Shown: in pieces, positions 1-64,000 of the stretch
Position numbering within the stretch: the first letter of the stretch is position 1
Layout: each line of letters starts with the position of its first letter
DNA from: Cytophagaceae bacterium
GTDB taxonomy: Bacteria; Bacteroidota; Bacteroidia; Cytophagales; Spirosomataceae
Length of the DNA stretch: 64,000 bases
Assembly (NCBI GenBank): GCA_027491315.1
Contig: JAIXWL010000004.1
Coordinates: forward strand, 310,001-374,000
Reading direction: 5' to 3'
Made by a program: the position numbers and the translations under genes
Notes under the pieces: model-generated
Database searches by the model: none
Told to the model about the DNA's origin: nothing
Seen by the model: only the letters and a program-made list of their open reading frames with translations

Positions 1-31
1 TTCCGTATTTTTTTTAATCCTACTGAAGAAT

Positions 32-73
32 AAAAAAAGCCTCCCATGCATGTCACAGGAGGCTCTGTTTTTT
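32..73 (-). terminator. Rho-independent terminator of the esterase gene
   Basis: A 7-bp stem (AGCCTCC at 38-44 with GGAGGCT at 58-64) is flanked by an A-run on the left and a T-run on the right, so it can end transcription from either side. It lies 17 bp beyond the stop codon of the minus-strand esterase. Whatever lies before the window start could also use it. Confidence 0.8.
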
Positions 74-89
74 AACAAATTAGCTTATT

Positions 90-1367
90 TTATTTACCTT
101 TTTTCTGGGCCGCCATCCAATCCATGATGCTGACGGGTTTACCATTCCATTTGACCAATGATCCATCAAAATCTGTTCTCGGTAAATTCTCATGTAAATA
201 CACCCATGACCAATGGCCATTGTAGGTAAATCCTTTTCCACCATAAAAATTGGTAATATCATGTACATGGTCATAATAGGTGAAATGTACATTTTTAGCT
301 CCTGCCGCTTGTAATCTCTTAAATACAGGTACGACGGTTAAATCCGGTTGCGTGGTGGCATCGTCTTTGGAATGAACAAACCAAATGGGTACTTGCTTGA
401 TTTTTTGAATATCAGCATCGCTGATGTATTCTGAACGATAGGCTAAGGCACTAATGTAGCCTGCCGCAAAATAATCTGGATAAAGTAATATCAGTTTCAA
501 TGCCATATATCCTCCATTGGAACATCCTCCTACATAGATTCTACTAGGGTCTATGTTGGGGTTGGACTTAACATAATCCTTAATCAAGGCCATTAAACCT
601 TCATTATACACATCATTTTCCTTACCCTGTGTACTTACTTTTTGAGCATTATGCATCCAAGCACCTGGACATTGTGGCGATAAAACATAGGCACCTTCAA
701 AGATGGATTGAATGGATTCTGAGGCATAATTGGCTGCTTTATTGCCCAATAAAGGTATGGTGGGGTCAAAACCTCCTTCTCCACCTCCATGTAACCATAT
801 AATCAGTGGGGCTTTATCCTTTTTGACTGTCGGACTAAAGGTCGCATAGGACATAGTTAATTGATCATTGAACTTAAATTTCCCATTTAAATCAAATTGA
901 TCAATCAAAGGCATGATTTTTCCCAAATTAGTATCCCAAACTTGTTGAGATTTTGAGTCAATGATGGTCAATTGGTAATCAACCCACACATTTCCTTTGC
1001 TACGAAAATATTGAATGGGAGAGCTAATGGCTAATTGTGGGCCCACGGATAAAACCAAAGTAATGTTTTTGCCCGTTTTCACTCGGTTCCCTTTCTCATC
1101 GGAGACATAAGCTCCAATCACCTCTCTTTTTCCAGAGGATTGTTCATCAGCAATAGGTCCTGCGGCCGATTTTCTCGATGCGAAAACCGTATAATCTGCC
1201 GCGCGAACTTGAGACGTGGTATCGGATAAGGATAAAATAACCTTGTTAACACCTGCTCCCCAGTCAAAACCTTCTACTACCAGTTTGTAGGATCCAGTGG
1301 GTTTGGCAGTCAGATTACAGGTTAAAGTCGTTACTAAAAGTGCTATTAGGTAAAGTGTTTTCTTCAT
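90..1367 (-). CDS. Secreted alpha/beta-hydrolase (poly-3-hydroxybutyrate depolymerase / prolyl-oligopeptidase-like esterase)
   Basis: 425 aa when started at the ATG at 1367. That start gives a clean signal peptide (MKKTLYLIALLV then a polar region), whereas the longer frame to 1418 only adds a charged leader. Residues about 25-165 look like a beta-sandwich domain without an obvious name. The C-terminal half is an alpha/beta-hydrolase: oxyanion region LHGGGEGG, nucleophile elbow GGCSNGGY (Ser about 283), Asp in HSKDD (about 336) and His in YYDHVHD (about 367-369). This order is typical of secreted esterases of the LpqC/Esterase_phd type found beside glycan genes in Bacteroidota. The substrate cannot be told from sequence; an ester on plant or algal polysaccharide is an inference. 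It is a single gene with its own terminator. Confidence 0.8.
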   Translation of the reverse strand: MKKTLYLIALLVTTLTCNLTAKPTGSYKLVVEGFDWGAGVNKVILSLSDTTSQVRAADYTVFASRKSAAGPIADEQSSGKREVIGAYVSDEKGNRVKTGKNITLVLSVGPQLAISSPIQYFRSKGNVWVDYQLTIIDSKSQQVWDTNLGKIMPLIDQFDLNGKFKFNDQLTMSYATFSPTVKKDKAPLIIWLHGGGEGGFDPTIPLLGNKAANYASESIQSIFEGAYVLSPQCPGAWMHNAQKVSTQGKENDVYNEGLMALIKDYVKSNPNIDPSRIYVGGCSNGGYMALKLILLYPDYFAAGYISALAYRSEYISDADIQKIKQVPIWFVHSKDDATTQPDLTVVPVFKRLQAAGAKNVHFTYYDHVHDITNFYGGKGFTYNGHWSWVYLHENLPRTDFDGSLVKWNGKPVSIMDWMAAQKKGK

Positions 1368-1556
1368 TGTTTTAGGTATTTTTTTATCAATGTAGCTATA
1401 ATTTGGAAATTCCTTCACCTTTAAATCATCCTAAATAGGTATGAGGTACAAGTATCGATTGATTTTAAGGGGGATGAATTAATAGTAAAACCTAAAAATG
1501 TCATTCCATTATGAAAGATTTACTTCTACATTTGAAAAAAAAATAGGCTTTCACGC

Positions 1557-2000
1557 ATGAATCATCGACTACTTATTACCGGCATTATTTTGGTCACACT
1601 GCTTACAGGAACAAGGAATGTTCAAGCCCAGGCTCCATTAGATAGCCTTCATCAACCGATCATTCAATTTTTTGATGGGTTTTCTCAAGTAAAGGAAAGT
1701 TTGTTCCGAGAGAATACCACCCCAGATTTTGTGCTGTATGAAGCGGGCATGATTTGGACCAACGATACCTTAGCACTAAAAATTAAAGGGAATCCTAGTG
1801 CCAATTTTGAGCGAAAAAATACTTTTACATTTTTGAAAACGGAGCAAAAGGGAGATATGGCATGGGTTTCATATTGGAATCAAGCTATTATCCGAAGGGA
1901 AGATAAAATCAGGAATGTTCGTTGGCTAGAAACTGTGGTTTTAGTCCGACAGGCTGGAAGATGGAAAATTAGGATGATGCATTCTACTCCGATGCGCTAA
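1557..2000 (+). CDS. Small secreted NTF2/SnoaL-like protein
   Basis: 147 aa. The N-terminus MNHRLLITGIILVTLLTG followed by NVQAQAP is a signal peptide with a likely AQA cleavage site. The rest (FDGFSQVKESLF, FVLYEAGMIWTNDTLALK, MAWVSYWNQ, RWLETVVLVRQAGRWKIRMMHST) follows the strand pattern of the NTF2-like/DUF4440 fold, including the closing 'GRWKI..MHSTP' strand common in that family. These proteins are often of unknown function; no catalytic residues can be assigned. It is divergent from the esterase, with about 190 bp between their starts. Confidence 0.75.
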   Translation: MNHRLLITGIILVTLLTGTRNVQAQAPLDSLHQPIIQFFDGFSQVKESLFRENTTPDFVLYEAGMIWTNDTLALKIKGNPSANFERKNTFTFLKTEQKGDMAWVSYWNQAIIRREDKIRNVRWLETVVLVRQAGRWKIRMMHSTPMR

Positions 2001-2055
2001 GTAGAACGAAAACTTTTTTACCAGCCTTTAGTTTACTCCTTGTTATATCATTTGA

Positions 2056-2193
2056 ATGAAAGGCGTAAAAAAACAACATCTCCCTTTCAAAATATGCCCA
2101 ATTTGTACAAAGCCATTTTCTTGGCGTAAAAAGTGGGAGCGTGATTGGGACCAAATCGTTTATTGTAGTGAAAGGTGTAGAAGAAGTAAATAA
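2056..2193 (+). CDS. DUF2256 zinc-ribbon small protein
   Basis: A 45-aa gene, short enough to be easily missed. It reads [20 protein letters not shown], then [11 protein letters not shown], then [10 protein letters not shown]. Two CxxC pairs (CPIC and the Cys pair in YCSERC) make a treble-clef/zinc-ribbon-like site, and the 'PFxWRKKWxxxWxxVxYCSxxCR' pattern is that of DUF2256. The family has no known function; from memory its genes often sit beside photolyase/cryptochrome genes, as here. Its 3' end overlaps the next gene in another frame, suggesting translational coupling. Confidence 0.85.
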
Positions 2194-2461
2194 TTTTTCA
2201 GAAGAAGATATGGATCGAATCATCCAGATGGCATGGGAAGACCGAACGCCATTTGAAGCGATTGAATTTCAGTTTGGACTGAAAGAAAAAGAGGTGATTG
2301 AATTCATGCGTTTGAATAGTAAGAAATCAAGCTTTCAAATGTGGAGAAAAAGGATGTCTGGTCGTATTACCAAGCACATTCAAAAAAGAGTGAGTGTGGA
2401 TCCTAGGTTCAAATGCTCCCTTCAACGAAGTATTAGCCTCAATAAAATCAGTAAACGTTGA
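2168..2461 (+). CDS. DUF2805 / TIGR03643 family protein
   Basis: About 97 aa from a GTG at 2168; alternatives are GTG at 2141 or ATG at 2210. The conserved family core [23 protein letters not shown] is followed by [10 protein letters not shown] and then [15 protein letters not shown], a compact helical, probably helix-turn-helix-like, basic domain. The family-conserved helix appears to begin at NFSEED, before the ATG at 2210, so I prefer an upstream GTG that overlaps the DUF2256 gene. The C-terminal tail [16 protein letters not shown] is extra. The stop overlaps the TTG start of the photolyase-like gene (TTGA), so the three genes form a tight operon. Function is unknown; a role with photolyase/cryptochrome is inferred from position. 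Confidence 0.82.
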
Positions 2462-3543
2462 TTGACTTCCCAACCAATCTGGCTGCTGTATACCAGCGCC
2501 TTGATCATTTTGATCCTGTTCATTATGCGCGCAGCAGGAATTTTATTGATGGGGGAGTTTCCTACCTGTCACCCTATTTATCTCGAGGATTTATCAGTGT
2601 TCCTGAAGTGTATTTTCGATTGAAAAATAGAGGTTTTAGTTTTCTTGAACTTGAAAAATTTGTGCAAGAATTAGCCTGGAGGGAGTTTTACACCAGAACA
2701 TGGTTCAAATTAGGGGATGGCATCTTTCAAGATATTCGCCACCCACAAGCGGATGTTTTGTCTAATCGTATACCTGCAAGTCTTTTGAAAGCACAAACAG
2801 GCATACAAGCCCTGGATTTACAGCTAGCCCAATTCCCTAAAACCGGTTATTTACATAATCACATCCGTATGTACCTAGCATCATTGACCTGTAATGTGGG
2901 ACATTACCATTGGTCGTCGCCAGCTACTTGGATGTATTACCATTTGTTGGATGGGGATTTAGCCAGTAATGCACTGAGTTGGCAATGGTGCGCAGCTACA
3001 TTTAGCAATAAGCCCTATTATGCCAATCAAGAGAACATCAATCATTACACTAAAAGTGTTCAAAGGAATACCCCGCTGGATTATAGTTATGAAGAATTGC
3101 CCAATTTGCCAGTACCTGAGGTATTGAAGGAAGAGGCAGCATTCATTCCGCAGTTCTTCAAAAGAGTCTCACCAAATCTGTCAATAAATACGGATATTCC
3201 TACTTTCGTTTACACGCATTATACCCTCGATCCTCAGTTTCATGCAGGGGAGCAAGGAAATCGGATATTGGTACTTGAACCTTCTCATTTTGATCAATTC
3301 CCGATGTCGCCCAAATCCATACAATTTATCTTGGATTTAGCTGCTCAAATTCCGGGAATTCAAGTTTATTGGGGCGAGTATAGCGATTTAGGTATCGAAG
3401 GAATTTTTAGGGATCACCCAATCAATGCTCATTTTCAAGGAATTAGGGAGCCATATCCATTTTTAAATCCCGATTTAAAGGGAGATTTCCCTAGTTTTTT
3501 TTCCTATTGGAATCGCTTGAAGAAGTTTTTGGAAAAAGCTTAG
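2458..3543 (+). CDS. Photolyase-like protein, FAD domain first and alpha/beta-like region at the C-terminus
   Basis: 361 aa from a TTG start that overlaps the previous stop codon. Residues 1-215 form a complete photolyase/cryptochrome FAD-binding domain: GGVSYLSPYLSRGFIS, ELAWREFYTR, TGIQALDLQLAQFPKTGYLH with the NHIRMYLAS helix, and GDLASNALSWQWCAATF with the NKPYYANQENIN segment. The usual N-terminal alpha/beta (antenna) domain is absent. Residues about 240-361 (strand RILVLEPSHFDQF, helix KSIQFILDLAAQI, strand GIQVYWGEYSDL) look like half of an alpha/beta photolyase domain placed after the FAD domain. DNA repair or light sensing cannot be decided from sequence. Its 3' end overlaps the convergent gene by 53 bp. 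Confidence 0.85.
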   Translation: MIDFPTNLAAVYQRLDHFDPVHYARSRNFIDGGVSYLSPYLSRGFISVPEVYFRLKNRGFSFLELEKFVQELAWREFYTRTWFKLGDGIFQDIRHPQADVLSNRIPASLLKAQTGIQALDLQLAQFPKTGYLHNHIRMYLASLTCNVGHYHWSSPATWMYYHLLDGDLASNALSWQWCAATFSNKPYYANQENINHYTKSVQRNTPLDYSYEELPNLPVPEVLKEEAAFIPQFFKRVSPNLSINTDIPTFVYTHYTLDPQFHAGEQGNRILVLEPSHFDQFPMSPKSIQFILDLAAQIPGIQVYWGEYSDLGIEGIFRDHPINAHFQGIREPYPFLNPDLKGDFPSFFSYWNRLKKFLEKA

Positions 3544-4987
3544 CTAGGAAGGTTTCGGCTTGAAGTAAATGAGCCTCTTTTTTTTCGGCAGGCATTTTAT
3601 CCCAAGTGCTAATAAGCATTGCCCATCTGGGATTCTTGGAAAAGGTAGCTCTTTGTTTGTCTAAAAAACGCCAAAATAGTCCATCCCAAATGGCTTGCCA
3701 GGGCCCTTTTTTATAATCACTCATTTTTAAAATGTAATTGGACCCACAGATATATGGTTTGGTAGTCATAAGCCCTCCGTCGCTAAATTGTGACATGCCA
3801 TACACGTTTGGTACCATCACCCAGTCGTAGGCATCAATGTACATTTCCATAAACCATTGATACACCGCATCTGGTTTAATTTCACATAGGAGCATGAAAT
3901 TACCCAAGACCATGAGTCGCTCTATGTGGTGTGAATAACCTGTTTTTAAAAGTTTTTGAATGCAGCTATCCACGGGCTCGATTCCTGTGCTGGCGGTATA
4001 AAAGGCCGCTGGCATGTCATGGGTAAATTGCCAGTAATTCGTGGTTCTTTGTTGGGTTCCGATTTTTTGATAGAGTAATTGAACAAATTCTCTCCAACCC
4101 ATGATTTGCCTAATAAAGCCTTCCAAGCTATTTAATGGGGCATTTGAAAGAGCAATTTGATGGACTATTTGCTTGGGATTCAACAAGCCTACATTGATAA
4201 GCGGACTCAGTACACTGTGAAATAGGGTAGATTCTTGGGCCAGCATGGCATCTTCATAGGCTCCAAACTGGGATAGGCGCTCTTCAATGAAAAGTTGCAA
4301 AGCCCTTTTAGCATCTTCATGTGTACAAGGATAATATATTCCCTGCCAAGGAGCGTCTGAACTTCCTATATTATTAGGGAAATGAGTAGCTACGTAATTG
4401 ATAGCCTCTTGTATGTATGGGTTTATTTCAAGCTTGGGAAATGGCCTGGGAATCGGGGTGTTTTTAGGTATTTTTTTCCGATTATCTGCATCAAATGACC
4501 ATTGCCCACCCAAAGGATTTTGTTCATCGTCCAATAAGATTTGTCGGCTTTTTCTTTGTTGAATGTAAAAGGCCGTTTGAAAATAGGGCTTTCTTTTACC
4601 TAATAGGCTAATTTCTTGATTTAAGAAATTGGGGCTGGCAAGTTGATGAATTTTTACCTTACAAGAGCGGGCAATACGTCTTTCAAGTAAATAATCATGG
4701 GTATTGTAATAAGTGAATGTTTGAAATCCTTCTGATTGTAGGGAAGTTATGAGTTTGGATATGTCTGAATTTGAATCATTGGCCTCAACATATTTGACCT
4801 GAAATCCCTTTTCCCTTAAGGAGTCAGCAAAATAACGAAGGGAAGCCCGATGGAATAGTAGTTTCTGTTGGTGGAAGTTATACTGTTTGAAATAGAGGTC
4901 TGATTCTATGAGAAAAAATAGTTGATCTTTTGGCTGCTCCCAGACTTCTTCAAAAAGTTGATGCGGAAAAAGTAGAAAAGCTTTCAT
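3491..4987 (-). CDS. Cryptochrome/photolyase of the PhrB/CryPro (DPRP) type
   Basis: 498 aa. The N-terminus MKAFLLFPHQLFEEVW with IESDLYFKQYNFHQQKLLFH is the deoxyribodipyrimidine-photolyase-related alpha/beta domain. The C-terminal FAD domain shows GFIRQIMGWREFVQLLY, TGIEPVDSCIQKLLKTGY with HHIERLMVLGNFML, and NVYGMSQFSDGGLMTTKPYI. Characterised members of this class repair (6-4) photoproducts and carry a 4Fe-4S cluster. Here the segment that normally holds the CxxC and third Cys reads MSDYKKGPWQAIWDGLFWRF, with no cysteine, so the cluster is probably missing. It overlaps the convergent photolyase-like gene at their 3' ends. A divergent hairpin and short ORF lie upstream. Confidence 0.88.
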   Translation of the reverse strand: MKAFLLFPHQLFEEVWEQPKDQLFFLIESDLYFKQYNFHQQKLLFHRASLRYFADSLREKGFQVKYVEANDSNSDISKLITSLQSEGFQTFTYYNTHDYLLERRIARSCKVKIHQLASPNFLNQEISLLGKRKPYFQTAFYIQQRKSRQILLDDEQNPLGGQWSFDADNRKKIPKNTPIPRPFPKLEINPYIQEAINYVATHFPNNIGSSDAPWQGIYYPCTHEDAKRALQLFIEERLSQFGAYEDAMLAQESTLFHSVLSPLINVGLLNPKQIVHQIALSNAPLNSLEGFIRQIMGWREFVQLLYQKIGTQQRTTNYWQFTHDMPAAFYTASTGIEPVDSCIQKLLKTGYSHHIERLMVLGNFMLLCEIKPDAVYQWFMEMYIDAYDWVMVPNVYGMSQFSDGGLMTTKPYICGSNYILKMSDYKKGPWQAIWDGLFWRFLDKQRATFSKNPRWAMLISTWDKMPAEKKEAHLLQAETFLAKLFPKTSSSDSNRKKN

Positions 4988-5084
4988 AATTTGGAATCAA
5001 CATGATGTGATTACTTAACTTATGTTTCAATCAAGATGTTTTGAAAGCAAGGTTAATTAGTTAGCATTTATTTTGTACCAAATA

Positions 5085-5115
5085 AACACAAAAACCTCAT
5101 CGAAAGATGAGGTTT
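5085..5115 (-). terminator. Hairpin terminator of a minus-strand transcript
   Basis: AAACCTCAT (5092-5100) pairs with ATGAGGTTT (5107-5115) around a CGAAAG loop. Read on the minus strand it is followed by TTTTTGTGTTTATTT, the T-rich side expected of a terminator; the plus side has no T-run. It lies about 20 bp beyond the stop of the short ORF at 5136, which suggests that a small transcript ends here. Confidence 0.65.
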
Positions 5116-5135
5116 AGAGTGGAACATAGGTTTGA

Positions 5136-5315
5136 TTATTTGGATGATAAATCAGAATGAAAGGTCATGAAGACCGTTTCATTCTCTACCACGTAATTGC
5201 GCATGATGGCTATATCTTTATAGTCATTTTTTGATTTTTGATGAGGAAGTAAAATTATGGGACCGACCTTGATTAAGCCATAAAATTTCAGTCTATTTTG
5301 TCTTGTTTTTCCTGT
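5136..5315 (-). pseudogene. Possible short or broken coding sequence ahead of a terminator
   Basis: On the minus strand a 59-codon open frame has no ATG near its start and ends FHSDLSSK then TAA. It contains FYGLIKVGPIILLPHQ and IMRNYVVENETVFMTF, a composition like real protein. In a different frame just upstream, an ATG at 5338 begins MNKNMDNKQEKQDKID and stops at TGA. Joining the two needs one frameshift. This is either a decayed gene, a frameshifted one, or chance; the terminator 20 bp downstream favours something transcribed. I do not recognise the family. Confidence 0.35.
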
Positions 5316-5359
5316 TTATTGTCCATATTTTTATTCATATCCTTTTTTAGCTAAAAAAT

Positions 5360-6559
5360 ATGTTTGATTTTGTGCCCTATTTGTCGTTTTTGACAAGTGG
5401 TATAGGGGTATTATTTATGTGTTATTTATTCGCCCGTTTCAGGTCCTATCCCAAGGTCTATTGGCTGATTTGTATTATTTTTTCCTTGGTATTTTTAGAG
5501 TTTTACATATTTGCACTGACTTCTAAGCATATTTATCAAATGCTTTTCTTGTTACGTATACCCAATATGGTTAGGGCATTTTTACCTATTCTGCTTTATT
5601 TTTATGTTTGGACCATGCTGAATCCCAAGCATCCTATTAGAAAGTATCAGTATTGGCATTTTTTATTTCCTTGTGTCATTACGATAGGTGTTATGCCTGA
5701 TGTTTTATTATCTGCCAGTGAAAAGCTGGCTATATTAGATGGGTATTACCAAAAGAATAATTACCTCTTGGTGAAACCTGCAGGTTGGATACCACCAGGT
5801 GTTGTTCAGCCCGTTTCAATAGTAGTGGGGATATGTTACAGTTTTTTATGTCTGAGGTTAATTTATCAGGCAAAAAAGCGCTTGGGCGCTACATTTAACT
5901 TTATAAATAGGCAAACATTGATCTGGCTTCAATTGCTTTCTGGGGCGGTAAGCTGTTATTTTTTACTTCAATTTTATCAATATTCAACCCTTCTTCTAGG
6001 TTATTCTTTTGATCCTCCTTCTCAATTGTTTAAATGTGCAGTAGCGATTTCCCTGTTTGCTTATTTTATGACTAGTCCTAATATTCAAGAAAATATGGAT
6101 GGTTGTATTATACCAAGCTATGAAGATCAGGGGCCTAATTTACCTTCGGTTGAAGAAATTTATCCTTCCTTATTGCCCGAATTTTTGACGGATAAATATG
6201 CCAATGAATTGGATCGGATGATTAAAGAATCGTATTGTTATTTGGAACCAACTTGTGATTTAAGTCAAGTGGCCAAAAAAGTGGAACAGTCGCCGCAAAA
6301 GTTCTCAAAACTTGTAAAAAACTATTATGGGATTAGTTTTGTGGAGTTGTTGAATCGCTTAAAGATTCATTATTTTTTGGTCCATTTTGATCAATATGAT
6401 CAGTTTACTTTAGAAACGTATATATATCAAAGTGGTTTCACTAATCGCTCTACGTTTTATGTAGCATTTAAGAAATACGTAGGAGTAAATCCCAGTTTTT
6501 ATATCAAGGAAATAAACGGAAATAAAGATATGCTTGGTTTACAAAAAAAGCCTATTTAA
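5360..6559 (+). CDS. Membrane-bound AraC-family regulator with seven N-terminal spans
   Basis: 399 aa. Residues 1-235 carry seven hydrophobic segments (among them LSFLTSGIGVLFMCYLFARF, VYWLICIIFSLVFLEFYIFA, FLPILLYFYVWTML, VSIVVGICYSFLCLRLIY). After a linker, residues about 285-395 form an AraC/XylS DNA-binding domain with two helix-turn-helix units: CDLSQVAKKVEQSPQKFSKL and LETYIYQSGFTNRSTFYVAF ending KKYVGVNPSFY. The class senses an unknown signal in or through the membrane and acts on nearby promoters. It has no periplasmic ectodomain, unlike the related regulator at 39294. Its last 8 bp overlap the convergent small membrane gene. A target such as the xylanase is only a guess from position. 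Confidence 0.85.
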   Translation: MFDFVPYLSFLTSGIGVLFMCYLFARFRSYPKVYWLICIIFSLVFLEFYIFALTSKHIYQMLFLLRIPNMVRAFLPILLYFYVWTMLNPKHPIRKYQYWHFLFPCVITIGVMPDVLLSASEKLAILDGYYQKNNYLLVKPAGWIPPGVVQPVSIVVGICYSFLCLRLIYQAKKRLGATFNFINRQTLIWLQLLSGAVSCYFLLQFYQYSTLLLGYSFDPPSQLFKCAVAISLFAYFMTSPNIQENMDGCIIPSYEDQGPNLPSVEEIYPSLLPEFLTDKYANELDRMIKESYCYLEPTCDLSQVAKKVEQSPQKFSKLVKNYYGISFVELLNRLKIHYFLVHFDQYDQFTLETYIYQSGFTNRSTFYVAFKKYVGVNPSFYIKEINGNKDMLGLQKKPI

Positions 6560-6749
6560 ACCGAACTGAGTCTATCAAGAGGCATAAGCCTGCTTGAAAA
6601 ACGATTAAGGATGCAGTCCCATACCAAAACCAATCATTTCCTTGCATCTTACTAATTCCGGCATCTATGGCCATGGATAATCCAGATCCTGTAAGTAATA
6701 GTCCGCTTACCGATTGAATCAGCCATCTTTTGGTTGATTTATTGTTCAT
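6552..6749 (-). CDS. Small two-span membrane protein
   Basis: 65 aa: MNNKSTKRWLIQSVSGLLLT and DWFWYGTASLIVFQAGLCLL give two probable membrane helices separated by a short loop. It starts 5 bp after the xylanase stop, so it is probably co-transcribed as the second gene of that unit. I do not recognise a named family. The open frame, start position and membrane pattern support a real gene, but its job is unknown. Confidence 0.6.
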   Translation of the reverse strand: MNNKSTKRWLIQSVSGLLLTGSGLSMAIDAGISKMQGNDWFWYGTASLIVFQAGLCLLIDSVRFK

Positions 6750-6754
6750 AGGTC

Positions 6755-7792
6755 TTATTTCTTTTTAAAAAAATCCATTACTTCTTGATATGCAGCTTTT
6801 CTTTGGTAGGCTTCATTAAACAGTAAGGGATATTCCTTGGGTCTTTTGAAAAAACCTCTAAGCCATGAATCTTGATCACCTACATTCCAAAAAGTGATGC
6901 CATATTGTTGGGAGGCTGGTAATTGGGCAAAGGAGGAAAAAAGTAATTTAAATTTTTCAATTTGCTTTAAATTAACTTGGTCATCCAAGACAAAATCGGG
7001 ATTGTTTTTAGGATTTACAGCCACATCTACTTCTGAAAAATGTATGCTTAGGCCCGTAGCGGCTGATTGCTGAATGACTTCCTTGATTTCTTCATTTTTT
7101 GATTGGATGGAAATGTGCATTTGCAAACCTAAACCGTGAATAGGGATTTGTCGTTTCTTAAATTCCTGAACCATGTTTAAAATAGCCTCCATTTTTTTAG
7201 GTTTTCCGTCTTGTCCATAGTCATTATAAAATAGCAAAGCACGGGGATCAGCCTCATGTGCCCAAACGAAACTTTTGGCGATATAATCTGGGATGTGCTC
7301 GGACCATATACTGGGTCTTAGGGTACCATCATCTAAAAAGGCCTCGTTCACAACATCCCACCCGGCAATTTGTCCTTGATAATGTTTAACTACGGTTTGA
7401 ATATGGTTTTTCAACATATTTTCCCAAGCCTGTTGATCACCTTGAAATTCCTTCATCCAGGTGGCGGTTTGATTATGCCAAACCAAGGTGTGTCCGTGCA
7501 CTCGGCTTTTTGTGGATTGAGCAAAGCCAATAATTTCGTCTCCTTTAGAAAAATCAAATCTATCCTTTTCGGGATGGATATTGACCATTTTCATGTGATT
7601 TTCGGCCGTAATGCTGGAAAATTCAGAAGCTACTAGGCTTCGGTAAAGGGGTTTTTCTGACAAATATTTTGGATTTACCGCGGCACCCAATGGGAAACGA
7701 AGAAACTGCTTTATATACTCATTTTGCGCATTTGATTGCGCTTGAATGAAAGTGTGAAGGCCTAAAAAAATTAGGGTAATTAACTTTTTCAT
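6755..7792 (-). CDS. Secreted endo-1,4-beta-xylanase, GH10
   Basis: 345 aa with a signal peptide (MKKLITLIFLGLHTFIQAQS). The single GH10 barrel shows SSITAENHMKMVNIHPEKDR, HGHTLVWHNQTATWM, the acid/base in WDVVNEAF (Glu150), the nucleophile in HFSEVDV (Glu254) and the closing GITFWNVGDQDSWLRGFF. GH10 enzymes cut internal beta-1,4-xylosidic bonds with retention of configuration. Length fits a bare catalytic domain with no binding module. There is no lipobox or T9SS tail, so it is probably periplasmic or released. Upstream lies the six-copy hairpin repeat array. Confidence 0.93.
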   Translation of the reverse strand: MKKLITLIFLGLHTFIQAQSNAQNEYIKQFLRFPLGAAVNPKYLSEKPLYRSLVASEFSSITAENHMKMVNIHPEKDRFDFSKGDEIIGFAQSTKSRVHGHTLVWHNQTATWMKEFQGDQQAWENMLKNHIQTVVKHYQGQIAGWDVVNEAFLDDGTLRPSIWSEHIPDYIAKSFVWAHEADPRALLFYNDYGQDGKPKKMEAILNMVQEFKKRQIPIHGLGLQMHISIQSKNEEIKEVIQQSAATGLSIHFSEVDVAVNPKNNPDFVLDDQVNLKQIEKFKLLFSSFAQLPASQQYGITFWNVGDQDSWLRGFFKRPKEYPLLFNEAYQRKAAYQEVMDFFKKK

Positions 7793-7898
7793 GGGTATAG
7801 GTTTTTTTACAAGGTAATAATTTTAGTAAAATGGCTTTCCTTTTTTGTGAAAATTTATAGAACCGTGTTTTGAAGGATAGCAATTAAGATAATTCTTG

Positions 7899-8160
7899 CC
7901 CGAGATTAAAATCTCGGTCTAGGTTTTTATTTCATTATTAATGTATACCGAGATTAAAATCTCGGTCTGTGATTTTATTTCATTGTTTATGTATCCCGAG
8001 ATTAAAATCTCGGTCTGGGTTTTATTTCATTATTTATGTAACCCGAGATTAAAATCTCGGTCTGGGTTTTATTTCATTATTAATGTGTCCCGAGATTAAA
8101 ATCTCGGTCTAGGTTTTATTTCATTATTTATGTATCCCGAGATTAAAATCTTTGTCTGGA
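7899..8160. repeat. Six-copy 47-48 bp tandem repeat, each with a small hairpin
   Basis: The core CCGAGATTAAAATCTCGG recurs with its CGAG starting at 7901, 7949, 7997, 8044, 8091 and 8138, a period of 48, 48, 47, 47 and 47. The linker (GGTTTTATTTCATTATTTATG type) is conserved too, so it is a tandem repeat and not a CRISPR. CGAGATT and AATCTCG form an inverted repeat in every copy; the last copy has lost the right arm (AATCTTTG). It fills the gap between the divergent xylanase and sulfatase genes, so it may be a protein-binding array, a set of RNA hairpins, or neutral satellite DNA. Confidence 0.9.
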
Positions 8161-8285
8161 AATTGGTGAAACATTTGTCAATACAAATTCTCATCGCTAA
8201 GGATTCAAAATCTGTTATCAAATAAATAAGCGGTAAAAAAATAAATTTTTTGCCTAAATTATCCATTCAATTCAATAAGTCAGGG

Positions 8286-9746
8286 ATGAAGAAAATTTCA
8301 GTTTTATTTCTAATAATAGTCAGTATTAATGCTTTTGCGCAAAAACAAAAAAAGCCCAATATCATCACATTCATGGTAGATGACATGGGTTGGACAGATA
8401 TTATTAATCCTAAATATCATACACCTAATATTGCCCTATTGATGAAGCAAGGCCTAAGATTTACCAACGCCTATGCCACGCCGGTTTGTACTCCATCCCG
8501 AACAAGTTTTATATCGGGTATGAATGCTGCTCATCATGGTGTGACCAATTGGACATCCCCCATGAAGGATAAAAATAGCGATGCAGAAGATCAACAGTTC
8601 AGTCCTAGTGCTTGGAAAATGAATGGCTTGGATCCTCGTTCATATATCGCTTATCCTCAATTGTTGAAGGAGGCGGGATACTTTACCATCCATGTTGGGA
8701 AGGCACATTGGGGTGCCGCCGGAACTCCACAGGCTAATCCATATAATTTAGGTTTTCAAGTAAATATTGCTGGCCATGCTGCAGGGCATCCTCAGAGTTA
8801 TTATGGGAAGGAGAATTATGGTAACATACCCGGAAAACTTAGCCCTCAAGCTGTTCCTGATTTGCAGGAATACCACGGTTCCTCCATTTTTTTAACTGAG
8901 GCTTTATCCATAGAGGCCATTAAAACCTTGGATGCGCCCATAAGGAACCGACAAGCATTTTATTTGAATTTATCTCATTACGGTGTACATACGCCCATTC
9001 AACCTGATCCCCGATTTTTCCAGAAGTATTTAACCGCTGGCCTAGATTCTGCTGAGGCTAAATACGCTAGCTTGGTCGAAGGGGTAGACAAGAGTTTGGG
9101 TGATATCATGAAATATTTAGAAGAAAAGAAGGTGGCCGATCAAACCATAATTCTATTTTTAAGTGATAATGGAGGCTTGTCGACAGCCCCTGCTCGAGGA
9201 AAGAAAGCGCATATACAAAACTTGCCTCTTAGGGCAGGTAAGGGTTCTGTTTATGAAGGGGGTATTCGAATTCCCATGATTGTCAAATGGCCTGGAATAG
9301 GAAAGGCCAATCAGGTTTCAGCGCAATATATTATCGCAGAAGATTTATTTCCTAGCATACTGAGCATGGCTAATTTGTCGAATAGTAAAATATCCCAATC
9401 CATAGATGGCAAAAGCTTTGTTCCCTTTGTTAAAGAACCTAATTTATTGGATTCATCGCGTGTGTTAGTTTGGCATTATCCCAACAAATGGATTGATCAA
9501 GATGGACCTGGTATCAATTATAAATCAGCTATACGGAAGGGAAACTATAAATTAATTTATGACCTAAGGACAGGTAAAAAAGAATTATACCATTTGTCCA
9601 ATGACCTGGGCGAACAAATGGATTTAGCTGAAAAAGAGCCCAACAAAACAAACGAACTTACGAAGCTTTTAAAGGATTATTTACTTAAAAACCAAGCACC
9701 TATGCCCGTGGATAAGAAAACGGGAAAGCTGGTAGAGGTACTTTAA
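8286..9746 (+). CDS. Secreted sulfatase (S1 family)
   Basis: 486 aa from the ATG at 8286, which starts the signal peptide MKKISVLFLIIVSINAFAQ; the TTG-led extension to 8250 lacks sense. The metal-binding FMVDDMGW (Asp32-Asp33) and the formylglycine motif CTPSR (Cys68) are intact, followed by IHVGKAHWG (a variant of the common GKWHLG) and LFLSDNGG. It removes sulfate esters, presumably from polysaccharide, outside the cytoplasm. No maturase is in the window, so formylglycine formation depends on an enzyme encoded elsewhere. It may be co-transcribed with the GMC oxidoreductase 110 bp downstream. Confidence 0.9.
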   Translation: MKKISVLFLIIVSINAFAQKQKKPNIITFMVDDMGWTDIINPKYHTPNIALLMKQGLRFTNAYATPVCTPSRTSFISGMNAAHHGVTNWTSPMKDKNSDAEDQQFSPSAWKMNGLDPRSYIAYPQLLKEAGYFTIHVGKAHWGAAGTPQANPYNLGFQVNIAGHAAGHPQSYYGKENYGNIPGKLSPQAVPDLQEYHGSSIFLTEALSIEAIKTLDAPIRNRQAFYLNLSHYGVHTPIQPDPRFFQKYLTAGLDSAEAKYASLVEGVDKSLGDIMKYLEEKKVADQTIILFLSDNGGLSTAPARGKKAHIQNLPLRAGKGSVYEGGIRIPMIVKWPGIGKANQVSAQYIIAEDLFPSILSMANLSNSKISQSIDGKSFVPFVKEPNLLDSSRVLVWHYPNKWIDQDGPGINYKSAIRKGNYKLIYDLRTGKKELYHLSNDLGEQMDLAEKEPNKTNELTKLLKDYLLKNQAPMPVDKKTGKLVEVL

Positions 9747-9856
9747 AGCATATGTATTATGTTTAATCTTTGCCTTCCTTGAATGGTATTTACGAGATAC
9801 AATCGTTTTTGTGTACTTTGAACCTAATCAAATCCTGAAGGGATTAATTTTAGCTA

Positions 9857-11575
9857 ATGAATAAAAATACATTTGATGCCATCGTTATCGGCTCTGGGAT
9901 CTCTGGGGGCTGGGCAGCTAAAGAATTATGTGAAGGTGGTCTCCGTACCTTGGTTTTGGAGCGGGGTAGGGACGTAAAACACCAAGAAGATTACCCCACG
10001 GCTATGAAAAATCCTTGGGATTTTACTCATCACGGCAAAAACCCAGATCCATCAGAAAATTCCATTGTTAAGAAATGTTATGCTTTTGATGAATCTACTT
10101 CACATTTTTTTGTCAAGGATAAAGAACATCCCTACGTACAAGAAAAGCCATTTGATTGGATTCGAGGCTATCAAGTAGGTGGCAAATCGTTAATTTGGGC
10201 GAGGCAAACGCAGCGTTGGTCTTCATTTGAATTTTCAAGCCCAAAACGAGATGGCTATGCCGTTGAATGGCCAATCAATTATCAAGATATAGAGCCCTAC
10301 TATTCGCACGTTGAAAAATTTGTAGGTATTAGCGGCAACAAAGATGGACTGAAAGGACTTCCCGATGGGGAATTTTTGCCTCCTTGGGAATTGAATTGTG
10401 TGGAGAAAGAAATTCAAAGAAAAGTCAAAGAAAAATACCAAAACCGCCATGTCATTATTGGTCGATGTGCTCATTTGACAGAACCTAAAAAAATACATCT
10501 TGAACAGGGCAGGGCCCAATGTCAAGCCCGCCATTTATGCTATCGAGGTTGTCCTTATGGAGCATATTTTAGTTCCAACTCCTCTACTTTACCTTGGGCT
10601 GCTAAAACAGGAAAATTAACCCTACGCCCCAACTCAGTAGTAGAATCCATCCTTTACGATGAGAAGAAGCAAAAAGCTATCGGTGTTCGGGTTATTGATG
10701 CTATTAGCCAGGAAGTGATTGAGTTTAAAGCAAAAATTATTTTTGTCAATGCCTCCTGTCTAAATACCAATTTAATTCTGTTGAATTCTAAATCCAATCG
10801 ATTCCCCACTGGTTTGAGTAATGATTCGGGCATATTAGGTCATTATATTTCCTTTCATAATTACCGGGGAAATGCCAGTGCCAGCATAGAAGGATTTGAA
10901 GAAAGTTATTATCGTGGAAGAAGACCTACTTCGGCATTTATTCCTTCTTTCCGAAATGTAGAGAAAAGAGATTCGGATTTTTTGGGTGGATATATGATGG
11001 CTTTTTCTGCATCGCGAGGAGGCTGGAATCGTGGAGTTTCTAGCTTATCTTTTGGTGAAGATTATAAAAATTCAGTTGCACAACCTGGTCCTTGGCATAT
11101 TTTCATGATGATGCAAGGTGAAAATATACCTATTTGGGAGAACCATGTACGTTTGCATCCTGAAAAGAAAGACGCTTGGGGTATACCTCAATTAATAACT
11201 TCGGTAGCCTACACGGATAATGATGAGAAAATGCAATTAGATTTTCAAAAGCAGGCCCATGAAATCTTAGATCTTGCGGGAGCTAAAAATATTAGAACTT
11301 GGGATACCCATCAAAATCCCGGTTTAGACATTCATGAAATGGGAGGGGTTCGAATGGGATTGGACCCCAAGACTTCCTTATTGAATAAGCACAATCAATT
11401 GCACGCTTGTAAGAATGTTTTTGTCACCGATGGTGCATCTATGACCAGTGTGGGTAACCAAAATCCTTCCTTGACCTTCATGGCCTTGACTGCTAGAGCA
11501 GCCCAATTCGCGATAAGTGAGTTAAAGAAGTTGAATTTGATTTGGATAGGGGCATTGCTTTCTCTTTTTTCCTGA
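9857..11575 (+). CDS. GMC-family FAD-dependent oxidoreductase
   Basis: 572 aa without a signal peptide. The N-terminal dinucleotide fold is FDAIVIGSGISGGWAAKELC; YQVGGKSLIWARQTQRW is the GMC signature region; a Cys-containing strip CQARHLCYRGCPYGAYF is typical of the gluconate/2-keto type subgroup. The C-terminal catalytic part has DIHEMGGVRMG and VTDGASMTSVGNQNPSLT (the His and Asn of the GMC pair). Such enzymes oxidise sugar or polyol hydroxyls. The last 12 residues (LIWIGALLSLFS) form an unusual hydrophobic tail after the normal family end. Substrate is unknown; its position suggests sugars released by neighbouring enzymes. Confidence 0.87.
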   Translation: MNKNTFDAIVIGSGISGGWAAKELCEGGLRTLVLERGRDVKHQEDYPTAMKNPWDFTHHGKNPDPSENSIVKKCYAFDESTSHFFVKDKEHPYVQEKPFDWIRGYQVGGKSLIWARQTQRWSSFEFSSPKRDGYAVEWPINYQDIEPYYSHVEKFVGISGNKDGLKGLPDGEFLPPWELNCVEKEIQRKVKEKYQNRHVIIGRCAHLTEPKKIHLEQGRAQCQARHLCYRGCPYGAYFSSNSSTLPWAAKTGKLTLRPNSVVESILYDEKKQKAIGVRVIDAISQEVIEFKAKIIFVNASCLNTNLILLNSKSNRFPTGLSNDSGILGHYISFHNYRGNASASIEGFEESYYRGRRPTSAFIPSFRNVEKRDSDFLGGYMMAFSASRGGWNRGVSSLSFGEDYKNSVAQPGPWHIFMMMQGENIPIWENHVRLHPEKKDAWGIPQLITSVAYTDNDEKMQLDFQKQAHEILDLAGAKNIRTWDTHQNPGLDIHEMGGVRMGLDPKTSLLNKHNQLHACKNVFVTDGASMTSVGNQNPSLTFMALTARAAQFAISELKKLNLIWIGALLSLFS

Positions 11576-11607
11576 TAAATAAAATGGATAATGATAATTC
11601 GTGAGAA

Positions 11608-13089
11608 TTAACTGTCTTTTGAGGACTTATTGACATGTTTTCTGAGTATTCTGCTACCTTCCTCTTTGGAAAGTTTTGTCTTTCGTATTCCCCAAATTTT
11701 ATCTGCGGCTATTTTCCTTGAACTTTCTACATCAACTATGGGAAATGGATAATCAATCCCAACCTTAACCTGATACAAAGCTTGATCCAGTTCACTGAGT
11801 TTCCAAGGTTCATGAATGAATTCGTTCGGGATATTTTTTAATTCAGGAAGCCATTTTTTTATAAATATACCCTCTGGGTCATGCTGATATGAGTTTTTAA
11901 TGGGGTTGTAAATTCTAACCGTATTAATTCCTGTAATCCCGGCTTGCAATTGAATTTGGGGATAATGAATGCCAGGTTCGTAATCTAGAAATTGCCTTGC
12001 CAAAAAGTGCGCTAAATGAAGCCAGTCTTGCCAAAGGTTAAATACGAAAAAGGAAACTACCATGGCGCGCATGCGAAAATTTAAATAGCCTGTCGCTACC
12101 ACACAGCGCATGCAAGCATCTATTAAAGGAATTCCCGTCTTCCCTTCTTGCCAAGCCTGTATATAATCTAAGCGGATGGGTTTGTCTATTTGATTATAGG
12201 CCAAATTGATGGCCTCAAATTCCATGCGACATTCATCTTCGAATTTTTGAATAAAATGGCAGTGCCAGTGTAATCTAGAAATGAAATTTTGTAGGGATCG
12301 CTTATTGCTGCTAGGGTCTTTGCTATGTTGCCTAGTAAAGGTATAAACCATGCGCATACTTAAATTGCCGTAACTGAGGTAGGGAGATATTCGACTACAT
12401 GCACGTCTGCTGGCCTCAGGTTTACTGATGGATTGACTGTACCCATAATGTCTAGATTGCACAAAACTCTTTAAATATTTCCAAGCCCAATATTCTCCCC
12501 CCTCCTGAAAATGGGTATTTCTAATTTTAAATTCTTGTGGAAGGTCCTCTCCTCGGAGACTTTCATAAAGTTCGGAGGGTAATTTTACCAAGTTCCAATG
12601 ATCTTCTCGCACCAAAAAAGGCCTTTGAGTCATACTTTTCTCCCAGCGAGCTTGCCAATTTTTTCTTGATTTTAATCGGCGAATTACCCCATTGTTTGGC
12701 GTTTCTTGCCAATTTATACCTGCTGACTGACAAAATACCTTCATTTCTTTGTCGCGCTGGTAACTTAAGGCGTTTCCGCTCTCCTCATGTGAATAAAGGT
12801 TTTCAATGGAGTAATGCTGAAGTAATTCTTGAAAAACAGGGATCACCTCTTGATGAAAAATATATAATTGTCCATTTCTGTCCTCCAATCGGCCTTGCAT
12901 TTCCACTAAGGATTCATGGATAAATCGCCAATGTCGTAAATCGCTATCGGGATATTGAATCAGGGAGGGTTCAAAAAAATATACGAGTAAGACAGGATAT
13001 TTTTGGTCTAATGCACGGTATAGTGGTTCATGGTCGGTGAACCTTAAATCCCTTTTAAACCATAAAACATTAATGCGCTCTTTACCCAA
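11608..13089 (-). CDS. Cryptochrome/deoxyribodipyrimidine photolyase, full-length
   Basis: 493 aa. The alpha/beta domain opens INVLWFKRDLRFTDHEPL; the FAD domain shows RISPYLSYGNLSMRMVY, RLHWHCHFIQKFE, TGIPLIDACMRCVVATGYLN with FRMRAMVVSFFVFNLWQDW, LDYEPGIHYPQIQLQAG and RIYNPIKNSYQHDP. This is a complete photolyase/cryptochrome. An in-frame TAA lies 12 bp upstream and no ATG is available, so a TTG at 13089 is the likely start. It belongs to the same superfamily as the genes at 2458 and 3491 but to a different branch. Repair of cyclobutane dimers is the usual role; a sensory role cannot be excluded. Confidence 0.9.
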   Translation of the reverse strand: MGKERINVLWFKRDLRFTDHEPLYRALDQKYPVLLVYFFEPSLIQYPDSDLRHWRFIHESLVEMQGRLEDRNGQLYIFHQEVIPVFQELLQHYSIENLYSHEESGNALSYQRDKEMKVFCQSAGINWQETPNNGVIRRLKSRKNWQARWEKSMTQRPFLVREDHWNLVKLPSELYESLRGEDLPQEFKIRNTHFQEGGEYWAWKYLKSFVQSRHYGYSQSISKPEASRRACSRISPYLSYGNLSMRMVYTFTRQHSKDPSSNKRSLQNFISRLHWHCHFIQKFEDECRMEFEAINLAYNQIDKPIRLDYIQAWQEGKTGIPLIDACMRCVVATGYLNFRMRAMVVSFFVFNLWQDWLHLAHFLARQFLDYEPGIHYPQIQLQAGITGINTVRIYNPIKNSYQHDPEGIFIKKWLPELKNIPNEFIHEPWKLSELDQALYQVKVGIDYPFPIVDVESSRKIAADKIWGIRKTKLSKEEGSRILRKHVNKSSKDS

Positions 13090-13248
13090 AGTTTGGCTTT
13101 TACTTAATTAACCAAAATTGATGCTACATGTTTTATACCTGGGGGGATCCTATTAAAATGAAAAAAGAATCGTTGGTTTTAAAGGAACCTAGCTGAGGAA
13201 TTGGGTTTTTGGGAGATAGAAATACAACAAAGTGCCTTCTTGTTTTTA

Positions 13249-14790
13249 TTATTTCACCTGCATTTTACTAGCCCATTCCGCATATTTGTTTAGGAGGTGT
13301 TGGTATTTTTCTGGATTTGACTTAGCCAAATTCTTCGTTTCTATTCGATCCTTACGGATATTATACAATTCCCATTCTTTAATTTCATTGTCCCAAACTA
13401 ACTTCCAATCACCTTCTCTAATGGCCCTATTTCCAAAATGTTCCCATGCTAGGTAGGGTTGAGCATCTCGTTTCTGATGTCTAAAAATGGGGGCTAAACT
13501 TTTCCCCTCTACGTTTAGGGAGGTTTTGGTTTTGGTAATATCCATGATGGTAGGAAAAATATCCATGATATGGCCTAATTGGTCGGTTTGGAGGCTTTTT
13601 TTAATTTCCTTGGGGTAAGAAACTAGGAGAGGAGTAGCTATTCCACCTTCGTGCATCCAATGTTTATACATGCGAAAAGGAGTATTACTTGCATAAGCCC
13701 ATTCTTTTCCGTAGGTGGTATAACTACCCGGTGCACCAATTTTTGCTGTCAATGAGGCATTGTATTTTGCTGTGCCAAGGTCTTTAGATGAGCGATCATC
13801 CAATGTTTCATGACAAGCACCATTGTCTGATAGGAAGAAAATAAGGGTATTATCAAAAGTGCCGCTAGCTTTTAACTCCTGAATAATTTTACCAATTCCT
13901 TGATCCATTTTATCGACCATGGCAGCATAGGTCGCCATTTTTTCTATCCAACTATTTTTATCGGCTTCCTTCTCAAAGGATACTAGAGTCGGGTCAGAGG
14001 CAGGTAATTCTCCTTGGCTAAAGTTGAGCCCAAGTTTTTTTTGTTTCTCAAAACGTTGTTGACGTAGAGCTTCCCATCCACGGGTATAAAGCGATTTATA
14101 CGAATCTATCAAGTCTTGAGGGGCATGAATGGGCCAGTGTGGCGCGGTATAGGCGACATAAAGAAAGAAGGGTTTTCCGGTGGCTTTGTTTTTTTGAAGA
14201 TAGGATACTGATTTGTCTGAAATAGCATCGGTAAAATAGTAATTGCCTTGTGGAGCAAAAGCCTCATTGTCTTCAATGAGCTGGCGTTTGGGTAATAATT
14301 CGTAATAACTATTGGCTCCAGAAATTAAACCATAAAAATGATCAAAACCTCGTTGATTAGGCCAGTCAGGTTTTTTCTCCCCAACATGCCATTTCCCTGC
14401 CATGTAAGTGGCATATCCATTCTTTTTTAATTCCTCGGCTATGGTGGGTGTATTGACATTCAAAAATCCTTGATATGACCCTGTTTTATTTCGATCATAA
14501 TCACCCGTAATCACCATGCCACCCATCCCAGCTTGATGTGGATACATGCCAGTCAGTAAGGAAGCTCTACTAGGGCAGCATCTACCTGCATTGTAAAAAT
14601 GCGTAAAAACAGCCCCTTTTTTGCCTAATAAATCAATGTTGGGTGTTTTGATTTCCGACCCAAAGATTCCAATATCACTGTATCCCATGTCATCGACCAA
14701 AATAATGATGACATTAGGGCGTGATTTTTGAGCGATTAGAAGGAACTGAAACCCAAAGATTAAGAGGAAAATTAGGTAATATTTTTTCAT
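13249..14790 (-). CDS. Secreted arylsulfatase (S1 family)
   Basis: 513 aa with signal peptide MKKYYLIFLLIFGFQFLLIA. Metal site ILVDDMGYSD, formylglycine motif CCPSR (Cys71), GKWHVG, and IFFLSDNGACHE are all present. The long insert and the PFRMYKHWMHEGGIATP segment resemble the bacterial arylsulfatase/choline-sulfatase-like branch. It is expected to act on sulfate esters in the periplasm or outside. It stands alone between the photolyase gene and the rhodopsin operon and reads the same way as both. Confidence 0.9.
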   Translation of the reverse strand: MKKYYLIFLLIFGFQFLLIAQKSRPNVIIILVDDMGYSDIGIFGSEIKTPNIDLLGKKGAVFTHFYNAGRCCPSRASLLTGMYPHQAGMGGMVITGDYDRNKTGSYQGFLNVNTPTIAEELKKNGYATYMAGKWHVGEKKPDWPNQRGFDHFYGLISGANSYYELLPKRQLIEDNEAFAPQGNYYFTDAISDKSVSYLQKNKATGKPFFLYVAYTAPHWPIHAPQDLIDSYKSLYTRGWEALRQQRFEKQKKLGLNFSQGELPASDPTLVSFEKEADKNSWIEKMATYAAMVDKMDQGIGKIIQELKASGTFDNTLIFFLSDNGACHETLDDRSSKDLGTAKYNASLTAKIGAPGSYTTYGKEWAYASNTPFRMYKHWMHEGGIATPLLVSYPKEIKKSLQTDQLGHIMDIFPTIMDITKTKTSLNVEGKSLAPIFRHQKRDAQPYLAWEHFGNRAIREGDWKLVWDNEIKEWELYNIRKDRIETKNLAKSNPEKYQHLLNKYAEWASKMQVK

Positions 14791-14895
14791 AGGTTTTTTA
14801 GGTTCAAGGCTGAAATTTAAATAGAAATCATGAATCTATGAAAGTCTTGGAATTACTGGGTATTTAAACCTAGATTTCAAGAATGTATTTATATG

Positions 14896-14923
14896 CAAAA
14901 ACCCCATCGTATGATGGGGTTTT
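14896..14923 (-). terminator. Terminator of the rhodopsin operon
   Basis: AAACCCCATC and GATGGGGTTTT form a GC-rich stem with a short GTAT loop about 50 bp beyond the rhodopsin stop codon. Runs of A and T on both flanks suit termination on either strand, but only the minus strand has a gene ending here. Confidence 0.8.
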
Positions 14924-14973
14924 GAGTTTTCAATGCTAGATAATTTAGAACTATCAAGTTTGTGTGAAATTAA

Positions 14974-15720
14974 TTATTTTGCACTCGCTGTTGCTCCTTT
15001 AGCTATCGAGTAAACAACCAATCCAAAACCGATTTTATTCACGGCATCAGCAATATTGTAGGCTAAATCTACAGGAGAAGATTTGGCTAAATCGGCTCCT
15101 TCTGCAAAACCTGCTAATAAGTTGCCAGGCAACATCATGTATCCGATTGGATAGATAGCCCAACCTACTAATGTAAACCAACGCATTACTTTGTAACCAG
15201 ATTTTACATGGTCATTGGTTGAACTTGCAGCTAATTTAGATGCCTCACCCATGTAAATTTCATAGATGATTAAAGCCCATCCAAGTGTAGAAATTAGTCC
15301 CCAAAGAATGTTTTGCTCTGGTACCACTGCTTCACCAATGTATCCAGCCACTAACATCACAATAGATCCTAAGATCAAACGAGATAACATGCCAGATTTA
15401 GCACCAGCTGGCTTAAGAATTAAGTAATACTCAATACACATTAATGGTACAGTTAATGTCCAGTCAATGTAACGAAATTGAGTTGGAGAAACTCCTTGCT
15501 CTAACCAAACTCCACGCATGTAGTAATAATGTACTGCCGCAATGAACGTGATTAGGGCTGAAATTAATAAAGACGTTTTCCACTTGTCATCTACAGTACC
15601 TCTCTCCACGATGAAGAAAATGGAGGCAGCTAACATGGACATGTAACCAGTAAAAAACGTAAATCCAATGTAATCGCCGGCAGCTAGTGTGCCATTCAAT
15701 AAAATGTTTAAAGTTTCCAT
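14974..15720 (-). CDS. Proteorhodopsin, light-driven proton pump
   Basis: 248 aa from the ATG at 15720 (METLNILLNG); the longer frame to 15762 adds only a poor leader. Seven helices are visible. Key residues by proteorhodopsin alignment: His64, proton acceptor Asp86, Thr90 and proton donor Glu97 in RYIDWTLTVPLMCIEYYL (a DTE-type outward proton pump), Met94 at the spectral tuning site (green-absorbing), and retinal Lys229 in ADAVNKIGFG. Gly141 in LWGLISTLGW sits where bulkier side chains close the carotenoid-binding window in other rhodopsins, so an antenna carotenoid is possible. Downstream of crtY and blh on the same strand, 98 bp after blh, it may also have its own promoter. Confidence 0.97.
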   Translation of the reverse strand: METLNILLNGTLAAGDYIGFTFFTGYMSMLAASIFFIVERGTVDDKWKTSLLISALITFIAAVHYYYMRGVWLEQGVSPTQFRYIDWTLTVPLMCIEYYLILKPAGAKSGMLSRLILGSIVMLVAGYIGEAVVPEQNILWGLISTLGWALIIYEIYMGEASKLAASSTNDHVKSGYKVMRWFTLVGWAIYPIGYMMLPGNLLAGFAEGADLAKSSPVDLAYNIADAVNKIGFGLVVYSIAKGATASAK

Positions 15721-15818
15721 AAGTATTTTTTTTAAATTCTCACTTAAAACATTGATAATCAATTAATTGTTTTGGATTGAGTAAAAATATTTAAAAAAAA
15801 AATTAAAAAGTTACAATT

Positions 15819-16682
15819 TTATGCATTTGGAGCCTTTACAAGCATATGCATGAGTATAAAATGAGGAAGGGTTAATACAGATAAAAAAATAAATATGGGT
15901 CCAAACAATACCTGCTTCATGAAGAAGAAAACAAAAACTGCACCTAAAAGTAGGGCTGTCAAACTAAATGGAATTAATTTCTTCAAAAGTAGGAGAATGG
16001 GAAGTTCTAAAAATTTTGACATGGATCGAAGACTATATATAGCATGACAACCAGAAAAATAACATATAAATGCAGGTATTAATGGAATATAGGTACCTAT
16101 AAACAAAGTAATGCATGTGTTTAAATAGGATTGAATGTGCGTTTTGGAAAATCCAAGGGCCAAGAAAATTAATGACCAAGCTGGATGAATGAAATGAATC
16201 CTATCCAAAGGAATTTTCATTTCTACTAGAATGCTTGATATTTCGTCTTGATGACTCATTAAAATCCATAACAAAATCCCTGTTCCCAGACTTATTGTTC
16301 GTAAAAATTCAAGAATTTTAGGTAGCCTATCTGTCTGATTGGTAGAAGGGGAATGATGTTCCAATTCCCCAAAATGAAAAATGGAAATTCCTATAAAAAT
16401 TAAAAAACATAGATAAGGAAATACTAACCACCCTATTAGGTATAGGATCATGATTCCTACATAATAAAAGATAAATAATTTTAAATGGAATGTATATCCT
16501 AAAATAGTAGACAGTTTTTGAGCAATCAAATGGTCTCCAGCACCATGGGAAACTCCCAGCAAGCAAAGTAGTGTAATGCTAAAAAAATAATCAAACTCCA
16601 TAGGAAGTTTTCCAAATAGAAGCATTAAAAGAGAGTAAATGCTAACCAATATAACCCCAGAAAACCGCCACATTATGTCCAT
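15819..16682 (-). CDS. blh: Beta-carotene 15,15'-dioxygenase, Brp/Blh family
   Basis: 287 aa integral membrane protein. The family histidines are seen in LLGVSHGAGDHLIAQ (His46, His51), IFHFGELEHH (His103 and His109/110) and LTLPHFILMH near the C-terminus; with them it binds iron and splits beta-carotene into two retinals. It supplies the chromophore for the rhodopsin encoded next. Its start overlaps the end of crtY by 10 bp, so the two are translationally coupled. The ATG at 16682 (MDIMWRFSG) is followed closely by a second ATG at 16673. Confidence 0.94.
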   Translation of the reverse strand: MDIMWRFSGVILVSIYSLLMLLFGKLPMEFDYFFSITLLCLLGVSHGAGDHLIAQKLSTILGYTFHLKLFIFYYVGIMILYLIGWLVFPYLCFLIFIGISIFHFGELEHHSPSTNQTDRLPKILEFLRTISLGTGILLWILMSHQDEISSILVEMKIPLDRIHFIHPAWSLIFLALGFSKTHIQSYLNTCITLFIGTYIPLIPAFICYFSGCHAIYSLRSMSKFLELPILLLLKKLIPFSLTALLLGAVFVFFFMKQVLFGPIFIFLSVLTLPHFILMHMLVKAPNA

Positions 16683-17800
16683 TTTCGTGATTTTAGAAAA
16701 TGTTTCAAGAATAAAAAGATATCTAACCTAGCAAATATTTTTACCTCATCCCAGAGGCTAGTTTTTTCATCTAGGAAAGTCAAAATTTTCAAAAATGAAT
16801 TACTCTTAAATAATTGATCCATGATGGATGGAATTTGATTAATATCATTTTGTATGATATGTAATAAAATGGCATCATAAAATTGAAATCGAGAATTACT
16901 TTTTATTTTTTGATTGGCATTACGGCTGATCGCATCTTGATGCATTTTGGTAAATGCGTATCCAGTGGTTGATTTAATCTTGCCTCCAGCTATTCCAATT
17001 TTGAACCACTTATCCTCTTGATCCAAAGAGTCATGAAGGCTCATGGGTATTTGTCCAATTTCAATATTTTGTACTTGATATGAACGACCCGCGAAATTTT
17101 GCTTCATATAAGTATTCCAAGTTTCCTCAAAAAATGGACGGTCAAAGGGGTCAAGACTGAAAGCAGTAGTTTCCACTAAAGCTCTGTTGGAGGAAAATGG
17201 TAAAAGGTAATGAAATACAGTTAATCTTTTTTGGGTTGTAGGTAGACTAAAATCCATTAAAGTAGCTGTAGAATCATCTAAAATATCTTCATCAAATTGG
17301 ATAAACTTACCATAAAACTGCTGTTGTATAGCATGGTTTCCATTCGTTGTATTCCTAGAATCAGCAATTTTTAATGCCTTGAAAATTTGACCATTTAGGG
17401 TATGAATGAGAAAATAATCCTCCATTTTCTCAACATCAGTAACTTGGGTAATCTGATGCGAAATGTTGCTATGCTTGGGGATAAATTCCTCAAAGAAAAA
17501 GGAAAAAAAGGTTTCAGAGGAAATGTAATTATAGCTTAATGGGTTTATCAATTGACTTTTTGAATGCCCGTTTTGATAACGATAGGCGACTTTGCTCCAT
17601 GATTTTTCAACTAAAAATGGAAAGCTGACGGCAAGTTTATTTTGCCAAAAACACCAGCTTTTAGACGAGCGATCTCCTGAATCAATTAGTAAAATATGTA
17701 TAGGATTATGGCTACTTGAAATCACTGTTTCATAAAGCAATTGAAGACCAGCAGCCCCAGCACCAATAATCACTAAATCGTATGTTACTGGTGCTTTCAA
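16673..17800 (-). CDS. crtY: Lycopene beta-cyclase
   Basis: 375 aa. An N-terminal dinucleotide-binding motif YDLVIIGAGAAGLQLLYE is followed by SWCFWQNK, LVETTAF, IGIAGGKIKSTTGYAFTKM (conserved near the cyclase active site) and a basic tail. It converts lycopene to beta-carotene, the substrate of Blh. With blh and the rhodopsin gene it completes a three-step retinal/rhodopsin operon, crtY first. Earlier carotenoid genes (crtE, crtB, crtI) are not in this window. The divergent fasciclin gene lies 207 bp away. Confidence 0.93.
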   Translation of the reverse strand: MKAPVTYDLVIIGAGAAGLQLLYETVISSSHNPIHILLIDSGDRSSKSWCFWQNKLAVSFPFLVEKSWSKVAYRYQNGHSKSQLINPLSYNYISSETFFSFFFEEFIPKHSNISHQITQVTDVEKMEDYFLIHTLNGQIFKALKIADSRNTTNGNHAIQQQFYGKFIQFDEDILDDSTATLMDFSLPTTQKRLTVFHYLLPFSSNRALVETTAFSLDPFDRPFFEETWNTYMKQNFAGRSYQVQNIEIGQIPMSLHDSLDQEDKWFKIGIAGGKIKSTTGYAFTKMHQDAISRNANQKIKSNSRFQFYDAILLHIIQNDINQIPSIMDQLFKSNSFLKILTFLDEKTSLWDEVKIFARLDIFLFLKHFLKSRKWT

Positions 17801-17810
17801 TTTGTTCTGT

Positions 17811-17835
17811 TGTTAAATATTGTATTTTGTTAACA
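17811..17835. promoter_or_regulatory. Possible operator in front of crtY
   Basis: TGTTAA (17811-17816) and TTAACA (17830-17835) are inverted around a 13-bp AT-rich centre, 11-35 bp upstream of the crtY start. A second small palindrome, AACAAATTGTT, follows at 17844-17854. This is the spacing of a repressor or activator site, but AT-rich DNA makes such pairs by chance; no regulator is identified. Confidence 0.25.
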
Positions 17836-18007
17836 TTTTTTTGAACAAATTGTTTAGTCGCTTTCTAGATTTAATGGATTAGATAAAATATATAAATAAT
17901 GATGGAAGTAAATATGCCATCATTTAAATAGTAAACAGTCATTTCCATCGATTTAAAAACAATTACTATTTATTGATGTTATAAGAGGGTACTTAAACAA
18001 ACTTACC

Positions 18008-18520
18008 ATGAAATTTAAAATTATTGCCTCAACCATTGCCGCCTTTGTATTTACTATTATCTCAGCATCTGCTCAAAAAACAGTAGTTGATTTAGCCATC
18101 GGATCAAAAGACCACACAACACTAGTAGCTGCAGTTAAAGCTGCTGATTTAGTTTCTACTTTACAAAGTGCTGGTCCGTTTACTGTATTTGCTCCAACAA
18201 ATGATGCCTTCGCTAAGTTGCCAAAAGGAACTGTTGAAACATTATTAAAAGCAGAAAACAAGCCTACATTAGCTAAAATCCTTACTTACCACGTAGTGGC
18301 AGGTAATTTGAATGCTGCTGCTGTAGTAAAAGCTATTAGCGATGCCAAAGGATCTTTGAGTATTAAAACTGTTAGTGGAGCTACCTTAAAGGTTTCCTTG
18401 AATAATGGAAAAGTGATATTGACAGATGAAAATGGTTCAACCGCCACGGTAGTTGCTACTGATTTAACTGCAAGTAATGGTGTAATACACGTTATTGATT
18501 CAGTAGTATTGCCTAAGTAA
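18008..18520 (+). CDS. Secreted fasciclin (FAS1) domain protein
   Basis: 170 aa: signal peptide MKFKIIASTIAAFVFTIISA, then a single FAS1 domain with the H1 motif SAGPFTVFAPTNDAFAKLP, the YH motif ILTYHVVAG and the H2-like ASNGVIHVIDSVVLP. FAS1 proteins mediate adhesion or binding at the cell surface. Its neighbour is the divergent rhodopsin operon; small FAS1 proteins occur near rhodopsin genes in some aquatic bacteria, but a functional link is only a guess. A strong terminator follows. Confidence 0.93.
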   Translation: MKFKIIASTIAAFVFTIISASAQKTVVDLAIGSKDHTTLVAAVKAADLVSTLQSAGPFTVFAPTNDAFAKLPKGTVETLLKAENKPTLAKILTYHVVAGNLNAAAVVKAISDAKGSLSIKTVSGATLKVSLNNGKVILTDENGSTATVVATDLTASNGVIHVIDSVVLPK

Positions 18521-18541
18521 GATTAGAATAAATGGAATATT

Positions 18542-18578
18542 AAAAGACCACCCTATGCAGGGTGGTCTTTTCTTTTTT
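18542..18578 (+). terminator. Strong terminator after the fasciclin gene
   Basis: A perfect 12-bp stem, AAAAGACCACCC (18542-18553) with GGGTGGTCTTTT (18560-18571), closes on a 6-base loop and is followed by TCTTTTTT. It lies about 20 bp after the fasciclin stop. Confidence 0.92.
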
Positions 18579-18642
18579 AGCTACCCAAACTGTTAAAAAT
18601 CCTAGATAGAAATTTTCAATTTGGAAATATTACTATTTCTGA

Positions 18643-20643
<2,001 letters not shown>

Positions 20644-20645
20644 GA

Positions 20646-21596
20646 ATGATTACAACAGATTTAACATTAATTAAACAGCAGCTAGAGCAAGGAGAGGTCG
20701 TAGGAATTCCCACTGAAACCGTGTACGGAATAGCCGCCAACATTTTTGATGAACAAGCTATCGATAAAATTTTTTCGACTAAAAAAAGACCCAATTCGAA
20801 TCCATTAATTGTTCATGTGAAGTCCATCGAACAGGCCAAGAGCCTGGTATTGGATTTTCCTAAAAAAGCGGAGCTCTTAGCAAGTCGTTTTTGGCCAGGA
20901 CCTTTGACACTTATTTTGCCCAAAAATAAGCTAGTTTCTGATAAAGTAAGTTCAAATCAACCCACCGTAGCAATAAGGATACCAAACCATGAAAAAGCCT
21001 TGGAGCTTTTGAATATGCTTGATTTTCCAATAGCTGCCCCAAGTGCCAATCCTTATAATCGTATAAGTCCAACTCGCTCGTCACATGTGGAGAATTATTT
21101 TCCACAAATGGCCATATTGGAAGGAGGTCATTGTACTGCTGGAGTAGAATCTACTATACTATCTTTTGAGGGGGATAATGTGCTCTTGTTAAGACATGGT
21201 GCAATTTCCATTGAGGAGATTGAAGCGGTTGTAGGAAGGATTTCGGATCGTACGGCCTTTGATTCCACGCACATATCACCCGGTAGAAGTAAGAAACATT
21301 ATTCCCCTTTATGTGATTTAATCATTAGTTATGAACCTTTATTTGTGTTGAGCGCTATTCAACATAAGAAGGTAGGAATGCTCTGGTTTAATCAAGTGAA
21401 AATTGATAGCCCCAAAGTGAGTGTCAATAAAGTACTTGCTCCTTCAGGAACATTTAAAGAAGCAGCGGCCAATATGTATGATAGTTTACATCAATTGGAA
21501 AAAGAAGGGGTTGATTTGATCATCGTGGAAAGATTGCCCAATCATGGACTTGGTAGGACCATCAATGACCGTTTTGAACGTGCCGCAGCCAAATGA
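20646..21596 (+). CDS. sua5: L-threonylcarbamoyladenylate synthase, Sua5 type
   Basis: 316 aa cytosolic protein. The YrdC/Sua5 core shows VGIPTETVYGIAAN, STKKRPNSNPLIVHV, RFWPGPLTLILP, AIRIPNHEKALELL, APSANPYNRISPT and GGHCTAGVESTILSF; the C-terminal Sua5 domain (SPGRSKKHYSPL onward) is present, which separates it from shorter TsaC proteins. It makes threonylcarbamoyl-AMP for the t6A modification of tRNAs that read ANN codons. It starts 2 bp after the tandem esterase stop, an odd pairing of an essential tRNA gene with a degradative enzyme. Confidence 0.95.
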   Translation: MITTDLTLIKQQLEQGEVVGIPTETVYGIAANIFDEQAIDKIFSTKKRPNSNPLIVHVKSIEQAKSLVLDFPKKAELLASRFWPGPLTLILPKNKLVSDKVSSNQPTVAIRIPNHEKALELLNMLDFPIAAPSANPYNRISPTRSSHVENYFPQMAILEGGHCTAGVESTILSFEGDNVLLLRHGAISIEEIEAVVGRISDRTAFDSTHISPGRSKKHYSPLCDLIISYEPLFVLSAIQHKKVGMLWFNQVKIDSPKVSVNKVLAPSGTFKEAAANMYDSLHQLEKEGVDLIIVERLPNHGLGRTINDRFERAAAK

Positions 21597-21729
21597 AAAT
21601 ACCCTGCTGTTCACCTGCTAAAAACTAAGATAAGTGCCTAGACCTCTTTTATTATATCATCTTTCCAAGTATATTTTGAAATAATTTTACTTTAAATCAT
21701 TTAGCATCGGTTTTATTGAATTTGAAAAT

Positions 21730-23661
21730 ATGAAAAGGAGAGAGTTTATGGGCTATATGGGCAATACAAGCCTTGCCTTATTGGCTAGTCATTGGTCATT
21801 AGCTGCCCCCAATAAATCTAAATCTGTTTCTCAAGAATTTGTATTTGTGGAGGCAGAGCAATTTGCTCATCATGGTGGCTGGGAATTAGATCAGCAATCC
21901 ATGGAGCAAATGGGATCCCCCTATTTATTAGCTCATGGCCTTGGAATTCCAGTTCAAGATGCTACTACGGATATTACATTTCCAAGTGCGGGTAGGTACC
22001 GGGTTTGGGTTAGAACTAGGGACTGGGTTGCGCCATGGAATGCTCCCGGAGCTCCCGGAAAGTTCCAATTAAAGATTAACGGCAAGGCGCTCAAAGAAAC
22101 TTTTGGTACGAAAAGTGCCACTTGGCATTGGCATGATGGAGGAATCGTGACTGTGGGAACCAAAGCCAATCTTTCCTTGCATGATTTAACAGGTTTTGAA
22201 GGCCGCTGTGAGGCCATTTTGTTTTGTAAAGATTCTCAGTTTAAACCAAGTAATGATGTAGAGGCTTTGACGAAATTTCGTCGCCAATTATTGGGTTTAC
22301 CTGAAAATCCAGAAGATGGGGGTCAATTTGATTTAATCGTATCTGGAGGAGGATTGGCTGGAACCTGTGCGGCCATTGCAGCGGCTAGAAATGGAGTTAA
22401 GGTGGCTTTGGTGCAAGATAGACCTGTCCTGGGTGGAAATGGAAGTTCAGAAGTTCGGGTTTGGCCAGAGGGGCATACCAACAAAGATTTATTCCCTCAT
22501 GTAGGTGATATCGTTAATGAAATTTTGCCTCCTATTGTCAAAGGGAATGGACAAGTATTTAATGGGGTGGCAGCCAATTATTATGATGACGCTCGTAAAC
22601 TGAAGGTTGTCAAATCAGAGCCTAACATAACTTTATTGCTGAATCATCGGGTAATTAAAGTAGAAACAGAGGCTGATGCTATTCGATCATTGCTTATTCA
22701 AAGTACGCTTACATCTCGACAATATCGTTTGACAGGTAAGCTATTTGCCGATTGTACGGGTGATGCCTCCATCGGTTTTAAGGCAGGTGCAGACTTTGAG
22801 TACAAGGTGGAAAACTTGATGGGAAGCACTAATTTATTCAATGTATTAGATGCCACCAACAAGGAGGAAGTACTGGCTTGTGAATGTAAAGATAAAAGTG
22901 CTCTAGCGCTAAAATGTGATGTAGGAGATTATAATCAACCATTTCCGCGTTGCCCTTGGGCCCTTGATTTATCCGACAAACCATTTCCAGGTAGAAAAGG
23001 AGTGAAGACTTTCGGTAAGGAAGGATTGCAGTCTTTTGCCAATATGTGGTATTGGGAGAGTGGCTTCAATAAAGATCAGGTAAATCAAATCGAATTGATA
23101 CGTGACCATAATTTTAGAGCCATGTACGGTGCCTGGGATGTGATCAAAAATGTGGATAAAATGTATCCCAAACACCGACTGGGTTGGTCGGCTTTTATCG
23201 CTGGAAAAAGAGAGTCCAGGCGATTGATGGGTGATATAATTTTAGATGCCGAGGACTTCAAAAAACAAAGAAAATTTGAAGATCCTGCTTTCCCTTGCTC
23301 TTGGCATGTGGATTTACACTCTCCTAAAAAGGAATTTCAATCCGGTTTTGAAAACAATGAATTTGTGGCTGATTATACCCGCGGAGTAGAATACCAATAT
23401 GGAGAGGTTTATTGGGCTCCGTATCGAACTCTATACAGTAGAAACATCAAAAATCTTTTCATGGCTGGTCGCTGTATCAGTGTATCAAAATCTGGCCTTG
23501 GTCCTGTACGTGTTATGAAAACCTGTGGTATGATGGGTGAAATTGTTGGAAAGGCAGCCTCCATTTGCATAAAAAAATCGACTGACCCAAGGGGTGTGTA
23601 TACCCATTATTTAAGTCAATTACATGATTTAATGAGAAAGCCAGGAACCGAGCGAGCTTAA
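21730..23661 (+). CDS. Exported FAD-dependent oxidoreductase with N-terminal carbohydrate-binding-like domain
   Basis: 643 aa. MKRREFMGYMGNTSLALLA resembles a Tat signal, fitting export of a folded flavoprotein. Residues about 35-165 form a beta-sandwich like CBM6/35 modules (FVEAEQFAHHGGWELD, AGRYRVWVRTRDW). From about 195 an FAD-binding fold begins, DLIVSGGGLAGTCAAIAAAR, of the FAD_oxidored family, with LFADCTGDASIGFKAGADF and the late LFMAGRCISVSKSGLGPVRV. Related proteins occur in polysaccharide loci, often unstudied. The next gene on the strand is the 822-aa unknown protein 65 bp away, so the two may form an operon. Confidence 0.85.
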   Translation: MKRREFMGYMGNTSLALLASHWSLAAPNKSKSVSQEFVFVEAEQFAHHGGWELDQQSMEQMGSPYLLAHGLGIPVQDATTDITFPSAGRYRVWVRTRDWVAPWNAPGAPGKFQLKINGKALKETFGTKSATWHWHDGGIVTVGTKANLSLHDLTGFEGRCEAILFCKDSQFKPSNDVEALTKFRRQLLGLPENPEDGGQFDLIVSGGGLAGTCAAIAAARNGVKVALVQDRPVLGGNGSSEVRVWPEGHTNKDLFPHVGDIVNEILPPIVKGNGQVFNGVAANYYDDARKLKVVKSEPNITLLLNHRVIKVETEADAIRSLLIQSTLTSRQYRLTGKLFADCTGDASIGFKAGADFEYKVENLMGSTNLFNVLDATNKEEVLACECKDKSALALKCDVGDYNQPFPRCPWALDLSDKPFPGRKGVKTFGKEGLQSFANMWYWESGFNKDQVNQIELIRDHNFRAMYGAWDVIKNVDKMYPKHRLGWSAFIAGKRESRRLMGDIILDAEDFKKQRKFEDPAFPCSWHVDLHSPKKEFQSGFENNEFVADYTRGVEYQYGEVYWAPYRTLYSRNIKNLFMAGRCISVSKSGLGPVRVMKTCGMMGEIVGKAASICIKKSTDPRGVYTHYLSQLHDLMRKPGTERA

Positions 23662-23726
23662 CAGGCTAGCATATTCCAATAAACCAGGTTCAAGAGGCTT
23701 GTCCATAAGAAATAATTACAACCCCA

Positions 23727-26195
23727 ATGAAAATAGTTAATTCAGCTTTGATCACATGTTGGGTCTTTTTATGCTGTGATCTTACTGCTCAAATTAAATC
23801 AGATTACCGTCAATTCAGTGGAATTTACCCGCATTTGGCTTATTACAATGGTGAAGGCGAATGCGGTACTGGTGCAGTGGTGCCTTGGGCAGGTCGTCTT
23901 TGGGTGGTAACTTATGGGCCGCATTTACCTTTTGGTTCAACAGATAAATTATATGAAATCAGTCCCCAACTTCATCGGAAAATAAGACCTGAGAGTATTG
24001 GGGGAACTCCGGCTAATCGAATGATTCACCGGGCAAGCAATCAATTATTCATAGGTCCATATGCCATCAATGCCCAAGGTGGTGTACGAACCATTCCTTA
24101 TACCCAAGCACCTGGAAGGTATACGGGCTTAGCCCGGTCGCTGGTAGACCCTCAAAATAAATTGCTTTTGGGTACTATGGAAGAAGGGTTTTATGAATTA
24201 GATGTTAAAAATCTGAGTACTCAAATGCTCTATGAGGATGGCAACTTGAAAGTCAAAAAATCGAACACTGCCAATAACTCGAGTAGTTCTTTATTGCCTG
24301 GCGCCCATGGAAAAGGACTTTATTCTGGTCAAGGTGTCATGGTTTATTCCAATAACGGAGAGTCTGGTGAAAAAGCCTTAAAACAATTTGATATAGAATC
24401 TGGCGTATTAGCTGAATGGAACGGTCGAGATTGGAAGATTATCCGTCGAAATCAATTTGTTGAAGTTACAGGCCCTGGCGGAATTCATGGTAATAAGCAC
24501 CCAGAAACAGACCCTATTTGGGTAACAGGCTGGGACCATAAATCGGTCATATTGGGTGTCAGAGATCATTCAACTTGGACATTTTTTAGACTTCCCAAAG
24601 CTAGCCATAGTTATGATGGAGCACATGGTTGGAATACAGAATGGCCTAGAATTCGGGATGTGGGTACTCCAGAAAAGCCAGATTATTTGATGACTATGCA
24701 TGGGATGTTTTGGCATTTCCCATCCACATTCAGCTCTCTGAATACGGCAGGACTTCGTCCCCGATCAGCTTATTTAAAGGTCATCGGTGATTTTACCCGT
24801 TGGCAGGATGTCCTGGTTTTTGGATGCGATGATTCGGCTCAAAAAGAATTTTTAAACAAAAGAAAAGCCAAGGGAAATATAGAAGGTCCCGGCGAATCTA
24901 ATTCAAATTTATGGTTCACTTCGGTGCAAATGCCCGACCAATTAGGTCCCAATACAGCACAGGGTGCAGTTTGGCTTTCTGAAAAAATAGAGGCCAATGT
25001 CAGCTCGGAGCCTTTCCTATTTGCTGGTTGGGAAAAACGCATGGCATGGATCCAAAATGCAGGTCAGGAAGATGTAACCTTTAGTTTTGAGTTGGATGTA
25101 AACGGGAAAGAAAATTGGAAAACTTTGCGTTCAGTTCTGGTGAAAGCAGGTATGTCAAGCCATATTTCATTTCTACCCACAGAAAAAGGTGAATGGATTC
25201 GGGTAAAAACCAATAAAAACACCACAGCAACAGTTAATTTCAATTATACCGATGCTACTCGTTGGGTAGCAGGAACTAAGCCAATTTTCAAAGGACTAAG
25301 TCCTGTTGGTCAACAGGATTACCAGGGTGGACTATTGTATTCCCTAGGGGATAAACGTCGAAAATTAGGTCTTTTAGCTGGTGATTTTTCCAATGGGAAG
25401 TTCAGTGAATCAGGTTATTATGAATTGGATAGTGCCATGAATTTAAGCAGAAAAGAAGACCTTAAAACAGCTGATTTCATTCGATCTAAATTCGTTATTT
25501 CAAAGGATGCCATTACTGTTGATGAGGCCTCTGTGTTAGTAATTGATGATGCAGGTAGAAGATGGCGTTTGCCCAAGGGCCAAGAGGCCTTTACGGCTAA
25601 AACTCATGCTGCTTCGATACGTATTTGCAGGGAAGTAGCTACGGAGCGTGACTTAATGAATGCCCATGGTACATTTTATGAACTCCCAGCAGAAAATGCA
25701 GATGGATATGCCAAAATCAGACCTGTGGCTTCTCATTCCTTTTCGATACATGATTATACATCTTATCGTGGCTTGTTAGTGATGACTGGAATTGATAAAC
25801 AAACTGAAGGGAATGAACATATCATCACTTCGAAAGATGGTAAGGCTAGAGTGTGGGCTGGAACGATAGATGATCTTTGGAAATTAGGTAAGCCTAGCGG
25901 TCAAGGAGGACCATGGAAAAATACATCTGTCAAGGCCAATATTGTCTCAGATCCATACCTGATCGGCTTTTATGATAAGAAAGAATTGGTGATTTCACAT
26001 GAATCCAATGAGACAATACGCTTTAAAATTGAAATAGAACCAATTGGCCATGGGCCTTGGCTACTTTTTAAAGAAGTGGAGCTGAAACCCAAGGAAACCT
26101 TTACCTATACCTTCGCCCCTGATTTTCAAGCTCGGTGGATTCGATTTAGTGCCAATAAGGATTGTGTAGCTACTTCATGGTTGACCTATAAGTAA
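23727..26195 (+). CDS. Large secreted protein of unknown family with internal duplication
   Basis: 822 aa. The N-terminus MKIVNSALITCWVFLCCDLTAQ is a signal peptide. Residues 25-280 have a repeated-strand, propeller-like feel (GRLWVVTYGPHLPFGSTDKLYEIS, LFIGPYAINAQGGVRTI, LLLGTMEEGFYELDV). Two later units match each other: about 284-507 (FFRLPKASHSY, YLMTMHGMFWHFP, IEANVSSEPFLFAGW, GEWIRVKTNKN) and about 610-822 (RRWRLPKGQ, DLMNAHGTFYELP, VKANIVSDPYLIGFY, ARWIRFSANKD). I do not recognise the family. Position behind an exported FAD oxidoreductase suggests a joint role in sugar or glycan handling. Confidence 0.85.
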   Translation: MKIVNSALITCWVFLCCDLTAQIKSDYRQFSGIYPHLAYYNGEGECGTGAVVPWAGRLWVVTYGPHLPFGSTDKLYEISPQLHRKIRPESIGGTPANRMIHRASNQLFIGPYAINAQGGVRTIPYTQAPGRYTGLARSLVDPQNKLLLGTMEEGFYELDVKNLSTQMLYEDGNLKVKKSNTANNSSSSLLPGAHGKGLYSGQGVMVYSNNGESGEKALKQFDIESGVLAEWNGRDWKIIRRNQFVEVTGPGGIHGNKHPETDPIWVTGWDHKSVILGVRDHSTWTFFRLPKASHSYDGAHGWNTEWPRIRDVGTPEKPDYLMTMHGMFWHFPSTFSSLNTAGLRPRSAYLKVIGDFTRWQDVLVFGCDDSAQKEFLNKRKAKGNIEGPGESNSNLWFTSVQMPDQLGPNTAQGAVWLSEKIEANVSSEPFLFAGWEKRMAWIQNAGQEDVTFSFELDVNGKENWKTLRSVLVKAGMSSHISFLPTEKGEWIRVKTNKNTTATVNFNYTDATRWVAGTKPIFKGLSPVGQQDYQGGLLYSLGDKRRKLGLLAGDFSNGKFSESGYYELDSAMNLSRKEDLKTADFIRSKFVISKDAITVDEASVLVIDDAGRRWRLPKGQEAFTAKTHAASIRICREVATERDLMNAHGTFYELPAENADGYAKIRPVASHSFSIHDYTSYRGLLVMTGIDKQTEGNEHIITSKDGKARVWAGTIDDLWKLGKPSGQGGPWKNTSVKANIVSDPYLIGFYDKKELVISHESNETIRFKIEIEPIGHGPWLLFKEVELKPKETFTYTFAPDFQARWIRFSANKDCVATSWLTYK

Positions 26196-26304
26196 ATTCA
26201 TTCGGGGTATCTCAACATGAGCTAAGTGGCAACTTATTTGAAAGTGATGGCAGTAGGTGTTTTACCCAACAAAGCAATTAATAATCGCTTTGTCAAACCT
26301 TCCA

Positions 26305-28176
26305 TCATTTTTTGGTAAAGCCATACATGTCCACTTCAAATCGTTGAAAGACATCGTAGCAGTCTAAAATTTCTGCTAATTCATACCTCAAAATTGGTCG
26401 ATTCAAGTCGAAATTAGCCAGTCCTTTTCTTTTCCAATTGCTCTGAAAGTCGTCCATCATTTTTTGATGGCTAACATTTTTAAGGAGGCTTGCTAATTTC
26501 AAGGCATCTTCCACTTTCATGTGTGGATTATTTTCCGAAATCGGGTTGGCAAATTTTTCTGTCCATTTTTGTAAAAAGATAGCCAGATCTACGGGTTCAT
26601 TTGGTTTAAAATAGGTAGCATTACTCCAACCTTCTGATACGCCAGTTCCTCTAATTAATCCTATCGCCCCGATTTTTTGAACCGATTTAAAATACTTTTC
26701 TTGAAGGCTCACGTCTTTGTAAGGCATGATATAGGCTTGGGCATCAAGGAGTGTTTGTTGCAATTTCCGTATGGATATGTCTTTAGGCGCTATTCCTTGC
26801 TGTATGCTTAAAGCAGCTAAAACGCCTGCCGCTTGTCCTATTTGCATGACGCAAGGTTGTAAGCGAGTGGTTCCATTGACTATATTGGACACACTGATGG
26901 ATTTTTCCGCAATGATGACTTGGTCGTTGTTTTTGGGTATCAAAGTCCCCAGAGGAATATTAAATGAAGGGACAGGGAAAAATTCTAGGTGCTGTGGAGC
27001 CGCTAAATTCTTTTTATGGTGATGGTCCACGGGATAATCTCCCACGGCAATACCAGTCGTATATAAAGGTTGAGGTGTATCGAAAGGCTTGGAGATGTGT
27101 TGAACCAGCATTCTTACCATCCCATGTACTCTCCTAGATTCGCGGTAATAAGGATATAAAGCCAACTTATCATCTGTCGGGAATTCATCATCTGCTAAAG
27201 AAAGATGAGTGAAACCTAGGTCCTTTTGGATGAAATAAATAAACCGCAAGGTTTGTTGTTTGGCTTGTTCTATCATCTTAGCTCGTTCTTCTGGAGATTT
27301 ATCAATGATTTGAAGGTAAATGTCATTACCATAAATAGGCCAATTCAACATGTATTTATTATTGGGCAATTTCCCGTAATCCAGCATTTTTTTTGCATTG
27401 ACACTGGGCTTTTTTCTACTTAAATCATGGTAAAAATCGGTATTGCTACCATCAAATTCCGTTGAGTCATAATGGATTGGTCTTGGAATAAGTTTTTGAG
27501 GTTTTCCATAATCTTTTAGAATACCAACATAGGTGAGGTCTTGGATGATATCGCTTTGGCCTGAAAAATTGACTTGTTCTCCCGTCTTGTCATTGGATTC
27601 CATTCCCACATCATAGGGTAGCTTGGCTGAGTATAGTACATCTCCAAGTTCTGTGGCATCAATGACCCGCTTTGCCTGCACACGTAACAAACTATGATTT
27701 TTTTTATGGTAAAAAAGGGCGCCTGTAATCTTGTTTCCTTTTTTCAGAACTTCTTTAAATTCGTAGTGATACAGAATGCTTAAATGCCTTTCCTTATTTG
27801 CCATTTGTTTGAAAATAGCATCTCCTACATGGGGTTCAAACAGCACATTACTTACCCAACCAGTGGATACGGCCTTAGTCCCTCCATAGTGCTCATAGAT
27901 TTTTTGTCTAAATTCCCCAAATAGTCCAGAAGGTAAATGTTGGTTCCCGTCAAAAGCTGAGACCCCAGCAGAAGTTAACATACCGCCTAACCAACTCGTA
28001 TTTTCCACCACTAAGGTTGTGACACCCAAGCGAGCAGATTGAATGCCGGCGCATATTCCACTGGCAGTACCACCTACCACCAAGACATCAGTGGTAATGA
28101 ATTGGTTTTTACCTTGGGAAAAGCTTTGGGTTATTATCGAAAGAAGTAAAAATGATAGCCCTATTTTTAATCTCAT
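26305..28176 (-). CDS. Secreted FAD-dependent oxidoreductase (FAD_oxidored family)
   Basis: 623 aa with signal peptide MRLKIGLSFLLLSIITQSFSQ. The FAD fold begins TDVLVVGGTASGICAGIQSAR with LGVTTLVVENTSWLGGMLTS; then VIDATELGDVLYSAKLPYDV, RESRRVHGM and the C-terminal IVNGTTRLQPCVMQIGQAAGVLAAL. The last about 130 residues form a helical extension resembling SLH-like or docking regions of these proteins. Such enzymes are common in Bacteroidota glycan regions and largely uncharacterised. It converges on the 822-aa gene and is of the same broad family as the enzyme at 21730, though without that enzyme's binding module. Confidence 0.87.
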   Translation of the reverse strand: MRLKIGLSFLLLSIITQSFSQGKNQFITTDVLVVGGTASGICAGIQSARLGVTTLVVENTSWLGGMLTSAGVSAFDGNQHLPSGLFGEFRQKIYEHYGGTKAVSTGWVSNVLFEPHVGDAIFKQMANKERHLSILYHYEFKEVLKKGNKITGALFYHKKNHSLLRVQAKRVIDATELGDVLYSAKLPYDVGMESNDKTGEQVNFSGQSDIIQDLTYVGILKDYGKPQKLIPRPIHYDSTEFDGSNTDFYHDLSRKKPSVNAKKMLDYGKLPNNKYMLNWPIYGNDIYLQIIDKSPEERAKMIEQAKQQTLRFIYFIQKDLGFTHLSLADDEFPTDDKLALYPYYRESRRVHGMVRMLVQHISKPFDTPQPLYTTGIAVGDYPVDHHHKKNLAAPQHLEFFPVPSFNIPLGTLIPKNNDQVIIAEKSISVSNIVNGTTRLQPCVMQIGQAAGVLAALSIQQGIAPKDISIRKLQQTLLDAQAYIMPYKDVSLQEKYFKSVQKIGAIGLIRGTGVSEGWSNATYFKPNEPVDLAIFLQKWTEKFANPISENNPHMKVEDALKLASLLKNVSHQKMMDDFQSNWKRKGLANFDLNRPILRYELAEILDCYDVFQRFEVDMYGFTKK

Positions 28177-28333
28177 ATTTCAACATGACAGCTGCCTCAG
28201 TTTTCTTGCCTTATGGCTTTGTCCCTGGGCAGGGTATGATAAGTTTAAATAATTTATCCTGAAATATAAAAATAAGTAGCCAACATTTACTATGGTACCG
28301 GCTCAGTTGTTAGTTCAATATCCCCAATCCTCC

Positions 28334-31120
28334 TTATTCAACGATTAACTTGGCCATAGAATTTCCAAGTTGAATCAAGTAAATGCCCGTATTCAATACA
28401 TTCATTTTGGAGAATTCATACACGTTTTCGCTATTGGGTATTTGTTGGATGGTCTTGCTCAGGATTAATCTGCCTAAATTATCCATGATTTTCAGTTCCA
28501 CTTCCGAGGCTGCCCCAGCCTCCCATGTTAAGTGAACCCTGTCTTGAGTTGGATTTGGGTATAGGTGTAATGACTTCGTCTTTTCCTTTTCTATGGCTAA
28601 AATTTGAAAACTTGGAACATCCCACGGAACTAGTTGTAGATTTTTATTATTCCAAGCCTCGTTCACAAATAGGTGAAACTCCCCACTGGCTAATTTAATA
28701 GGTAGGGTTTTATTGGTGACGTCAAATGATTTACCACTGAAGTAATCATACCACTTACCTGTCACGGGAAAAGTAAATAAGACTGTTTGGGTATCGGGAC
28801 TCGAATTTGCTACCAGGGCGACTTGAGAGTTTCCTTGGCTCAACTGGATTTGCTTTACTTCATTGGCTACATCTAGGGTGAAATCTGTTGTTTGGAAAAT
28901 GGGTTTAGTCAACTTTAAATTCCCAAATTGTTGGTATACACCCAATAATTTTACCCGCTCAGTATCTTGTAAATAATTCCAAAGAAGGGGTTTTGCTCCT
29001 GTCCGGCCATTGGTATTGATAGACACATCATAAGCCAATTCGCCAAATTGCCAGATCATTTTAGGGCCTGGAATGGTATAAAACAAAGCAGCAGCCATTT
29101 TCATTCGTTCCAGTTTTTCACTGTTTGTGAATACCTTCCTAGCGGCAGTACTGGCCATTTCAACCATCAAACGCTCTTCATCATGGCTTTCGATATAATT
29201 CACTAAATGTGGCTTAGCAAATCCCCTTTTCTTGTACGATATCCAATCATAATTGGTAGGGTAGGCTTGTAAAATTTTAGCTATATCAAATTTCGAATTG
29301 GCCCAAAGCATCATTCCATCATCACTCAATTCTTTCTCTTCTGCATTTTCCGCAAAATGTTCTAATATGACATAGGCATTGCTATCATAAGATCGAATTT
29401 TATTAAATATTCTTTTCCATATTTTAACTCGGCTGGCGTCATATTTGCCCCATAAATCAACATTCGTACCTGAGTTGGTTTGGGTAAATCCTTTGGATAA
29501 ATCAAATCGAAAGCCATCCATTTTGAATTCTGTCAACCAATACTGACAGACCGTATCAACCAACCATTGGGTATGTGGGCTCTCATGATTAAAATCAAAA
29601 AATACGCTAAAAGGATGCGTGGCTGTTACATTAAAAAAGGGGCTATTGGCCGTAGGTTTAGATCCATCCCAATACATTTTGACATAAGGATTTTCTAAGT
29701 CTGCTTGATTTAACACCATATCTAAAATCACGGCAATCCCATTTTCATGGCATTTGTCAATTAAATATTTTAAATCATTTTTGGTGCCATAGGCTTTGTC
29801 AGGAGCTAAGTAAAAAATGGGATTATAACCCCAGGAATCATTTCCTGTGAACTCCATGATGGGCATTAATTCCAAGGCATTAATACCTAATTTCTTGAGA
29901 TAGGGTAGGGAATCTGCTACTGTCACATATCGTTTATCCGCGATAAAATCGCGAACTAACAATTCATAAATATGTAAATTTCGTTGATCAGGTCTAACAA
30001 AGTTCTTTACTTTCCATGGATACTCGCTTTGTTCTCTGGAAAACACCGATACGATGCCACTGCTACCACTCGGATATTTTTTTAGGTTTGGGTACGTCTT
30101 TGCCGAAATATACCCATCGTTATTCGGATCTAAAATCTTGTCAGCTAAAGGATCGGCTACCGTTAAATTTCCATCAATGTAATATTGGTAGGCAATTTCT
30201 TGGTCAGGAGGTATGCTACCCAAATCCATCCAATAGCGGTTTCCATCGCTTGTTCGATACATCAAATAGCTAGGATCTACCTTCCAATTGGAAAATTCTC
30301 CGATGGCATATACAAAACTTTTCAAAGGAGCATATAAGCTTAAAAAAACATGATCGTTGACCACGGTGATACCATCTTTAAGTCCGGCTGGACGGTCCTT
30401 TATGGTCACTTGGGGCTTTGTTAATACTTGAATGGAGTCCTTGGTACTGCTATTTCCCGCCTCTAGACTAAGGACAAATTGATACGATTTCCCCTGTTCT
30501 GCACTCAAGGTATAGCTAATATTGACGGAATCAGCAGCGCTCTGGCTCCAAATAAGCGTGGAGCCTACCTTCAATTCAGCTTTTGATTTCGCAGAAAATT
30601 GAGCCCGAATTTGGACAGTTTTGTTGGCTTCACTCAGCGTGAATTTTTCAGCTGGACTTAACCATTTAACGGCCAATGAACCGGTATAGAGGTTTAAGAC
30701 AAAATCTTCAGTTTGACTTTTGCCGTCACCACTTTTTAAAAGGAGTCCTAATTTTACAATGGGGGTACCCACAGGTACCGCATAATAGCTTCTAGGAGTG
30801 AGTTTAATCGACCACACATCGTTTCCTAGTGGGGTCATTTTCCCCTTTTCATAGGGTAGAGAGAAATTACTTTGACCATTGGGTTGAAATTGGAAAGCAC
30901 TTCCTGTTTCGCTAGATCCTGCACCAGACCATAAATACACATCAGAAGTTTTTCCTAATAGTCCACTAGCTCTGGCATCTTTGGCTTTTTTTAGGTCTAC
31001 CAGGATGTTGATTTCACTTTCTGAACTAGGAAAAAGCTCTTGGGTCGAAACTTGACCAAGAGCTTTTAGCTGCACTAAAAAAAGAAATAAAAAGAAGAAC
31101 TGCTTTTTGAATGGCATCAT
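28334..31120 (-). CDS. T9SS-sorted GH13 alpha-amylase/pullulanase-like enzyme
   Basis: 928 aa: signal peptide (MPFKKQFFFLFLFLVQLKALG), N-terminal beta-sandwich modules (about 30-235), an E-set/CBM48 domain (about 245-345, YAIGEFSNWKVDPSYL), the GH13 barrel (about 380-720) and a C-terminal T9SS sorting domain (LHLYPNPTQDRVHL ... GIYLIQLGNSMAKLIVE). Catalytic residues are Asp540 in DGFRFDLSKG, Glu587 in VILEHFAEN and Asp647 in YIESHDEERL. It should cut starch or related alpha-glucans at the cell surface or outside. It overlaps the upstream stop codon by one base (TAATG), so it is coupled to the SusA-like gene. It takes the place of the SusG lipoprotein of the classical system. Confidence 0.93.
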   Translation of the reverse strand: MMPFKKQFFFLFLFLVQLKALGQVSTQELFPSSESEINILVDLKKAKDARASGLLGKTSDVYLWSGAGSSETGSAFQFQPNGQSNFSLPYEKGKMTPLGNDVWSIKLTPRSYYAVPVGTPIVKLGLLLKSGDGKSQTEDFVLNLYTGSLAVKWLSPAEKFTLSEANKTVQIRAQFSAKSKAELKVGSTLIWSQSAADSVNISYTLSAEQGKSYQFVLSLEAGNSSTKDSIQVLTKPQVTIKDRPAGLKDGITVVNDHVFLSLYAPLKSFVYAIGEFSNWKVDPSYLMYRTSDGNRYWMDLGSIPPDQEIAYQYYIDGNLTVADPLADKILDPNNDGYISAKTYPNLKKYPSGSSGIVSVFSREQSEYPWKVKNFVRPDQRNLHIYELLVRDFIADKRYVTVADSLPYLKKLGINALELMPIMEFTGNDSWGYNPIFYLAPDKAYGTKNDLKYLIDKCHENGIAVILDMVLNQADLENPYVKMYWDGSKPTANSPFFNVTATHPFSVFFDFNHESPHTQWLVDTVCQYWLTEFKMDGFRFDLSKGFTQTNSGTNVDLWGKYDASRVKIWKRIFNKIRSYDSNAYVILEHFAENAEEKELSDDGMMLWANSKFDIAKILQAYPTNYDWISYKKRGFAKPHLVNYIESHDEERLMVEMASTAARKVFTNSEKLERMKMAAALFYTIPGPKMIWQFGELAYDVSINTNGRTGAKPLLWNYLQDTERVKLLGVYQQFGNLKLTKPIFQTTDFTLDVANEVKQIQLSQGNSQVALVANSSPDTQTVLFTFPVTGKWYDYFSGKSFDVTNKTLPIKLASGEFHLFVNEAWNNKNLQLVPWDVPSFQILAIEKEKTKSLHLYPNPTQDRVHLTWEAGAASEVELKIMDNLGRLILSKTIQQIPNSENVYEFSKMNVLNTGIYLIQLGNSMAKLIVE

Positions 31121-32964
31121 TATAGGACCTCCACAATGAGGGCTGATTTAGGATCTACCTTGATGTAATTCCCTAATTTAGAAATTTGTCCATTAATTAC
31201 ATTCTTAAGCTGAGCATTGGCTGGTAAGATTTCTTTATACAATCCTGGATCAACCTGACTCTCCTGTGCATTTTTATTGACAATAACCATGACTTTTGAT
31301 TTTTCGGTATATCGAAAATAGGTGTAAATGCCATTTTTAGGCGCAAAATGCAACATTTTACCTTGGGTTACTGCCTCATTGCCTTTTCTCCAATTCAGTA
31401 ATTTAGCCAGAAATTCTTGCGTGTTCTTTTCCTTGGAATTGAGTTGATTTCCCGATACGGCATCGCGAGTGTCCCCCGGCCAGCCACCTAAAAAATCTCC
31501 TCTTATTTCACCATGTTCATTACTCTTTGGATTGGCGAAATTGATTTCTGCCCCGTAATAAATCTGTGGAATACCTCTTAAGGTACTAATTAAAGAAAGG
31601 CCTATTTTATATAAATCGGCATCTTCTTTGACTTGCGTATAAAAACGACTCATATCATGGTTATCCAAGAAGATAACTAGGTTATATGGGTTGGCATAAA
31701 TCAGGTCATACGATAACACAGAATATAGTTTTAGTAAGCCTTGATTCCATGATTCAGGTTCTGTTAAAGCCTCAAAAATGGCATTTTGTAGCGGGAAATC
31801 CATTAAACTAGGTAAGCCAGAACGGTAGCCATCTGGATTGATTTTACCTTTTTGCCAATAGGATGGGATGATGGGATTTAGGGACCATTCTTCACCCACC
31901 ATATTAAACTTAGGGTATTCACTGGAAATAGCTAATGTCCAAGCATTCGAAAAGCTCTTTTCTGAATAGGGATAGGTGTCTATTCGTAATCCTCCCAGGC
32001 CTGCATACTCAATCCACCAAATGGTGTTCTGAATGATATATTTGGCTAAGAATGGGTTATTTTGATTCATGTCAGGCATCGTGGGTACAAACCAACCATC
32101 CACTAAACCTTTTGTATCTGCTAAAGAACGGTGAGGGTCTTGTTGTGCCTCACGGTGATGATTCGTAGAGGTAAATGTAGCACCATGATTAATCCAATCT
32201 TTGAACGGTAAATCCTTCATCCAATAATGTCCGCTACCAATATGATTCAATACGATATCAGATATGATTTTGATTCCACGCTTATTTGCCTCGGTACATA
32301 ATTCTTTGAATTTCTCATTACTTCCAAATCGAGGATCTATTTTATAATGATTGGTAATGGAATACCCATGATAGCTTTGAACTTGTTGATCATTTTCCAA
32401 TAAGGGCATATTCCAAATAGCGGTATATCCCATTTTTTTAATGTAGTCCAAACGGTCAATAATCCCCTGTATATCGCCTCCATGTCGAGTAAATAATTTG
32501 GAACGGTCCACTTCCTTCTCCAGCAGGGCAGGATGGGTATCATTAGTTTGATCTCCATTGGCAAAGCGGTCTGGGGTAATCAGGTATATAACATCTTTGG
32601 AACTAAAACTTTCTCGGTTTTGGCTACCAGCCACACGAGATTGTAGGGAATAGGGGATAGTAGCAAGTACTTTACCCTCTTTCATGATTTGAAGCGGATA
32701 CTCACCTGGCTTGGCTGATTTTTCTATCAGAAAATCCACAAACAGGTAATTGTCGCTATCTGCCGCATGGGTTTTCACCACTTTAAAACCAGGTCGTAAG
32801 GATTTCACCTGAGCCCCCTTAATTTGAGTTCCTCTTAAAACCAATTGAAGATTAGGATTTTTCATTTCTACCCACCAATTCATTGGTTCTATTTGTATCG
32901 ATTTCTCTTGGGAAAACGAAGTAAAATGAAGTGTAAGTAAAAGTAGATATAAGAAGTTTTTCAT
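31120..32964 (-). CDS. susA: Periplasmic neopullulanase / GH13 alpha-amylase, SusA-like
   Basis: 614 aa with signal peptide MKNFLYLLLLTLHFTSFSQ. An N-terminal cyclomaltodextrinase-type domain (about 20-115) precedes the barrel: VIYLITPDRFANGD, GYTAIWNMPLLEND, SYHGYSITNHYKIDPRFGS, nucleophile Asp329 in GLGGLRIDTYPY, acid/base Glu358 in MVGEEW and Asp437 in FLDNHDMSRF. This matches the neopullulanases that break imported maltooligosaccharides in the periplasm. It follows susE by about 215 bp containing a hairpin and overlaps the next GH13 gene. Confidence 0.93.
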   Translation of the reverse strand: MKNFLYLLLLTLHFTSFSQEKSIQIEPMNWWVEMKNPNLQLVLRGTQIKGAQVKSLRPGFKVVKTHAADSDNYLFVDFLIEKSAKPGEYPLQIMKEGKVLATIPYSLQSRVAGSQNRESFSSKDVIYLITPDRFANGDQTNDTHPALLEKEVDRSKLFTRHGGDIQGIIDRLDYIKKMGYTAIWNMPLLENDQQVQSYHGYSITNHYKIDPRFGSNEKFKELCTEANKRGIKIISDIVLNHIGSGHYWMKDLPFKDWINHGATFTSTNHHREAQQDPHRSLADTKGLVDGWFVPTMPDMNQNNPFLAKYIIQNTIWWIEYAGLGGLRIDTYPYSEKSFSNAWTLAISSEYPKFNMVGEEWSLNPIIPSYWQKGKINPDGYRSGLPSLMDFPLQNAIFEALTEPESWNQGLLKLYSVLSYDLIYANPYNLVIFLDNHDMSRFYTQVKEDADLYKIGLSLISTLRGIPQIYYGAEINFANPKSNEHGEIRGDFLGGWPGDTRDAVSGNQLNSKEKNTQEFLAKLLNWRKGNEAVTQGKMLHFAPKNGIYTYFRYTEKSKVMVIVNKNAQESQVDPGLYKEILPANAQLKNVINGQISKLGNYIKVDPKSALIVEVL

Positions 32965-33104
32965 GGGTTAAATCGTTTACAAATGGGAAGGATTACCTAG
33001 GATTTCAGCTATTTTTTTTCAATAAAATACTAGTCAATTAGCCGATAATTGAGTTGAAGTCTTGAAATTTATTTTTTAAAGAAGGAAGAGAAAACCAGTA
33101 TTTA

Positions 33105-33126
33105 GGCCTGTGAAATGCCACAGGCC
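33105..33126 (-). terminator. Hairpin between susE and the SusA-like gene
   Basis: GGCCTGTG (33105-33112) and CACAGGCC (33119-33126) form a perfect 8-bp GC-rich stem with a 6-base loop. It lies about 55 bp beyond the susE stop. No clear T-run follows on the minus strand, so it may be an intrinsic attenuator or an RNA processing/stability hairpin that lowers expression of the enzymes relative to the binding proteins. Confidence 0.55.
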
Positions 33127-33180
33127 CAAATGTTTATTGGTTTTTACTTATGAAATACACTTGATTTTTTGAAAACCATT

Positions 33181-34497
33181 TTAGTTTTTAATCAACGTGT
33201 AGGTAGGGGCAGCTGGATTTCTGAAGTCCAACTTAACATTGTACACACCCGCTGAACCTACAGCTATGTTAGCTCCGCCCGACTCTAATGATCCATTGGC
33301 ACCATCATCTCCGTAATTCACACCCCAGTCATCATTCAATCTGAATTTAACTTCACCGGCGCTTAATGAGATGTTATTTAGATACCAAAGGCCTTCTGTA
33401 CCAAAATCAGGTCTAAATTTCATGTCTGGTCCACCCCAGCCGCTCGCTGTGGCACTTCCAACAATACCCCAAACTTTGAAGGTTTCAATTTTTACCTTCA
33501 ACTCTTTTTGGTTGAAAGTCACCAAATAAAATCCATCTGCTGCAATGGCTATGTTAGCACCACCTGATTCTAATGAACCATTCGCTCCATCATCTCCATA
33601 ATTTAGCCCCCAGTCATTATTAAATCGAATTTTGATTTCACCCTTCACTAATTTGGCAATGGCTCTCCATTGGTCAGTGGCAGGATCATACCAGAAAGGC
33701 ACATCTGGTCCACCCCAGCCATTTGGAGTCCCCGAACCCACGATACCCCAAGTATATGGAACCATGGTGAAGGTGTTCTTAGTCAAATCTATGGTTACTT
33801 TGTAAGTGCCAGCGGCATTAACCTTAATATTGTCGCCATTAACTTTCAATGTACCTGAACCACCATCTCCAATATTATAGTCCCATTTATTATCAGTTCT
33901 GAATTTAATTTCACCAACCGCTAGGTCCACATAAGCCACAAATACATTCGCTATGTCGGTCTTGTAAAATGGCAAATCTGGCCCATTCCAGCCGCCTGGA
34001 GTGGCACTTCCCACAACGCCCCAATTGGTAGTTAGGTCTAACTTATCCAAAAACGGAGTAATGGTAATACTAGCTACTGGAGAGATAAATGAAGTTGTTG
34101 GTCCAATTACCGATTGAAGTTTGAAATCAACTCCAGACGCAACACCCGCTTTAAGTCCTAGCTGTAATAAAATGGGGTTTAATTCGCCCACTTTGAACGT
34201 TTTTTTCAAATCACCACCTACGGCAATCGCCACAGATTTAGAAAAATCGCCACCTTTTTTATCAATTAAAATGGTGTAAGTAGCTGCGGCATTAAAACCG
34301 TAGTCTGGCTTTGGCCAGCTGATGGTTACCGCCTCATTCGCAACTTGCTCTTTAATCAAAACAATGGATGATTTAGACAAGGTGATATTTGGACCGGCAG
34401 TAGCGGTCAAAATAGGTTGTATGAATTCTTTTTCACAAGACAACAAGCCTAAGCTGAAGACTAGAAGTGAAAATAGTTTGAACAATGATTTTTTCAT
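33181..34497 (-). CDS. susE: SusE/SusF-like outer-membrane starch-binding lipoprotein
   Basis: 438 aa. Lipobox LGLLSCEKEF (Cys21). Residues about 35-150 are the SusE N-terminal Ig-like domain (ITLSKSSIVL, VTISWPKPDYGFNAAATYTI). Three C-terminal binding modules follow, each starting WGVVGS/WGIVGS with GWxGPDxPF or GWGGPDMKF and containing a KFR/KIRFNxDW strand. Modules 2 and 3 share NYGDDGANGSLESGGANIA exactly, a sign of recent duplication. SusE/F proteins hold starch on the cell surface. It lies 30 bp downstream of susD in the operon. Confidence 0.93.
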   Translation of the reverse strand: MKKSLFKLFSLLVFSLGLLSCEKEFIQPILTATAGPNITLSKSSIVLIKEQVANEAVTISWPKPDYGFNAAATYTILIDKKGGDFSKSVAIAVGGDLKKTFKVGELNPILLQLGLKAGVASGVDFKLQSVIGPTTSFISPVASITITPFLDKLDLTTNWGVVGSATPGGWNGPDLPFYKTDIANVFVAYVDLAVGEIKFRTDNKWDYNIGDGGSGTLKVNGDNIKVNAAGTYKVTIDLTKNTFTMVPYTWGIVGSGTPNGWGGPDVPFWYDPATDQWRAIAKLVKGEIKIRFNNDWGLNYGDDGANGSLESGGANIAIAADGFYLVTFNQKELKVKIETFKVWGIVGSATASGWGGPDMKFRPDFGTEGLWYLNNISLSAGEVKFRLNDDWGVNYGDDGANGSLESGGANIAVGSAGVYNVKLDFRNPAAPTYTLIKN

Positions 34498-34527
34498 AAT
34501 CGTATTTTTTTATGAGTAAAGCCCTAA

Positions 34528-36111
34528 TTAATAGCCTGCATTTTGAACTAAATTCGGATTCGCCACGATATCAGAAGATGGAATAGGGAACAATTTCAGA
34601 TTATCTGAAACTCCTGCACCCGATTTAGATCCACCTTTCCATGCCCAAAGGTAACTTGAGCCAGTAAACATTTTAAAGCGAATTAAATCCGTTCTTCTGT
34701 GACATTCCCAATACAATTCTCTTCCTCTTTCCTTGATGATTAAATCTAAGTTTAAGGTGCTTACATTGCCACCAGTACCATTGTAGGCACGATTACGTAA
34801 AGCATTCACATATTGTAAAGCGCTTGTCAAATCTCCACCCGATCCACCACGTAAAACGGCTTCAGCATACATCAAATAGACATCTGCCAAACGGAACATT
34901 GGGAAGTCGGTATCCGGGAAGTTTCCTTCTGAATCAGAACCTTTAACACCTGAAGAAGTCACATTTTTGTATTTTGTGATGGCATATCCATCATTGAATG
35001 ATGAAATATCCGCTACCTCCTTGTTTTGTCCATCGGTAAAAAACATAGCTCTAGTATCTGTTTTTCCCGTTTTGTCATCAAAATGATCCACAAATTGCTG
35101 CGTCGTTCTTAAACCACCCCAGCCACCATTGATACCAAATTCGGCAGGGTTCATTTTACCACCTACGGGAGCATGCACGATGAAGGTCATACCACCCCAA
35201 GTTTTTGTCTTCGTTCCATCAAAAGCAATCGGGAAAATGATTTCTGCCGATTTATGATTGTCTGCTAAAAACAAATTTTGGTATTTTGATTCTAGGGCAT
35301 AACCTGCGCTAATTACCTTTTTTGCTGAAGTAATGGCCTCTGTATATTTTCCAGAATTGATGTATACTTCGGCATTTAAATATAGCTTGGTTAATAAGGT
35401 CCAAGCAGCTGCTTTATCAGCACGGGCATATTCATTCTTTCTTGGCTCTGCCAAATCGCCTTCGATGGTCTTCAGTTCTGATTCGATGTAAGCAAACAAA
35501 TCAGCTTTTGAAATTTGTTTTGGTAAAAATGAACCTACGGCATCTTTCTCCGTTACAAATGGTACAGAACCAAACATGTCTAATGCATGATAATAGCTTA
35601 AGGCTCTTAAAAAACGAGCTTCTGCACGGTACATTTTAATTTCTGGAGAAGTAATTCCTCTAGATGCTAATTTCTCATCTGAAGTTTCGCGGATGTATTC
35701 ATTGCAAATTCCAATTTGGTAATAAATACGGTTGTACATCGCGGTGATAAACTCATTTCCAGAAGTCCAGGTCATGGTATGGTAACTCGGTAAACTTCCG
35801 TCATTCCAACCAATAACTGCTTCGTCAGTTGGTAATTCTTGAGCCTTAAAATATTGACGTAAATAGGTTGAAAAACCTTCGTCAATTCCAGAAATATCTG
35901 GTTTTCCAGCGGGACCTTGTTGACCCGAAACAGCCAATCCTGCATATAATTTGGCCAATAAAGGTTTGTAATTAGCTGGATCTTTGAATACGGTAGCTGA
36001 GGTTACCTCAATGAATGGGACTCTGTTGAGATCTCCCGTACAAGAGGCCATGATACTTAAGATGATACTTAAGCTCAAGCCTTTAGCAAATGTGATGTAT
36101 GTTGATTTCAT
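34528..36111 (-). CDS. susD: SusD-like starch-binding outer-membrane lipoprotein
   Basis: 527 aa RagB/SusD family. Signal and lipobox SIIMASCTG-like (Cys24 in SIMASCTGDLNRVPF). The TPR-rich helical core shows AEARFLRALSYYHALDMFGS and AAAWTLLTKLYLNAEVYI, and the family C-terminal block FPMFRLADVYLMYAEAVL, LIIKERGRELYWECHRRTDL and LFPIPSSDIVANPNLVQN. It caps the SusC transporter and captures oligosaccharide. It follows susC by 18 bp. Confidence 0.95.
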   Translation of the reverse strand: MKSTYITFAKGLSLSIILSIMASCTGDLNRVPFIEVTSATVFKDPANYKPLLAKLYAGLAVSGQQGPAGKPDISGIDEGFSTYLRQYFKAQELPTDEAVIGWNDGSLPSYHTMTWTSGNEFITAMYNRIYYQIGICNEYIRETSDEKLASRGITSPEIKMYRAEARFLRALSYYHALDMFGSVPFVTEKDAVGSFLPKQISKADLFAYIESELKTIEGDLAEPRKNEYARADKAAAWTLLTKLYLNAEVYINSGKYTEAITSAKKVISAGYALESKYQNLFLADNHKSAEIIFPIAFDGTKTKTWGGMTFIVHAPVGGKMNPAEFGINGGWGGLRTTQQFVDHFDDKTGKTDTRAMFFTDGQNKEVADISSFNDGYAITKYKNVTSSGVKGSDSEGNFPDTDFPMFRLADVYLMYAEAVLRGGSGGDLTSALQYVNALRNRAYNGTGGNVSTLNLDLIIKERGRELYWECHRRTDLIRFKMFTGSSYLWAWKGGSKSGAGVSDNLKLFPIPSSDIVANPNLVQNAGY

Positions 36112-36129
36112 TTTTGTACGATTTAACGA

Positions 36130-39096
36130 TTAAAAATTCACTTTTAAGCCCAATGAAACAGTGCGTGGTCTTGGATACATGTTGTTATCGATTCCACCTC
36201 CAACTTCAGGGTCTAGGCCTTTATATTTTGTCAGGATAAACGCATTTTGAATATTCAAAGACAAATTTGCGTTGAATTTTTTAGCCTGTAAAAGTCTGTT
36301 CAAATTATAACCAAAGTTGATATTATCTACACGTAAAAATGAAGCATTTTGAATGTAATAATCGGAGAAGTATTGCGTGTTATTGAAGTTTGTTTCATAA
36401 ACATTGGGTACTAGGTTCGATAAAAAGTTATTACCACCTGTAGCCGCACGATAAATACCATTATTGGAATTAATGTTGTTGTACATGTAATTTCCAATAT
36501 TGGCTCTCAATACAAAGCCAAATGAAAAGTCCTTAATTTGTAGATTGGACGAAGCTCCTAAGAAATACTTGGAATTAGGGGATTCAAAGCGATAACGGTC
36601 ATCTGAAGAGATTTTGCCATCATTATTACGGTCTACATAAAGTCCTTCAAGGGGCTTTCCACTAGGATCATACACCTGCTGGTACACATAAAATGTATAA
36701 GGCGCATATCCCAAGGAGTGAATCTGAATGGTGTTACCAACCCCGCCTGAAATTCCACCAACTAATATACCTTGGTAGCTAGGATCTGGGACTTTCGTTA
36801 AATTGGTGATGTTACTCTGATTGTAGGTGGCATTAACACCAAAATCCCAATTTACCGTAGTTGTATGAATTGGGTTGAAATTTAAGGTCACTTCAACTCC
36901 CTTATTTTCTAAATTACCCACATTGGTTAAGATTTGGTTGGTTAAGTTAGAGCCAGCAGGTACTGGGATGACAGACAATAAATCTTTGGTGTCTTTCTGA
37001 TATACATCGATTGAACCAGTGATTCCAATCTTTTTGAATCCAAAATCCAAGCCAATGTTTTTGGTGGTAGTTTGTTCCCATTTAATATTGGCATCATATC
37101 CCTCAGGTCTCAAGGTATTTGAAAATGTGCTTCCTAATTGGTACTGAGCATTAGGTTCAGAAATAGTATAGCGAGCCAAATAAGGATAATCACTAAATAC
37201 ATCTTGCTGACCCGTTACACCCCAACCCAAACGTAATTTTAAATCGGAAATAAGCTCTGAATTTTTAAATTCCTCTGAGATTTTCCAGGCAGCGGCTGCA
37301 CTTGGGAAAACACCCCAACGATTTTCTGGAGAGAATCTTGATGAACCATCATTACGCAAGGTAAAGGTTAATAAATACTTGTCGTTTAATGAATAGTTAG
37401 CTCTACCATAAAAAGAAACTAGCGTATTTTGTGTTTTATAGTAGGTATTATTATAAACCGTTCCAGCAATATTCTTATCCAAATCCGTATTGTCTCGTAA
37501 GAAATCTTGGTAAGAATAACCACCCATGACATCTATTTTATGCATACCAATGCTTTTCACATAGTTTAAATAAAACTCAAAGGTTTTATTATCCTTGGTT
37601 TGAGAATAGGTGCCATTTTTTCCACCACGGTCATAGGAATTAGCGATTCCGGCAGGAACAAAAATGCTTCCTTCTGAAGAAGACTTATCAATCGCCAGGT
37701 TGGCATTGGCTCTTAATTCAGGTAGAAAAGGCATTTTATAATCAAAAACGGCATTGGCAATCGTTCTCTTAACGGTCGATTTGTCATTTTGTAGTTCTAA
37801 TAGAGCTACCGGGTTTTTCGGAGCCAAAGAGTTAGGTTTCTTGGTGGCAGGATCTAACCATTCAAAATATCCACCAAATTCTGAGCCTTGAATGGATTGA
37901 GTAGGATCAAATCCTACAGCCGTTCCGATAGCTCCTTGATTAGCAAAAATATTATTGATGATAGATGACTTTAGATTTAAATCAACCTTCAACGAGTTAT
38001 TAAAAAAGCTAGGACTTAAACCAATGGCCGTAGAAATACGGTCCATGTTGGATGTTTTTAAGATACCGTTTTGGTTCAAATAACCCACCGATGCACGAAC
38101 CGGCATATTTTTAATGGAACCAGTAATGCTCACATTATTATCGATCGAGATGGCATTGCGGTAAATTTCTTTTTGCCAATCCGTAGATGACTTGCCTAAC
38201 AAAGCCTTTTGAGCAGCGCTTCCTTTTGCCGAAATCATCGAGGTGAAATCAGCGGCAGATAACACATCTAGGTAAGAACGAACTTGTGCTGAGGAGGCTA
38301 CTGAGCTTACAGAAACCTTAATGTCATCTCCTTTTTTACCTTTCTTGGTCGTGATTAAAATGACACCATTGGAGGCTCTTGATCCATAGATAGCGGTGGC
38401 AGAAGCATCTTTCAGTACGTTGAAAGACTCAATGTCATTCGGGTTGATGAATGACAAGGCATTAGCTGCACCCGAGATGCCGTTATTGTCAAGAGGTACA
38501 CCATCGATAACAATTAAAGGGTCATTATTGGCATTTAAAGAAGAACCACCACGAATTCGGATGGTTGAACCTGCACCTGGTGCACCGCCATTGGAGGTAA
38601 TTTGAACTCCGGCTACTTTACCAGCTACTAATTGGTCAGGGGAAACAATATTTCCTTTTTGAAAATCAACGGAGGAGATTGAAACCACAGAACCCGTCAA
38701 ATCTTTCTTTTTCTGTGATCCATAACCAATCACCACCACCTCATTCAGGGATTGTGAATCAGATTCCAACTGGATGCTAAAAGAAGTTTGGTTTCCGACG
38801 CTTACCTCTTTAGTGATGTATCCTATGGAGGAGATAATCAACACATTGTTAGAGGAAACATTTGCTAGGGTGAACTGACCCTTTGCATCAGCTGAAACAC
38901 CTTTGCTGGTGCCTTTAACCGCAACTGAAGCTCCGGGTATGGGGCCTTCCTTGGAATTAACAGTACCACTAATGGTCTGCTGAGCAATGACCGAAAAAAC
39001 GGAAAAAATAACCAATGATAAAGTCAAGAAAATACTCTTTCCTTTCCCTTGGTTAAATCCCTCGATCCAGCTAGTAAATTTAGCTTTCATAGACAT
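36130..39096 (-). CDS. susC: SusC-like TonB-dependent outer-membrane transporter
   Basis: 988 aa. After the signal region (SIFLTLSLVIFSVFSVIAQ) come a carboxypeptidase-D-like domain (ISGTVNSKEGPIPGASVAVK), the TonB box/plug (LNEVVVIGYGSQKKKDLTGS, TIRIRGGSSLNANNDPLIVI, ATAIYGSRASNGVILITTKK) and the beta-barrel ending RPRTVSLGLKVNF. It has no STN domain, so control should not use FecR/sigma but the divergent AraC-type sensor. It imports maltooligosaccharides with energy from TonB. It is first gene of the operon susC-susD-susE-susA-GH13. Confidence 0.95.
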   Translation of the reverse strand: MSMKAKFTSWIEGFNQGKGKSIFLTLSLVIFSVFSVIAQQTISGTVNSKEGPIPGASVAVKGTSKGVSADAKGQFTLANVSSNNVLIISSIGYITKEVSVGNQTSFSIQLESDSQSLNEVVVIGYGSQKKKDLTGSVVSISSVDFQKGNIVSPDQLVAGKVAGVQITSNGGAPGAGSTIRIRGGSSLNANNDPLIVIDGVPLDNNGISGAANALSFINPNDIESFNVLKDASATAIYGSRASNGVILITTKKGKKGDDIKVSVSSVASSAQVRSYLDVLSAADFTSMISAKGSAAQKALLGKSSTDWQKEIYRNAISIDNNVSITGSIKNMPVRASVGYLNQNGILKTSNMDRISTAIGLSPSFFNNSLKVDLNLKSSIINNIFANQGAIGTAVGFDPTQSIQGSEFGGYFEWLDPATKKPNSLAPKNPVALLELQNDKSTVKRTIANAVFDYKMPFLPELRANANLAIDKSSSEGSIFVPAGIANSYDRGGKNGTYSQTKDNKTFEFYLNYVKSIGMHKIDVMGGYSYQDFLRDNTDLDKNIAGTVYNNTYYKTQNTLVSFYGRANYSLNDKYLLTFTLRNDGSSRFSPENRWGVFPSAAAAWKISEEFKNSELISDLKLRLGWGVTGQQDVFSDYPYLARYTISEPNAQYQLGSTFSNTLRPEGYDANIKWEQTTTKNIGLDFGFKKIGITGSIDVYQKDTKDLLSVIPVPAGSNLTNQILTNVGNLENKGVEVTLNFNPIHTTTVNWDFGVNATYNQSNITNLTKVPDPSYQGILVGGISGGVGNTIQIHSLGYAPYTFYVYQQVYDPSGKPLEGLYVDRNNDGKISSDDRYRFESPNSKYFLGASSNLQIKDFSFGFVLRANIGNYMYNNINSNNGIYRAATGGNNFLSNLVPNVYETNFNNTQYFSDYYIQNASFLRVDNINFGYNLNRLLQAKKFNANLSLNIQNAFILTKYKGLDPEVGGGIDNNMYPRPRTVSLGLKVNF

Positions 39097-39198
39097 GATT
39101 AAAATTTGTTAAAAAATATTTTTTTAAAAACTCAAAATTAAAGTACTAAAGCATTAGATTCGCCCCACTTTAATTCCTGATAAAAAATAATGAATTAG

Positions 39199-39237
39199 TA
39201 CAATTGTCTGTAAATGAATAAATTACAATTAATTGTA
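39199..39237. promoter_or_regulatory. Paired TACAATT boxes between susC and its divergent regulator
   Basis: A perfect 14-bp palindrome TACAATTAATTGTA (39224-39237) is preceded 25 bp away by TACAATTGT (39199-39207), which holds the 8-bp palindrome ACAATTGT. They sit in the 197-bp gap between the susC and regulator starts. A repeated box at this place is what an AraC-type activator site would look like; binding is inferred. Confidence 0.45.
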
Positions 39238-39293
39238 CGAATCATTTTATAAAGTGGAACAACAATAAAAAGGTACCCGATAATAAATTTGCC

Positions 39294-41228
39294 ATGATAG
39301 GCTCTCCATTTAAATACGCTTTGCTTAGGTTAACCTTGCTTCCTTTACTGATGGTCCTATGTCACATGACCTTGGCCCAGCATAAGTTGGAGTTAATAGC
39401 CCCTACACAAAAATTATTACCAAAAGGAGACTTTTACCTAGCGGCTGATTTTAATAACTGGGACCCGGGAGACCCTAGGTTTCAATTCAAAAAAAAATCA
39501 AATGGAAACTATGAAGTAAGCATACCTGATAGTGTACGTACTTTTGAATATAAAATTACCCAAGGCACTTGGCATCTGGTAGAAGGAACCAAAGACGGAA
39601 ATGTCAGTGGCAATAGGAAGTTTGAAATCAAGTCTCAAGATACCTCCAAAATTCACATCATTCAATTATTAGGGTGGGAGAAGAAAGCTACCTACCGCAT
39701 TATCGTAAATAAAATTCCAGCGGCTACTCCGTTTGATGCCAAATTGTATGTCACGGGGAATTTCAATAATTGGAATCCTAAAGATGAAAACTACTTATTA
39801 ATTCAACATGCGGATGGTTCGTATAGAACTACCGTTCTTTCTGAGTTGACTGAAATTCAATACAAAATTACCCGGGGAAATTGGGCTTCTGTGGAATGTT
39901 ATAGCAATGGTAAAGCCCGGCCCAATAGGAAAATAGAAAGGGCAGAAAAGTTAAAATGGAATCCTAGGGATATTGAGCATAAAATAAATATCGAGGTGGA
40001 AAACTGGGAAGACCTCACAGGGATCTTCAATTTTTTCGACTTATACAGTCTTTTTTTATTGTTTGCCAGTTTTAGTGGAATTTTATTGATGATTGCTATT
40101 CCAACCATTCAAAATTCTAACTGGTTAGCTAACCGTTGGTTGATTTCATTAATAGGCGTCATTTCCCTTACCCTCTTATTGAAAATTGTGTCGGCTGATC
40201 GAAATATAGCTCAGGAATTTCCCAAGTTATTGCTTTTGCCTGATTTTATCGTTTTTGCATTTGCTCCTTTATATCATTTATACATTGAAAAGTTATTGTT
40301 TAAATCGAGCGATTTTAAAATTAAATGGCGGTGGATTTACCTGCCAAGTTTACTTCAGGCTTTGATCTATTTACCCTATTTTAATTTAGATTATAATACG
40401 TTCCGATATGCTCAGCTAAACCATGAGCCCTCTTTCCAAATTCTATTTTTGTTAATTGGGTCAGCGGGGATTATTTGGAATTTGATTCAGTGGAATAAAT
40501 TTCGAAAGATCTTAGATATATACCTCGAAAAAAGTAAAATAAGTTCATCCTTTGAGGAGAATTTGAGTTATTTAAGTATCACCCAAATCATCTATTTAGC
40601 CTGCATCATTTTAGGCTTTTTAGCCTTGATTTTATATTTGCTAGGCTTTGTCATCGATGAGGACTTAACCTTATTAAGTAGCCAGATTGTGGATCTAATT
40701 TGGGTGGTATTTGCTTCTTTACCTTTCTTCTTGGGCTATTATGCCATACACCAGCCTGAGATTTTCAAAATTTCGCAGAAGCATAATATTTTAGGATCTG
40801 AAAGTGAAATAGACCTAAATACACCCATTCAAAGAGAAAATACCTATGTGCCGGGTAATAAGGAAGTTGTTAAAGATGAACTGGCCGAGAGAATTGTTGA
40901 AATAATGGTGCAATCAAAACCTTATTTGAATCCCAAATTGACCTTAAATGATTTGGCAAATCAGTTGAATGTTTCGCCACATGTGATGTCAAAAACCTTG
41001 AATGATTCCTTTCAGAAAAACTTTTTTGACTTCATTAATACGTATAGGACAGAGGCTTTTAAGGAAAAATTAGATGATCCGAAGTTTCAAAATTACACCT
41101 TTTTAGCGGTGGCCTTTGAGGCTGGATTTAATTCCAAAACTGCTTTTAATAGATCCTTTAAGCGGGTAACAGGGCAGTCGCCAAGTGAATATTTGCAAAG
41201 CATTAACCAATCTGAAAATATGATTTAG
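39294..41228 (+). CDS. Starch-sensor regulator: two periplasmic CBM-like modules, seven membrane spans, AraC output
   Basis: 644 aa. A signal peptide (LLRLTLLPLLMVLCHMTLAQ) leads to two about 95-aa beta-sandwich modules (about 30-115 and 130-225), each with FNNWDPGD or FNNWNPKD and a YKIT(Q/R)GxW strand, as in starch-binding CBM20/CBM48 domains. Seven hydrophobic helices follow (about 250-485), then a cytoplasmic AraC domain (about 540-640; LTLNDLANQLNVSPHVMSKTL, FEAGFNSKTAFNRSFKRVTG). The topology places sugar binding outside and DNA binding inside. It is divergent from the sus operon, where B. thetaiotaomicron has SusR, so it should switch the operon on in response to starch fragments. The gene at 5360 has the same membrane-AraC core without the modules. 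Confidence 0.9.
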   Translation: MIGSPFKYALLRLTLLPLLMVLCHMTLAQHKLELIAPTQKLLPKGDFYLAADFNNWDPGDPRFQFKKKSNGNYEVSIPDSVRTFEYKITQGTWHLVEGTKDGNVSGNRKFEIKSQDTSKIHIIQLLGWEKKATYRIIVNKIPAATPFDAKLYVTGNFNNWNPKDENYLLIQHADGSYRTTVLSELTEIQYKITRGNWASVECYSNGKARPNRKIERAEKLKWNPRDIEHKINIEVENWEDLTGIFNFFDLYSLFLLFASFSGILLMIAIPTIQNSNWLANRWLISLIGVISLTLLLKIVSADRNIAQEFPKLLLLPDFIVFAFAPLYHLYIEKLLFKSSDFKIKWRWIYLPSLLQALIYLPYFNLDYNTFRYAQLNHEPSFQILFLLIGSAGIIWNLIQWNKFRKILDIYLEKSKISSSFEENLSYLSITQIIYLACIILGFLALILYLLGFVIDEDLTLLSSQIVDLIWVVFASLPFFLGYYAIHQPEIFKISQKHNILGSESEIDLNTPIQRENTYVPGNKEVVKDELAERIVEIMVQSKPYLNPKLTLNDLANQLNVSPHVMSKTLNDSFQKNFFDFINTYRTEAFKEKLDDPKFQNYTFLAVAFEAGFNSKTAFNRSFKRVTGQSPSEYLQSINQSENMI

Positions 41229-41286
41229 CTGCTTGGATGAAGTGATCTTTGCGCTAATGTCTATTGAACTTATAAAATCTACCAGC

Positions 41287-41547
41287 ATGTCTACGTGGCA
41301 AGAAGAAAATCAAGCTTTAATCAAAACCTTTGTGTTTGATTCCTTTGAGGAGGCCATGCGTTTCATGCAATTAGCTTCTGTGTATATTGGTCAAATAGAT
41401 CATCACCCAACTTGGACAAACACCTATAACAAGATTCAGATTTCATTGACTAGCCATGATGCAGGTCATGTAATAACACAAAAGGACAGGGATTTAGCTG
41501 CGTATTTAGATAGCTTGTACCAGCAGTTTATACCTAATGGGAATTAA
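41287..41547 (+). CDS. 4a-hydroxytetrahydrobiopterin dehydratase (pterin-4a-carbinolamine dehydratase)
   Basis: 87 aa from the ATG at 41287 (MSTWQEENQALIKTFVF); an upstream ATG at 41257 or the frame to 41233 would add an unconserved leader. The hallmark [H-H-P]xW..Y..V/I signature is seen as QIDHHPTWTNTYNKIQISL with TSH after it; DSFEEAMRFM and KDRDLAAYLD are also typical. It dehydrates 4a-hydroxy-tetrahydropterin during pterin recycling, for example with phenylalanine hydroxylase. It follows the starch regulator but is unrelated in function. Confidence 0.9.
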   Translation: MSTWQEENQALIKTFVFDSFEEAMRFMQLASVYIGQIDHHPTWTNTYNKIQISLTSHDAGHVITQKDRDLAAYLDSLYQQFIPNGN

Positions 41548-41680
41548 AGAAATGCTTTGTGTGGGTTGATTTAACCATGCGGATATTTGAAAACAAACTA
41601 TTTAGTACAGGTGGGCTGTATATAATGGAATTCTAAAGGGAAAAGACTTGTTAAGGAAATTTTCATGTTTTCAATAAATA

Positions 41681-41712
41681 ATAAGCCTACAAAAATTATT
41701 TTGCAGGCTTAT
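41681..41712 (-). terminator. Hairpin downstream of the sulfatase operon
   Basis: AATAAGCCTACAAAA and TTTTGCAGGCTTAT pair with one mismatch over about 13 bp. It lies about 75 bp beyond the small ORF at 41789, in the about 240-bp stretch between the pterin dehydratase stop and that ORF, where I see nothing else. Confidence 0.5.
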
Positions 41713-41788
41713 ACTTTTATGGGGATAGGTTTAGGGGTCAGATTTGAATACTGAACAGCCTTTAATTAAACTTTTTGTAATGGGAAAA

Positions 41789-42019
41789 TTATTTAAGTTT
41801 CATAGAATTTTTAGATTGGGCCACAATATTTAGGTGTTTATTTATTTTTGAAACTTCAACTTCTTTGGATTTTTGAATGAATCCCGATCGTCTATTGGGT
41901 ATAGTTACCTTACACGATGTTATTTTAGAAGTATCTGGACAAAGCTGAACCCCGAACGACCTAACATGATAAGTATTAAGTGAGGCTATCAAAAACAAAA
42001 TTTGGCTATACTGCTTCAT
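41789..42019 (-). CDS. Small putative secreted protein after a sulfatase
   Basis: 76 aa. MKQYSQILFLIASLNTYHVRS could be a signal peptide; then two cysteines (QLCPDTSKITSCKVTIP) and a lysine-rich tail. The ATG lies 2 bp after the sulfatase stop (TAATTATG), so translation would be coupled. No family is recognised and composition is less convincing than its neighbours. It is either a real small gene of the operon or a chance frame. Confidence 0.42.
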   Translation of the reverse strand: MKQYSQILFLIASLNTYHVRSFGVQLCPDTSKITSCKVTIPNRRSGFIQKSKEVEVSKINKHLNIVAQSKNSMKLK

Positions 42020-42021
42020 AA

Positions 42022-43407
42022 TTAGTCTTCTAAATTACTCTTAACAGGAATCATTCCTGCTTTATGTTTTCTTACTAATTCATTTATCTCCTCTACTTTT
42101 TTCTCATTTTTACTTGCAATGTCATATTGCTCAGAGGGATCTATCGATAAATTGAATAATTGAGGTTTTTCTAGTTTTTCTATCTTTTCAGGATATCCAA
42201 TGGGATTATTTTTTAAATAGTATAATTTGTAGTCTCCCAATCTTGCCGCAAATAAATCAGTGGCATGGTAAAAAAACATTTCATTTCTTGGATTGACATC
42301 TTTATTCTGAACCATTAAGGGACTTAGGTCGTAGCCATCTGTTTTAACTTGATTAGGTATTTCAATTTTCGCTAAACTGCATAGAGTAGGTAAAATATCT
42401 AATGTACTTCCCATCTTCATTTCAACTTTAGGTTTAATATTGCTAGGAGCCCAAACAATAAATGGCACACGCATACCTCCTTCATAGCTGGTACCTTTAG
42501 CTCCGAACAATAAACCCGAAGAACCTCCTTGCTCTTTGAATAATTTCCATGGGCCATTGTCAGAAGTAAAGATGACATAGGTATTTTCATCTAGGTGTAA
42601 TTCTTTTAACGTTTTCATTACTTGTCCAACGCTCCAATCTAATTCTTCAATAACATCTCCATATAATCCTCTGATGCTTTTGTCTTTGAAATTTTTTCCA
42701 GCAAAAAGAGGAATATGAGGCATTGAATGCGCTAAATACAAAAAGAAAGATTTATCCTTATTTCTTTTAATGAAGTCAACAGACTCCTCGGTATATCTTT
42801 GTGTAATGGTATTTTGGTTTGCAGGTCTTTCTATAATTTCATTATTACGCATAAGAGGAACATTGAAATCCTCAATTTCTGGTGTAAATAATTTTTCAAA
42901 TGTAGATCCAGCTTTTCGATCCATATCATTGGAATAAGGTATCCCAAAATAGTAATCAAATCCATTATTATTGGGAGCAAATTGTTTTAGATGCCCCAAG
43001 TGCCATTTACCCACTAATGCAGTTTGGTAATTATTCATTTTTAGAATTTCGGCAATGGTTAATTCTGCCTCTGGTAGTCCACCTTTTGAATCCGGAAATA
43101 AAACCCTTCGTTTATAACTTTCCATCCCTATCCGTACAGGTAGTTTACCTGTCATCAATGCAGCTCTAGACGGAGTACAAACATTAGAAGCCACGTAAAA
43201 ATTGGTCCATTTTTGGCCTTCATAAGCCATTCTATCTAAATTTGGGGTCTTAATTACCGGATTTCCGTAGGTGCCTAAATCTCCATAACCTAAATCATCC
43301 GTATAAATAACGATGAAGTTGGGTTTTCTTTTCTTTGACGACTGCGCGTTCAATTGAAAAAAAGTGAACAAAAGAACAAGGGGTATAAAAAATAGTTTAA
43401 GTTTCAT
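42022..43407 (-). CDS. Secreted sulfatase (S1 family)
   Basis: 461 aa with signal peptide MKLKLFFIPLVLLFTFFQLN. Metal site IYTDDLGYGDLG, formylglycine motif CTPSR (Cys77), LVGKWHLGH, LAHSMPHIPLF and IFTSDNGPW are all intact, with AKGTSYEGGMRVPFI late in the sequence. The pattern is that of exo-acting or cerebroside/arylsulfatase A-like bacterial enzymes. It follows a second sulfatase by 12 bp, so they form a pair downstream of the STN-type SusC/SusD genes and probably act on the same sulfated glycan. Confidence 0.92.
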   Translation of the reverse strand: MKLKLFFIPLVLLFTFFQLNAQSSKKRKPNFIVIYTDDLGYGDLGTYGNPVIKTPNLDRMAYEGQKWTNFYVASNVCTPSRAALMTGKLPVRIGMESYKRRVLFPDSKGGLPEAELTIAEILKMNNYQTALVGKWHLGHLKQFAPNNNGFDYYFGIPYSNDMDRKAGSTFEKLFTPEIEDFNVPLMRNNEIIERPANQNTITQRYTEESVDFIKRNKDKSFFLYLAHSMPHIPLFAGKNFKDKSIRGLYGDVIEELDWSVGQVMKTLKELHLDENTYVIFTSDNGPWKLFKEQGGSSGLLFGAKGTSYEGGMRVPFIVWAPSNIKPKVEMKMGSTLDILPTLCSLAKIEIPNQVKTDGYDLSPLMVQNKDVNPRNEMFFYHATDLFAARLGDYKLYYLKNNPIGYPEKIEKLEKPQLFNLSIDPSEQYDIASKNEKKVEEINELVRKHKAGMIPVKSNLED

Positions 43408-43419
43408 AAAACGTTATTT

Positions 43420-44760
43420 TTAAGGTTTTTGCCAAGGGACTCTTCCGCCTTCTTGAATGAAAGTCATTAATAAATTGTTTAATTTTTTGACCATTTCTGG
43501 ATTCGAATTAACCAGATTGTTTTTCTCCAGTGGGTCATTTTTTAGATGGTAAAGTTCATAAGGTTGAAAAGGAGAATTTTGTAAAAGTTTCCAATCACCC
43601 AATCTGACAGCATGATAGGCTTTTCCACCGTATTGAATACCACCTTCTCTGCGCGTGAAATATAAAGGTCGCTCAGTTTGTTTTACATCTTTATTTAAAA
43701 GAACTGAAGCAAAACTCCTTCCTTCGACTTTATGGGGCATAGGTATGCCTACTAATTCTAACATTGTTGGAAAAATATCCATCGTCAAATTCACCTGAAC
43801 AGAGCTGGAAGCTTTTTCAATTTTTTTAGGCCAAGTTATGACTGTCGGTACTCGGATTCCACCTTCATACATACTCTGCTTTCCATCTCTTAATTCTCCG
43901 TTATTGGCCAAATCTGGTAGATGTCCTCCATTGTCAGAAGTGAAAATAATGATGGTGTTTTCATATTGACCAGATTTCTTAAGCGCATCAATTACTTGGC
44001 CAATTCCATCATCCAAATGTTCAATTAATGCAACCAACTTAGCTCTCTTTTCATTTATACCGGGGTTTCTAGCAATAACTTTATCTAACCATGCTTGAGG
44101 TGGTTGTACCGGAAAATGAGGAGCATTATAAGCAAGATAGAGGAAAAATGGATTTTTACTTTGACTTTGTTTTTGAATATATTCTATAGACCATTGGGTA
44201 AATAAATCTGTTGCATGTCCTTCGGGTTCAATTTTTTTATTGTTTAAACGCATGAAGTTTATACCGTGGCGAAGGTGAGTCCAATAATCTTCCATCATAT
44301 CTTCTAACCAGCCATGGAAATAATCAAAGCCTTTTTCATTGGGTAGATTGGGTGATTCTAAACCTAAATTCCACTTACCAATGTGTGCGGTCTGATACCC
44401 TGCTTTTTTTAAAACCTTAGGTAGTAATATCGTACTTGGATTCAAATAGCCCCAATTATTCTCTTTATTATATCTAATTAAGCCAGGCACTCCAACAAAA
44501 TCTGGATAACGACCAGACATAAGTGAGGCTCTAGTAGGAGCGCAAACGGGAGAATTTGAATAGAAATAATCAAACTTCATTCCGTCTTTCCTTAAGTTGT
44601 CAATATTGGGTGTTTTTACGTCTTTATTGTCGTAATAAGAAACATCATGATAACCGAGGTCGTCAGTTAGTATAATTAAAATATTAGGCTTTTTATTTTG
44701 TGCCAGTAACAAACATCCACTCAAACACCAAACCAAAACAGTAAAAACGCTCTTTTTCAT
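43420..44760 (-). CDS. Secreted sulfatase (S1 family) with CAPTR active site
   Basis: 446 aa with signal peptide MKKSVFTVLVWCLSGCLLLAQ. Metal site ILTDDLGYHDV, formylglycine motif CAPTR (Cys73; threonine where serine is usual, an accepted variant of CxPxR), IGKWNLG (Asn in place of the usual His in GKWHLG), and IFTSDNGGH. The Asn change near the sulfate pocket is worth note. It is the first of the paired sulfatases, 167 bp and a terminator-like hairpin after susD. Confidence 0.9.
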   Translation of the reverse strand: MKKSVFTVLVWCLSGCLLLAQNKKPNILIILTDDLGYHDVSYYDNKDVKTPNIDNLRKDGMKFDYFYSNSPVCAPTRASLMSGRYPDFVGVPGLIRYNKENNWGYLNPSTILLPKVLKKAGYQTAHIGKWNLGLESPNLPNEKGFDYFHGWLEDMMEDYWTHLRHGINFMRLNNKKIEPEGHATDLFTQWSIEYIQKQSQSKNPFFLYLAYNAPHFPVQPPQAWLDKVIARNPGINEKRAKLVALIEHLDDGIGQVIDALKKSGQYENTIIIFTSDNGGHLPDLANNGELRDGKQSMYEGGIRVPTVITWPKKIEKASSSVQVNLTMDIFPTMLELVGIPMPHKVEGRSFASVLLNKDVKQTERPLYFTRREGGIQYGGKAYHAVRLGDWKLLQNSPFQPYELYHLKNDPLEKNNLVNSNPEMVKKLNNLLMTFIQEGGRVPWQKP

Positions 44761-44841
44761 TTGTTTTAAATTTAAATAAACAAAACAGATTGTATCAAAT
44801 AGTTTCTAATGGTACTTCAAAATAAACCATAGAAATTTGAA

Positions 44842-44878
44842 CAAAAATCGGGAGGGTCAGATTGACTCCTCCCGATAA
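44842..44878 (-). terminator. Terminator between SusD and the sulfatases
   Basis: ATCGGGAGG (44847-44855) pairs with CCTCCCGAT (44868-44876), with an inner GTCA/TGAC stem, and is followed on the minus strand by TTTTTGT. It is a strong intrinsic terminator 50 bp after the SusD stop, so the two sulfatases need read-through or their own promoter. Confidence 0.85.
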
Positions 44879-44927
44879 ATTTAACCATCAACTTGTACTT
44901 ATAATAAGATTTTTTCTGATTGATGTT

Positions 44928-46481
44928 TTACCATTTGGGATTTTGAACTAAGTTCGGATTTAGAGATAACTCATTTACAGGTATAGGCAATAAGTTGTAA
45001 TAATCTAAATAACCCGTTGGGAATTTAGTTTCAATTACACCGCCCAAATGATCTTTAACTACTACTGGATAAATATCTTTACCAATATTCCAGCGTCTAA
45101 TATCGGACCAATACAGACCCTCCAAAGCAAATTCAATTCTACGTTCTTTTCTTAATCTAATTCTGGCTTCTTGTTGGGATAATCCTGTTGGGATTAGTGA
45201 GATTTTAACATCTTTTCTTTCCGTTCTGATTCTGTTTATGATTGCTATTGCTTCATCAATATTTTTATTTAATTCAATCATTGCCTCAGCCTTGGCTAAC
45301 AGGACATCTGCATATCGCATGACAATATTATTAATAGCAGATTGACCTGAAGTAGGTAGGTTGGCCATTTGGCCTTCTCTGTATTTACGAGCGCTAAGGT
45401 GTTTTAATCTGTTTCCTGGATGATTAAATGCCCCACCCGGGTAAATGTAATTAGGGAAGCGAAAACCTAAAATATATGAACCAGGAATTACGATTGTAAA
45501 CTCCAAACGAGGATCGCGATTTTTGAATTTATCATTTGGATTAACCGGACTACCGTCAATAGTCTCATAAGCATCAACTAAATTATCTGTTGGAACATAT
45601 CGAGAACCACGGGTAAAACTACCTGTTCCTGTTCCGCAAAATTGATCATGAAATGAACCTTGAGAATTTTCACCAGAAATATATTGTACATCAAATATTA
45701 CCTCCGAGTTATTTTCATTTTCCTGCTTAAAAAGTCCTTCATAGCTTGGAAATAAAGAGTACTTATTTAGTGCTTCAATTTGCTGTGCTACTTCAAGAAC
45801 TTTATCATACATATTTTGATACAAATAAGCTCTCATCTTCAACCCCAAGGCAGCACCCTTATCTGCTCTGCCCACCTCTGGAGCTTTGATGCCCAAATTT
45901 TGAATGGCTACATCATAATCGGCAATCACCTGGTTCCAAGTGGCTTCTTTGGAGGCTCTAGCAATAACACGTGCCTCATCCGTAGTCAGAGCACTGTTCA
46001 CGATAGGTACTCCACCATATGCATCAGCTAATAATGAATAAGCTAAGCCCCTTAAAAAATGAGCTTCACCTTTATATGTATTTTTAGCTGCATCCGATAA
46101 TTTAACTTGATCCAAAGCTTTCAATAAATAATTAGCTCTAAAAATAATGGCGTAGCATCTAGTCCATCGGAAAGTAATAATGTCGGCATCTGTGGATGAC
46201 AGTTGCCCGTTACCCATTTTAGTGATGGGAAAATTTCCCCAATTAAAAGCATTGGGAGTCGCTCCATCCAATACTCCAAAGCCAAATAAACCCTCATTGT
46301 AAATAGAGGACTCTCTTAGCAAAGAATATACCCCATTTAATGCAAGCTTAATATCAGCTTCATTTTGTGGAAAATTTGCAGTAGTAATTTTATCCTCCGG
46401 AAAAATCTCCAAATACTGGTCAGAACAACTAATACAAAAGCTTAATAAAAATATGAATAGGTAGTTATATATTTTTTTCAT
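44928..46481 (-). CDS. SusD/RagB-family outer-membrane lipoprotein
   Basis: 517 aa. Lipobox FCISCSDQ (Cys19). Family features: KGEAHFLRGLAYSLLADAYG, GRADKGAALGLKMRAYLYQN, NIVMRYADVLLAKAEAMIEL, RLRKERRIEFALEGLYWSDI and YYNLLPIPVNELSLNPNLVQ. It binds the glycan handed to the SusC encoded 4 bp upstream. Because the neighbours are sulfatases, a sulfated polysaccharide is the likely ligand (inference). Confidence 0.95.
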   Translation of the reverse strand: MKKIYNYLFIFLLSFCISCSDQYLEIFPEDKITTANFPQNEADIKLALNGVYSLLRESSIYNEGLFGFGVLDGATPNAFNWGNFPITKMGNGQLSSTDADIITFRWTRCYAIIFRANYLLKALDQVKLSDAAKNTYKGEAHFLRGLAYSLLADAYGGVPIVNSALTTDEARVIARASKEATWNQVIADYDVAIQNLGIKAPEVGRADKGAALGLKMRAYLYQNMYDKVLEVAQQIEALNKYSLFPSYEGLFKQENENNSEVIFDVQYISGENSQGSFHDQFCGTGTGSFTRGSRYVPTDNLVDAYETIDGSPVNPNDKFKNRDPRLEFTIVIPGSYILGFRFPNYIYPGGAFNHPGNRLKHLSARKYREGQMANLPTSGQSAINNIVMRYADVLLAKAEAMIELNKNIDEAIAIINRIRTERKDVKISLIPTGLSQQEARIRLRKERRIEFALEGLYWSDIRRWNIGKDIYPVVVKDHLGGVIETKFPTGYLDYYNLLPIPVNELSLNPNLVQNPKW

Positions 46482-46485
46482 GATC

Positions 46486-49400
46486 TTAGAAGTTTAAATT
46501 AATGCCTAATGTCACAATTCTTGGAACTGGATATTGATTGGTACTGGAATCAAAGGTGTTCTTTTCTGGATCATAGCCGTCAAAATCATTGTTCACAAGG
46601 GTATACATGTTTTGGGCATTGACGTATATATATGCTTTTTTCAAACCATATTTAGTTGAAAATTTTTCGGGTACACTATATCCTAACTGAATATTTTTCA
46701 GCTTGACAAAATCTACTTTATTTACCCAAAAAGATGATTGAGAACTATTCCACGAGTTATCAAATCTAGCCATAGGAATATTCGTATTGGTATTGGTTGG
46801 AGTCCATGAGTTTAACCACCTTTCCCCAATAACTCTATTTTCATAAGTTAGATTGGTGAAGTTATTTTGATTAAACATATTGACGCCTAGAATTCCCTGC
46901 ATCAAAATATTCAAATCAAATCCTTTAAACTTAAAGGAAGGGGATATGCCGAAAGTCACCTTAGGAATGGTATTTCCAATTGACTGCTTATCTTCAAAGC
47001 CCAATTTGCCATCGTTATTCACATCCTCAAATTTCAAATTACCCGCTTTAGGTTTAAATCCATTAGCAAACATATGCTCCGTTGCTTCTCGATCAGATTG
47101 GTAAATACCAATTACTTTATATCCGTACAATTCTCTAAAAGAATATCCTTCTCTTATAAGGTATAATTGATCGGGAGACCTAGAGGTGCCGAATTTAGTA
47201 ACCATATTATCTATATAGGTCGCATTTAATCCAATGCTAAAACCTAGTTTATTGGGGTCAGAAACTTGATTGTTATAATTCAAGATAACTTCAACTCCAT
47301 TATTAGTCATTTCACCTTTATTTTCAAATGGCGAATTCAATCCCCCTAATACCAACGGAATGGGTAATTGAACTAAGATGTCATCTGTTTTCTTTCTGAA
47401 ATAATCTGCTTCAATCGAAATTTTATTTCTAAAAAATGACATCTCAATACCAAAATCTGTCGTAGCAGTTTTTTCCCAAGTAATGTTTTCATCAATTAAA
47501 TTGGTGATTGCGGCACCTGGTGCCAACTTGCCCCCATAATTATAACTCAAAGCGTTATTTTGGTTGATGATGGTTAGATAGGGCCAATAATCTGATATGT
47601 TTTGGTTACCCAATCTTCCCCAAGAAGCCCTAAGTTTTAAATTGGAAATGACATCTGAATTTTTCAAGAAGTCTTCGTCAGAAACCCTCCAACCTGCTGA
47701 AAAACCTGGAAAATATCCCCAGCGATTTCCTTCTTTGAAACGAGAAGAAGCATCTGCTCTAAAATTAGCTTCAAACAAATATTTTTGATTAAATGCATAG
47801 TTTACCCTACCGAAGTATGATAAAATTCGTAATGCATTCATATTTCCTGATCCTTGAATACCTGAGGTCCCAGCATCTACTTGGGTTAAACCCTCCTTGG
47901 GTGGACTGCTTCTTCTAGCATATAGAGTTTGAATTTTATTTGATTCTATTTGTGTACCTGCAATAGCTGAAACTTCATGAACTTTATTGAAAGTATTACT
48001 ATAATTTATAGTCGTAAAAAGATTCGTATTGAATCCAGAAATTGTTCCTCGATTGATTTCTAATCCCTCTCTATTAAAGTTTTTGGTGATTGTTTCTATT
48101 CCAGCATCAGTGTATCCAAAAACACTCTTATTGTAGCGATCCACTAAATTCCAAGTGCCATTGGCCGCGAAGGTTGTTTTCACAGATAAATGTTTTGTGA
48201 AATTCACTTCGGCAGTAGCATTGATTGACAATAAATTCTCCTGAGTTGATGTTTGTCCGTTTGCTGCGTCAATTAAAGGATTTCTATTGTCATATAATAA
48301 AGCTCCATTCTTATCCGTCGCTTGAACTGAACCAAAACGTCCATCTCTAGTATAGGGAGCAATAAAGGGGGCAGCTCCACTCAACATATCAAAAACACGT
48401 CCCAATGAGCCATAGGTGATATCCGCATAAGGCTCTTTGGATAGACGGTTAATGTAACTAACTCGGCCACTAATTTTCAACCAATTATTAATTTTAGAAT
48501 CGAGGTTTGCTCTCAAACTAAATCGCTGAGAGTTGGTATTGGCAACCATTCCCTCTTGATTTAAATAGTTGAATGATAAAAAAGTGGACGTTTGTGCAGA
48601 ACCACCGCGAACGGACACATTATGTTCTTGAATTTTCGCAGGTTTGAATAATTCTGAAAACCAATTGGTGTTAGGATATTTAAAGTTATCTGTCCCAGTC
48701 CTGAACGCATTGATTAAATCAGTTGAATATAATGGGCTTGCTCCGTCATTAACTAATGCTCTATTGCTCAATTCCATGTTATCAGCACTATTATTGATAG
48801 TCTTATATCGCATACCTAAAGTCTGGACACCCACATAAGAATTGACATTGACTTGCATTTTCTCATTATTTTTGCCCATTTTGGTGGTAATCAAAACAAC
48901 ACCATTAGCAGCTTTTGAACCAAAAATTGCAGCACTAGCTGCATCTTTCAATACAGAAATTGATTCAATATCCGAAGGGTTCAATTGTTCAAATGTGCCT
49001 TCCACGCCATCCACAATGATTAAAGGATTGGCGTTATTTAGTGTTCCCCAACCGCGAACTCTAATTTGAGAACCATCACTTCCTGGTTTTCCTGAATTTT
49101 GACTTACCCAAACTCCTGAAGCAGTTCCTCCCAATGCTTGCGAAGAATTGGTTAAAGGTCTGTTATTGATTTTTTCATCAAATTTTATAGTTGAAATAGA
49201 GCCGGTTAAGTTAACCTTTTGGGTACTTCCATAGCCTACCACTACTACTTCATCTAGTGCTGTCACATCAGGCTTGAGCGAAATCTCAATTTGATTTTTA
49301 TCCCTAACGCCTATTTCTTGACTAGCATAGCCTACAAATGAAATCAAGAGAACAGCATTTTCATTAGGAACCGAAATGCTAAAATTTCCATTTCCATCCG

Positions 49401-49902
49401 TTTGAGTACCTTTAGTAGTACCTTTTAGGCTAATGTTTACGCCGGGCATTCCTAGGCCTGTTTCATCTTTGACCTTTCCAGATATGGTTCTCTCATCAAC
49501 TTGTACAGAATTTTGGGATGAAAGGTGAGAACCACCTTCATTGCTATTTCTAAGAATTATTCGATTTTCTTTAACTAAATATTCAACTGAGATGGGAAGC
49601 AATAATTCTTGTAATACTTGGTCGAGTCTTTTTTTAGTCACATTGATATTGACCTTTTGAGACATATTAATATTGCTTGAACTATAAACAAACTTGACAT
49701 TTGCTTGCTTTTCAATAGTTAAGAGCACTTTTTTTATCTCTGTTTTTTCCATTTGTAGGGAAACAGGTTGGTTTAGCTCAAATTGACTATATGCAGAGTG
49801 AGCATAAGAAAAAGTGCAAAAAACCAGACAGAGTACTAGTTGTTGTATTGTGATTTTCATAGTAATCCAAAACAATTTTGGAAACAGGTGGGATTTGTTC
49901 AT
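46486..49902 (-). CDS. SusC/RagA TonB-dependent transporter with STN signalling domain
   Basis: 1138 aa. The start at 49902 gives a long leader; an internal ATG at 49860 (MKITIQQLVLCLVFCTF) starts a signal peptide directly, so the start is uncertain. Residues about 45-115 are an STN (secretin/TonB N-terminal) domain (SLQMEKTEIKKVLLTIEKQA), then the carboxypeptidase-D-like domain (ISGKVKDETGLGMPGVNISL), plug (LDEVVVVGYGSTQKVNLTGS, IRVRGWGTLNNANPLIIVDG) and barrel to RIVTLGINLNF. The STN domain signals to the FecR protein and ECF sigma encoded upstream on the same strand. Confidence 0.94.
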   Translation of the reverse strand: MNKSHLFPKLFWITMKITIQQLVLCLVFCTFSYAHSAYSQFELNQPVSLQMEKTEIKKVLLTIEKQANVKFVYSSSNINMSQKVNINVTKKRLDQVLQELLLPISVEYLVKENRIILRNSNEGGSHLSSQNSVQVDERTISGKVKDETGLGMPGVNISLKGTTKGTQTDGNGNFSISVPNENAVLLISFVGYASQEIGVRDKNQIEISLKPDVTALDEVVVVGYGSTQKVNLTGSISTIKFDEKINNRPLTNSSQALGGTASGVWVSQNSGKPGSDGSQIRVRGWGTLNNANPLIIVDGVEGTFEQLNPSDIESISVLKDAASAAIFGSKAANGVVLITTKMGKNNEKMQVNVNSYVGVQTLGMRYKTINNSADNMELSNRALVNDGASPLYSTDLINAFRTGTDNFKYPNTNWFSELFKPAKIQEHNVSVRGGSAQTSTFLSFNYLNQEGMVANTNSQRFSLRANLDSKINNWLKISGRVSYINRLSKEPYADITYGSLGRVFDMLSGAAPFIAPYTRDGRFGSVQATDKNGALLYDNRNPLIDAANGQTSTQENLLSINATAEVNFTKHLSVKTTFAANGTWNLVDRYNKSVFGYTDAGIETITKNFNREGLEINRGTISGFNTNLFTTINYSNTFNKVHEVSAIAGTQIESNKIQTLYARRSSPPKEGLTQVDAGTSGIQGSGNMNALRILSYFGRVNYAFNQKYLFEANFRADASSRFKEGNRWGYFPGFSAGWRVSDEDFLKNSDVISNLKLRASWGRLGNQNISDYWPYLTIINQNNALSYNYGGKLAPGAAITNLIDENITWEKTATTDFGIEMSFFRNKISIEADYFRKKTDDILVQLPIPLVLGGLNSPFENKGEMTNNGVEVILNYNNQVSDPNKLGFSIGLNATYIDNMVTKFGTSRSPDQLYLIREGYSFRELYGYKVIGIYQSDREATEHMFANGFKPKAGNLKFEDVNNDGKLGFEDKQSIGNTIPKVTFGISPSFKFKGFDLNILMQGILGVNMFNQNNFTNLTYENRVIGERWLNSWTPTNTNTNIPMARFDNSWNSSQSSFWVNKVDFVKLKNIQLGYSVPEKFSTKYGLKKAYIYVNAQNMYTLVNNDFDGYDPEKNTFDSSTNQYPVPRIVTLGINLNF

Positions 49903-49971
49903 ACTTTTACGTAGTTAAGGTTTTACGATCATTAACTAAGTTTTACCAATTTTTTTTGGTAGAACCTTTAG

Positions 49972-50007
49972 GCCGGAGATGCGCCAACATCTTCGGCTTT
50001 TTTTATT
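49972..50007 (+). terminator. Plus-strand terminator between fecR and the STN-type susC
   Basis: GCCGGAGATG (49972-49981) pairs with CATCTTCGGC (49988-49997) over 10 bp with one G-U, loop CGCCAA, followed by TTTTTTTATTT. Only the plus strand has the T-run, yet every gene here is on the minus strand. It may end a plus-strand RNA antisense to the 5' end of susC. Confidence 0.7.
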
Positions 50008-50043
50008 TACAATTCAGGAGCTATTCATAAATTAATTTGATGT

Positions 50044-51054
50044 TTAGTTACATGATTTTCCATCAATAAAAATGGTTGAACCTCTTATCTCATATTTGGC
50101 ATTGATGGAGGAACAAGCAACGTCCAATTGTTTGTATAAATTCAAACCACTTAAATCACCAGTGAAAAGGCATTTTTCAATATCTCGGTTGACAAAAATG
50201 ATATCAAGCCCATAAAAATATTTGAAGCGATCTCGTAAAATTCCAAATCTAATCTCATCAAACATGAAATCGGATTTTTGGATATTGGAGTGTATTAAGA
50301 TTGGATTTTCGACAATCGATTCTTGTATAGTTTGGTTTTCAGTATTGTAGATAGCTTTTAGGTTTGGAGTTAAAACAACTCCATTCATTTTTTTTGTTAC
50401 TCCCTTTTTTGAATTTTCATATACTGAAACCTTTCCACTGACTACGGCTACTTCTATGGATTTATTTTGGTTATCAGAAGCAACTCTAAAGCTTGTGCCT
50501 AAAACCTCCGTTACTAAATTACCCATGCGTACTAAAAATGGTTTTTTCTCATTGCGAACAACCTGGAAAAAACCTTTACCTTTTAAAATGACAGTGCGGT
50601 TATTTTGACCAAAATCTTCCTGAACAATGATGCTCGAGTTTTTTTCTAACACCACCCTGCTGCCATCGGGCAATGTGATATTTTGACTTAAATTTGTGGT
50701 ATTTCGAGTCTCTAAGGCCCTATTTTCAACAATTTGTGGATTGAATATTCGAGGGTTGTATAAATAAAAGGAAATGCAAGTAATCAGAAATAGACATGCA
50801 GCAACGAGTGTTTGGATGGCAGTTTTTGAAATAATGAAAATTCTTTTTTTAGGTATTGAGAATAGCTCTTCATTAAGCTTATTCCACATTCTATTTTCTT
50901 CAGATTGTAATTCCTTTTTATTGAAAATGGAACCTATATCTGAATTTTTTTCAAAATTTGATGTAGCAATTTCCTCTAAAAAATGAACTTCTTCGGGGGT
51001 ACATTGTCCTTTTTCAAACTTATTCAATAAGGTATCAAATTCTTGCTTAGTCAT
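50044..51054 (-). CDS. FecR-family anti-sigma factor
   Basis: 336 aa. An N-terminal cytoplasmic helical part (MTKQEFDTLLNKFEKGQCTP) binds the sigma factor; one membrane span (about 79-99, IQTLVAACLFLITCISFYLY); then the periplasmic FecR domain (ITLPDGSRVVLEKNSSIIV, VILKGKGFFQVVRNEKKPFL, VLGTSFRVAS) and the C-terminal DUF4974-like region (RDRFKYFYGLDIIFVN, YEIRGSTIFIDG). It relays the STN signal from SusC to the ECF sigma encoded 10 bp upstream. Confidence 0.94.
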   Translation of the reverse strand: MTKQEFDTLLNKFEKGQCTPEEVHFLEEIATSNFEKNSDIGSIFNKKELQSEENRMWNKLNEELFSIPKKRIFIISKTAIQTLVAACLFLITCISFYLYNPRIFNPQIVENRALETRNTTNLSQNITLPDGSRVVLEKNSSIIVQEDFGQNNRTVILKGKGFFQVVRNEKKPFLVRMGNLVTEVLGTSFRVASDNQNKSIEVAVVSGKVSVYENSKKGVTKKMNGVVLTPNLKAIYNTENQTIQESIVENPILIHSNIQKSDFMFDEIRFGILRDRFKYFYGLDIIFVNRDIEKCLFTGDLSGLNLYKQLDVACSSINAKYEIRGSTIFIDGKSCN

Positions 51055-51064
51055 TTTTTATTGT

Positions 51065-51622
51065 TTAATTGGCGGAGTAAAAATCCTTAAAATTCTCTCT
51101 TAGAAATTTCAATGATTTGGTAAGATGATATTCAACTGCTTTTTCAGATAAATCCAATTGAGTTGCAATCTTTTTAATCGGCATTTCCTCTATTTTACTC
51201 ATTCTAAAAATTAAGGCAGTTTTTTCCGGCATTTTCAATAACAATTCATGAAGTCTTATTTCAAACTCTTTGGAATACATGAACTCATCGGTTGAACTTG
51301 TCTCATGTAATTGATTTAACAATTGGAACTCTCTGAATTTCCTCACATTCATTTGATTACGAATGGATCTATTGATCAAATTTCGGCAAGCTATAAACAA
51401 GTAAACTTTCAAATTTTCAATATTGCTTTCCTCTCTATTTTTCCATAAACTGAGCATCAAATCATGAAGGATTTCCTCTGCATCTTCCTTAGAACCTAAA
51501 TTTTGATAAACAAAGCCGTATATATATTTCCAATGTCTTCTATAAATTGTCTCAAACGCAGTATTATCACCCTGCTTTAACAGGTTTAATAATTCATTAT
51601 CTGATAAATGATTCAAATTCAT
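51065..51622 (-). CDS. ECF RNA polymerase sigma factor
   Basis: 185 aa. Sigma-70 region 2 (FETIYRRHWKYIYGFVYQNL, SKEDAEEILHDLMLSLWKNR) and region 4 (LLKMPEKTALIFRMSKIEEM, PIKKIATQLDLSEKAVEYHL) are complete. It belongs to the Bacteroidota FecI-like group that controls TonB-receptor operons. Gene order sigma-fecR-susC-susD-sulfatases is a standard trans-envelope signalling locus. Confidence 0.95.
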   Translation of the reverse strand: MNLNHLSDNELLNLLKQGDNTAFETIYRRHWKYIYGFVYQNLGSKEDAEEILHDLMLSLWKNREESNIENLKVYLFIACRNLINRSIRNQMNVRKFREFQLLNQLHETSSTDEFMYSKEFEIRLHELLLKMPEKTALIFRMSKIEEMPIKKIATQLDLSEKAVEYHLTKSLKFLRENFKDFYSAN

Positions 51623-52114
51623 GGGTTAGCTAGCTAGCATATTTGACCTAAGGTTCCTAAAGAAGCAATAATCCCTAAATACTTTTACATTTTATTTTTA
51701 AAAAATATAATTATTTAAGGCATTAAGGTGATTTTTAGTTTTTAAACATCTGAAATTCCCATCATGAAATCATTGGAAAATTTATTATACGTGCTGGAAA
51801 TGCCGTTTTTAACCTTTAAGGATAGAGTAATTATTAAATAATGGTTGAGGTCAAAATATTATCAATATTTATTATTCAAATTAGATTTTAGTTTTTTTTC
51901 GAATGAAATACTTAATCAATGGAAAATACCTAAAACCAGAATAACATCTTTTTTAAAATATAGATTTACTTGTCCTAGCGATATTTTTAGTTCAATGGGT
52001 TTTCACATTACTCCATTCAAAGGAACATGAATTAAATCAAAATATAAGTGCGAAAATCATTCCTTCAATGTTCGCTCCAAGGTGATATATTTATATTATT
52101 CCCTCATCCCTAGC
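51623..52114. other. AT-rich gap without a convincing gene
   Basis: About 490 bp of very AT-rich DNA between the sigma factor and the next sulfatase. A plus-strand 61-codon frame (51845-52030) has no good start or family. On the minus strand several short stretches look protein-like (for instance IELKISLGQVNLYFKKD) but are interrupted by stops. This could be decayed coding DNA or chance. Confidence 0.5.
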
Positions 52115-52293
52115 TAATCTATTCCTTTGATTTTTATATCTTCCCAATGTAAAATAGGGTTTGGAAGTAATGCTTTCCCTTGCCTATTTATTTTAAAGCT
52201 GTATACCCCATAATGAAAAATACCCGCTATTATTTCATTTTTACTAAACTGTGTATTGATGTCTAATTTTAAAAATTGTTGAAAGTATGAGTG
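52115..52293 (-). pseudogene. Possible 3' remnant of a lost gene
   Basis: A minus-strand frame of 59 codons with no start codon ends GNPILHWEDIKIKGID-like (PNPILHWEDIKIKGID then TAG) and contains NEIIAGIFHYGVYSFKINRQ, which has the composition of real protein. Its 5' end runs into the first bases of the plus-strand sulfatase gene and meets a stop there. It may be the tail of a gene truncated by rearrangement. The family is not recognised. Confidence 0.3.
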
Positions 52294-53810
52294 TTAGATA
52301 TGGTTTATTGATATCCCTGATGGTGTTTTTTTCCTTCAAAGGCTTTTCTCAAAAATTAACAGAGCAACCCAATGTCATCTTTATATATGTAGATGATTTA
52401 GGTTACGGAGATTTAGGTAGTTATGGAGCTACAAAAATCAAAACTCCGCACCTAGATATGCTAGCCAAAGGTGGTATTCGTTTTACCAATGCACATGCTA
52501 CTTCCGCTACCTGCACTCCCTCCCGATATGCTCTCATGACCGGGCAGTACCCTTGGCGAAAATCCGGAACAGGTGTATTGCCAGGAGATGCGGCATTAAT
52601 CATTCCAACGGATAAAATCACTTTACCTGCCTTATTTCAACAAAAGGGCTATAAAACCGGATTAGTAGGTAAATGGCATCTTGGTCTGGGAAATACCGTT
52701 CAAAAAAACTGGAACCAAAAAATAACTCCAGGGCCCAATGAAGTCGGTTTTAATTATTCCTTTATTTTTCCGGCTACCGCTGATCGTGTTCCCACTGTAT
52801 TTGTAGAAAATAATTACGTGGTGGCCCAGGATCCCAATGATCCCATTGAGGTCAACTACCAAACTAAAATTGGCAACGAACCTACTGGTTTAGAAAATCC
52901 GGAATTACTCAAATTGAAATCTTCTCCTAATCACGGCCATAATAATACCATTGTGAATGGGATTGGTCGAATTGGTTATATGAAAGGGGGGCAACTGGCC
53001 CGCTGGACAGATGAAGAAATGCCGCTTACTTTTTTAAGTAAAGCCAAGGAATTTATTGAATCAAATAAGTCAAATCCTTTCTTTTTGTTTTATGCCCTAA
53101 CTGAACCACACGTACCCCGTATGCCTTCCACTATATTTAAAGGGAAAAGTGGCCTAGGATTGAGGGGAGATGCTATTTTGCAACTAGACTGGACTGTGGG
53201 TGAAATCATGAATCAATTGCAGCAGCTGGGTATTGCCAAAAATACCCTTATTGTTTTTACCAGTGATAATGGACCCGTCTTGGATGATGGATATCAAGAT
53301 GGTGCAGTTACGCAACTTAATGGACATACACCTTGGGGCGTCCTTCGTGGAGGGAAATACAGTACTTATGAAGCAGGCACAAGAGTGCCTATGCTGATCC
53401 ACTGGCCAGGAAAAATTAAACCTCAGGTTTCAGATGCCATGCTTAGTCAGATTGATTTCATAGCTTCTTTTGCACAATTTTTTAATAAAAAATTGCCTTT
53501 GAACGAAGCTACTGATAGTGAGAATATGCTGAATGCCTTTTTGGGAAAAAGTAATCAAGGTAGAAAAGTACTCGTGAAACAAGGGATGAATTCCCTAGCC
53601 ATCGTTCGGGGAGAGTGGAAATATATTGAACCCAATGCCGGTCCCGCCCTAAATAAACTAGTCGATATTGAATTGGGCAATAATCCTTTGCCCCAACTTT
53701 ACCACTTGACAAGCGACCTGAGTGAAAAAAATAATGTGGCTAGTCAGCATCCTGACTTGGTGAAAGAGTTATCAGACATGTTGCAAAAGATAAAAGATAA
53801 GAAGAATTAG
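52287..53810 (+). CDS. Secreted sulfatase (S1 family)
   Basis: 507 aa with signal peptide MSVRYGLLISLMVFFSFKGF. Metal site IYVDDLGYGDLGSYG, formylglycine motif CTPSR (Cys76), LVGKWHLGLG, ALTEPHVPRMP and VFTSDNGPVLDDGY are intact; GGKYSTYEAGTRVPMLIHWP follows. The motif set fits the arylsulfatase A-like branch active on sugars. It is the fifth sulfatase in the window and stands apart from the SusC/D locus on the opposite strand, but only 665 bp from its sigma factor. Confidence 0.92.
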   Translation: MSVRYGLLISLMVFFSFKGFSQKLTEQPNVIFIYVDDLGYGDLGSYGATKIKTPHLDMLAKGGIRFTNAHATSATCTPSRYALMTGQYPWRKSGTGVLPGDAALIIPTDKITLPALFQQKGYKTGLVGKWHLGLGNTVQKNWNQKITPGPNEVGFNYSFIFPATADRVPTVFVENNYVVAQDPNDPIEVNYQTKIGNEPTGLENPELLKLKSSPNHGHNNTIVNGIGRIGYMKGGQLARWTDEEMPLTFLSKAKEFIESNKSNPFFLFYALTEPHVPRMPSTIFKGKSGLGLRGDAILQLDWTVGEIMNQLQQLGIAKNTLIVFTSDNGPVLDDGYQDGAVTQLNGHTPWGVLRGGKYSTYEAGTRVPMLIHWPGKIKPQVSDAMLSQIDFIASFAQFFNKKLPLNEATDSENMLNAFLGKSNQGRKVLVKQGMNSLAIVRGEWKYIEPNAGPALNKLVDIELGNNPLPQLYHLTSDLSEKNNVASQHPDLVKELSDMLQKIKDKKN

Positions 53811-53964
53811 TCCTTTTTTAGAGGAGGAAATTTGGTGATAGTTTAGCGTATAGGTCTGATTTTAAACACAGTAAGTCAAATTGCTTAAACTTCTAATATT
53901 TGATAACATTTATAAGAATCTACTGGTTATTAGTTTATTCTATTAAACCCTAATACCCTTAAAA

Positions 53965-54492
53965 ATGAAGCAATTCAATCCGCTTTTATGCTTGATCATA
54001 GCAGTCCTTTTAGGCTCTTGTTCTGCTTCTACTATACCGGAAGGAGCCAAAGCCATCGAGAATTTTGATAAGTCCAAATACCTGGGTACATGGTATGAAG
54101 TGGCTCGATTGGATTTTTATTTTGAGAAAAACCTTATCAATACCACAGCCAATTATTCCTTGAACGAAGATGGAAGTATCAAGGTGGTCAACAGGGGATA
54201 TGAACCCTATAAAAAAATATGGAAGGAGTCGGTTGGGAAAGCTAAGTTCGTTGGCAAAGAAAATATTGGCATGTTGAAAGTCTCTTTTTTCGGTCCATTT
54301 TACGGGGGATATAATGTAGTGGCTCTCGATTCCAATTACCAATATGCCATGGTGGCTGGTGAAAAACTTTCCTATTTGTGGATTTTATCCAGGAAGAAAA
54401 CAATCCCCGAACATATCAAAAAAGAATACCTTCAGATAGCCGAGAAGATTGGTTATAAAACCAGTGATTTAATTTGGTTAGATAAGCTTTAG
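53965..54492 (+). CDS. blc: Outer-membrane lipocalin, Blc family
   Basis: 175 aa lipoprotein (lipobox VLLGSCSAS, Cys19). Lipocalin motif 1 is YLGTWYEVARLDFYFEKNL; NTTANYSLNEDGSIKVVNRG, ESVGKAKFV, SFFGPFYGGYNVVALD and YLWILSRKKTIP match bacterial lipocalin throughout. It binds lipids or other hydrophobic molecules at the outer membrane, often under stress. A bidirectional terminator separates it from the convergent hydrolase. Confidence 0.94.
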   Translation: MKQFNPLLCLIIAVLLGSCSASTIPEGAKAIENFDKSKYLGTWYEVARLDFYFEKNLINTTANYSLNEDGSIKVVNRGYEPYKKIWKESVGKAKFVGKENIGMLKVSFFGPFYGGYNVVALDSNYQYAMVAGEKLSYLWILSRKKTIPEHIKKEYLQIAEKIGYKTSDLIWLDKL

Positions 54493-54612
54493 TATTTAGT
54501 ACTATATTTGTCTTGGGCCCAAATGGTAATAAGGTACTATGCTTTGGTGAAAAACAATGCATTTATTCATCGCCAGCTTCATTTTTATAATCTAGGCCTG
54601 AACTTAAATAAG

Positions 54613-54643
54613 AAAACCACCCCCTTGGAGGTGGTTTTATTTG
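54613..54643. terminator. Bidirectional terminator between convergent genes
   Basis: AAAACCACC (54613-54621) pairs with GGTGGTTTT (54630-54638); A and T runs flank the stem. It serves both the lipocalin gene and the minus-strand hydrolase that ends 20 bp away. Confidence 0.85.
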
Positions 54644-54657
54644 TTATGGGAAGCATG

Positions 54658-55662
54658 TTATTCTCCGTTCACCTTTTTAATGAATGAAATGACCCCATTC
54701 ATATAGATTTTTTGGTCATCCCACATGGCTAGGTGGCTACCGTTTGGACAGTATAAATAAGAACCATTTTGAACGAGTTTACTTTGTTCTTCCATCGCCT
54801 TGGGGTCCATGGTGTCGTATTTTGCACCAATCATCAAGGTCGGAACTGTTATTTCTTTTAAGCGATTTTTGATATCCCAAGTAGCCAAAAGTCCGCTTAT
54901 TCCAAATTCACTTGGCCCTTGCATTTGGACATAGATAGAGCTGTTGGCATGTTTTAATGAACGATTTAAAGCATCAGGCCATTCCACTAAGCGACAAATA
55001 TGTTCATGGTAGAAGTTGGGTATAAGTAATTCCATGTAGCGTGGATTATTAAAATCCTTCTTTGCCTCTATCGCCCTTATTTCTGTTAAAACCTTGGGGT
55101 CCATTTGTTTGGCCAAAACGGTCTCTGCATATTTTCCATATTCTGGGGCACTTGCTACCATATTGGAAATTAAAAGACCTTTCAAATGCTTTTGGTATTT
55201 CAATGCATATTCCATACCTAAAATACCACCCCAGGAATTCCCTAAAATATAGAAGTTTGACTCATCTGCCCCAATCGCCTTACGAACTTGCTCCACTTCC
55301 TCCACGAAACGCTCGGTTTTCCAAAGAGTAGAATCGGCGGGTTGATCACTGTAATAGGAGCCTAATTGGTCATATTCATAAAACTCAAATCCTTCTCTCT
55401 GGAAAAAGGTCTCAAAACATTCCATGTATTCATGTGTCATGGCAGGACCACCGTGTAATAAGAGAATTTTGATTTTAGGATTATTTCCAAATCGTTTTGT
55501 CCAGACCTTGAATGTGCCTTTGGGGGTTGAAATAGGAATCATTTTTACTCCAGCTGCTTCTAAACTATCTGGATAACTAAAGTAATTGGGAAGGTTTTCA
55601 GATGATTTGGAACAAGAAATTACGGACCCCAATAAGAAGATGCAGGATAGATATTTAAGCAT
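54658..55662 (-). CDS. Proline-iminopeptidase-family lipoprotein (alpha/beta-hydrolase)
   Basis: 334 aa. Lipobox GSVISCSKS (Cys17). The proline iminopeptidase pattern is clear: LLLHGGPAMTHEYM, YDQLGSYYSDQP, nucleophile LGNSWGGILGM (Ser143), YALKYQKHLKGLLISNM, GAKYDTMDP (catalytic Asp about 279) and NGSHLAMWDD (His about 308). It removes N-terminal proline or cleaves related amides/esters; the lipid anchor puts it on an envelope membrane. It has its own transcription unit. Confidence 0.9.
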   Translation of the reverse strand: MLKYLSCIFLLGSVISCSKSSENLPNYFSYPDSLEAAGVKMIPISTPKGTFKVWTKRFGNNPKIKILLLHGGPAMTHEYMECFETFFQREGFEFYEYDQLGSYYSDQPADSTLWKTERFVEEVEQVRKAIGADESNFYILGNSWGGILGMEYALKYQKHLKGLLISNMVASAPEYGKYAETVLAKQMDPKVLTEIRAIEAKKDFNNPRYMELLIPNFYHEHICRLVEWPDALNRSLKHANSSIYVQMQGPSEFGISGLLATWDIKNRLKEITVPTLMIGAKYDTMDPKAMEEQSKLVQNGSYLYCPNGSHLAMWDDQKIYMNGVISFIKKVNGE

Positions 55663-55871
55663 GAGTTGATAGATTTAGTGTAGGTAATTTTTATTTTGAT
55701 GGTGTAAACATAAACTTAGTTTGCGTGTAAAATTAATTTTTAGCCTTAAAATTTTTATGTTTCATAAACAGTACGCAAGGTGTTTTTGCCAAAAGAAAGC
55801 TCTTTTATAAATAGCATTGTGTCACTTTATATTTGAATTAAACAAAAAACCTTGGCATGGGTTTTATTCAA

Positions 55872-56573
55872 ATGAAGTTTTGGTTCATTCTTTTCCTGAT
55901 CTTTTCCAGCTTTTCTTGTCAGAAAATCGTAGAATCTGAAATGGTTTTGCCGAAGACCATTACGGCCAATAAAGATTCGGTGGCTATTTCATGGTTGGCC
56001 TTGGGAGATTCCTATACCATAGGGCAAGGTGTCAATCCTTCGGAACGTTTTCCTAAACAAGCACTTGAATTATTGAAATTCAAATTTATTCAAACCAAGC
56101 GTTTGACTTACCTAGCAAAAACGGGTTGGACAAGCGCCGATTTGCTTTCATCCATGGCTGAACAAAATTTGGATGGACACAATTTTGTTTCGCTTTTGGT
56201 AGGAGTAAATGATCAATACCAGGGAATAGATACGAGCATCTATCGGAAAAATTTTAGCATTATTTTAAAGCGTTCCATTGAATTAGCCAGTGGTGACCAA
56301 AGTCGGGTTTTTGTCCTTTCCATACCTGATTATAGTTTTACACCGATTGGTAGACTTTTAGATACCATGAAGATTAGCCGAGAGCTTGATTGGTTCAATG
56401 CCATCAATAAGCAAATTGCTCTTCAAAATAAATGCGTCTATTTAGATATCACTGAATTGGGCAGGACTGCCAAAAATGATCCAGCATGGATTGCTAAAGA
56501 CGGATTACATCCCTCAGGTTTAGCTTATGGAAAATGGGCAGAATTGATTTACAAGAATTATTTAGTGTATTGA
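55872..56573 (+). CDS. SGNH/GDSL-family lipase-esterase, lipoprotein
   Basis: 233 aa from the ATG at 55872, giving lipobox FSSFSCQK (Cys16); the ATG at 55857 adds five residues. SGNH blocks: I in WLALGDSYTIGQG, III in LLVGVNDQYQG, V in AKDGLHPSGLAYGKWA (catalytic Asp and His). Gly of block II is in AKTGWTSADL. It hydrolyses an ester, perhaps acetyl groups on sugars. The 245-bp gap to the GH97 gene holds nothing convincing. Confidence 0.88.
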   Translation: MKFWFILFLIFSSFSCQKIVESEMVLPKTITANKDSVAISWLALGDSYTIGQGVNPSERFPKQALELLKFKFIQTKRLTYLAKTGWTSADLLSSMAEQNLDGHNFVSLLVGVNDQYQGIDTSIYRKNFSIILKRSIELASGDQSRVFVLSIPDYSFTPIGRLLDTMKISRELDWFNAINKQIALQNKCVYLDITELGRTAKNDPAWIAKDGLHPSGLAYGKWAELIYKNYLVY

Positions 56574-56819
56574 TTTCATAAGTCACCCGCCATGCAGGAA
56601 AAGCGGCAATGCTCTTAGGCTTAACAAATATTTTCTGCTTGAAAATCATCTCCTCTAATTAGATTTTCTACCATGACTAATTCAAGAATCTGACTTGCAA
56701 TGTGATTGCCGTTTATATCAGCATGATTTAGAAGAATTGTTTGCCCCTTTGTTTATTCTTCATGTCTTGTCTTAGGATGAATGGGAGATTTGAGCAGATT
56801 TATCATTCCTTTTTAAATA

Positions 56820-58931
56820 CTACATTTGGGGTCTTTCAGGTTCAAGTCGCCATAATCCACCTCCCCCTTTGGCTAGTCTGATTTTCAATTTATCATCTCC
56901 ATTGCCAATACCTTTTGTCAGGACATAATCGGAGGCATATCGATGGCTATTGATCCCATCGCTGATACTTGACAATCGGTATTTTTTGAGTTTTAATTGA
57001 GATAAATCAATTGATAATTCTCGTTCCTTCCAATTGTTTAATGCTCCTATATACCAAAATCCGTCTTTTAATCTTGCTGTTACAATATATTCGGAGGGTT
57101 TACCTTCCAGGACAATTGTTTCATCCCAAGTGGTGGGGATATTGCCAATAAATTTCATTAATTCGGGCTCTTTAAATCCTTGCGAAGGATTACCAACGAA
57201 GTATTGAAGTGGACTGTCATAAATCAGGTACATAGCCATTTGGTGTGCACGCGTTCCCTGCGACATGGGTCTGTCTGGAATGCTTTGGAAACCATTTTCA
57301 GCAGAATTTTCAAGTAATCCTGGTTCATAATCCAATGAACCAGAAAACATCCTGGTAAAGGGTATTGTGAGGTCATGATTGGGGGTGACCAATGGACTCC
57401 AACCATTCCATTCAGAACCCATAACGCCCTCTCTTGTGATGGCATTGGGATAGGTGATTTCAAATCCTGATGGCGCTGGGGCAGAATGAATATTCAACAT
57501 CAGCTTATATTTTGCACAGGCCTCAGCAATTTTAACATAATAGTTCATGGCTTTTTGATCATTTCGATTGATAAAGTCGATGAGTATTATTTTGACACCC
57601 ATTGAGGAATATTTTTTCAGTGTTTCTTCCAGATTTTCATTGAGCACCATGGCATTAAACCATAAGCCAAGTCCAACGCCATTTTCTTTTGCATAGGCTG
57701 CAATGGAATCAATGTGGATGTCTTTATTTAAATTTTTGAGGGAGCCATTCAGGTACCAGCCTTCATCAATCATGATGTATTCCAGTCCAAACGTCTTAGC
57801 GAAATCAACGTAATATTTGTAGGATGCTGTGTTCTTTCCTGCTTTAAAGTCTATATTAAAAAGATTTATATTCACTAGCCATTCATCTGTGATTTGCCCT
57901 GGTTTAATCCAGGATAAATCGCCTTTTAATGCTGAAGGACGGGCCAGCTTTTGAATAAGGTCTGAGGCAGGTATCTTGGCCGGGTTATCTGTAACCAGGA
58001 GTACACGCCATGGAAAGGTTCTTTTTCCTTGGGTGATAGCTATGTAATCGGCAAATTCACTGACATGAACTTGTTTCATATAATTGGTGGAATCTTTTGG
58101 GAATTCCTCCTTAAGTGGATAGGCTGAAAAGGTTGTTGAGATTTTATTTTGAGATGTATTTTGCAAAATCATACCCGGATAATCTGTCACATCCGATTCA
58201 CCGATGGCGATGTATTTTCCATTGGCAGTCTGGATAAGAGCAGGGGCAAATAGAAAAGATTTATTTTTGATTTCTGAGAGCTTTTTGTTTTGATATTGAG
58301 TTTCAAAAGCACTTTCTGCGGGTGCTTTTTTCCCTTTGATATAGTTGCTGACAAGTAAAATATTTCTTTTTATAAAATTGATAAATCCTGGAGAATCGCT
58401 GGCATCTTGTTCATATGCGGCATAAAAAAGGCTTACATCACTAACAGGATTTACTTCAAAAGTTTCGTTGAGCACCTTTAAGTCATGATTTGCCTTGCTT
58501 ATCCACCTAAAAGCCAATCCTTCATCATACATCCTAATTTCTAATGCCAGTGCTTGTTCAAAGTTGATAATAATGCCATTATAATGGTCTCTGAAAATTT
58601 TACGTTTTGCGGCAATAACAGGTGAAAAGAGCGTATCTACTTTAAAAGCTTTGATATTCTTGATAGTTAATTGATCAAAGGATTGCCCTTCCAGATCCAT
58701 TGAGATGCTTGATTTATCTAGAAGCGTGGTATCACGAAAGCTTATGTTGTATTGAAGAGAATGCTGATTTTTTTCGGCAAAGAGCTGGAATTTTAATTGT
58801 TTATTGGGGGAAAATAGTTCGGTTATTTGATGACTGCTTGGCTTTTGACAAGCATATAATAGGGTAATTAGAATAAAAAAGGGGAAAAGGATTATTGGGT
58901 ATTTTTTTGATTTCGGATGATTTAGGAGCAT
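56820..58931 (-). CDS. GH97 glycosidase, probably retaining (alpha-galactosidase-like)
   Basis: 703 aa. Lipobox LLYACQKPS (Cys28). N-terminal GH97 beta-sandwich (about 35-300; SPNKQLKFQLFAEKNQ, IRMYDEGLAFRW, GESDVTDYPGM), central barrel (about 345-600; YIMIDEGWY, GVGLGLWFNAMVL, LIDFINRNDQKAMNYYVKI, NIHSAPAPSGFEITYPNAI, EGVMGSEWN) and C-terminal sandwich. Asp452 in the LIDFINRND strand is at the nucleophile position of retaining GH97 enzymes; the inverting SusB type has glycine there. So alpha-galactosidase-type activity is more likely than SusB-type glucosidase. It stands alone. Confidence 0.9.
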   Translation of the reverse strand: MLLNHPKSKKYPIILFPFFILITLLYACQKPSSHQITELFSPNKQLKFQLFAEKNQHSLQYNISFRDTTLLDKSSISMDLEGQSFDQLTIKNIKAFKVDTLFSPVIAAKRKIFRDHYNGIIINFEQALALEIRMYDEGLAFRWISKANHDLKVLNETFEVNPVSDVSLFYAAYEQDASDSPGFINFIKRNILLVSNYIKGKKAPAESAFETQYQNKKLSEIKNKSFLFAPALIQTANGKYIAIGESDVTDYPGMILQNTSQNKISTTFSAYPLKEEFPKDSTNYMKQVHVSEFADYIAITQGKRTFPWRVLLVTDNPAKIPASDLIQKLARPSALKGDLSWIKPGQITDEWLVNINLFNIDFKAGKNTASYKYYVDFAKTFGLEYIMIDEGWYLNGSLKNLNKDIHIDSIAAYAKENGVGLGLWFNAMVLNENLEETLKKYSSMGVKIILIDFINRNDQKAMNYYVKIAEACAKYKLMLNIHSAPAPSGFEITYPNAITREGVMGSEWNGWSPLVTPNHDLTIPFTRMFSGSLDYEPGLLENSAENGFQSIPDRPMSQGTRAHQMAMYLIYDSPLQYFVGNPSQGFKEPELMKFIGNIPTTWDETIVLEGKPSEYIVTARLKDGFWYIGALNNWKERELSIDLSQLKLKKYRLSSISDGINSHRYASDYVLTKGIGNGDDKLKIRLAKGGGGLWRLEPERPQM

Positions 58932-59311
58932 TATCTAGTTAGAGGAGATTGGACTTTGAAATCAAATTTTATAAGTTCAAAGTAACAGGATTTTAAGATG
59001 TATAAATGTAAGATTTTTATCTAAAAATTGGCCTAATATAGGAGTAAAATGAGGGCATAGTTATTGCCACCTAAAGGAGTTTATGGCATGCAAAATGGAT
59101 AAAATATTTCCAAAATTTTATTAGGAGAGCCGCATTTATTTCATGGTTTAACCGCTGGAAATAGGATTTCATTTTAAGAGAAAGATGACCATTTAATCAT
59201 CATTTTAAGCTCCTTTGTCATGGAAATGAGGTAGTCAATCTCAATTTCATTCTATTGCCATATGTTCTCATTATATTTCAATAAAATCTGTTCAATTTAA
59301 AACCATTGTCA
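58932..59311. other. Divergent intergenic region, no gene seen
   Basis: About 380 AT-rich bp between the divergent GH97 and esterase genes. It must contain both promoters, but I could not pick out a convincing Bacteroidota -33/-7 pair, repeat or hairpin. Confidence 0.6.
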
Positions 59312-60508
59312 ATGAAAAAATCCTTATTATCCATGATTACCGCATTTTTGGTAATTATTTCAATTCAAACTTTTGCTCAAGAGGTTGGGCAAGTGGAGCG
59401 ATTAGTTTCACCTGAAATATCTTCCACGAACGATGTCATTTTCCGTTTAAAGGCGCCTTTGGCAACATCTGTTAAATTATCTGGAAACTGGATGCCCATG
59501 GTACCAAATGCCAATGGACAAGGAGCTAGCAGAAAATTAGTTGAAATGGAAAAAGGCAGCAATGGAATTTGGACCACAAAGGTTCAGGCCTTAGAGCCAG
59601 AGTTATATGGGTATACGTTTATTGTGGATGGAGTAACGACCTTAGACCCGGCCAATTTAAAGGTAGCTAGAGATGGCACCTTCCGTACAGAAAGTTTATT
59701 ATACATTGCAGGAAAAGCATCTGATTTATATTGGGCAAAAACAGGTCCTAAGGGAAGTGTTCGTCAAATTTGGTATGAATCTAAGTCCTTGAATTTGACA
59801 CGTAGAATGCAGGTATATACTCCTCCAGGGTATGATGATACCAAAGATTCTTACCCGGTGCTTTATTTATTGCATGGTGGTGGGGGAGATGAAGAGGCTT
59901 GGCCGACCTTAGGTGTAGCTCCCAATATTTTAGATAATTTAATTAATTCCGGAAAAGCCAAGCCAATGATTGTGGTGATGACCAACGGTAATCCTAATCA
60001 GGCAGCAGCCAATGTAGTTAGTCCAGTGATTCCGACTTCAGATTTGCCTGTAGGAGGAATGGGAAGTATGTTGTTTGAAAAAAGTTTAGTGGCTGATGTA
60101 ATTCCTTACATAGAAAATCATTTTCGGGTAAAGAAAAACAAGGAAAGTAGGGCATTGACTGGGCTTAGTATGGGAGGTTTACAAACCATCAATACCACTT
60201 TCGAGAACCCTAATTTATTTAGTTATATCGGGGTAATGAGTATGGGATTTGCGGATATGAGTAGATTTGGCGTGAAGGTAGATGTGTCTAAAAGAGATCA
60301 ACAAATTGAGGATTTAAAAAAGGCCAACCCAAAATTATACTGGATTGCCTGCGGTAAAGAAGACTTTTTGATAGAGAGTGTGGTTACGATGCGCAATACA
60401 TTGGATAAGCACCAATTTAAATACGTGTACCGTGAAAGCGGCGGAGGACATACGTGGACTAATTGGCGAGTTTATTTATCCGAATTTTCGCAAATGATAT
60501 TTAAATAA
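59312..60508 (+). CDS. Secreted CE1-type esterase with N-terminal E-set/CBM48 domain
   Basis: 398 aa from the ATG at 59312 (MKKSLLSMITAFLVIISIQT FAQ signal peptide); the TTG at 59306 is not needed. Residues about 30-130 form an E-set beta-sandwich (DVIFRLKAPLATSVKLSGNW, ELYGYTFIVDGVTTLDPANL). The esterase domain has [30 protein letters not shown], nucleophile TGLSMGGLQT (Ser286), CGKEDFL (Asp) and GGGHTWTNWR (His). It matches domain 2 plus linker of the tandem esterase at 18724. Likely substrate is feruloyl or acetyl xylan. Confidence 0.92.
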   Translation: MKKSLLSMITAFLVIISIQTFAQEVGQVERLVSPEISSTNDVIFRLKAPLATSVKLSGNWMPMVPNANGQGASRKLVEMEKGSNGIWTTKVQALEPELYGYTFIVDGVTTLDPANLKVARDGTFRTESLLYIAGKASDLYWAKTGPKGSVRQIWYESKSLNLTRRMQVYTPPGYDDTKDSYPVLYLLHGGGGDEEAWPTLGVAPNILDNLINSGKAKPMIVVMTNGNPNQAAANVVSPVIPTSDLPVGGMGSMLFEKSLVADVIPYIENHFRVKKNKESRALTGLSMGGLQTINTTFENPNLFSYIGVMSMGFADMSRFGVKVDVSKRDQQIEDLKKANPKLYWIACGKEDFLIESVVTMRNTLDKHQFKYVYRESGGGHTWTNWRVYLSEFSQMIFK

Positions 60509-60590
60509 GCTTTCGCTCCAGGGTAGAAGCAAGCTAATTTTTTCTTAGTTCTATCGGAGGTAAGAAAGCCAAATCACATTTTATAATTTC

Positions 60591-60634
60591 AACCATAAAA
60601 CCGCCTCTAAAGGGTGGTTTTATGGTTTTTTAAG
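60591..60634 (+). terminator. Strong terminator after the CE1 esterase
   Basis: A 15-bp stem (AACCATAAAACCGCC with GGTGGTTTTATGGTT, one G-U pair) closes on a 7-base loop and is followed by TTTTT. It lies about 85 bp after the esterase stop. Confidence 0.9.
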
Positions 60635-61006
60635 GGAAAAAATGGAGCAAGCCTGACCTACCTTGAAAAGATAATAACCCACGATTGTCATTGCATTCGT
60701 TTTTGGCTATTTCAAATATTTTCTGGCCCTAGTTTAAAGTCCATTGGTTTTAAATCGAATGTCAAACGAATAAAATCATCAAGGATTTAGTTATACAAAC
60801 ATTTTGAGAATTTTGATGCAATCTTCATTAGCTTAAAAATGGTTTTTTTGATAGTGTATTTGATAGTGTATCTTAATGGTGAAACTGACTTTGTTTATTT
60901 TTAAATGATTTTTTGTTAACTATTATAAATAGTGGAAACCTAGGTCAAATACCGTTGGTTGAACAAATAATTATTATATTTGGTTGAATTGTTAAATTTG
61001 TTCGTC
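60635..61006. other. Intergenic stretch with a short direct repeat
   Basis: About 370 bp, AT-rich, no gene found. TTTGATAGTGTAT occurs twice in tandem at about 60847-60872. The last 100 bp should hold the promoter of the small gene at 61007, but no clear promoter could be assigned. Confidence 0.5.
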
Positions 61007-61246
61007 ATGAAAAATAGAATATTTAGAAAAGATGTAGCCCAAACAAATCTCTTGGTTAAGGTTGGGAAAACATGTGGAAAAAATGCTGTTCGACGTTCCA
61101 AGGCAATGGATTTAGTAGTTACCTATATTGAAAAGGGTGTAGTTTATGAAGAACTGCCGAATGGATCAAAAATTAAGATTGGTTTGGTAGATAGAAATCC
61201 TACTAAACTTTCCTTGAAAAAGGGGATGGTTTTACATGGCAAGTAA
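61007..61246 (+). CDS. Small hypothetical protein
   Basis: 79 aa from the ATG at 61007 (MKNRIFRKDVAQTNLLVKVG); a TTG at 60980 would add nine residues. It is basic, has no signal peptide or membrane span, and ends GLVDRNPTKLSLKKGMVLHG. The strand-rich second half (YEELPNGSKIKIGLVD) suggests a small beta-barrel or nucleic-acid-binding fold, but I do not recognise a family. It is followed by two hairpins. Confidence 0.6.
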   Translation: MKNRIFRKDVAQTNLLVKVGKTCGKNAVRRSKAMDLVVTYIEKGVVYEELPNGSKIKIGLVDRNPTKLSLKKGMVLHGK

Positions 61247-61267
61247 AAAGAGAGTTCGGATTCACGC

Positions 61268-61328
61268 TATTCGACATGTTCCGAAGGGTCATGTCGAATA
61301 ACAGATATATGGAATTTGTAATTCCATA
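61268..61328. repeat. Two adjacent perfect hairpins
   Basis: TATTCGACATG (61268-61278) pairs with CATGTCGAATA (61290-61300) over 11 bp. Directly after it TATGGAAT (61308-61315) pairs with ATTCCATA (61321-61328) over 8 bp. Neither has a T-run. They lie between the small gene and the convergent LamG gene, where they may end transcription or stabilise RNA. Confidence 0.75.
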
Positions 61329-61418
61329 ACATTTTCCGAGGTTCTTGTTATTCAGCATATTCTCAAATAGCCTGTTGAACTCCTAATCACTAAACCCTGT
61401 CAACTAATCACTATTTTT

Positions 61419-62207
61419 CTATTTCTTCAAAAACATATACACAATCTCATCATCCGTCAAAAGCCTGGACCAAATACCTATATCATCTATCCTCCCTTCA
61501 ATACTTTTGTTGCTGTTTATCTGCGGATTACCCCCCAAACGACTAGGCACTGAGGTTTCTGGTGCATTGATAGCAATAGGGTCGGTGTCGCTCTTAAAGA
61601 CCAACTTGCCATTGAGATAAACCTTGAATGTTGGAAAAGGGTATGAAATGGTGGAATCTATAAAGGATATCACAAAAAAGTTCCATCCATTAAGACCATA
61701 AGGAATTTGAACTTGAATTTTTGGCGTAAAACCTACATGGTATTCAAAGGTCAAGTTCTGGTTGATACCCGGGGTATAAATTTTTATACCATAAGTTGCG
61801 TCTTTGGTGACTCCAGCCATCTTTTCCGGCCGGGTAAAGGTATTGTTCCAAACACAAAACTGTTTCTGAGCATCCGATTTGTAAAACCAAAAACTATAAC
61901 TGCCACCTCTTTTCAGCAAACTTCCCGGAATCTCCATCGATTGATTTGTTAGATCATTAAATTCCAAGGCATTGTTCGCCTTACCCTTTCGATCTTCCAC
62001 CCATTTTCCTGCCGTCACCAATGCATGATACTTATTCCCCGAAATATCATTCCAATCTCCCGATAAGGGATAATAGGCAGTAAGTCCTTTTTTGATGGAT
62101 TCCTCCATTGGATCTGTAACTAAAGCTGGCTCTGGATCATCCGCCTTTTTTTTACAAGCAAGGCTGACGAACAGACAGATGCCGAATAAGTACACATTTA
62201 GTTTCAT
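61419..62207 (-). CDS. LamG-domain surface lipoprotein
   Basis: 262 aa from the ATG at 62207, giving lipobox LFVSLACKKK (Cys18); a longer frame to 62252 would overlap the previous gene. The concanavalin-like LamG/Laminin_G_3 domain spans about 55-260: LTAYYPLSGDWNDISGNKYH, ALEFNDLTNQSMEIP, YSFWFYKSDA, FKVYLNGKLVFKSD and GRIDDIGIWSRLLTDDEI. Such domains bind carbohydrate or protein at the surface. It follows the SEDS gene by 7 bp. Confidence 0.9.
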   Translation of the reverse strand: MKLNVYLFGICLFVSLACKKKADDPEPALVTDPMEESIKKGLTAYYPLSGDWNDISGNKYHALVTAGKWVEDRKGKANNALEFNDLTNQSMEIPGSLLKRGGSYSFWFYKSDAQKQFCVWNNTFTRPEKMAGVTKDATYGIKIYTPGINQNLTFEYHVGFTPKIQVQIPYGLNGWNFFVISFIDSTISYPFPTFKVYLNGKLVFKSDTDPIAINAPETSVPSRLGGNPQINSNKSIEGRIDDIGIWSRLLTDDEIVYMFLKK

Positions 62208-62214
62208 CTTGCTT

Positions 62215-63390
62215 CTATTGTTTTGATGCGTTCTTGTCAATATCCTGTTCACTTACAGCCAAAATTAGTCCCAAACTAATGGCAGTAAAGACAAGCGAAG
62301 TACCTCCCGCCGAAATCATGGGCATGGGCTGACCAGTTACCGGAATGGCCCCAACCGAAACCAACATGTTGGCAAAGGCCTGAATCACAATGGAAAAGGT
62401 TAAACCGGCTGCCAATATTCCTCCCAATGGTCTATTCCCTTTTTTAATCAATAGCGTCCCTCGCCACATGAGCCAAATATATAAGGCTGGAATAAATAAT
62501 CCCATGAAGATGGAATACTCTTCCACAATGATGGCATAAATAAAGTCCGACTCGGCTTGAGATAAAATATACCTAAATTGGCTTTTACCCGGACCCTTCG
62601 GTGAAATAGCTCCTGTGGCAATGGCCTTTTTACTTAAATTCAACTGAAAGTTTTCATCTTTATCCACCAGGCCCTTTTTGAACTCCTGGGTATTGGACAT
62701 CATTTGGGTGAAATATACCCGTAAACGAGTACGAACAGTTTCTGCTCGTTGACCTATCCCAAAAAATACCATGACAAATGCGATGGTGGCTACTATTCCC
62801 ACAATCATGCTGATGAATTTTTGAGGCACTCGACCGAAATACATCAATATGGTACTGGTTCCAAAAATCAATGCACTGGTAGAAAAGTTGGATAACATGA
62901 TTAAGAAACAAGTGATACCAATCTCCAATAATATCACGAGTATGACGGGATTGGTATAGGCCGACTGATCACTTTGGCGAGTAGAAAAGATTTTCGCTAA
63001 ACTGACTGTCAGACATAATTTGGCCAAATCAGATGGCATAAAGCTGATGGGACCTAAATCGATCCATCGACTAGCACCGCCTTTGACATCTCCGAACTTC
63101 AAGGCCAAAATTATGAGGATCCAAGAAGCGATTAACAGGATATTGGAATATTTGGTCAGTTTCAAATAATCATATCGGGAGACCCAATACATGACGGCTA
63201 AGGAGAAAACCAAAATAGCGACTGATTTGCCCAAGAAGAAAATAGGCTCCCAAGGGCCGCCCATACCCATTTTGCCTTTGGCTGAGAATTGAATCAATAA
63301 ACCAAAAATATTTAATAAGAATACAATCAGCCAAATGTGCTTGTCGCCCACTAAATTTTTATGAATAAACTGACTGATTTTTTGGTTCAT
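62215..63390 (-). CDS. ftsW: SEDS-family peptidoglycan polymerase, FtsW-like
   Basis: 391 aa from the ATG at 63390 (MNQKISQFIHK); the frame to 63438 adds a poor hydrophobic leader. About ten membrane helices. Signatures: GGASRWIDLGPISFMPSDLA (the RW...PSDLAK block), LSQAESDFIYAIIVEEYSIF (holding the essential Asp) and GAIPVTGQPMPMISAGGTSL. These enzymes polymerise lipid II into glycan strands with a class B PBP. No division-cell-wall genes are nearby, so whether this is the division FtsW, RodA or an extra copy is open; the PSDLAK form fits Bacteroidota FtsW. Confidence 0.85.
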   Translation of the reverse strand: MNQKISQFIHKNLVGDKHIWLIVFLLNIFGLLIQFSAKGKMGMGGPWEPIFFLGKSVAILVFSLAVMYWVSRYDYLKLTKYSNILLIASWILIILALKFGDVKGGASRWIDLGPISFMPSDLAKLCLTVSLAKIFSTRQSDQSAYTNPVILVILLEIGITCFLIMLSNFSTSALIFGTSTILMYFGRVPQKFISMIVGIVATIAFVMVFFGIGQRAETVRTRLRVYFTQMMSNTQEFKKGLVDKDENFQLNLSKKAIATGAISPKGPGKSQFRYILSQAESDFIYAIIVEEYSIFMGLFIPALYIWLMWRGTLLIKKGNRPLGGILAAGLTFSIVIQAFANMLVSVGAIPVTGQPMPMISAGGTSLVFTAISLGLILAVSEQDIDKNASKQ

Positions 63391-63582
63391 GAAATGGGGG
63401 AGAAGGGGAGCTGCAAATATGAGTAGAACTATTGACAAATAAGGTCAAGAAACAGGTCTTGACTCTATTTGTCAGGGAATTTATTTCCATTGGATAAGTA
63501 TCGCATTGCTTTTCTGTCAAATAGGGTCAGGGCTGTTTGCAAATGTCAATTTTTTTTCAATATTGAATCATAATTCGTTCCT

Positions 63583-64000
63583 ATGTTCAACCAAAATCGG
63601 ATGATGCGGGTATTCAAATTGATTACCCTATTGAAATCCTTCCCCAAAAAAACGATTAAGCGGATAGCCATTTCTTTGGACGTTTCTGAGCGTTCGGCAT
63701 ATCGTTATTTGGATTTATTGCAGGAGTTAGGCTTTGAGGTAGAAAAGGACGAGCACAACAAATATTCCTTGAAGACCGATATGATGGTAGAGCCATTTAC
63801 CAAAGAAGAAGCGGCTTTAATCGTGGAGGTATTATCTGTTTCGGCGAGGAATAATCCTTTGGTGGCTTCTATCAAAGCCAAATTGCCAAGCATGGATGAG
63901 GGTAATATTTTATCAAATCACGTGGTAGCAGGACATATTGGCAAACTTTTGACGGACATCAATGAAGCCATCAAAGAACAAAAACAGGTGATTATTTATA
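63583..64000 (+). CDS. WYL-type helix-turn-helix transcriptional regulator, 5' part only
   Basis: 139 codons from ATG at 63583 to the window edge, frame open. An N-terminal winged helix-turn-helix (MMRVFKLITLLKSFPKKTIK, RIAISLDVSERSAYRYLDLL) is followed by GFEVEKDEHNKYSL and a helical linker (FTKEEAALIVEVLS). This is the layout of HTH_11/DeoR-like regulators whose C-terminal WYL domain would lie beyond the window; the last visible residues EAIKEQKQVIIY are the usual start of that domain. It is divergent from the SEDS gene. Confidence 0.85.
   Translation, partial: MFNQNRMMRVFKLITLLKSFPKKTIKRIAISLDVSERSAYRYLDLLQELGFEVEKDEHNKYSLKTDMMVEPFTKEEAALIVEVLSVSARNNPLVASIKAKLPSMDEGNILSNHVVAGHIGKLLTDINEAIKEQKQVIIY

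Follow-up and report, generated by a model that had tools for sequence, protein, structure and literature searches.

The window, by which we mean the whole 64-kb stretch of DNA analyzed from the 2.9-Mb genome of a freshwater Cytophagaceae bacterium (the host), carries a gene for a predicted membrane regulator that is divergent from a susC–susD–susE/F–GH13–GH13 gene set, with a gap of 197 bp between susC and the regulator gene. The genes and predicted features of the locus are the following.

39294..41228, plus strand: CBM-CBM-7TM-AraC regulator, a single open reading frame of 644 amino acids
39294..39377, plus strand: signal peptide, residues 1–28, predicted by hydropathy only
39381..39686, plus strand: CBM48/AMPK-like module 1, residues 30–131, with W56, K87, W93 and N107
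39687..40028, plus strand: CBM48/AMPK-like module 2, residues 132–245, with W160, K191, W197 and N211
40053..40721, plus strand: seven hydrophobic segments, residues 254–476, predicted N-out/C-in
40953..41198, plus strand: AraC-type HTH (HTH_18), residues 554–635, by Pfam
39237..39262, no strand assigned: predicted distal inverted-repeat operator with one strong and one weak arm, the strong arm ranking third in the window
39158..39172, minus strand: predicted proximal operator half-site TAAAGTGGGGCGAAT, ranking first in the 64-kb window
39133..39140, minus strand: TAnnTTTG element of susC, which we take to be a −7-type promoter element; the proximal half-site starts 32 nt ahead of it
36130..39096, minus strand: SusC-type TonB-dependent transporter
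34528..36111, minus strand: SusD-type lipoprotein
33181..34497, minus strand: SusE/SusF-type lipoprotein
31120..32964, minus strand: GH13 enzyme of the cyclomaltodextrinase/neopullulanase type
28334..31120, minus strand: GH13 enzyme with a T9SS sorting tail

The initial annotation had placed the regulator opposite a complete sus-type operon. The divergent operon is there, but 'complete' was generous, as no GH97 (SusB) enzyme was found among the eight window proteins searched.

Architecture and topology of the regulator

The protein is built as initially described, with a signal peptide, two ectodomain modules, seven hydrophobic helices and an AraC-type domain in one chain of 644 residues, and this architecture recurs in 29 loci. 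A hydropathy scan located a signal-type hydrophobic segment at residues 9–27 and seven hydrophobic segments within residues 254–476, of which the segment at 347–365 is weak (score 1.08); approximately 215 residues of ectodomain lie between the signal segment and the helices. The C-terminal domain matched the Pfam models HTH_18 (residues 554–635; 55.9 bits, cut-off 33.6) and HTH_AraC (43.9 bits, cut-off 26.6), and no histidine kinase or receiver domain was matched in the protein with Pfam or NCBIfam. The FNNW and YKIT-GxW signatures ascribed to each module were located in both copies, at residues 53–56 and 86–93 (YKITQGTW) in module 1 and at residues 157–160 and 190–197 (YKITRGNW) in module 2. 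Compared to three orthologues, the regulator has a dN of 0.099–0.114; dS was mostly saturated in these comparisons, so dN/dS ratios were dropped and the low dN alone is usable.

Orientation was assessed from the loop charges of 21 aligned fusion proteins. Average K+R counts were 3.86 (loop 3), 1.33 (loop 4), 4.24 (loop 5) and 0.33 (loop 6), although loops 1 and 2 are alike (1.71 versus 1.81). These charges fit the predicted N-out/C-in topology. As the cell is Gram-negative and the protein has a predicted signal peptide, the modules would then be periplasmic and the HTH cytoplasmic, as had been expected for the AraC domain. Starch fragments had been proposed to bind outside; the modules are predicted to lie beyond the inner membrane, as that wording implies, but in the periplasm rather than at the cell exterior.

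Relatives of the ectodomain modules and the membrane part

The assignment of the modules to starch-binding domains of the CBM20/48 type is suggested by the glucan-site residues and by the AMPK1_CBM matches of relatives, but the window's own modules fall under every Pfam CBM cut-off. X25 was a sub-threshold match of the window protein (E = 0.007), module 2 searched alone matched only DUF6707 (E = 0.097), and a T9SS plug match over residues 130–183 was also sub-threshold (18.7 bits, cut-off 100). The putative link to CBMs is made through relatives of the module instead of the window's own sequence. Among multi-module relatives, AMPK1_CBM scored 41.8, 33.2 and 49.6 bits over the whole proteins of L013, L009 and L057, respectively, against a cut-off of 26.8; the first two scores are whole-protein sums, and a single stretch passes alone only in L057. 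Of 119 module pieces, 49 were taken for the alignment with module 2 of the window protein and 15 for that with module 1. When 50 single modules were searched at E ≤ 0.1, AMPK1_CBM matched 29 (best E = 8.6e-07), X25 matched 20, CBM_48 matched 11 and CBM_20 matched four. The best PDB match of the 50-module profile was the alpha-amylase entry 8dl1 (E = 0.0003), followed by AMPK-beta glycogen-binding domains (E = 0.006), with FNNW aligned on FNNW and GxW on GQW; weaker matches included branching enzymes and a T9SS plug protein (E = 0.22). These weak-to-moderate profile matches suggest a CBM fold. The family shares FNNW ... YKxxxGxW and the W-K-W-N set with CBM48, the AMPK-beta glycogen-binding domain and X25, although it is divergent from them.

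The aligned tryptophans of the AMPK beta-1 chain are 33 residues apart, the same spacing as between Trp100 and Trp133, which are described as key glucan-binding tryptophans (PMC4339375); changing both equivalent tryptophans of plant PTST is described there as abolishing starch binding (PMC4339375). The two aromatic platform residues that the initial annotation called for are present in both modules (W56/W93 and W160/W197) and align with the AMPK-beta pair, and each module adds a lysine (K87, K191) and an asparagine (N107, N211). In module 2, all four residues are invariant in 21 of 21 aligned fusion proteins; in the 16 aligned first modules, the two tryptophans are kept in 16 and 15, the lysine in 16 and the asparagine in 10. 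The K191/N211-type lysine and asparagine presumably also take part in glucan binding, matching the AMPK-beta site. The module occurs with identical residues on putative esterases (seven of ten module proteins searched), and lipoprotein-like proteins with three or five modules carry it as well, so residue conservation alone is no proof of alpha-glucan binding. The WED segment after module 2, considered as a special coupling motif, was dropped, as similar ends occur in module proteins that have no membrane domain.

The membrane part had been described as 7TMR-type. Receptors of the 7TMR-DISM family combine an extracytoplasmic module and seven helices with varied cytoplasmic outputs. The window protein has the module and the seven helices in common with them, but a sequence relation between the 7TM parts was not detectable. 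Its 7TM part matched no Pfam family, and those of 15 homologues matched six Pfam families, each in one member (best E = 0.0023); hhalign against 7TMR-DISM gave a probability of 0.5% with shallow profiles of low sensitivity. With these results, no PF07695 match in the host genome and no protein scored by the AraC model at 24 sampled 7TMR-DISM loci, membership of that family was rejected.

Closer relatives are encoded in the host itself. Its genome has ten CBM-less multi-helix AraC proteins, with four to seven segments each by the hydropathy scan, which resemble the window protein in the membrane part and have an AraC domain of the same kind, but which lack the ectodomain modules and fall on separate tree branches. 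None of the ten has a SusC/SusD match in its surroundings (11–18 kb each), one of them, in L131, lying near a contig end; two others, in L130, lie within approximately 3–4 kb of a weakly GH13-like frame. Nearness to SusC alone is weak evidence, because a CBM-less paralogue of another genome, in L027 (4831–6036), also lies approximately 2 kb from a SusC-like gene. A literature search revealed no study of the CBM-less multi-helix AraC proteins of Bacteroidota.

Distribution of the fusion and a shared bipartite operator

The initial annotation had suggested a survey for the same fusion beside susC. The 29 fusion loci examined belong to Cytophagales, Sphingobacteriales, Flavobacteriaceae, Saprospiraceae and other groups, with carriers including Emticicia, Dyadobacter, Fibrisoma, Spirosoma, Runella, Hymenobacter, Chryseolinea and Daejeonella, as well as a Maribacter MAG and a Saprospiraceae MAG; relatives in named genomes were taken from the best 80 of 113. 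Within the genus, the regulator was found in six of 37 genomes, and a SusD orthologue (at least 93%) in the same six of 38, other matches reaching at most 49%. Across the class, at least seven of 395 genomes gave a strong full-length-type match. Sus-type or GH13 genes lie near the regulator in 24 of the 29 loci; neighbors were identified for the most part by blastp against 13 proteins of the window, and for 20 neighboring frames by Pfam as well. Among the five loci with no alpha-glucan neighbors (L049, L053, L055, L119 and L120), the L049 contig ends inside the regulator gene, L053 is a 5-kb contig and the L055 contig stops soon after the gene. Peptidase genes of the M14 (L049) and S49 (L117) types were seen in two of the 29 loci. 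In the Hymenobacter group (L028, L047, L048, L050 and L054), the regulator has a single module, and its gene immediately precedes one for a GH13 cyclomaltodextrinase.

A tree was computed from the CBM-free membrane and AraC part of 28 fusions and 28 CBM-less proteins (L049 omitted; L055 long-branched). All 28 fusion rows fell on one side of one branch, with support of 99/97 and in all 200 bootstrap trees. As the fusions form one clade, a single acquisition of modules is enough, and module 1 was gained or lost after that initial acquisition. The regulator is co-directional with susC in nine loci of other genera (L040–L044, L046, L052, L116 and L117); relative to those genera in which it adjoins susC, the Aquirufa regulator is turned round.

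Alignment of the susC–regulator gap of seven Aquirufa-type loci revealed two invariant blocks, and upstream regions of other genera have both. Read toward susC, the distal repeat has the pattern GTnCCAyTTTnnnAAAnnGGnAC, and the proximal half-site, AAAGTGGRRCG, lies 76–96 nt downstream of the right arm of the repeat. A 15-mer half-site model was trained on 11 loci of other genera and the whole 64-kb window was scanned on both strands; the best position was 39172 on the minus strand, the proximal half-site listed above, and the third was 39250 on the plus strand, within the distal repeat. In a held-out scan with each genus left out in turn, the top match of the locus fell inside the regulator–target gap in 10 of 15 loci (the window, L040–L044, L046, L047, L052 and L116), compared to 0.24 expected (P = 5e-16), a chance figure that serves as a guide only, because the motif had first been spotted by visual inspection and the loci are related. 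Of the other five loci, L117 had the half-site at rank two, L048 at rank three and L054 at rank four, and in L028 and L050 it was not among the four best. Of the 19 loci that have a site, 14, including four from Aquirufa, show a distance of 32–33 nt from the start of the proximal half-site to TAnnTTTG.

The operator pair stands before a 371-aa frame preceding susC in Emticicia (L040); in Daejeonella (L045) the gap has no site, and the pair precedes a susC located 9 kb away from the regulator, its half-site there ranking second in the locus; L051 has only a variant of the site, before its susC. No convincing site was found at the divergent L053, L055, L118, L119 and L120 or at the cut L049, and upstream of three related SusC genes adjoining DUF6377 genes the motif was not among the four best matches.

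Although the regulator is turned in Aquirufa, the motif has the orientation and distance relative to susC that it has elsewhere, which makes susC the likely target. The regulator may also control its own gene there, as the distal repeat ends approximately 30 bp before the regulator start. The bipartite operator shared by these loci is a new result of this analysis; the regulator would bind this DNA and activate from it. A wide regulon in the host genome was rejected, with eight exact sites against six in the reversed control, and the six host sites outside the susC–regulator gap had no match to the window sus genes in their surroundings (3 kb each, 16 kb for three). Use of the exact composite motif as a carrier marker was rejected as well (six of 395 genomes matched, including one of seven known carriers, and the reversed control gave nine matches).

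Proposed mechanism and its alternatives

The architecture, the clade, the gene context, the conserved residues and the shared operator are shown by the analysis; we infer the ligand, the topology, the direction of control and dimerization. On this basis the regulator is likely a membrane-tethered one-component, alpha-glucan-responsive activator of the adjacent sus-type operon. After passing into the periplasm by way of SusC/SusD, maltooligosaccharides would bind the CBM48/AMPK-like modules, chiefly the one nearest the membrane. The ectodomain would be rearranged on binding, and the seven helices would relay this change to the AraC-type HTH in the cytoplasm, the protein probably being a dimer. 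Bound as a dimer or a pair of dimers to the distal inverted repeat and to the proximal half-site, which is located just upstream of the −7-type element of susC, the HTH would recruit RNA polymerase at the susC promoter and switch on susC–susD–susE/F–GH13–GH13. As no kinase or receiver was found, no phosphorylation step is proposed. The tethered glycan receptor over the sus operon that the initial annotation had envisaged is supported by inference from the glucan-site residues, the context and the operator, although the concept is not new (see below).

The regulator could also act through the same operator while its modules are structural or dimerizing, or bind another glycan or partner, the signal being sensed elsewhere, for example in the 7TM part. 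The CBM-less relatives, which presumably sense something with no CBMs at all, would accord with this, as would the presence of the module on esterases and multi-module lipoprotein-like proteins and the sub-cut-off scores of the window's own modules. We nevertheless consider such a role unlikely, because the proximal module shows no variation in its putative glucan-contact residues and because the clade with CBMs is linked to alpha-glucan genes in 24 of 29 loci, whereas CBM-less host paralogues stand beside susC/susD in none of ten cases.

Regulated proteolysis, in which the ligand would cause the HTH to be cut off at the linker between helix 7 and the HTH (about residues 481–535) and to act as a soluble factor, appears improbable. 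This linker is strongly variable in length and sequence among the fusions, and its dN exceeds that of the HTH in all three orthologue pairs, which would speak for cleavage; against this, the QPEIFK segment just past helix 7 is invariant in seven compared proteins, and variable linkers often occur in proteins that are not cleaved there. That the regulator represses the operon, or senses a shortage of starch, is very improbable: sequence does not reveal the sign of regulation, but in 14 of 19 loci approximately 20 nt separate the end of the proximal half-site from the −7-type element downstream, a usual position for AraC-type activators.

Relation to SusR and other PUL regulators

The three regulator classes named for PULs of Bacteroidota are SusR-like proteins, HTCS and ECF sigma/anti-sigma pairs (PMC6874557, PMC10316084). 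HTCS are described as single membrane proteins that join a periplasmic glycan sensor to a cytoplasmic AraC output through a phosphorylation cascade and control PULs (PMC6874557). The alpha-glucan-responsive activator proposed here has the sensor, the AraC output and the PUL control in common with them, but has CBM48-like modules and seven helices and no kinase or receiver; HTCS membership was rejected, as neither a histidine kinase nor a receiver was matched with Pfam or NCBIfam.

SusR (BT3705) is described as a membrane protein that controls the starch sus operon, its sensor lying in the periplasm and its DNA-binding part in the cytoplasm (PMC3878776), and as sensing periplasmic maltose and likely longer maltooligosaccharides (PMC11633381). 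The window protein is predicted here to share with it the periplasmic sensor, the membrane anchor, the cytoplasmic DNA-binding part and the place beside a sus operon. A membrane regulator with a periplasmic sensor is not a new concept, because SusR, to which the initial annotation had given another architecture, is itself described as one. The predicted SusR operators are direct repeats whose centers are separated by 67 or 77 bp (PMC3878776); the present operator likewise has its proximal half-site in direct orientation to the right distal arm, at 76–96 nt. The two differ in the DNA-binding domain, which in SusR is reported to have no significant similarity to other factors (PMC3878776) and in the window protein is AraC HTH_18. 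In passages of PMC3878776 on SusR, neither CBM modules nor seven helices are mentioned. The window protein would work like SusR, yet it lacks one feature tested for each of the SusR-like and HTCS classes.

The initial annotation had the fusion replacing SusR. DUF6377 proteins may be the SusR family in the genomes that encode them, and a search for DUF6377 gave no match in the host genome. Among 21 carrier genomes, four had a match above cut-off, 12 had only weak matches and five, the host included, had none; none was found in the one Bacteroidales genome searched. Surroundings were examined for five of the seven above-cut-off matches, in which the DUF6377 proteins have 530–554 aa. They adjoin SusC/SusD in three of the five (Chryseolinea, Hymenobacter BT18 and its relative G047), lie beside GH13 genes in Daejeonella and beside neither in one Chryseolinea locus. 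That the fusion does the job of SusR in the host is plausible but indirect, and the DUF6377 pattern fits replacement without proving it, as Daejeonella, Chryseolinea and the Hymenobacter pair have both proteins.

A literature search that covered few subscription papers found no paper on a CBM-7TM-AraC regulator. The fusions make up a genuine and conserved family of receptors, which is a good candidate for a further class among PUL regulators. We rather favor the view that they constitute such a class, in which an alpha-glucan signal would pass through a 7TM bundle to a membrane-held AraC domain at a conserved bipartite operator, with no phosphorylation. Such a class would span several orders and comes with predictions for the sensor site, the operator and the promoter spacing, and it may be a case in which the job of SusR is done by a different protein. 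By pointing to a probable ligand, target and DNA motif, the fusion family also offers a first way into the multi-helix AraC proteins of Bacteroidota. If the proposal is true, the CBM-less multi-helix AraC proteins would be a family of 7TM one-component receptors whose specificity is set by exchangeable ectodomains.

A second SusC/SusD locus and other proteins in the window

Three sulfatase-like genes flank a second SusC/SusD pair (window 42022-53810), with all genes named from their translations:

42022-43407, sulfatase-like gene
43420-44760, sulfatase-like gene
44928-49902, second SusC/SusD pair
50044-51054, anti-sigma-like gene, directly upstream of the pair
51065-51622, ECF sigma-like gene, directly upstream of the pair
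52287-53810, sulfatase-like gene

Judged by sequence, the sigma/anti-sigma-like genes would represent a further established type of PUL regulator, so that the window holds this type as well as the CBM-CBM-7TM-AraC fusion regulator. Sulfatase-like genes also lie near a CBM-less multi-helix AraC paralogue:

5360-6559, CBM-less AraC paralogue, 399 aa

A Pfam search at E 0.1 returned no match for an 822-aa protein (23727-26195).

Relatives with unexpected taxonomic labels

Two nearly identical CBM-less multi-helix AraC proteins occur in MAGs labeled Pseudomonadota (Propionivibrio and Accumulibacter), reflecting either transfer or contamination:

L059, 9512-10645
L064, 1705-2838

L037, from a MAG labeled Chryseobacterium gleum, carries an Aquirufa-type locus and branches within Aquirufa in the membrane-AraC tree; this record is probably mislabeled or a mixed bin.

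CBM modules and DUF6377 proteins at other loci

Three-module forms of the fusion regulator's CBM were found on two lipoprotein-like proteins. Next to each lies a gene for a LytTR-type response regulator, and L010 additionally has a histidine kinase-like gene (all named from translations):

L010, 1162-3558
L013, 230-2076

The sensor module of the fusion regulator may serve a separate two-component system here.

Among loci L164, L166, L167 and L168, DUF6377 proteins adjoin SusC/SusD in Chryseolinea, Hymenobacter BT18 and the related genome G047, and adjoin GH13 genes and the fusion regulator in Daejeonella. At a fifth DUF6377 locus, L165, neither SusC/SusD nor GH13 genes are adjoining. The DUF6377 proteins at the former four loci are candidate SusR relatives outside Bacteroides.
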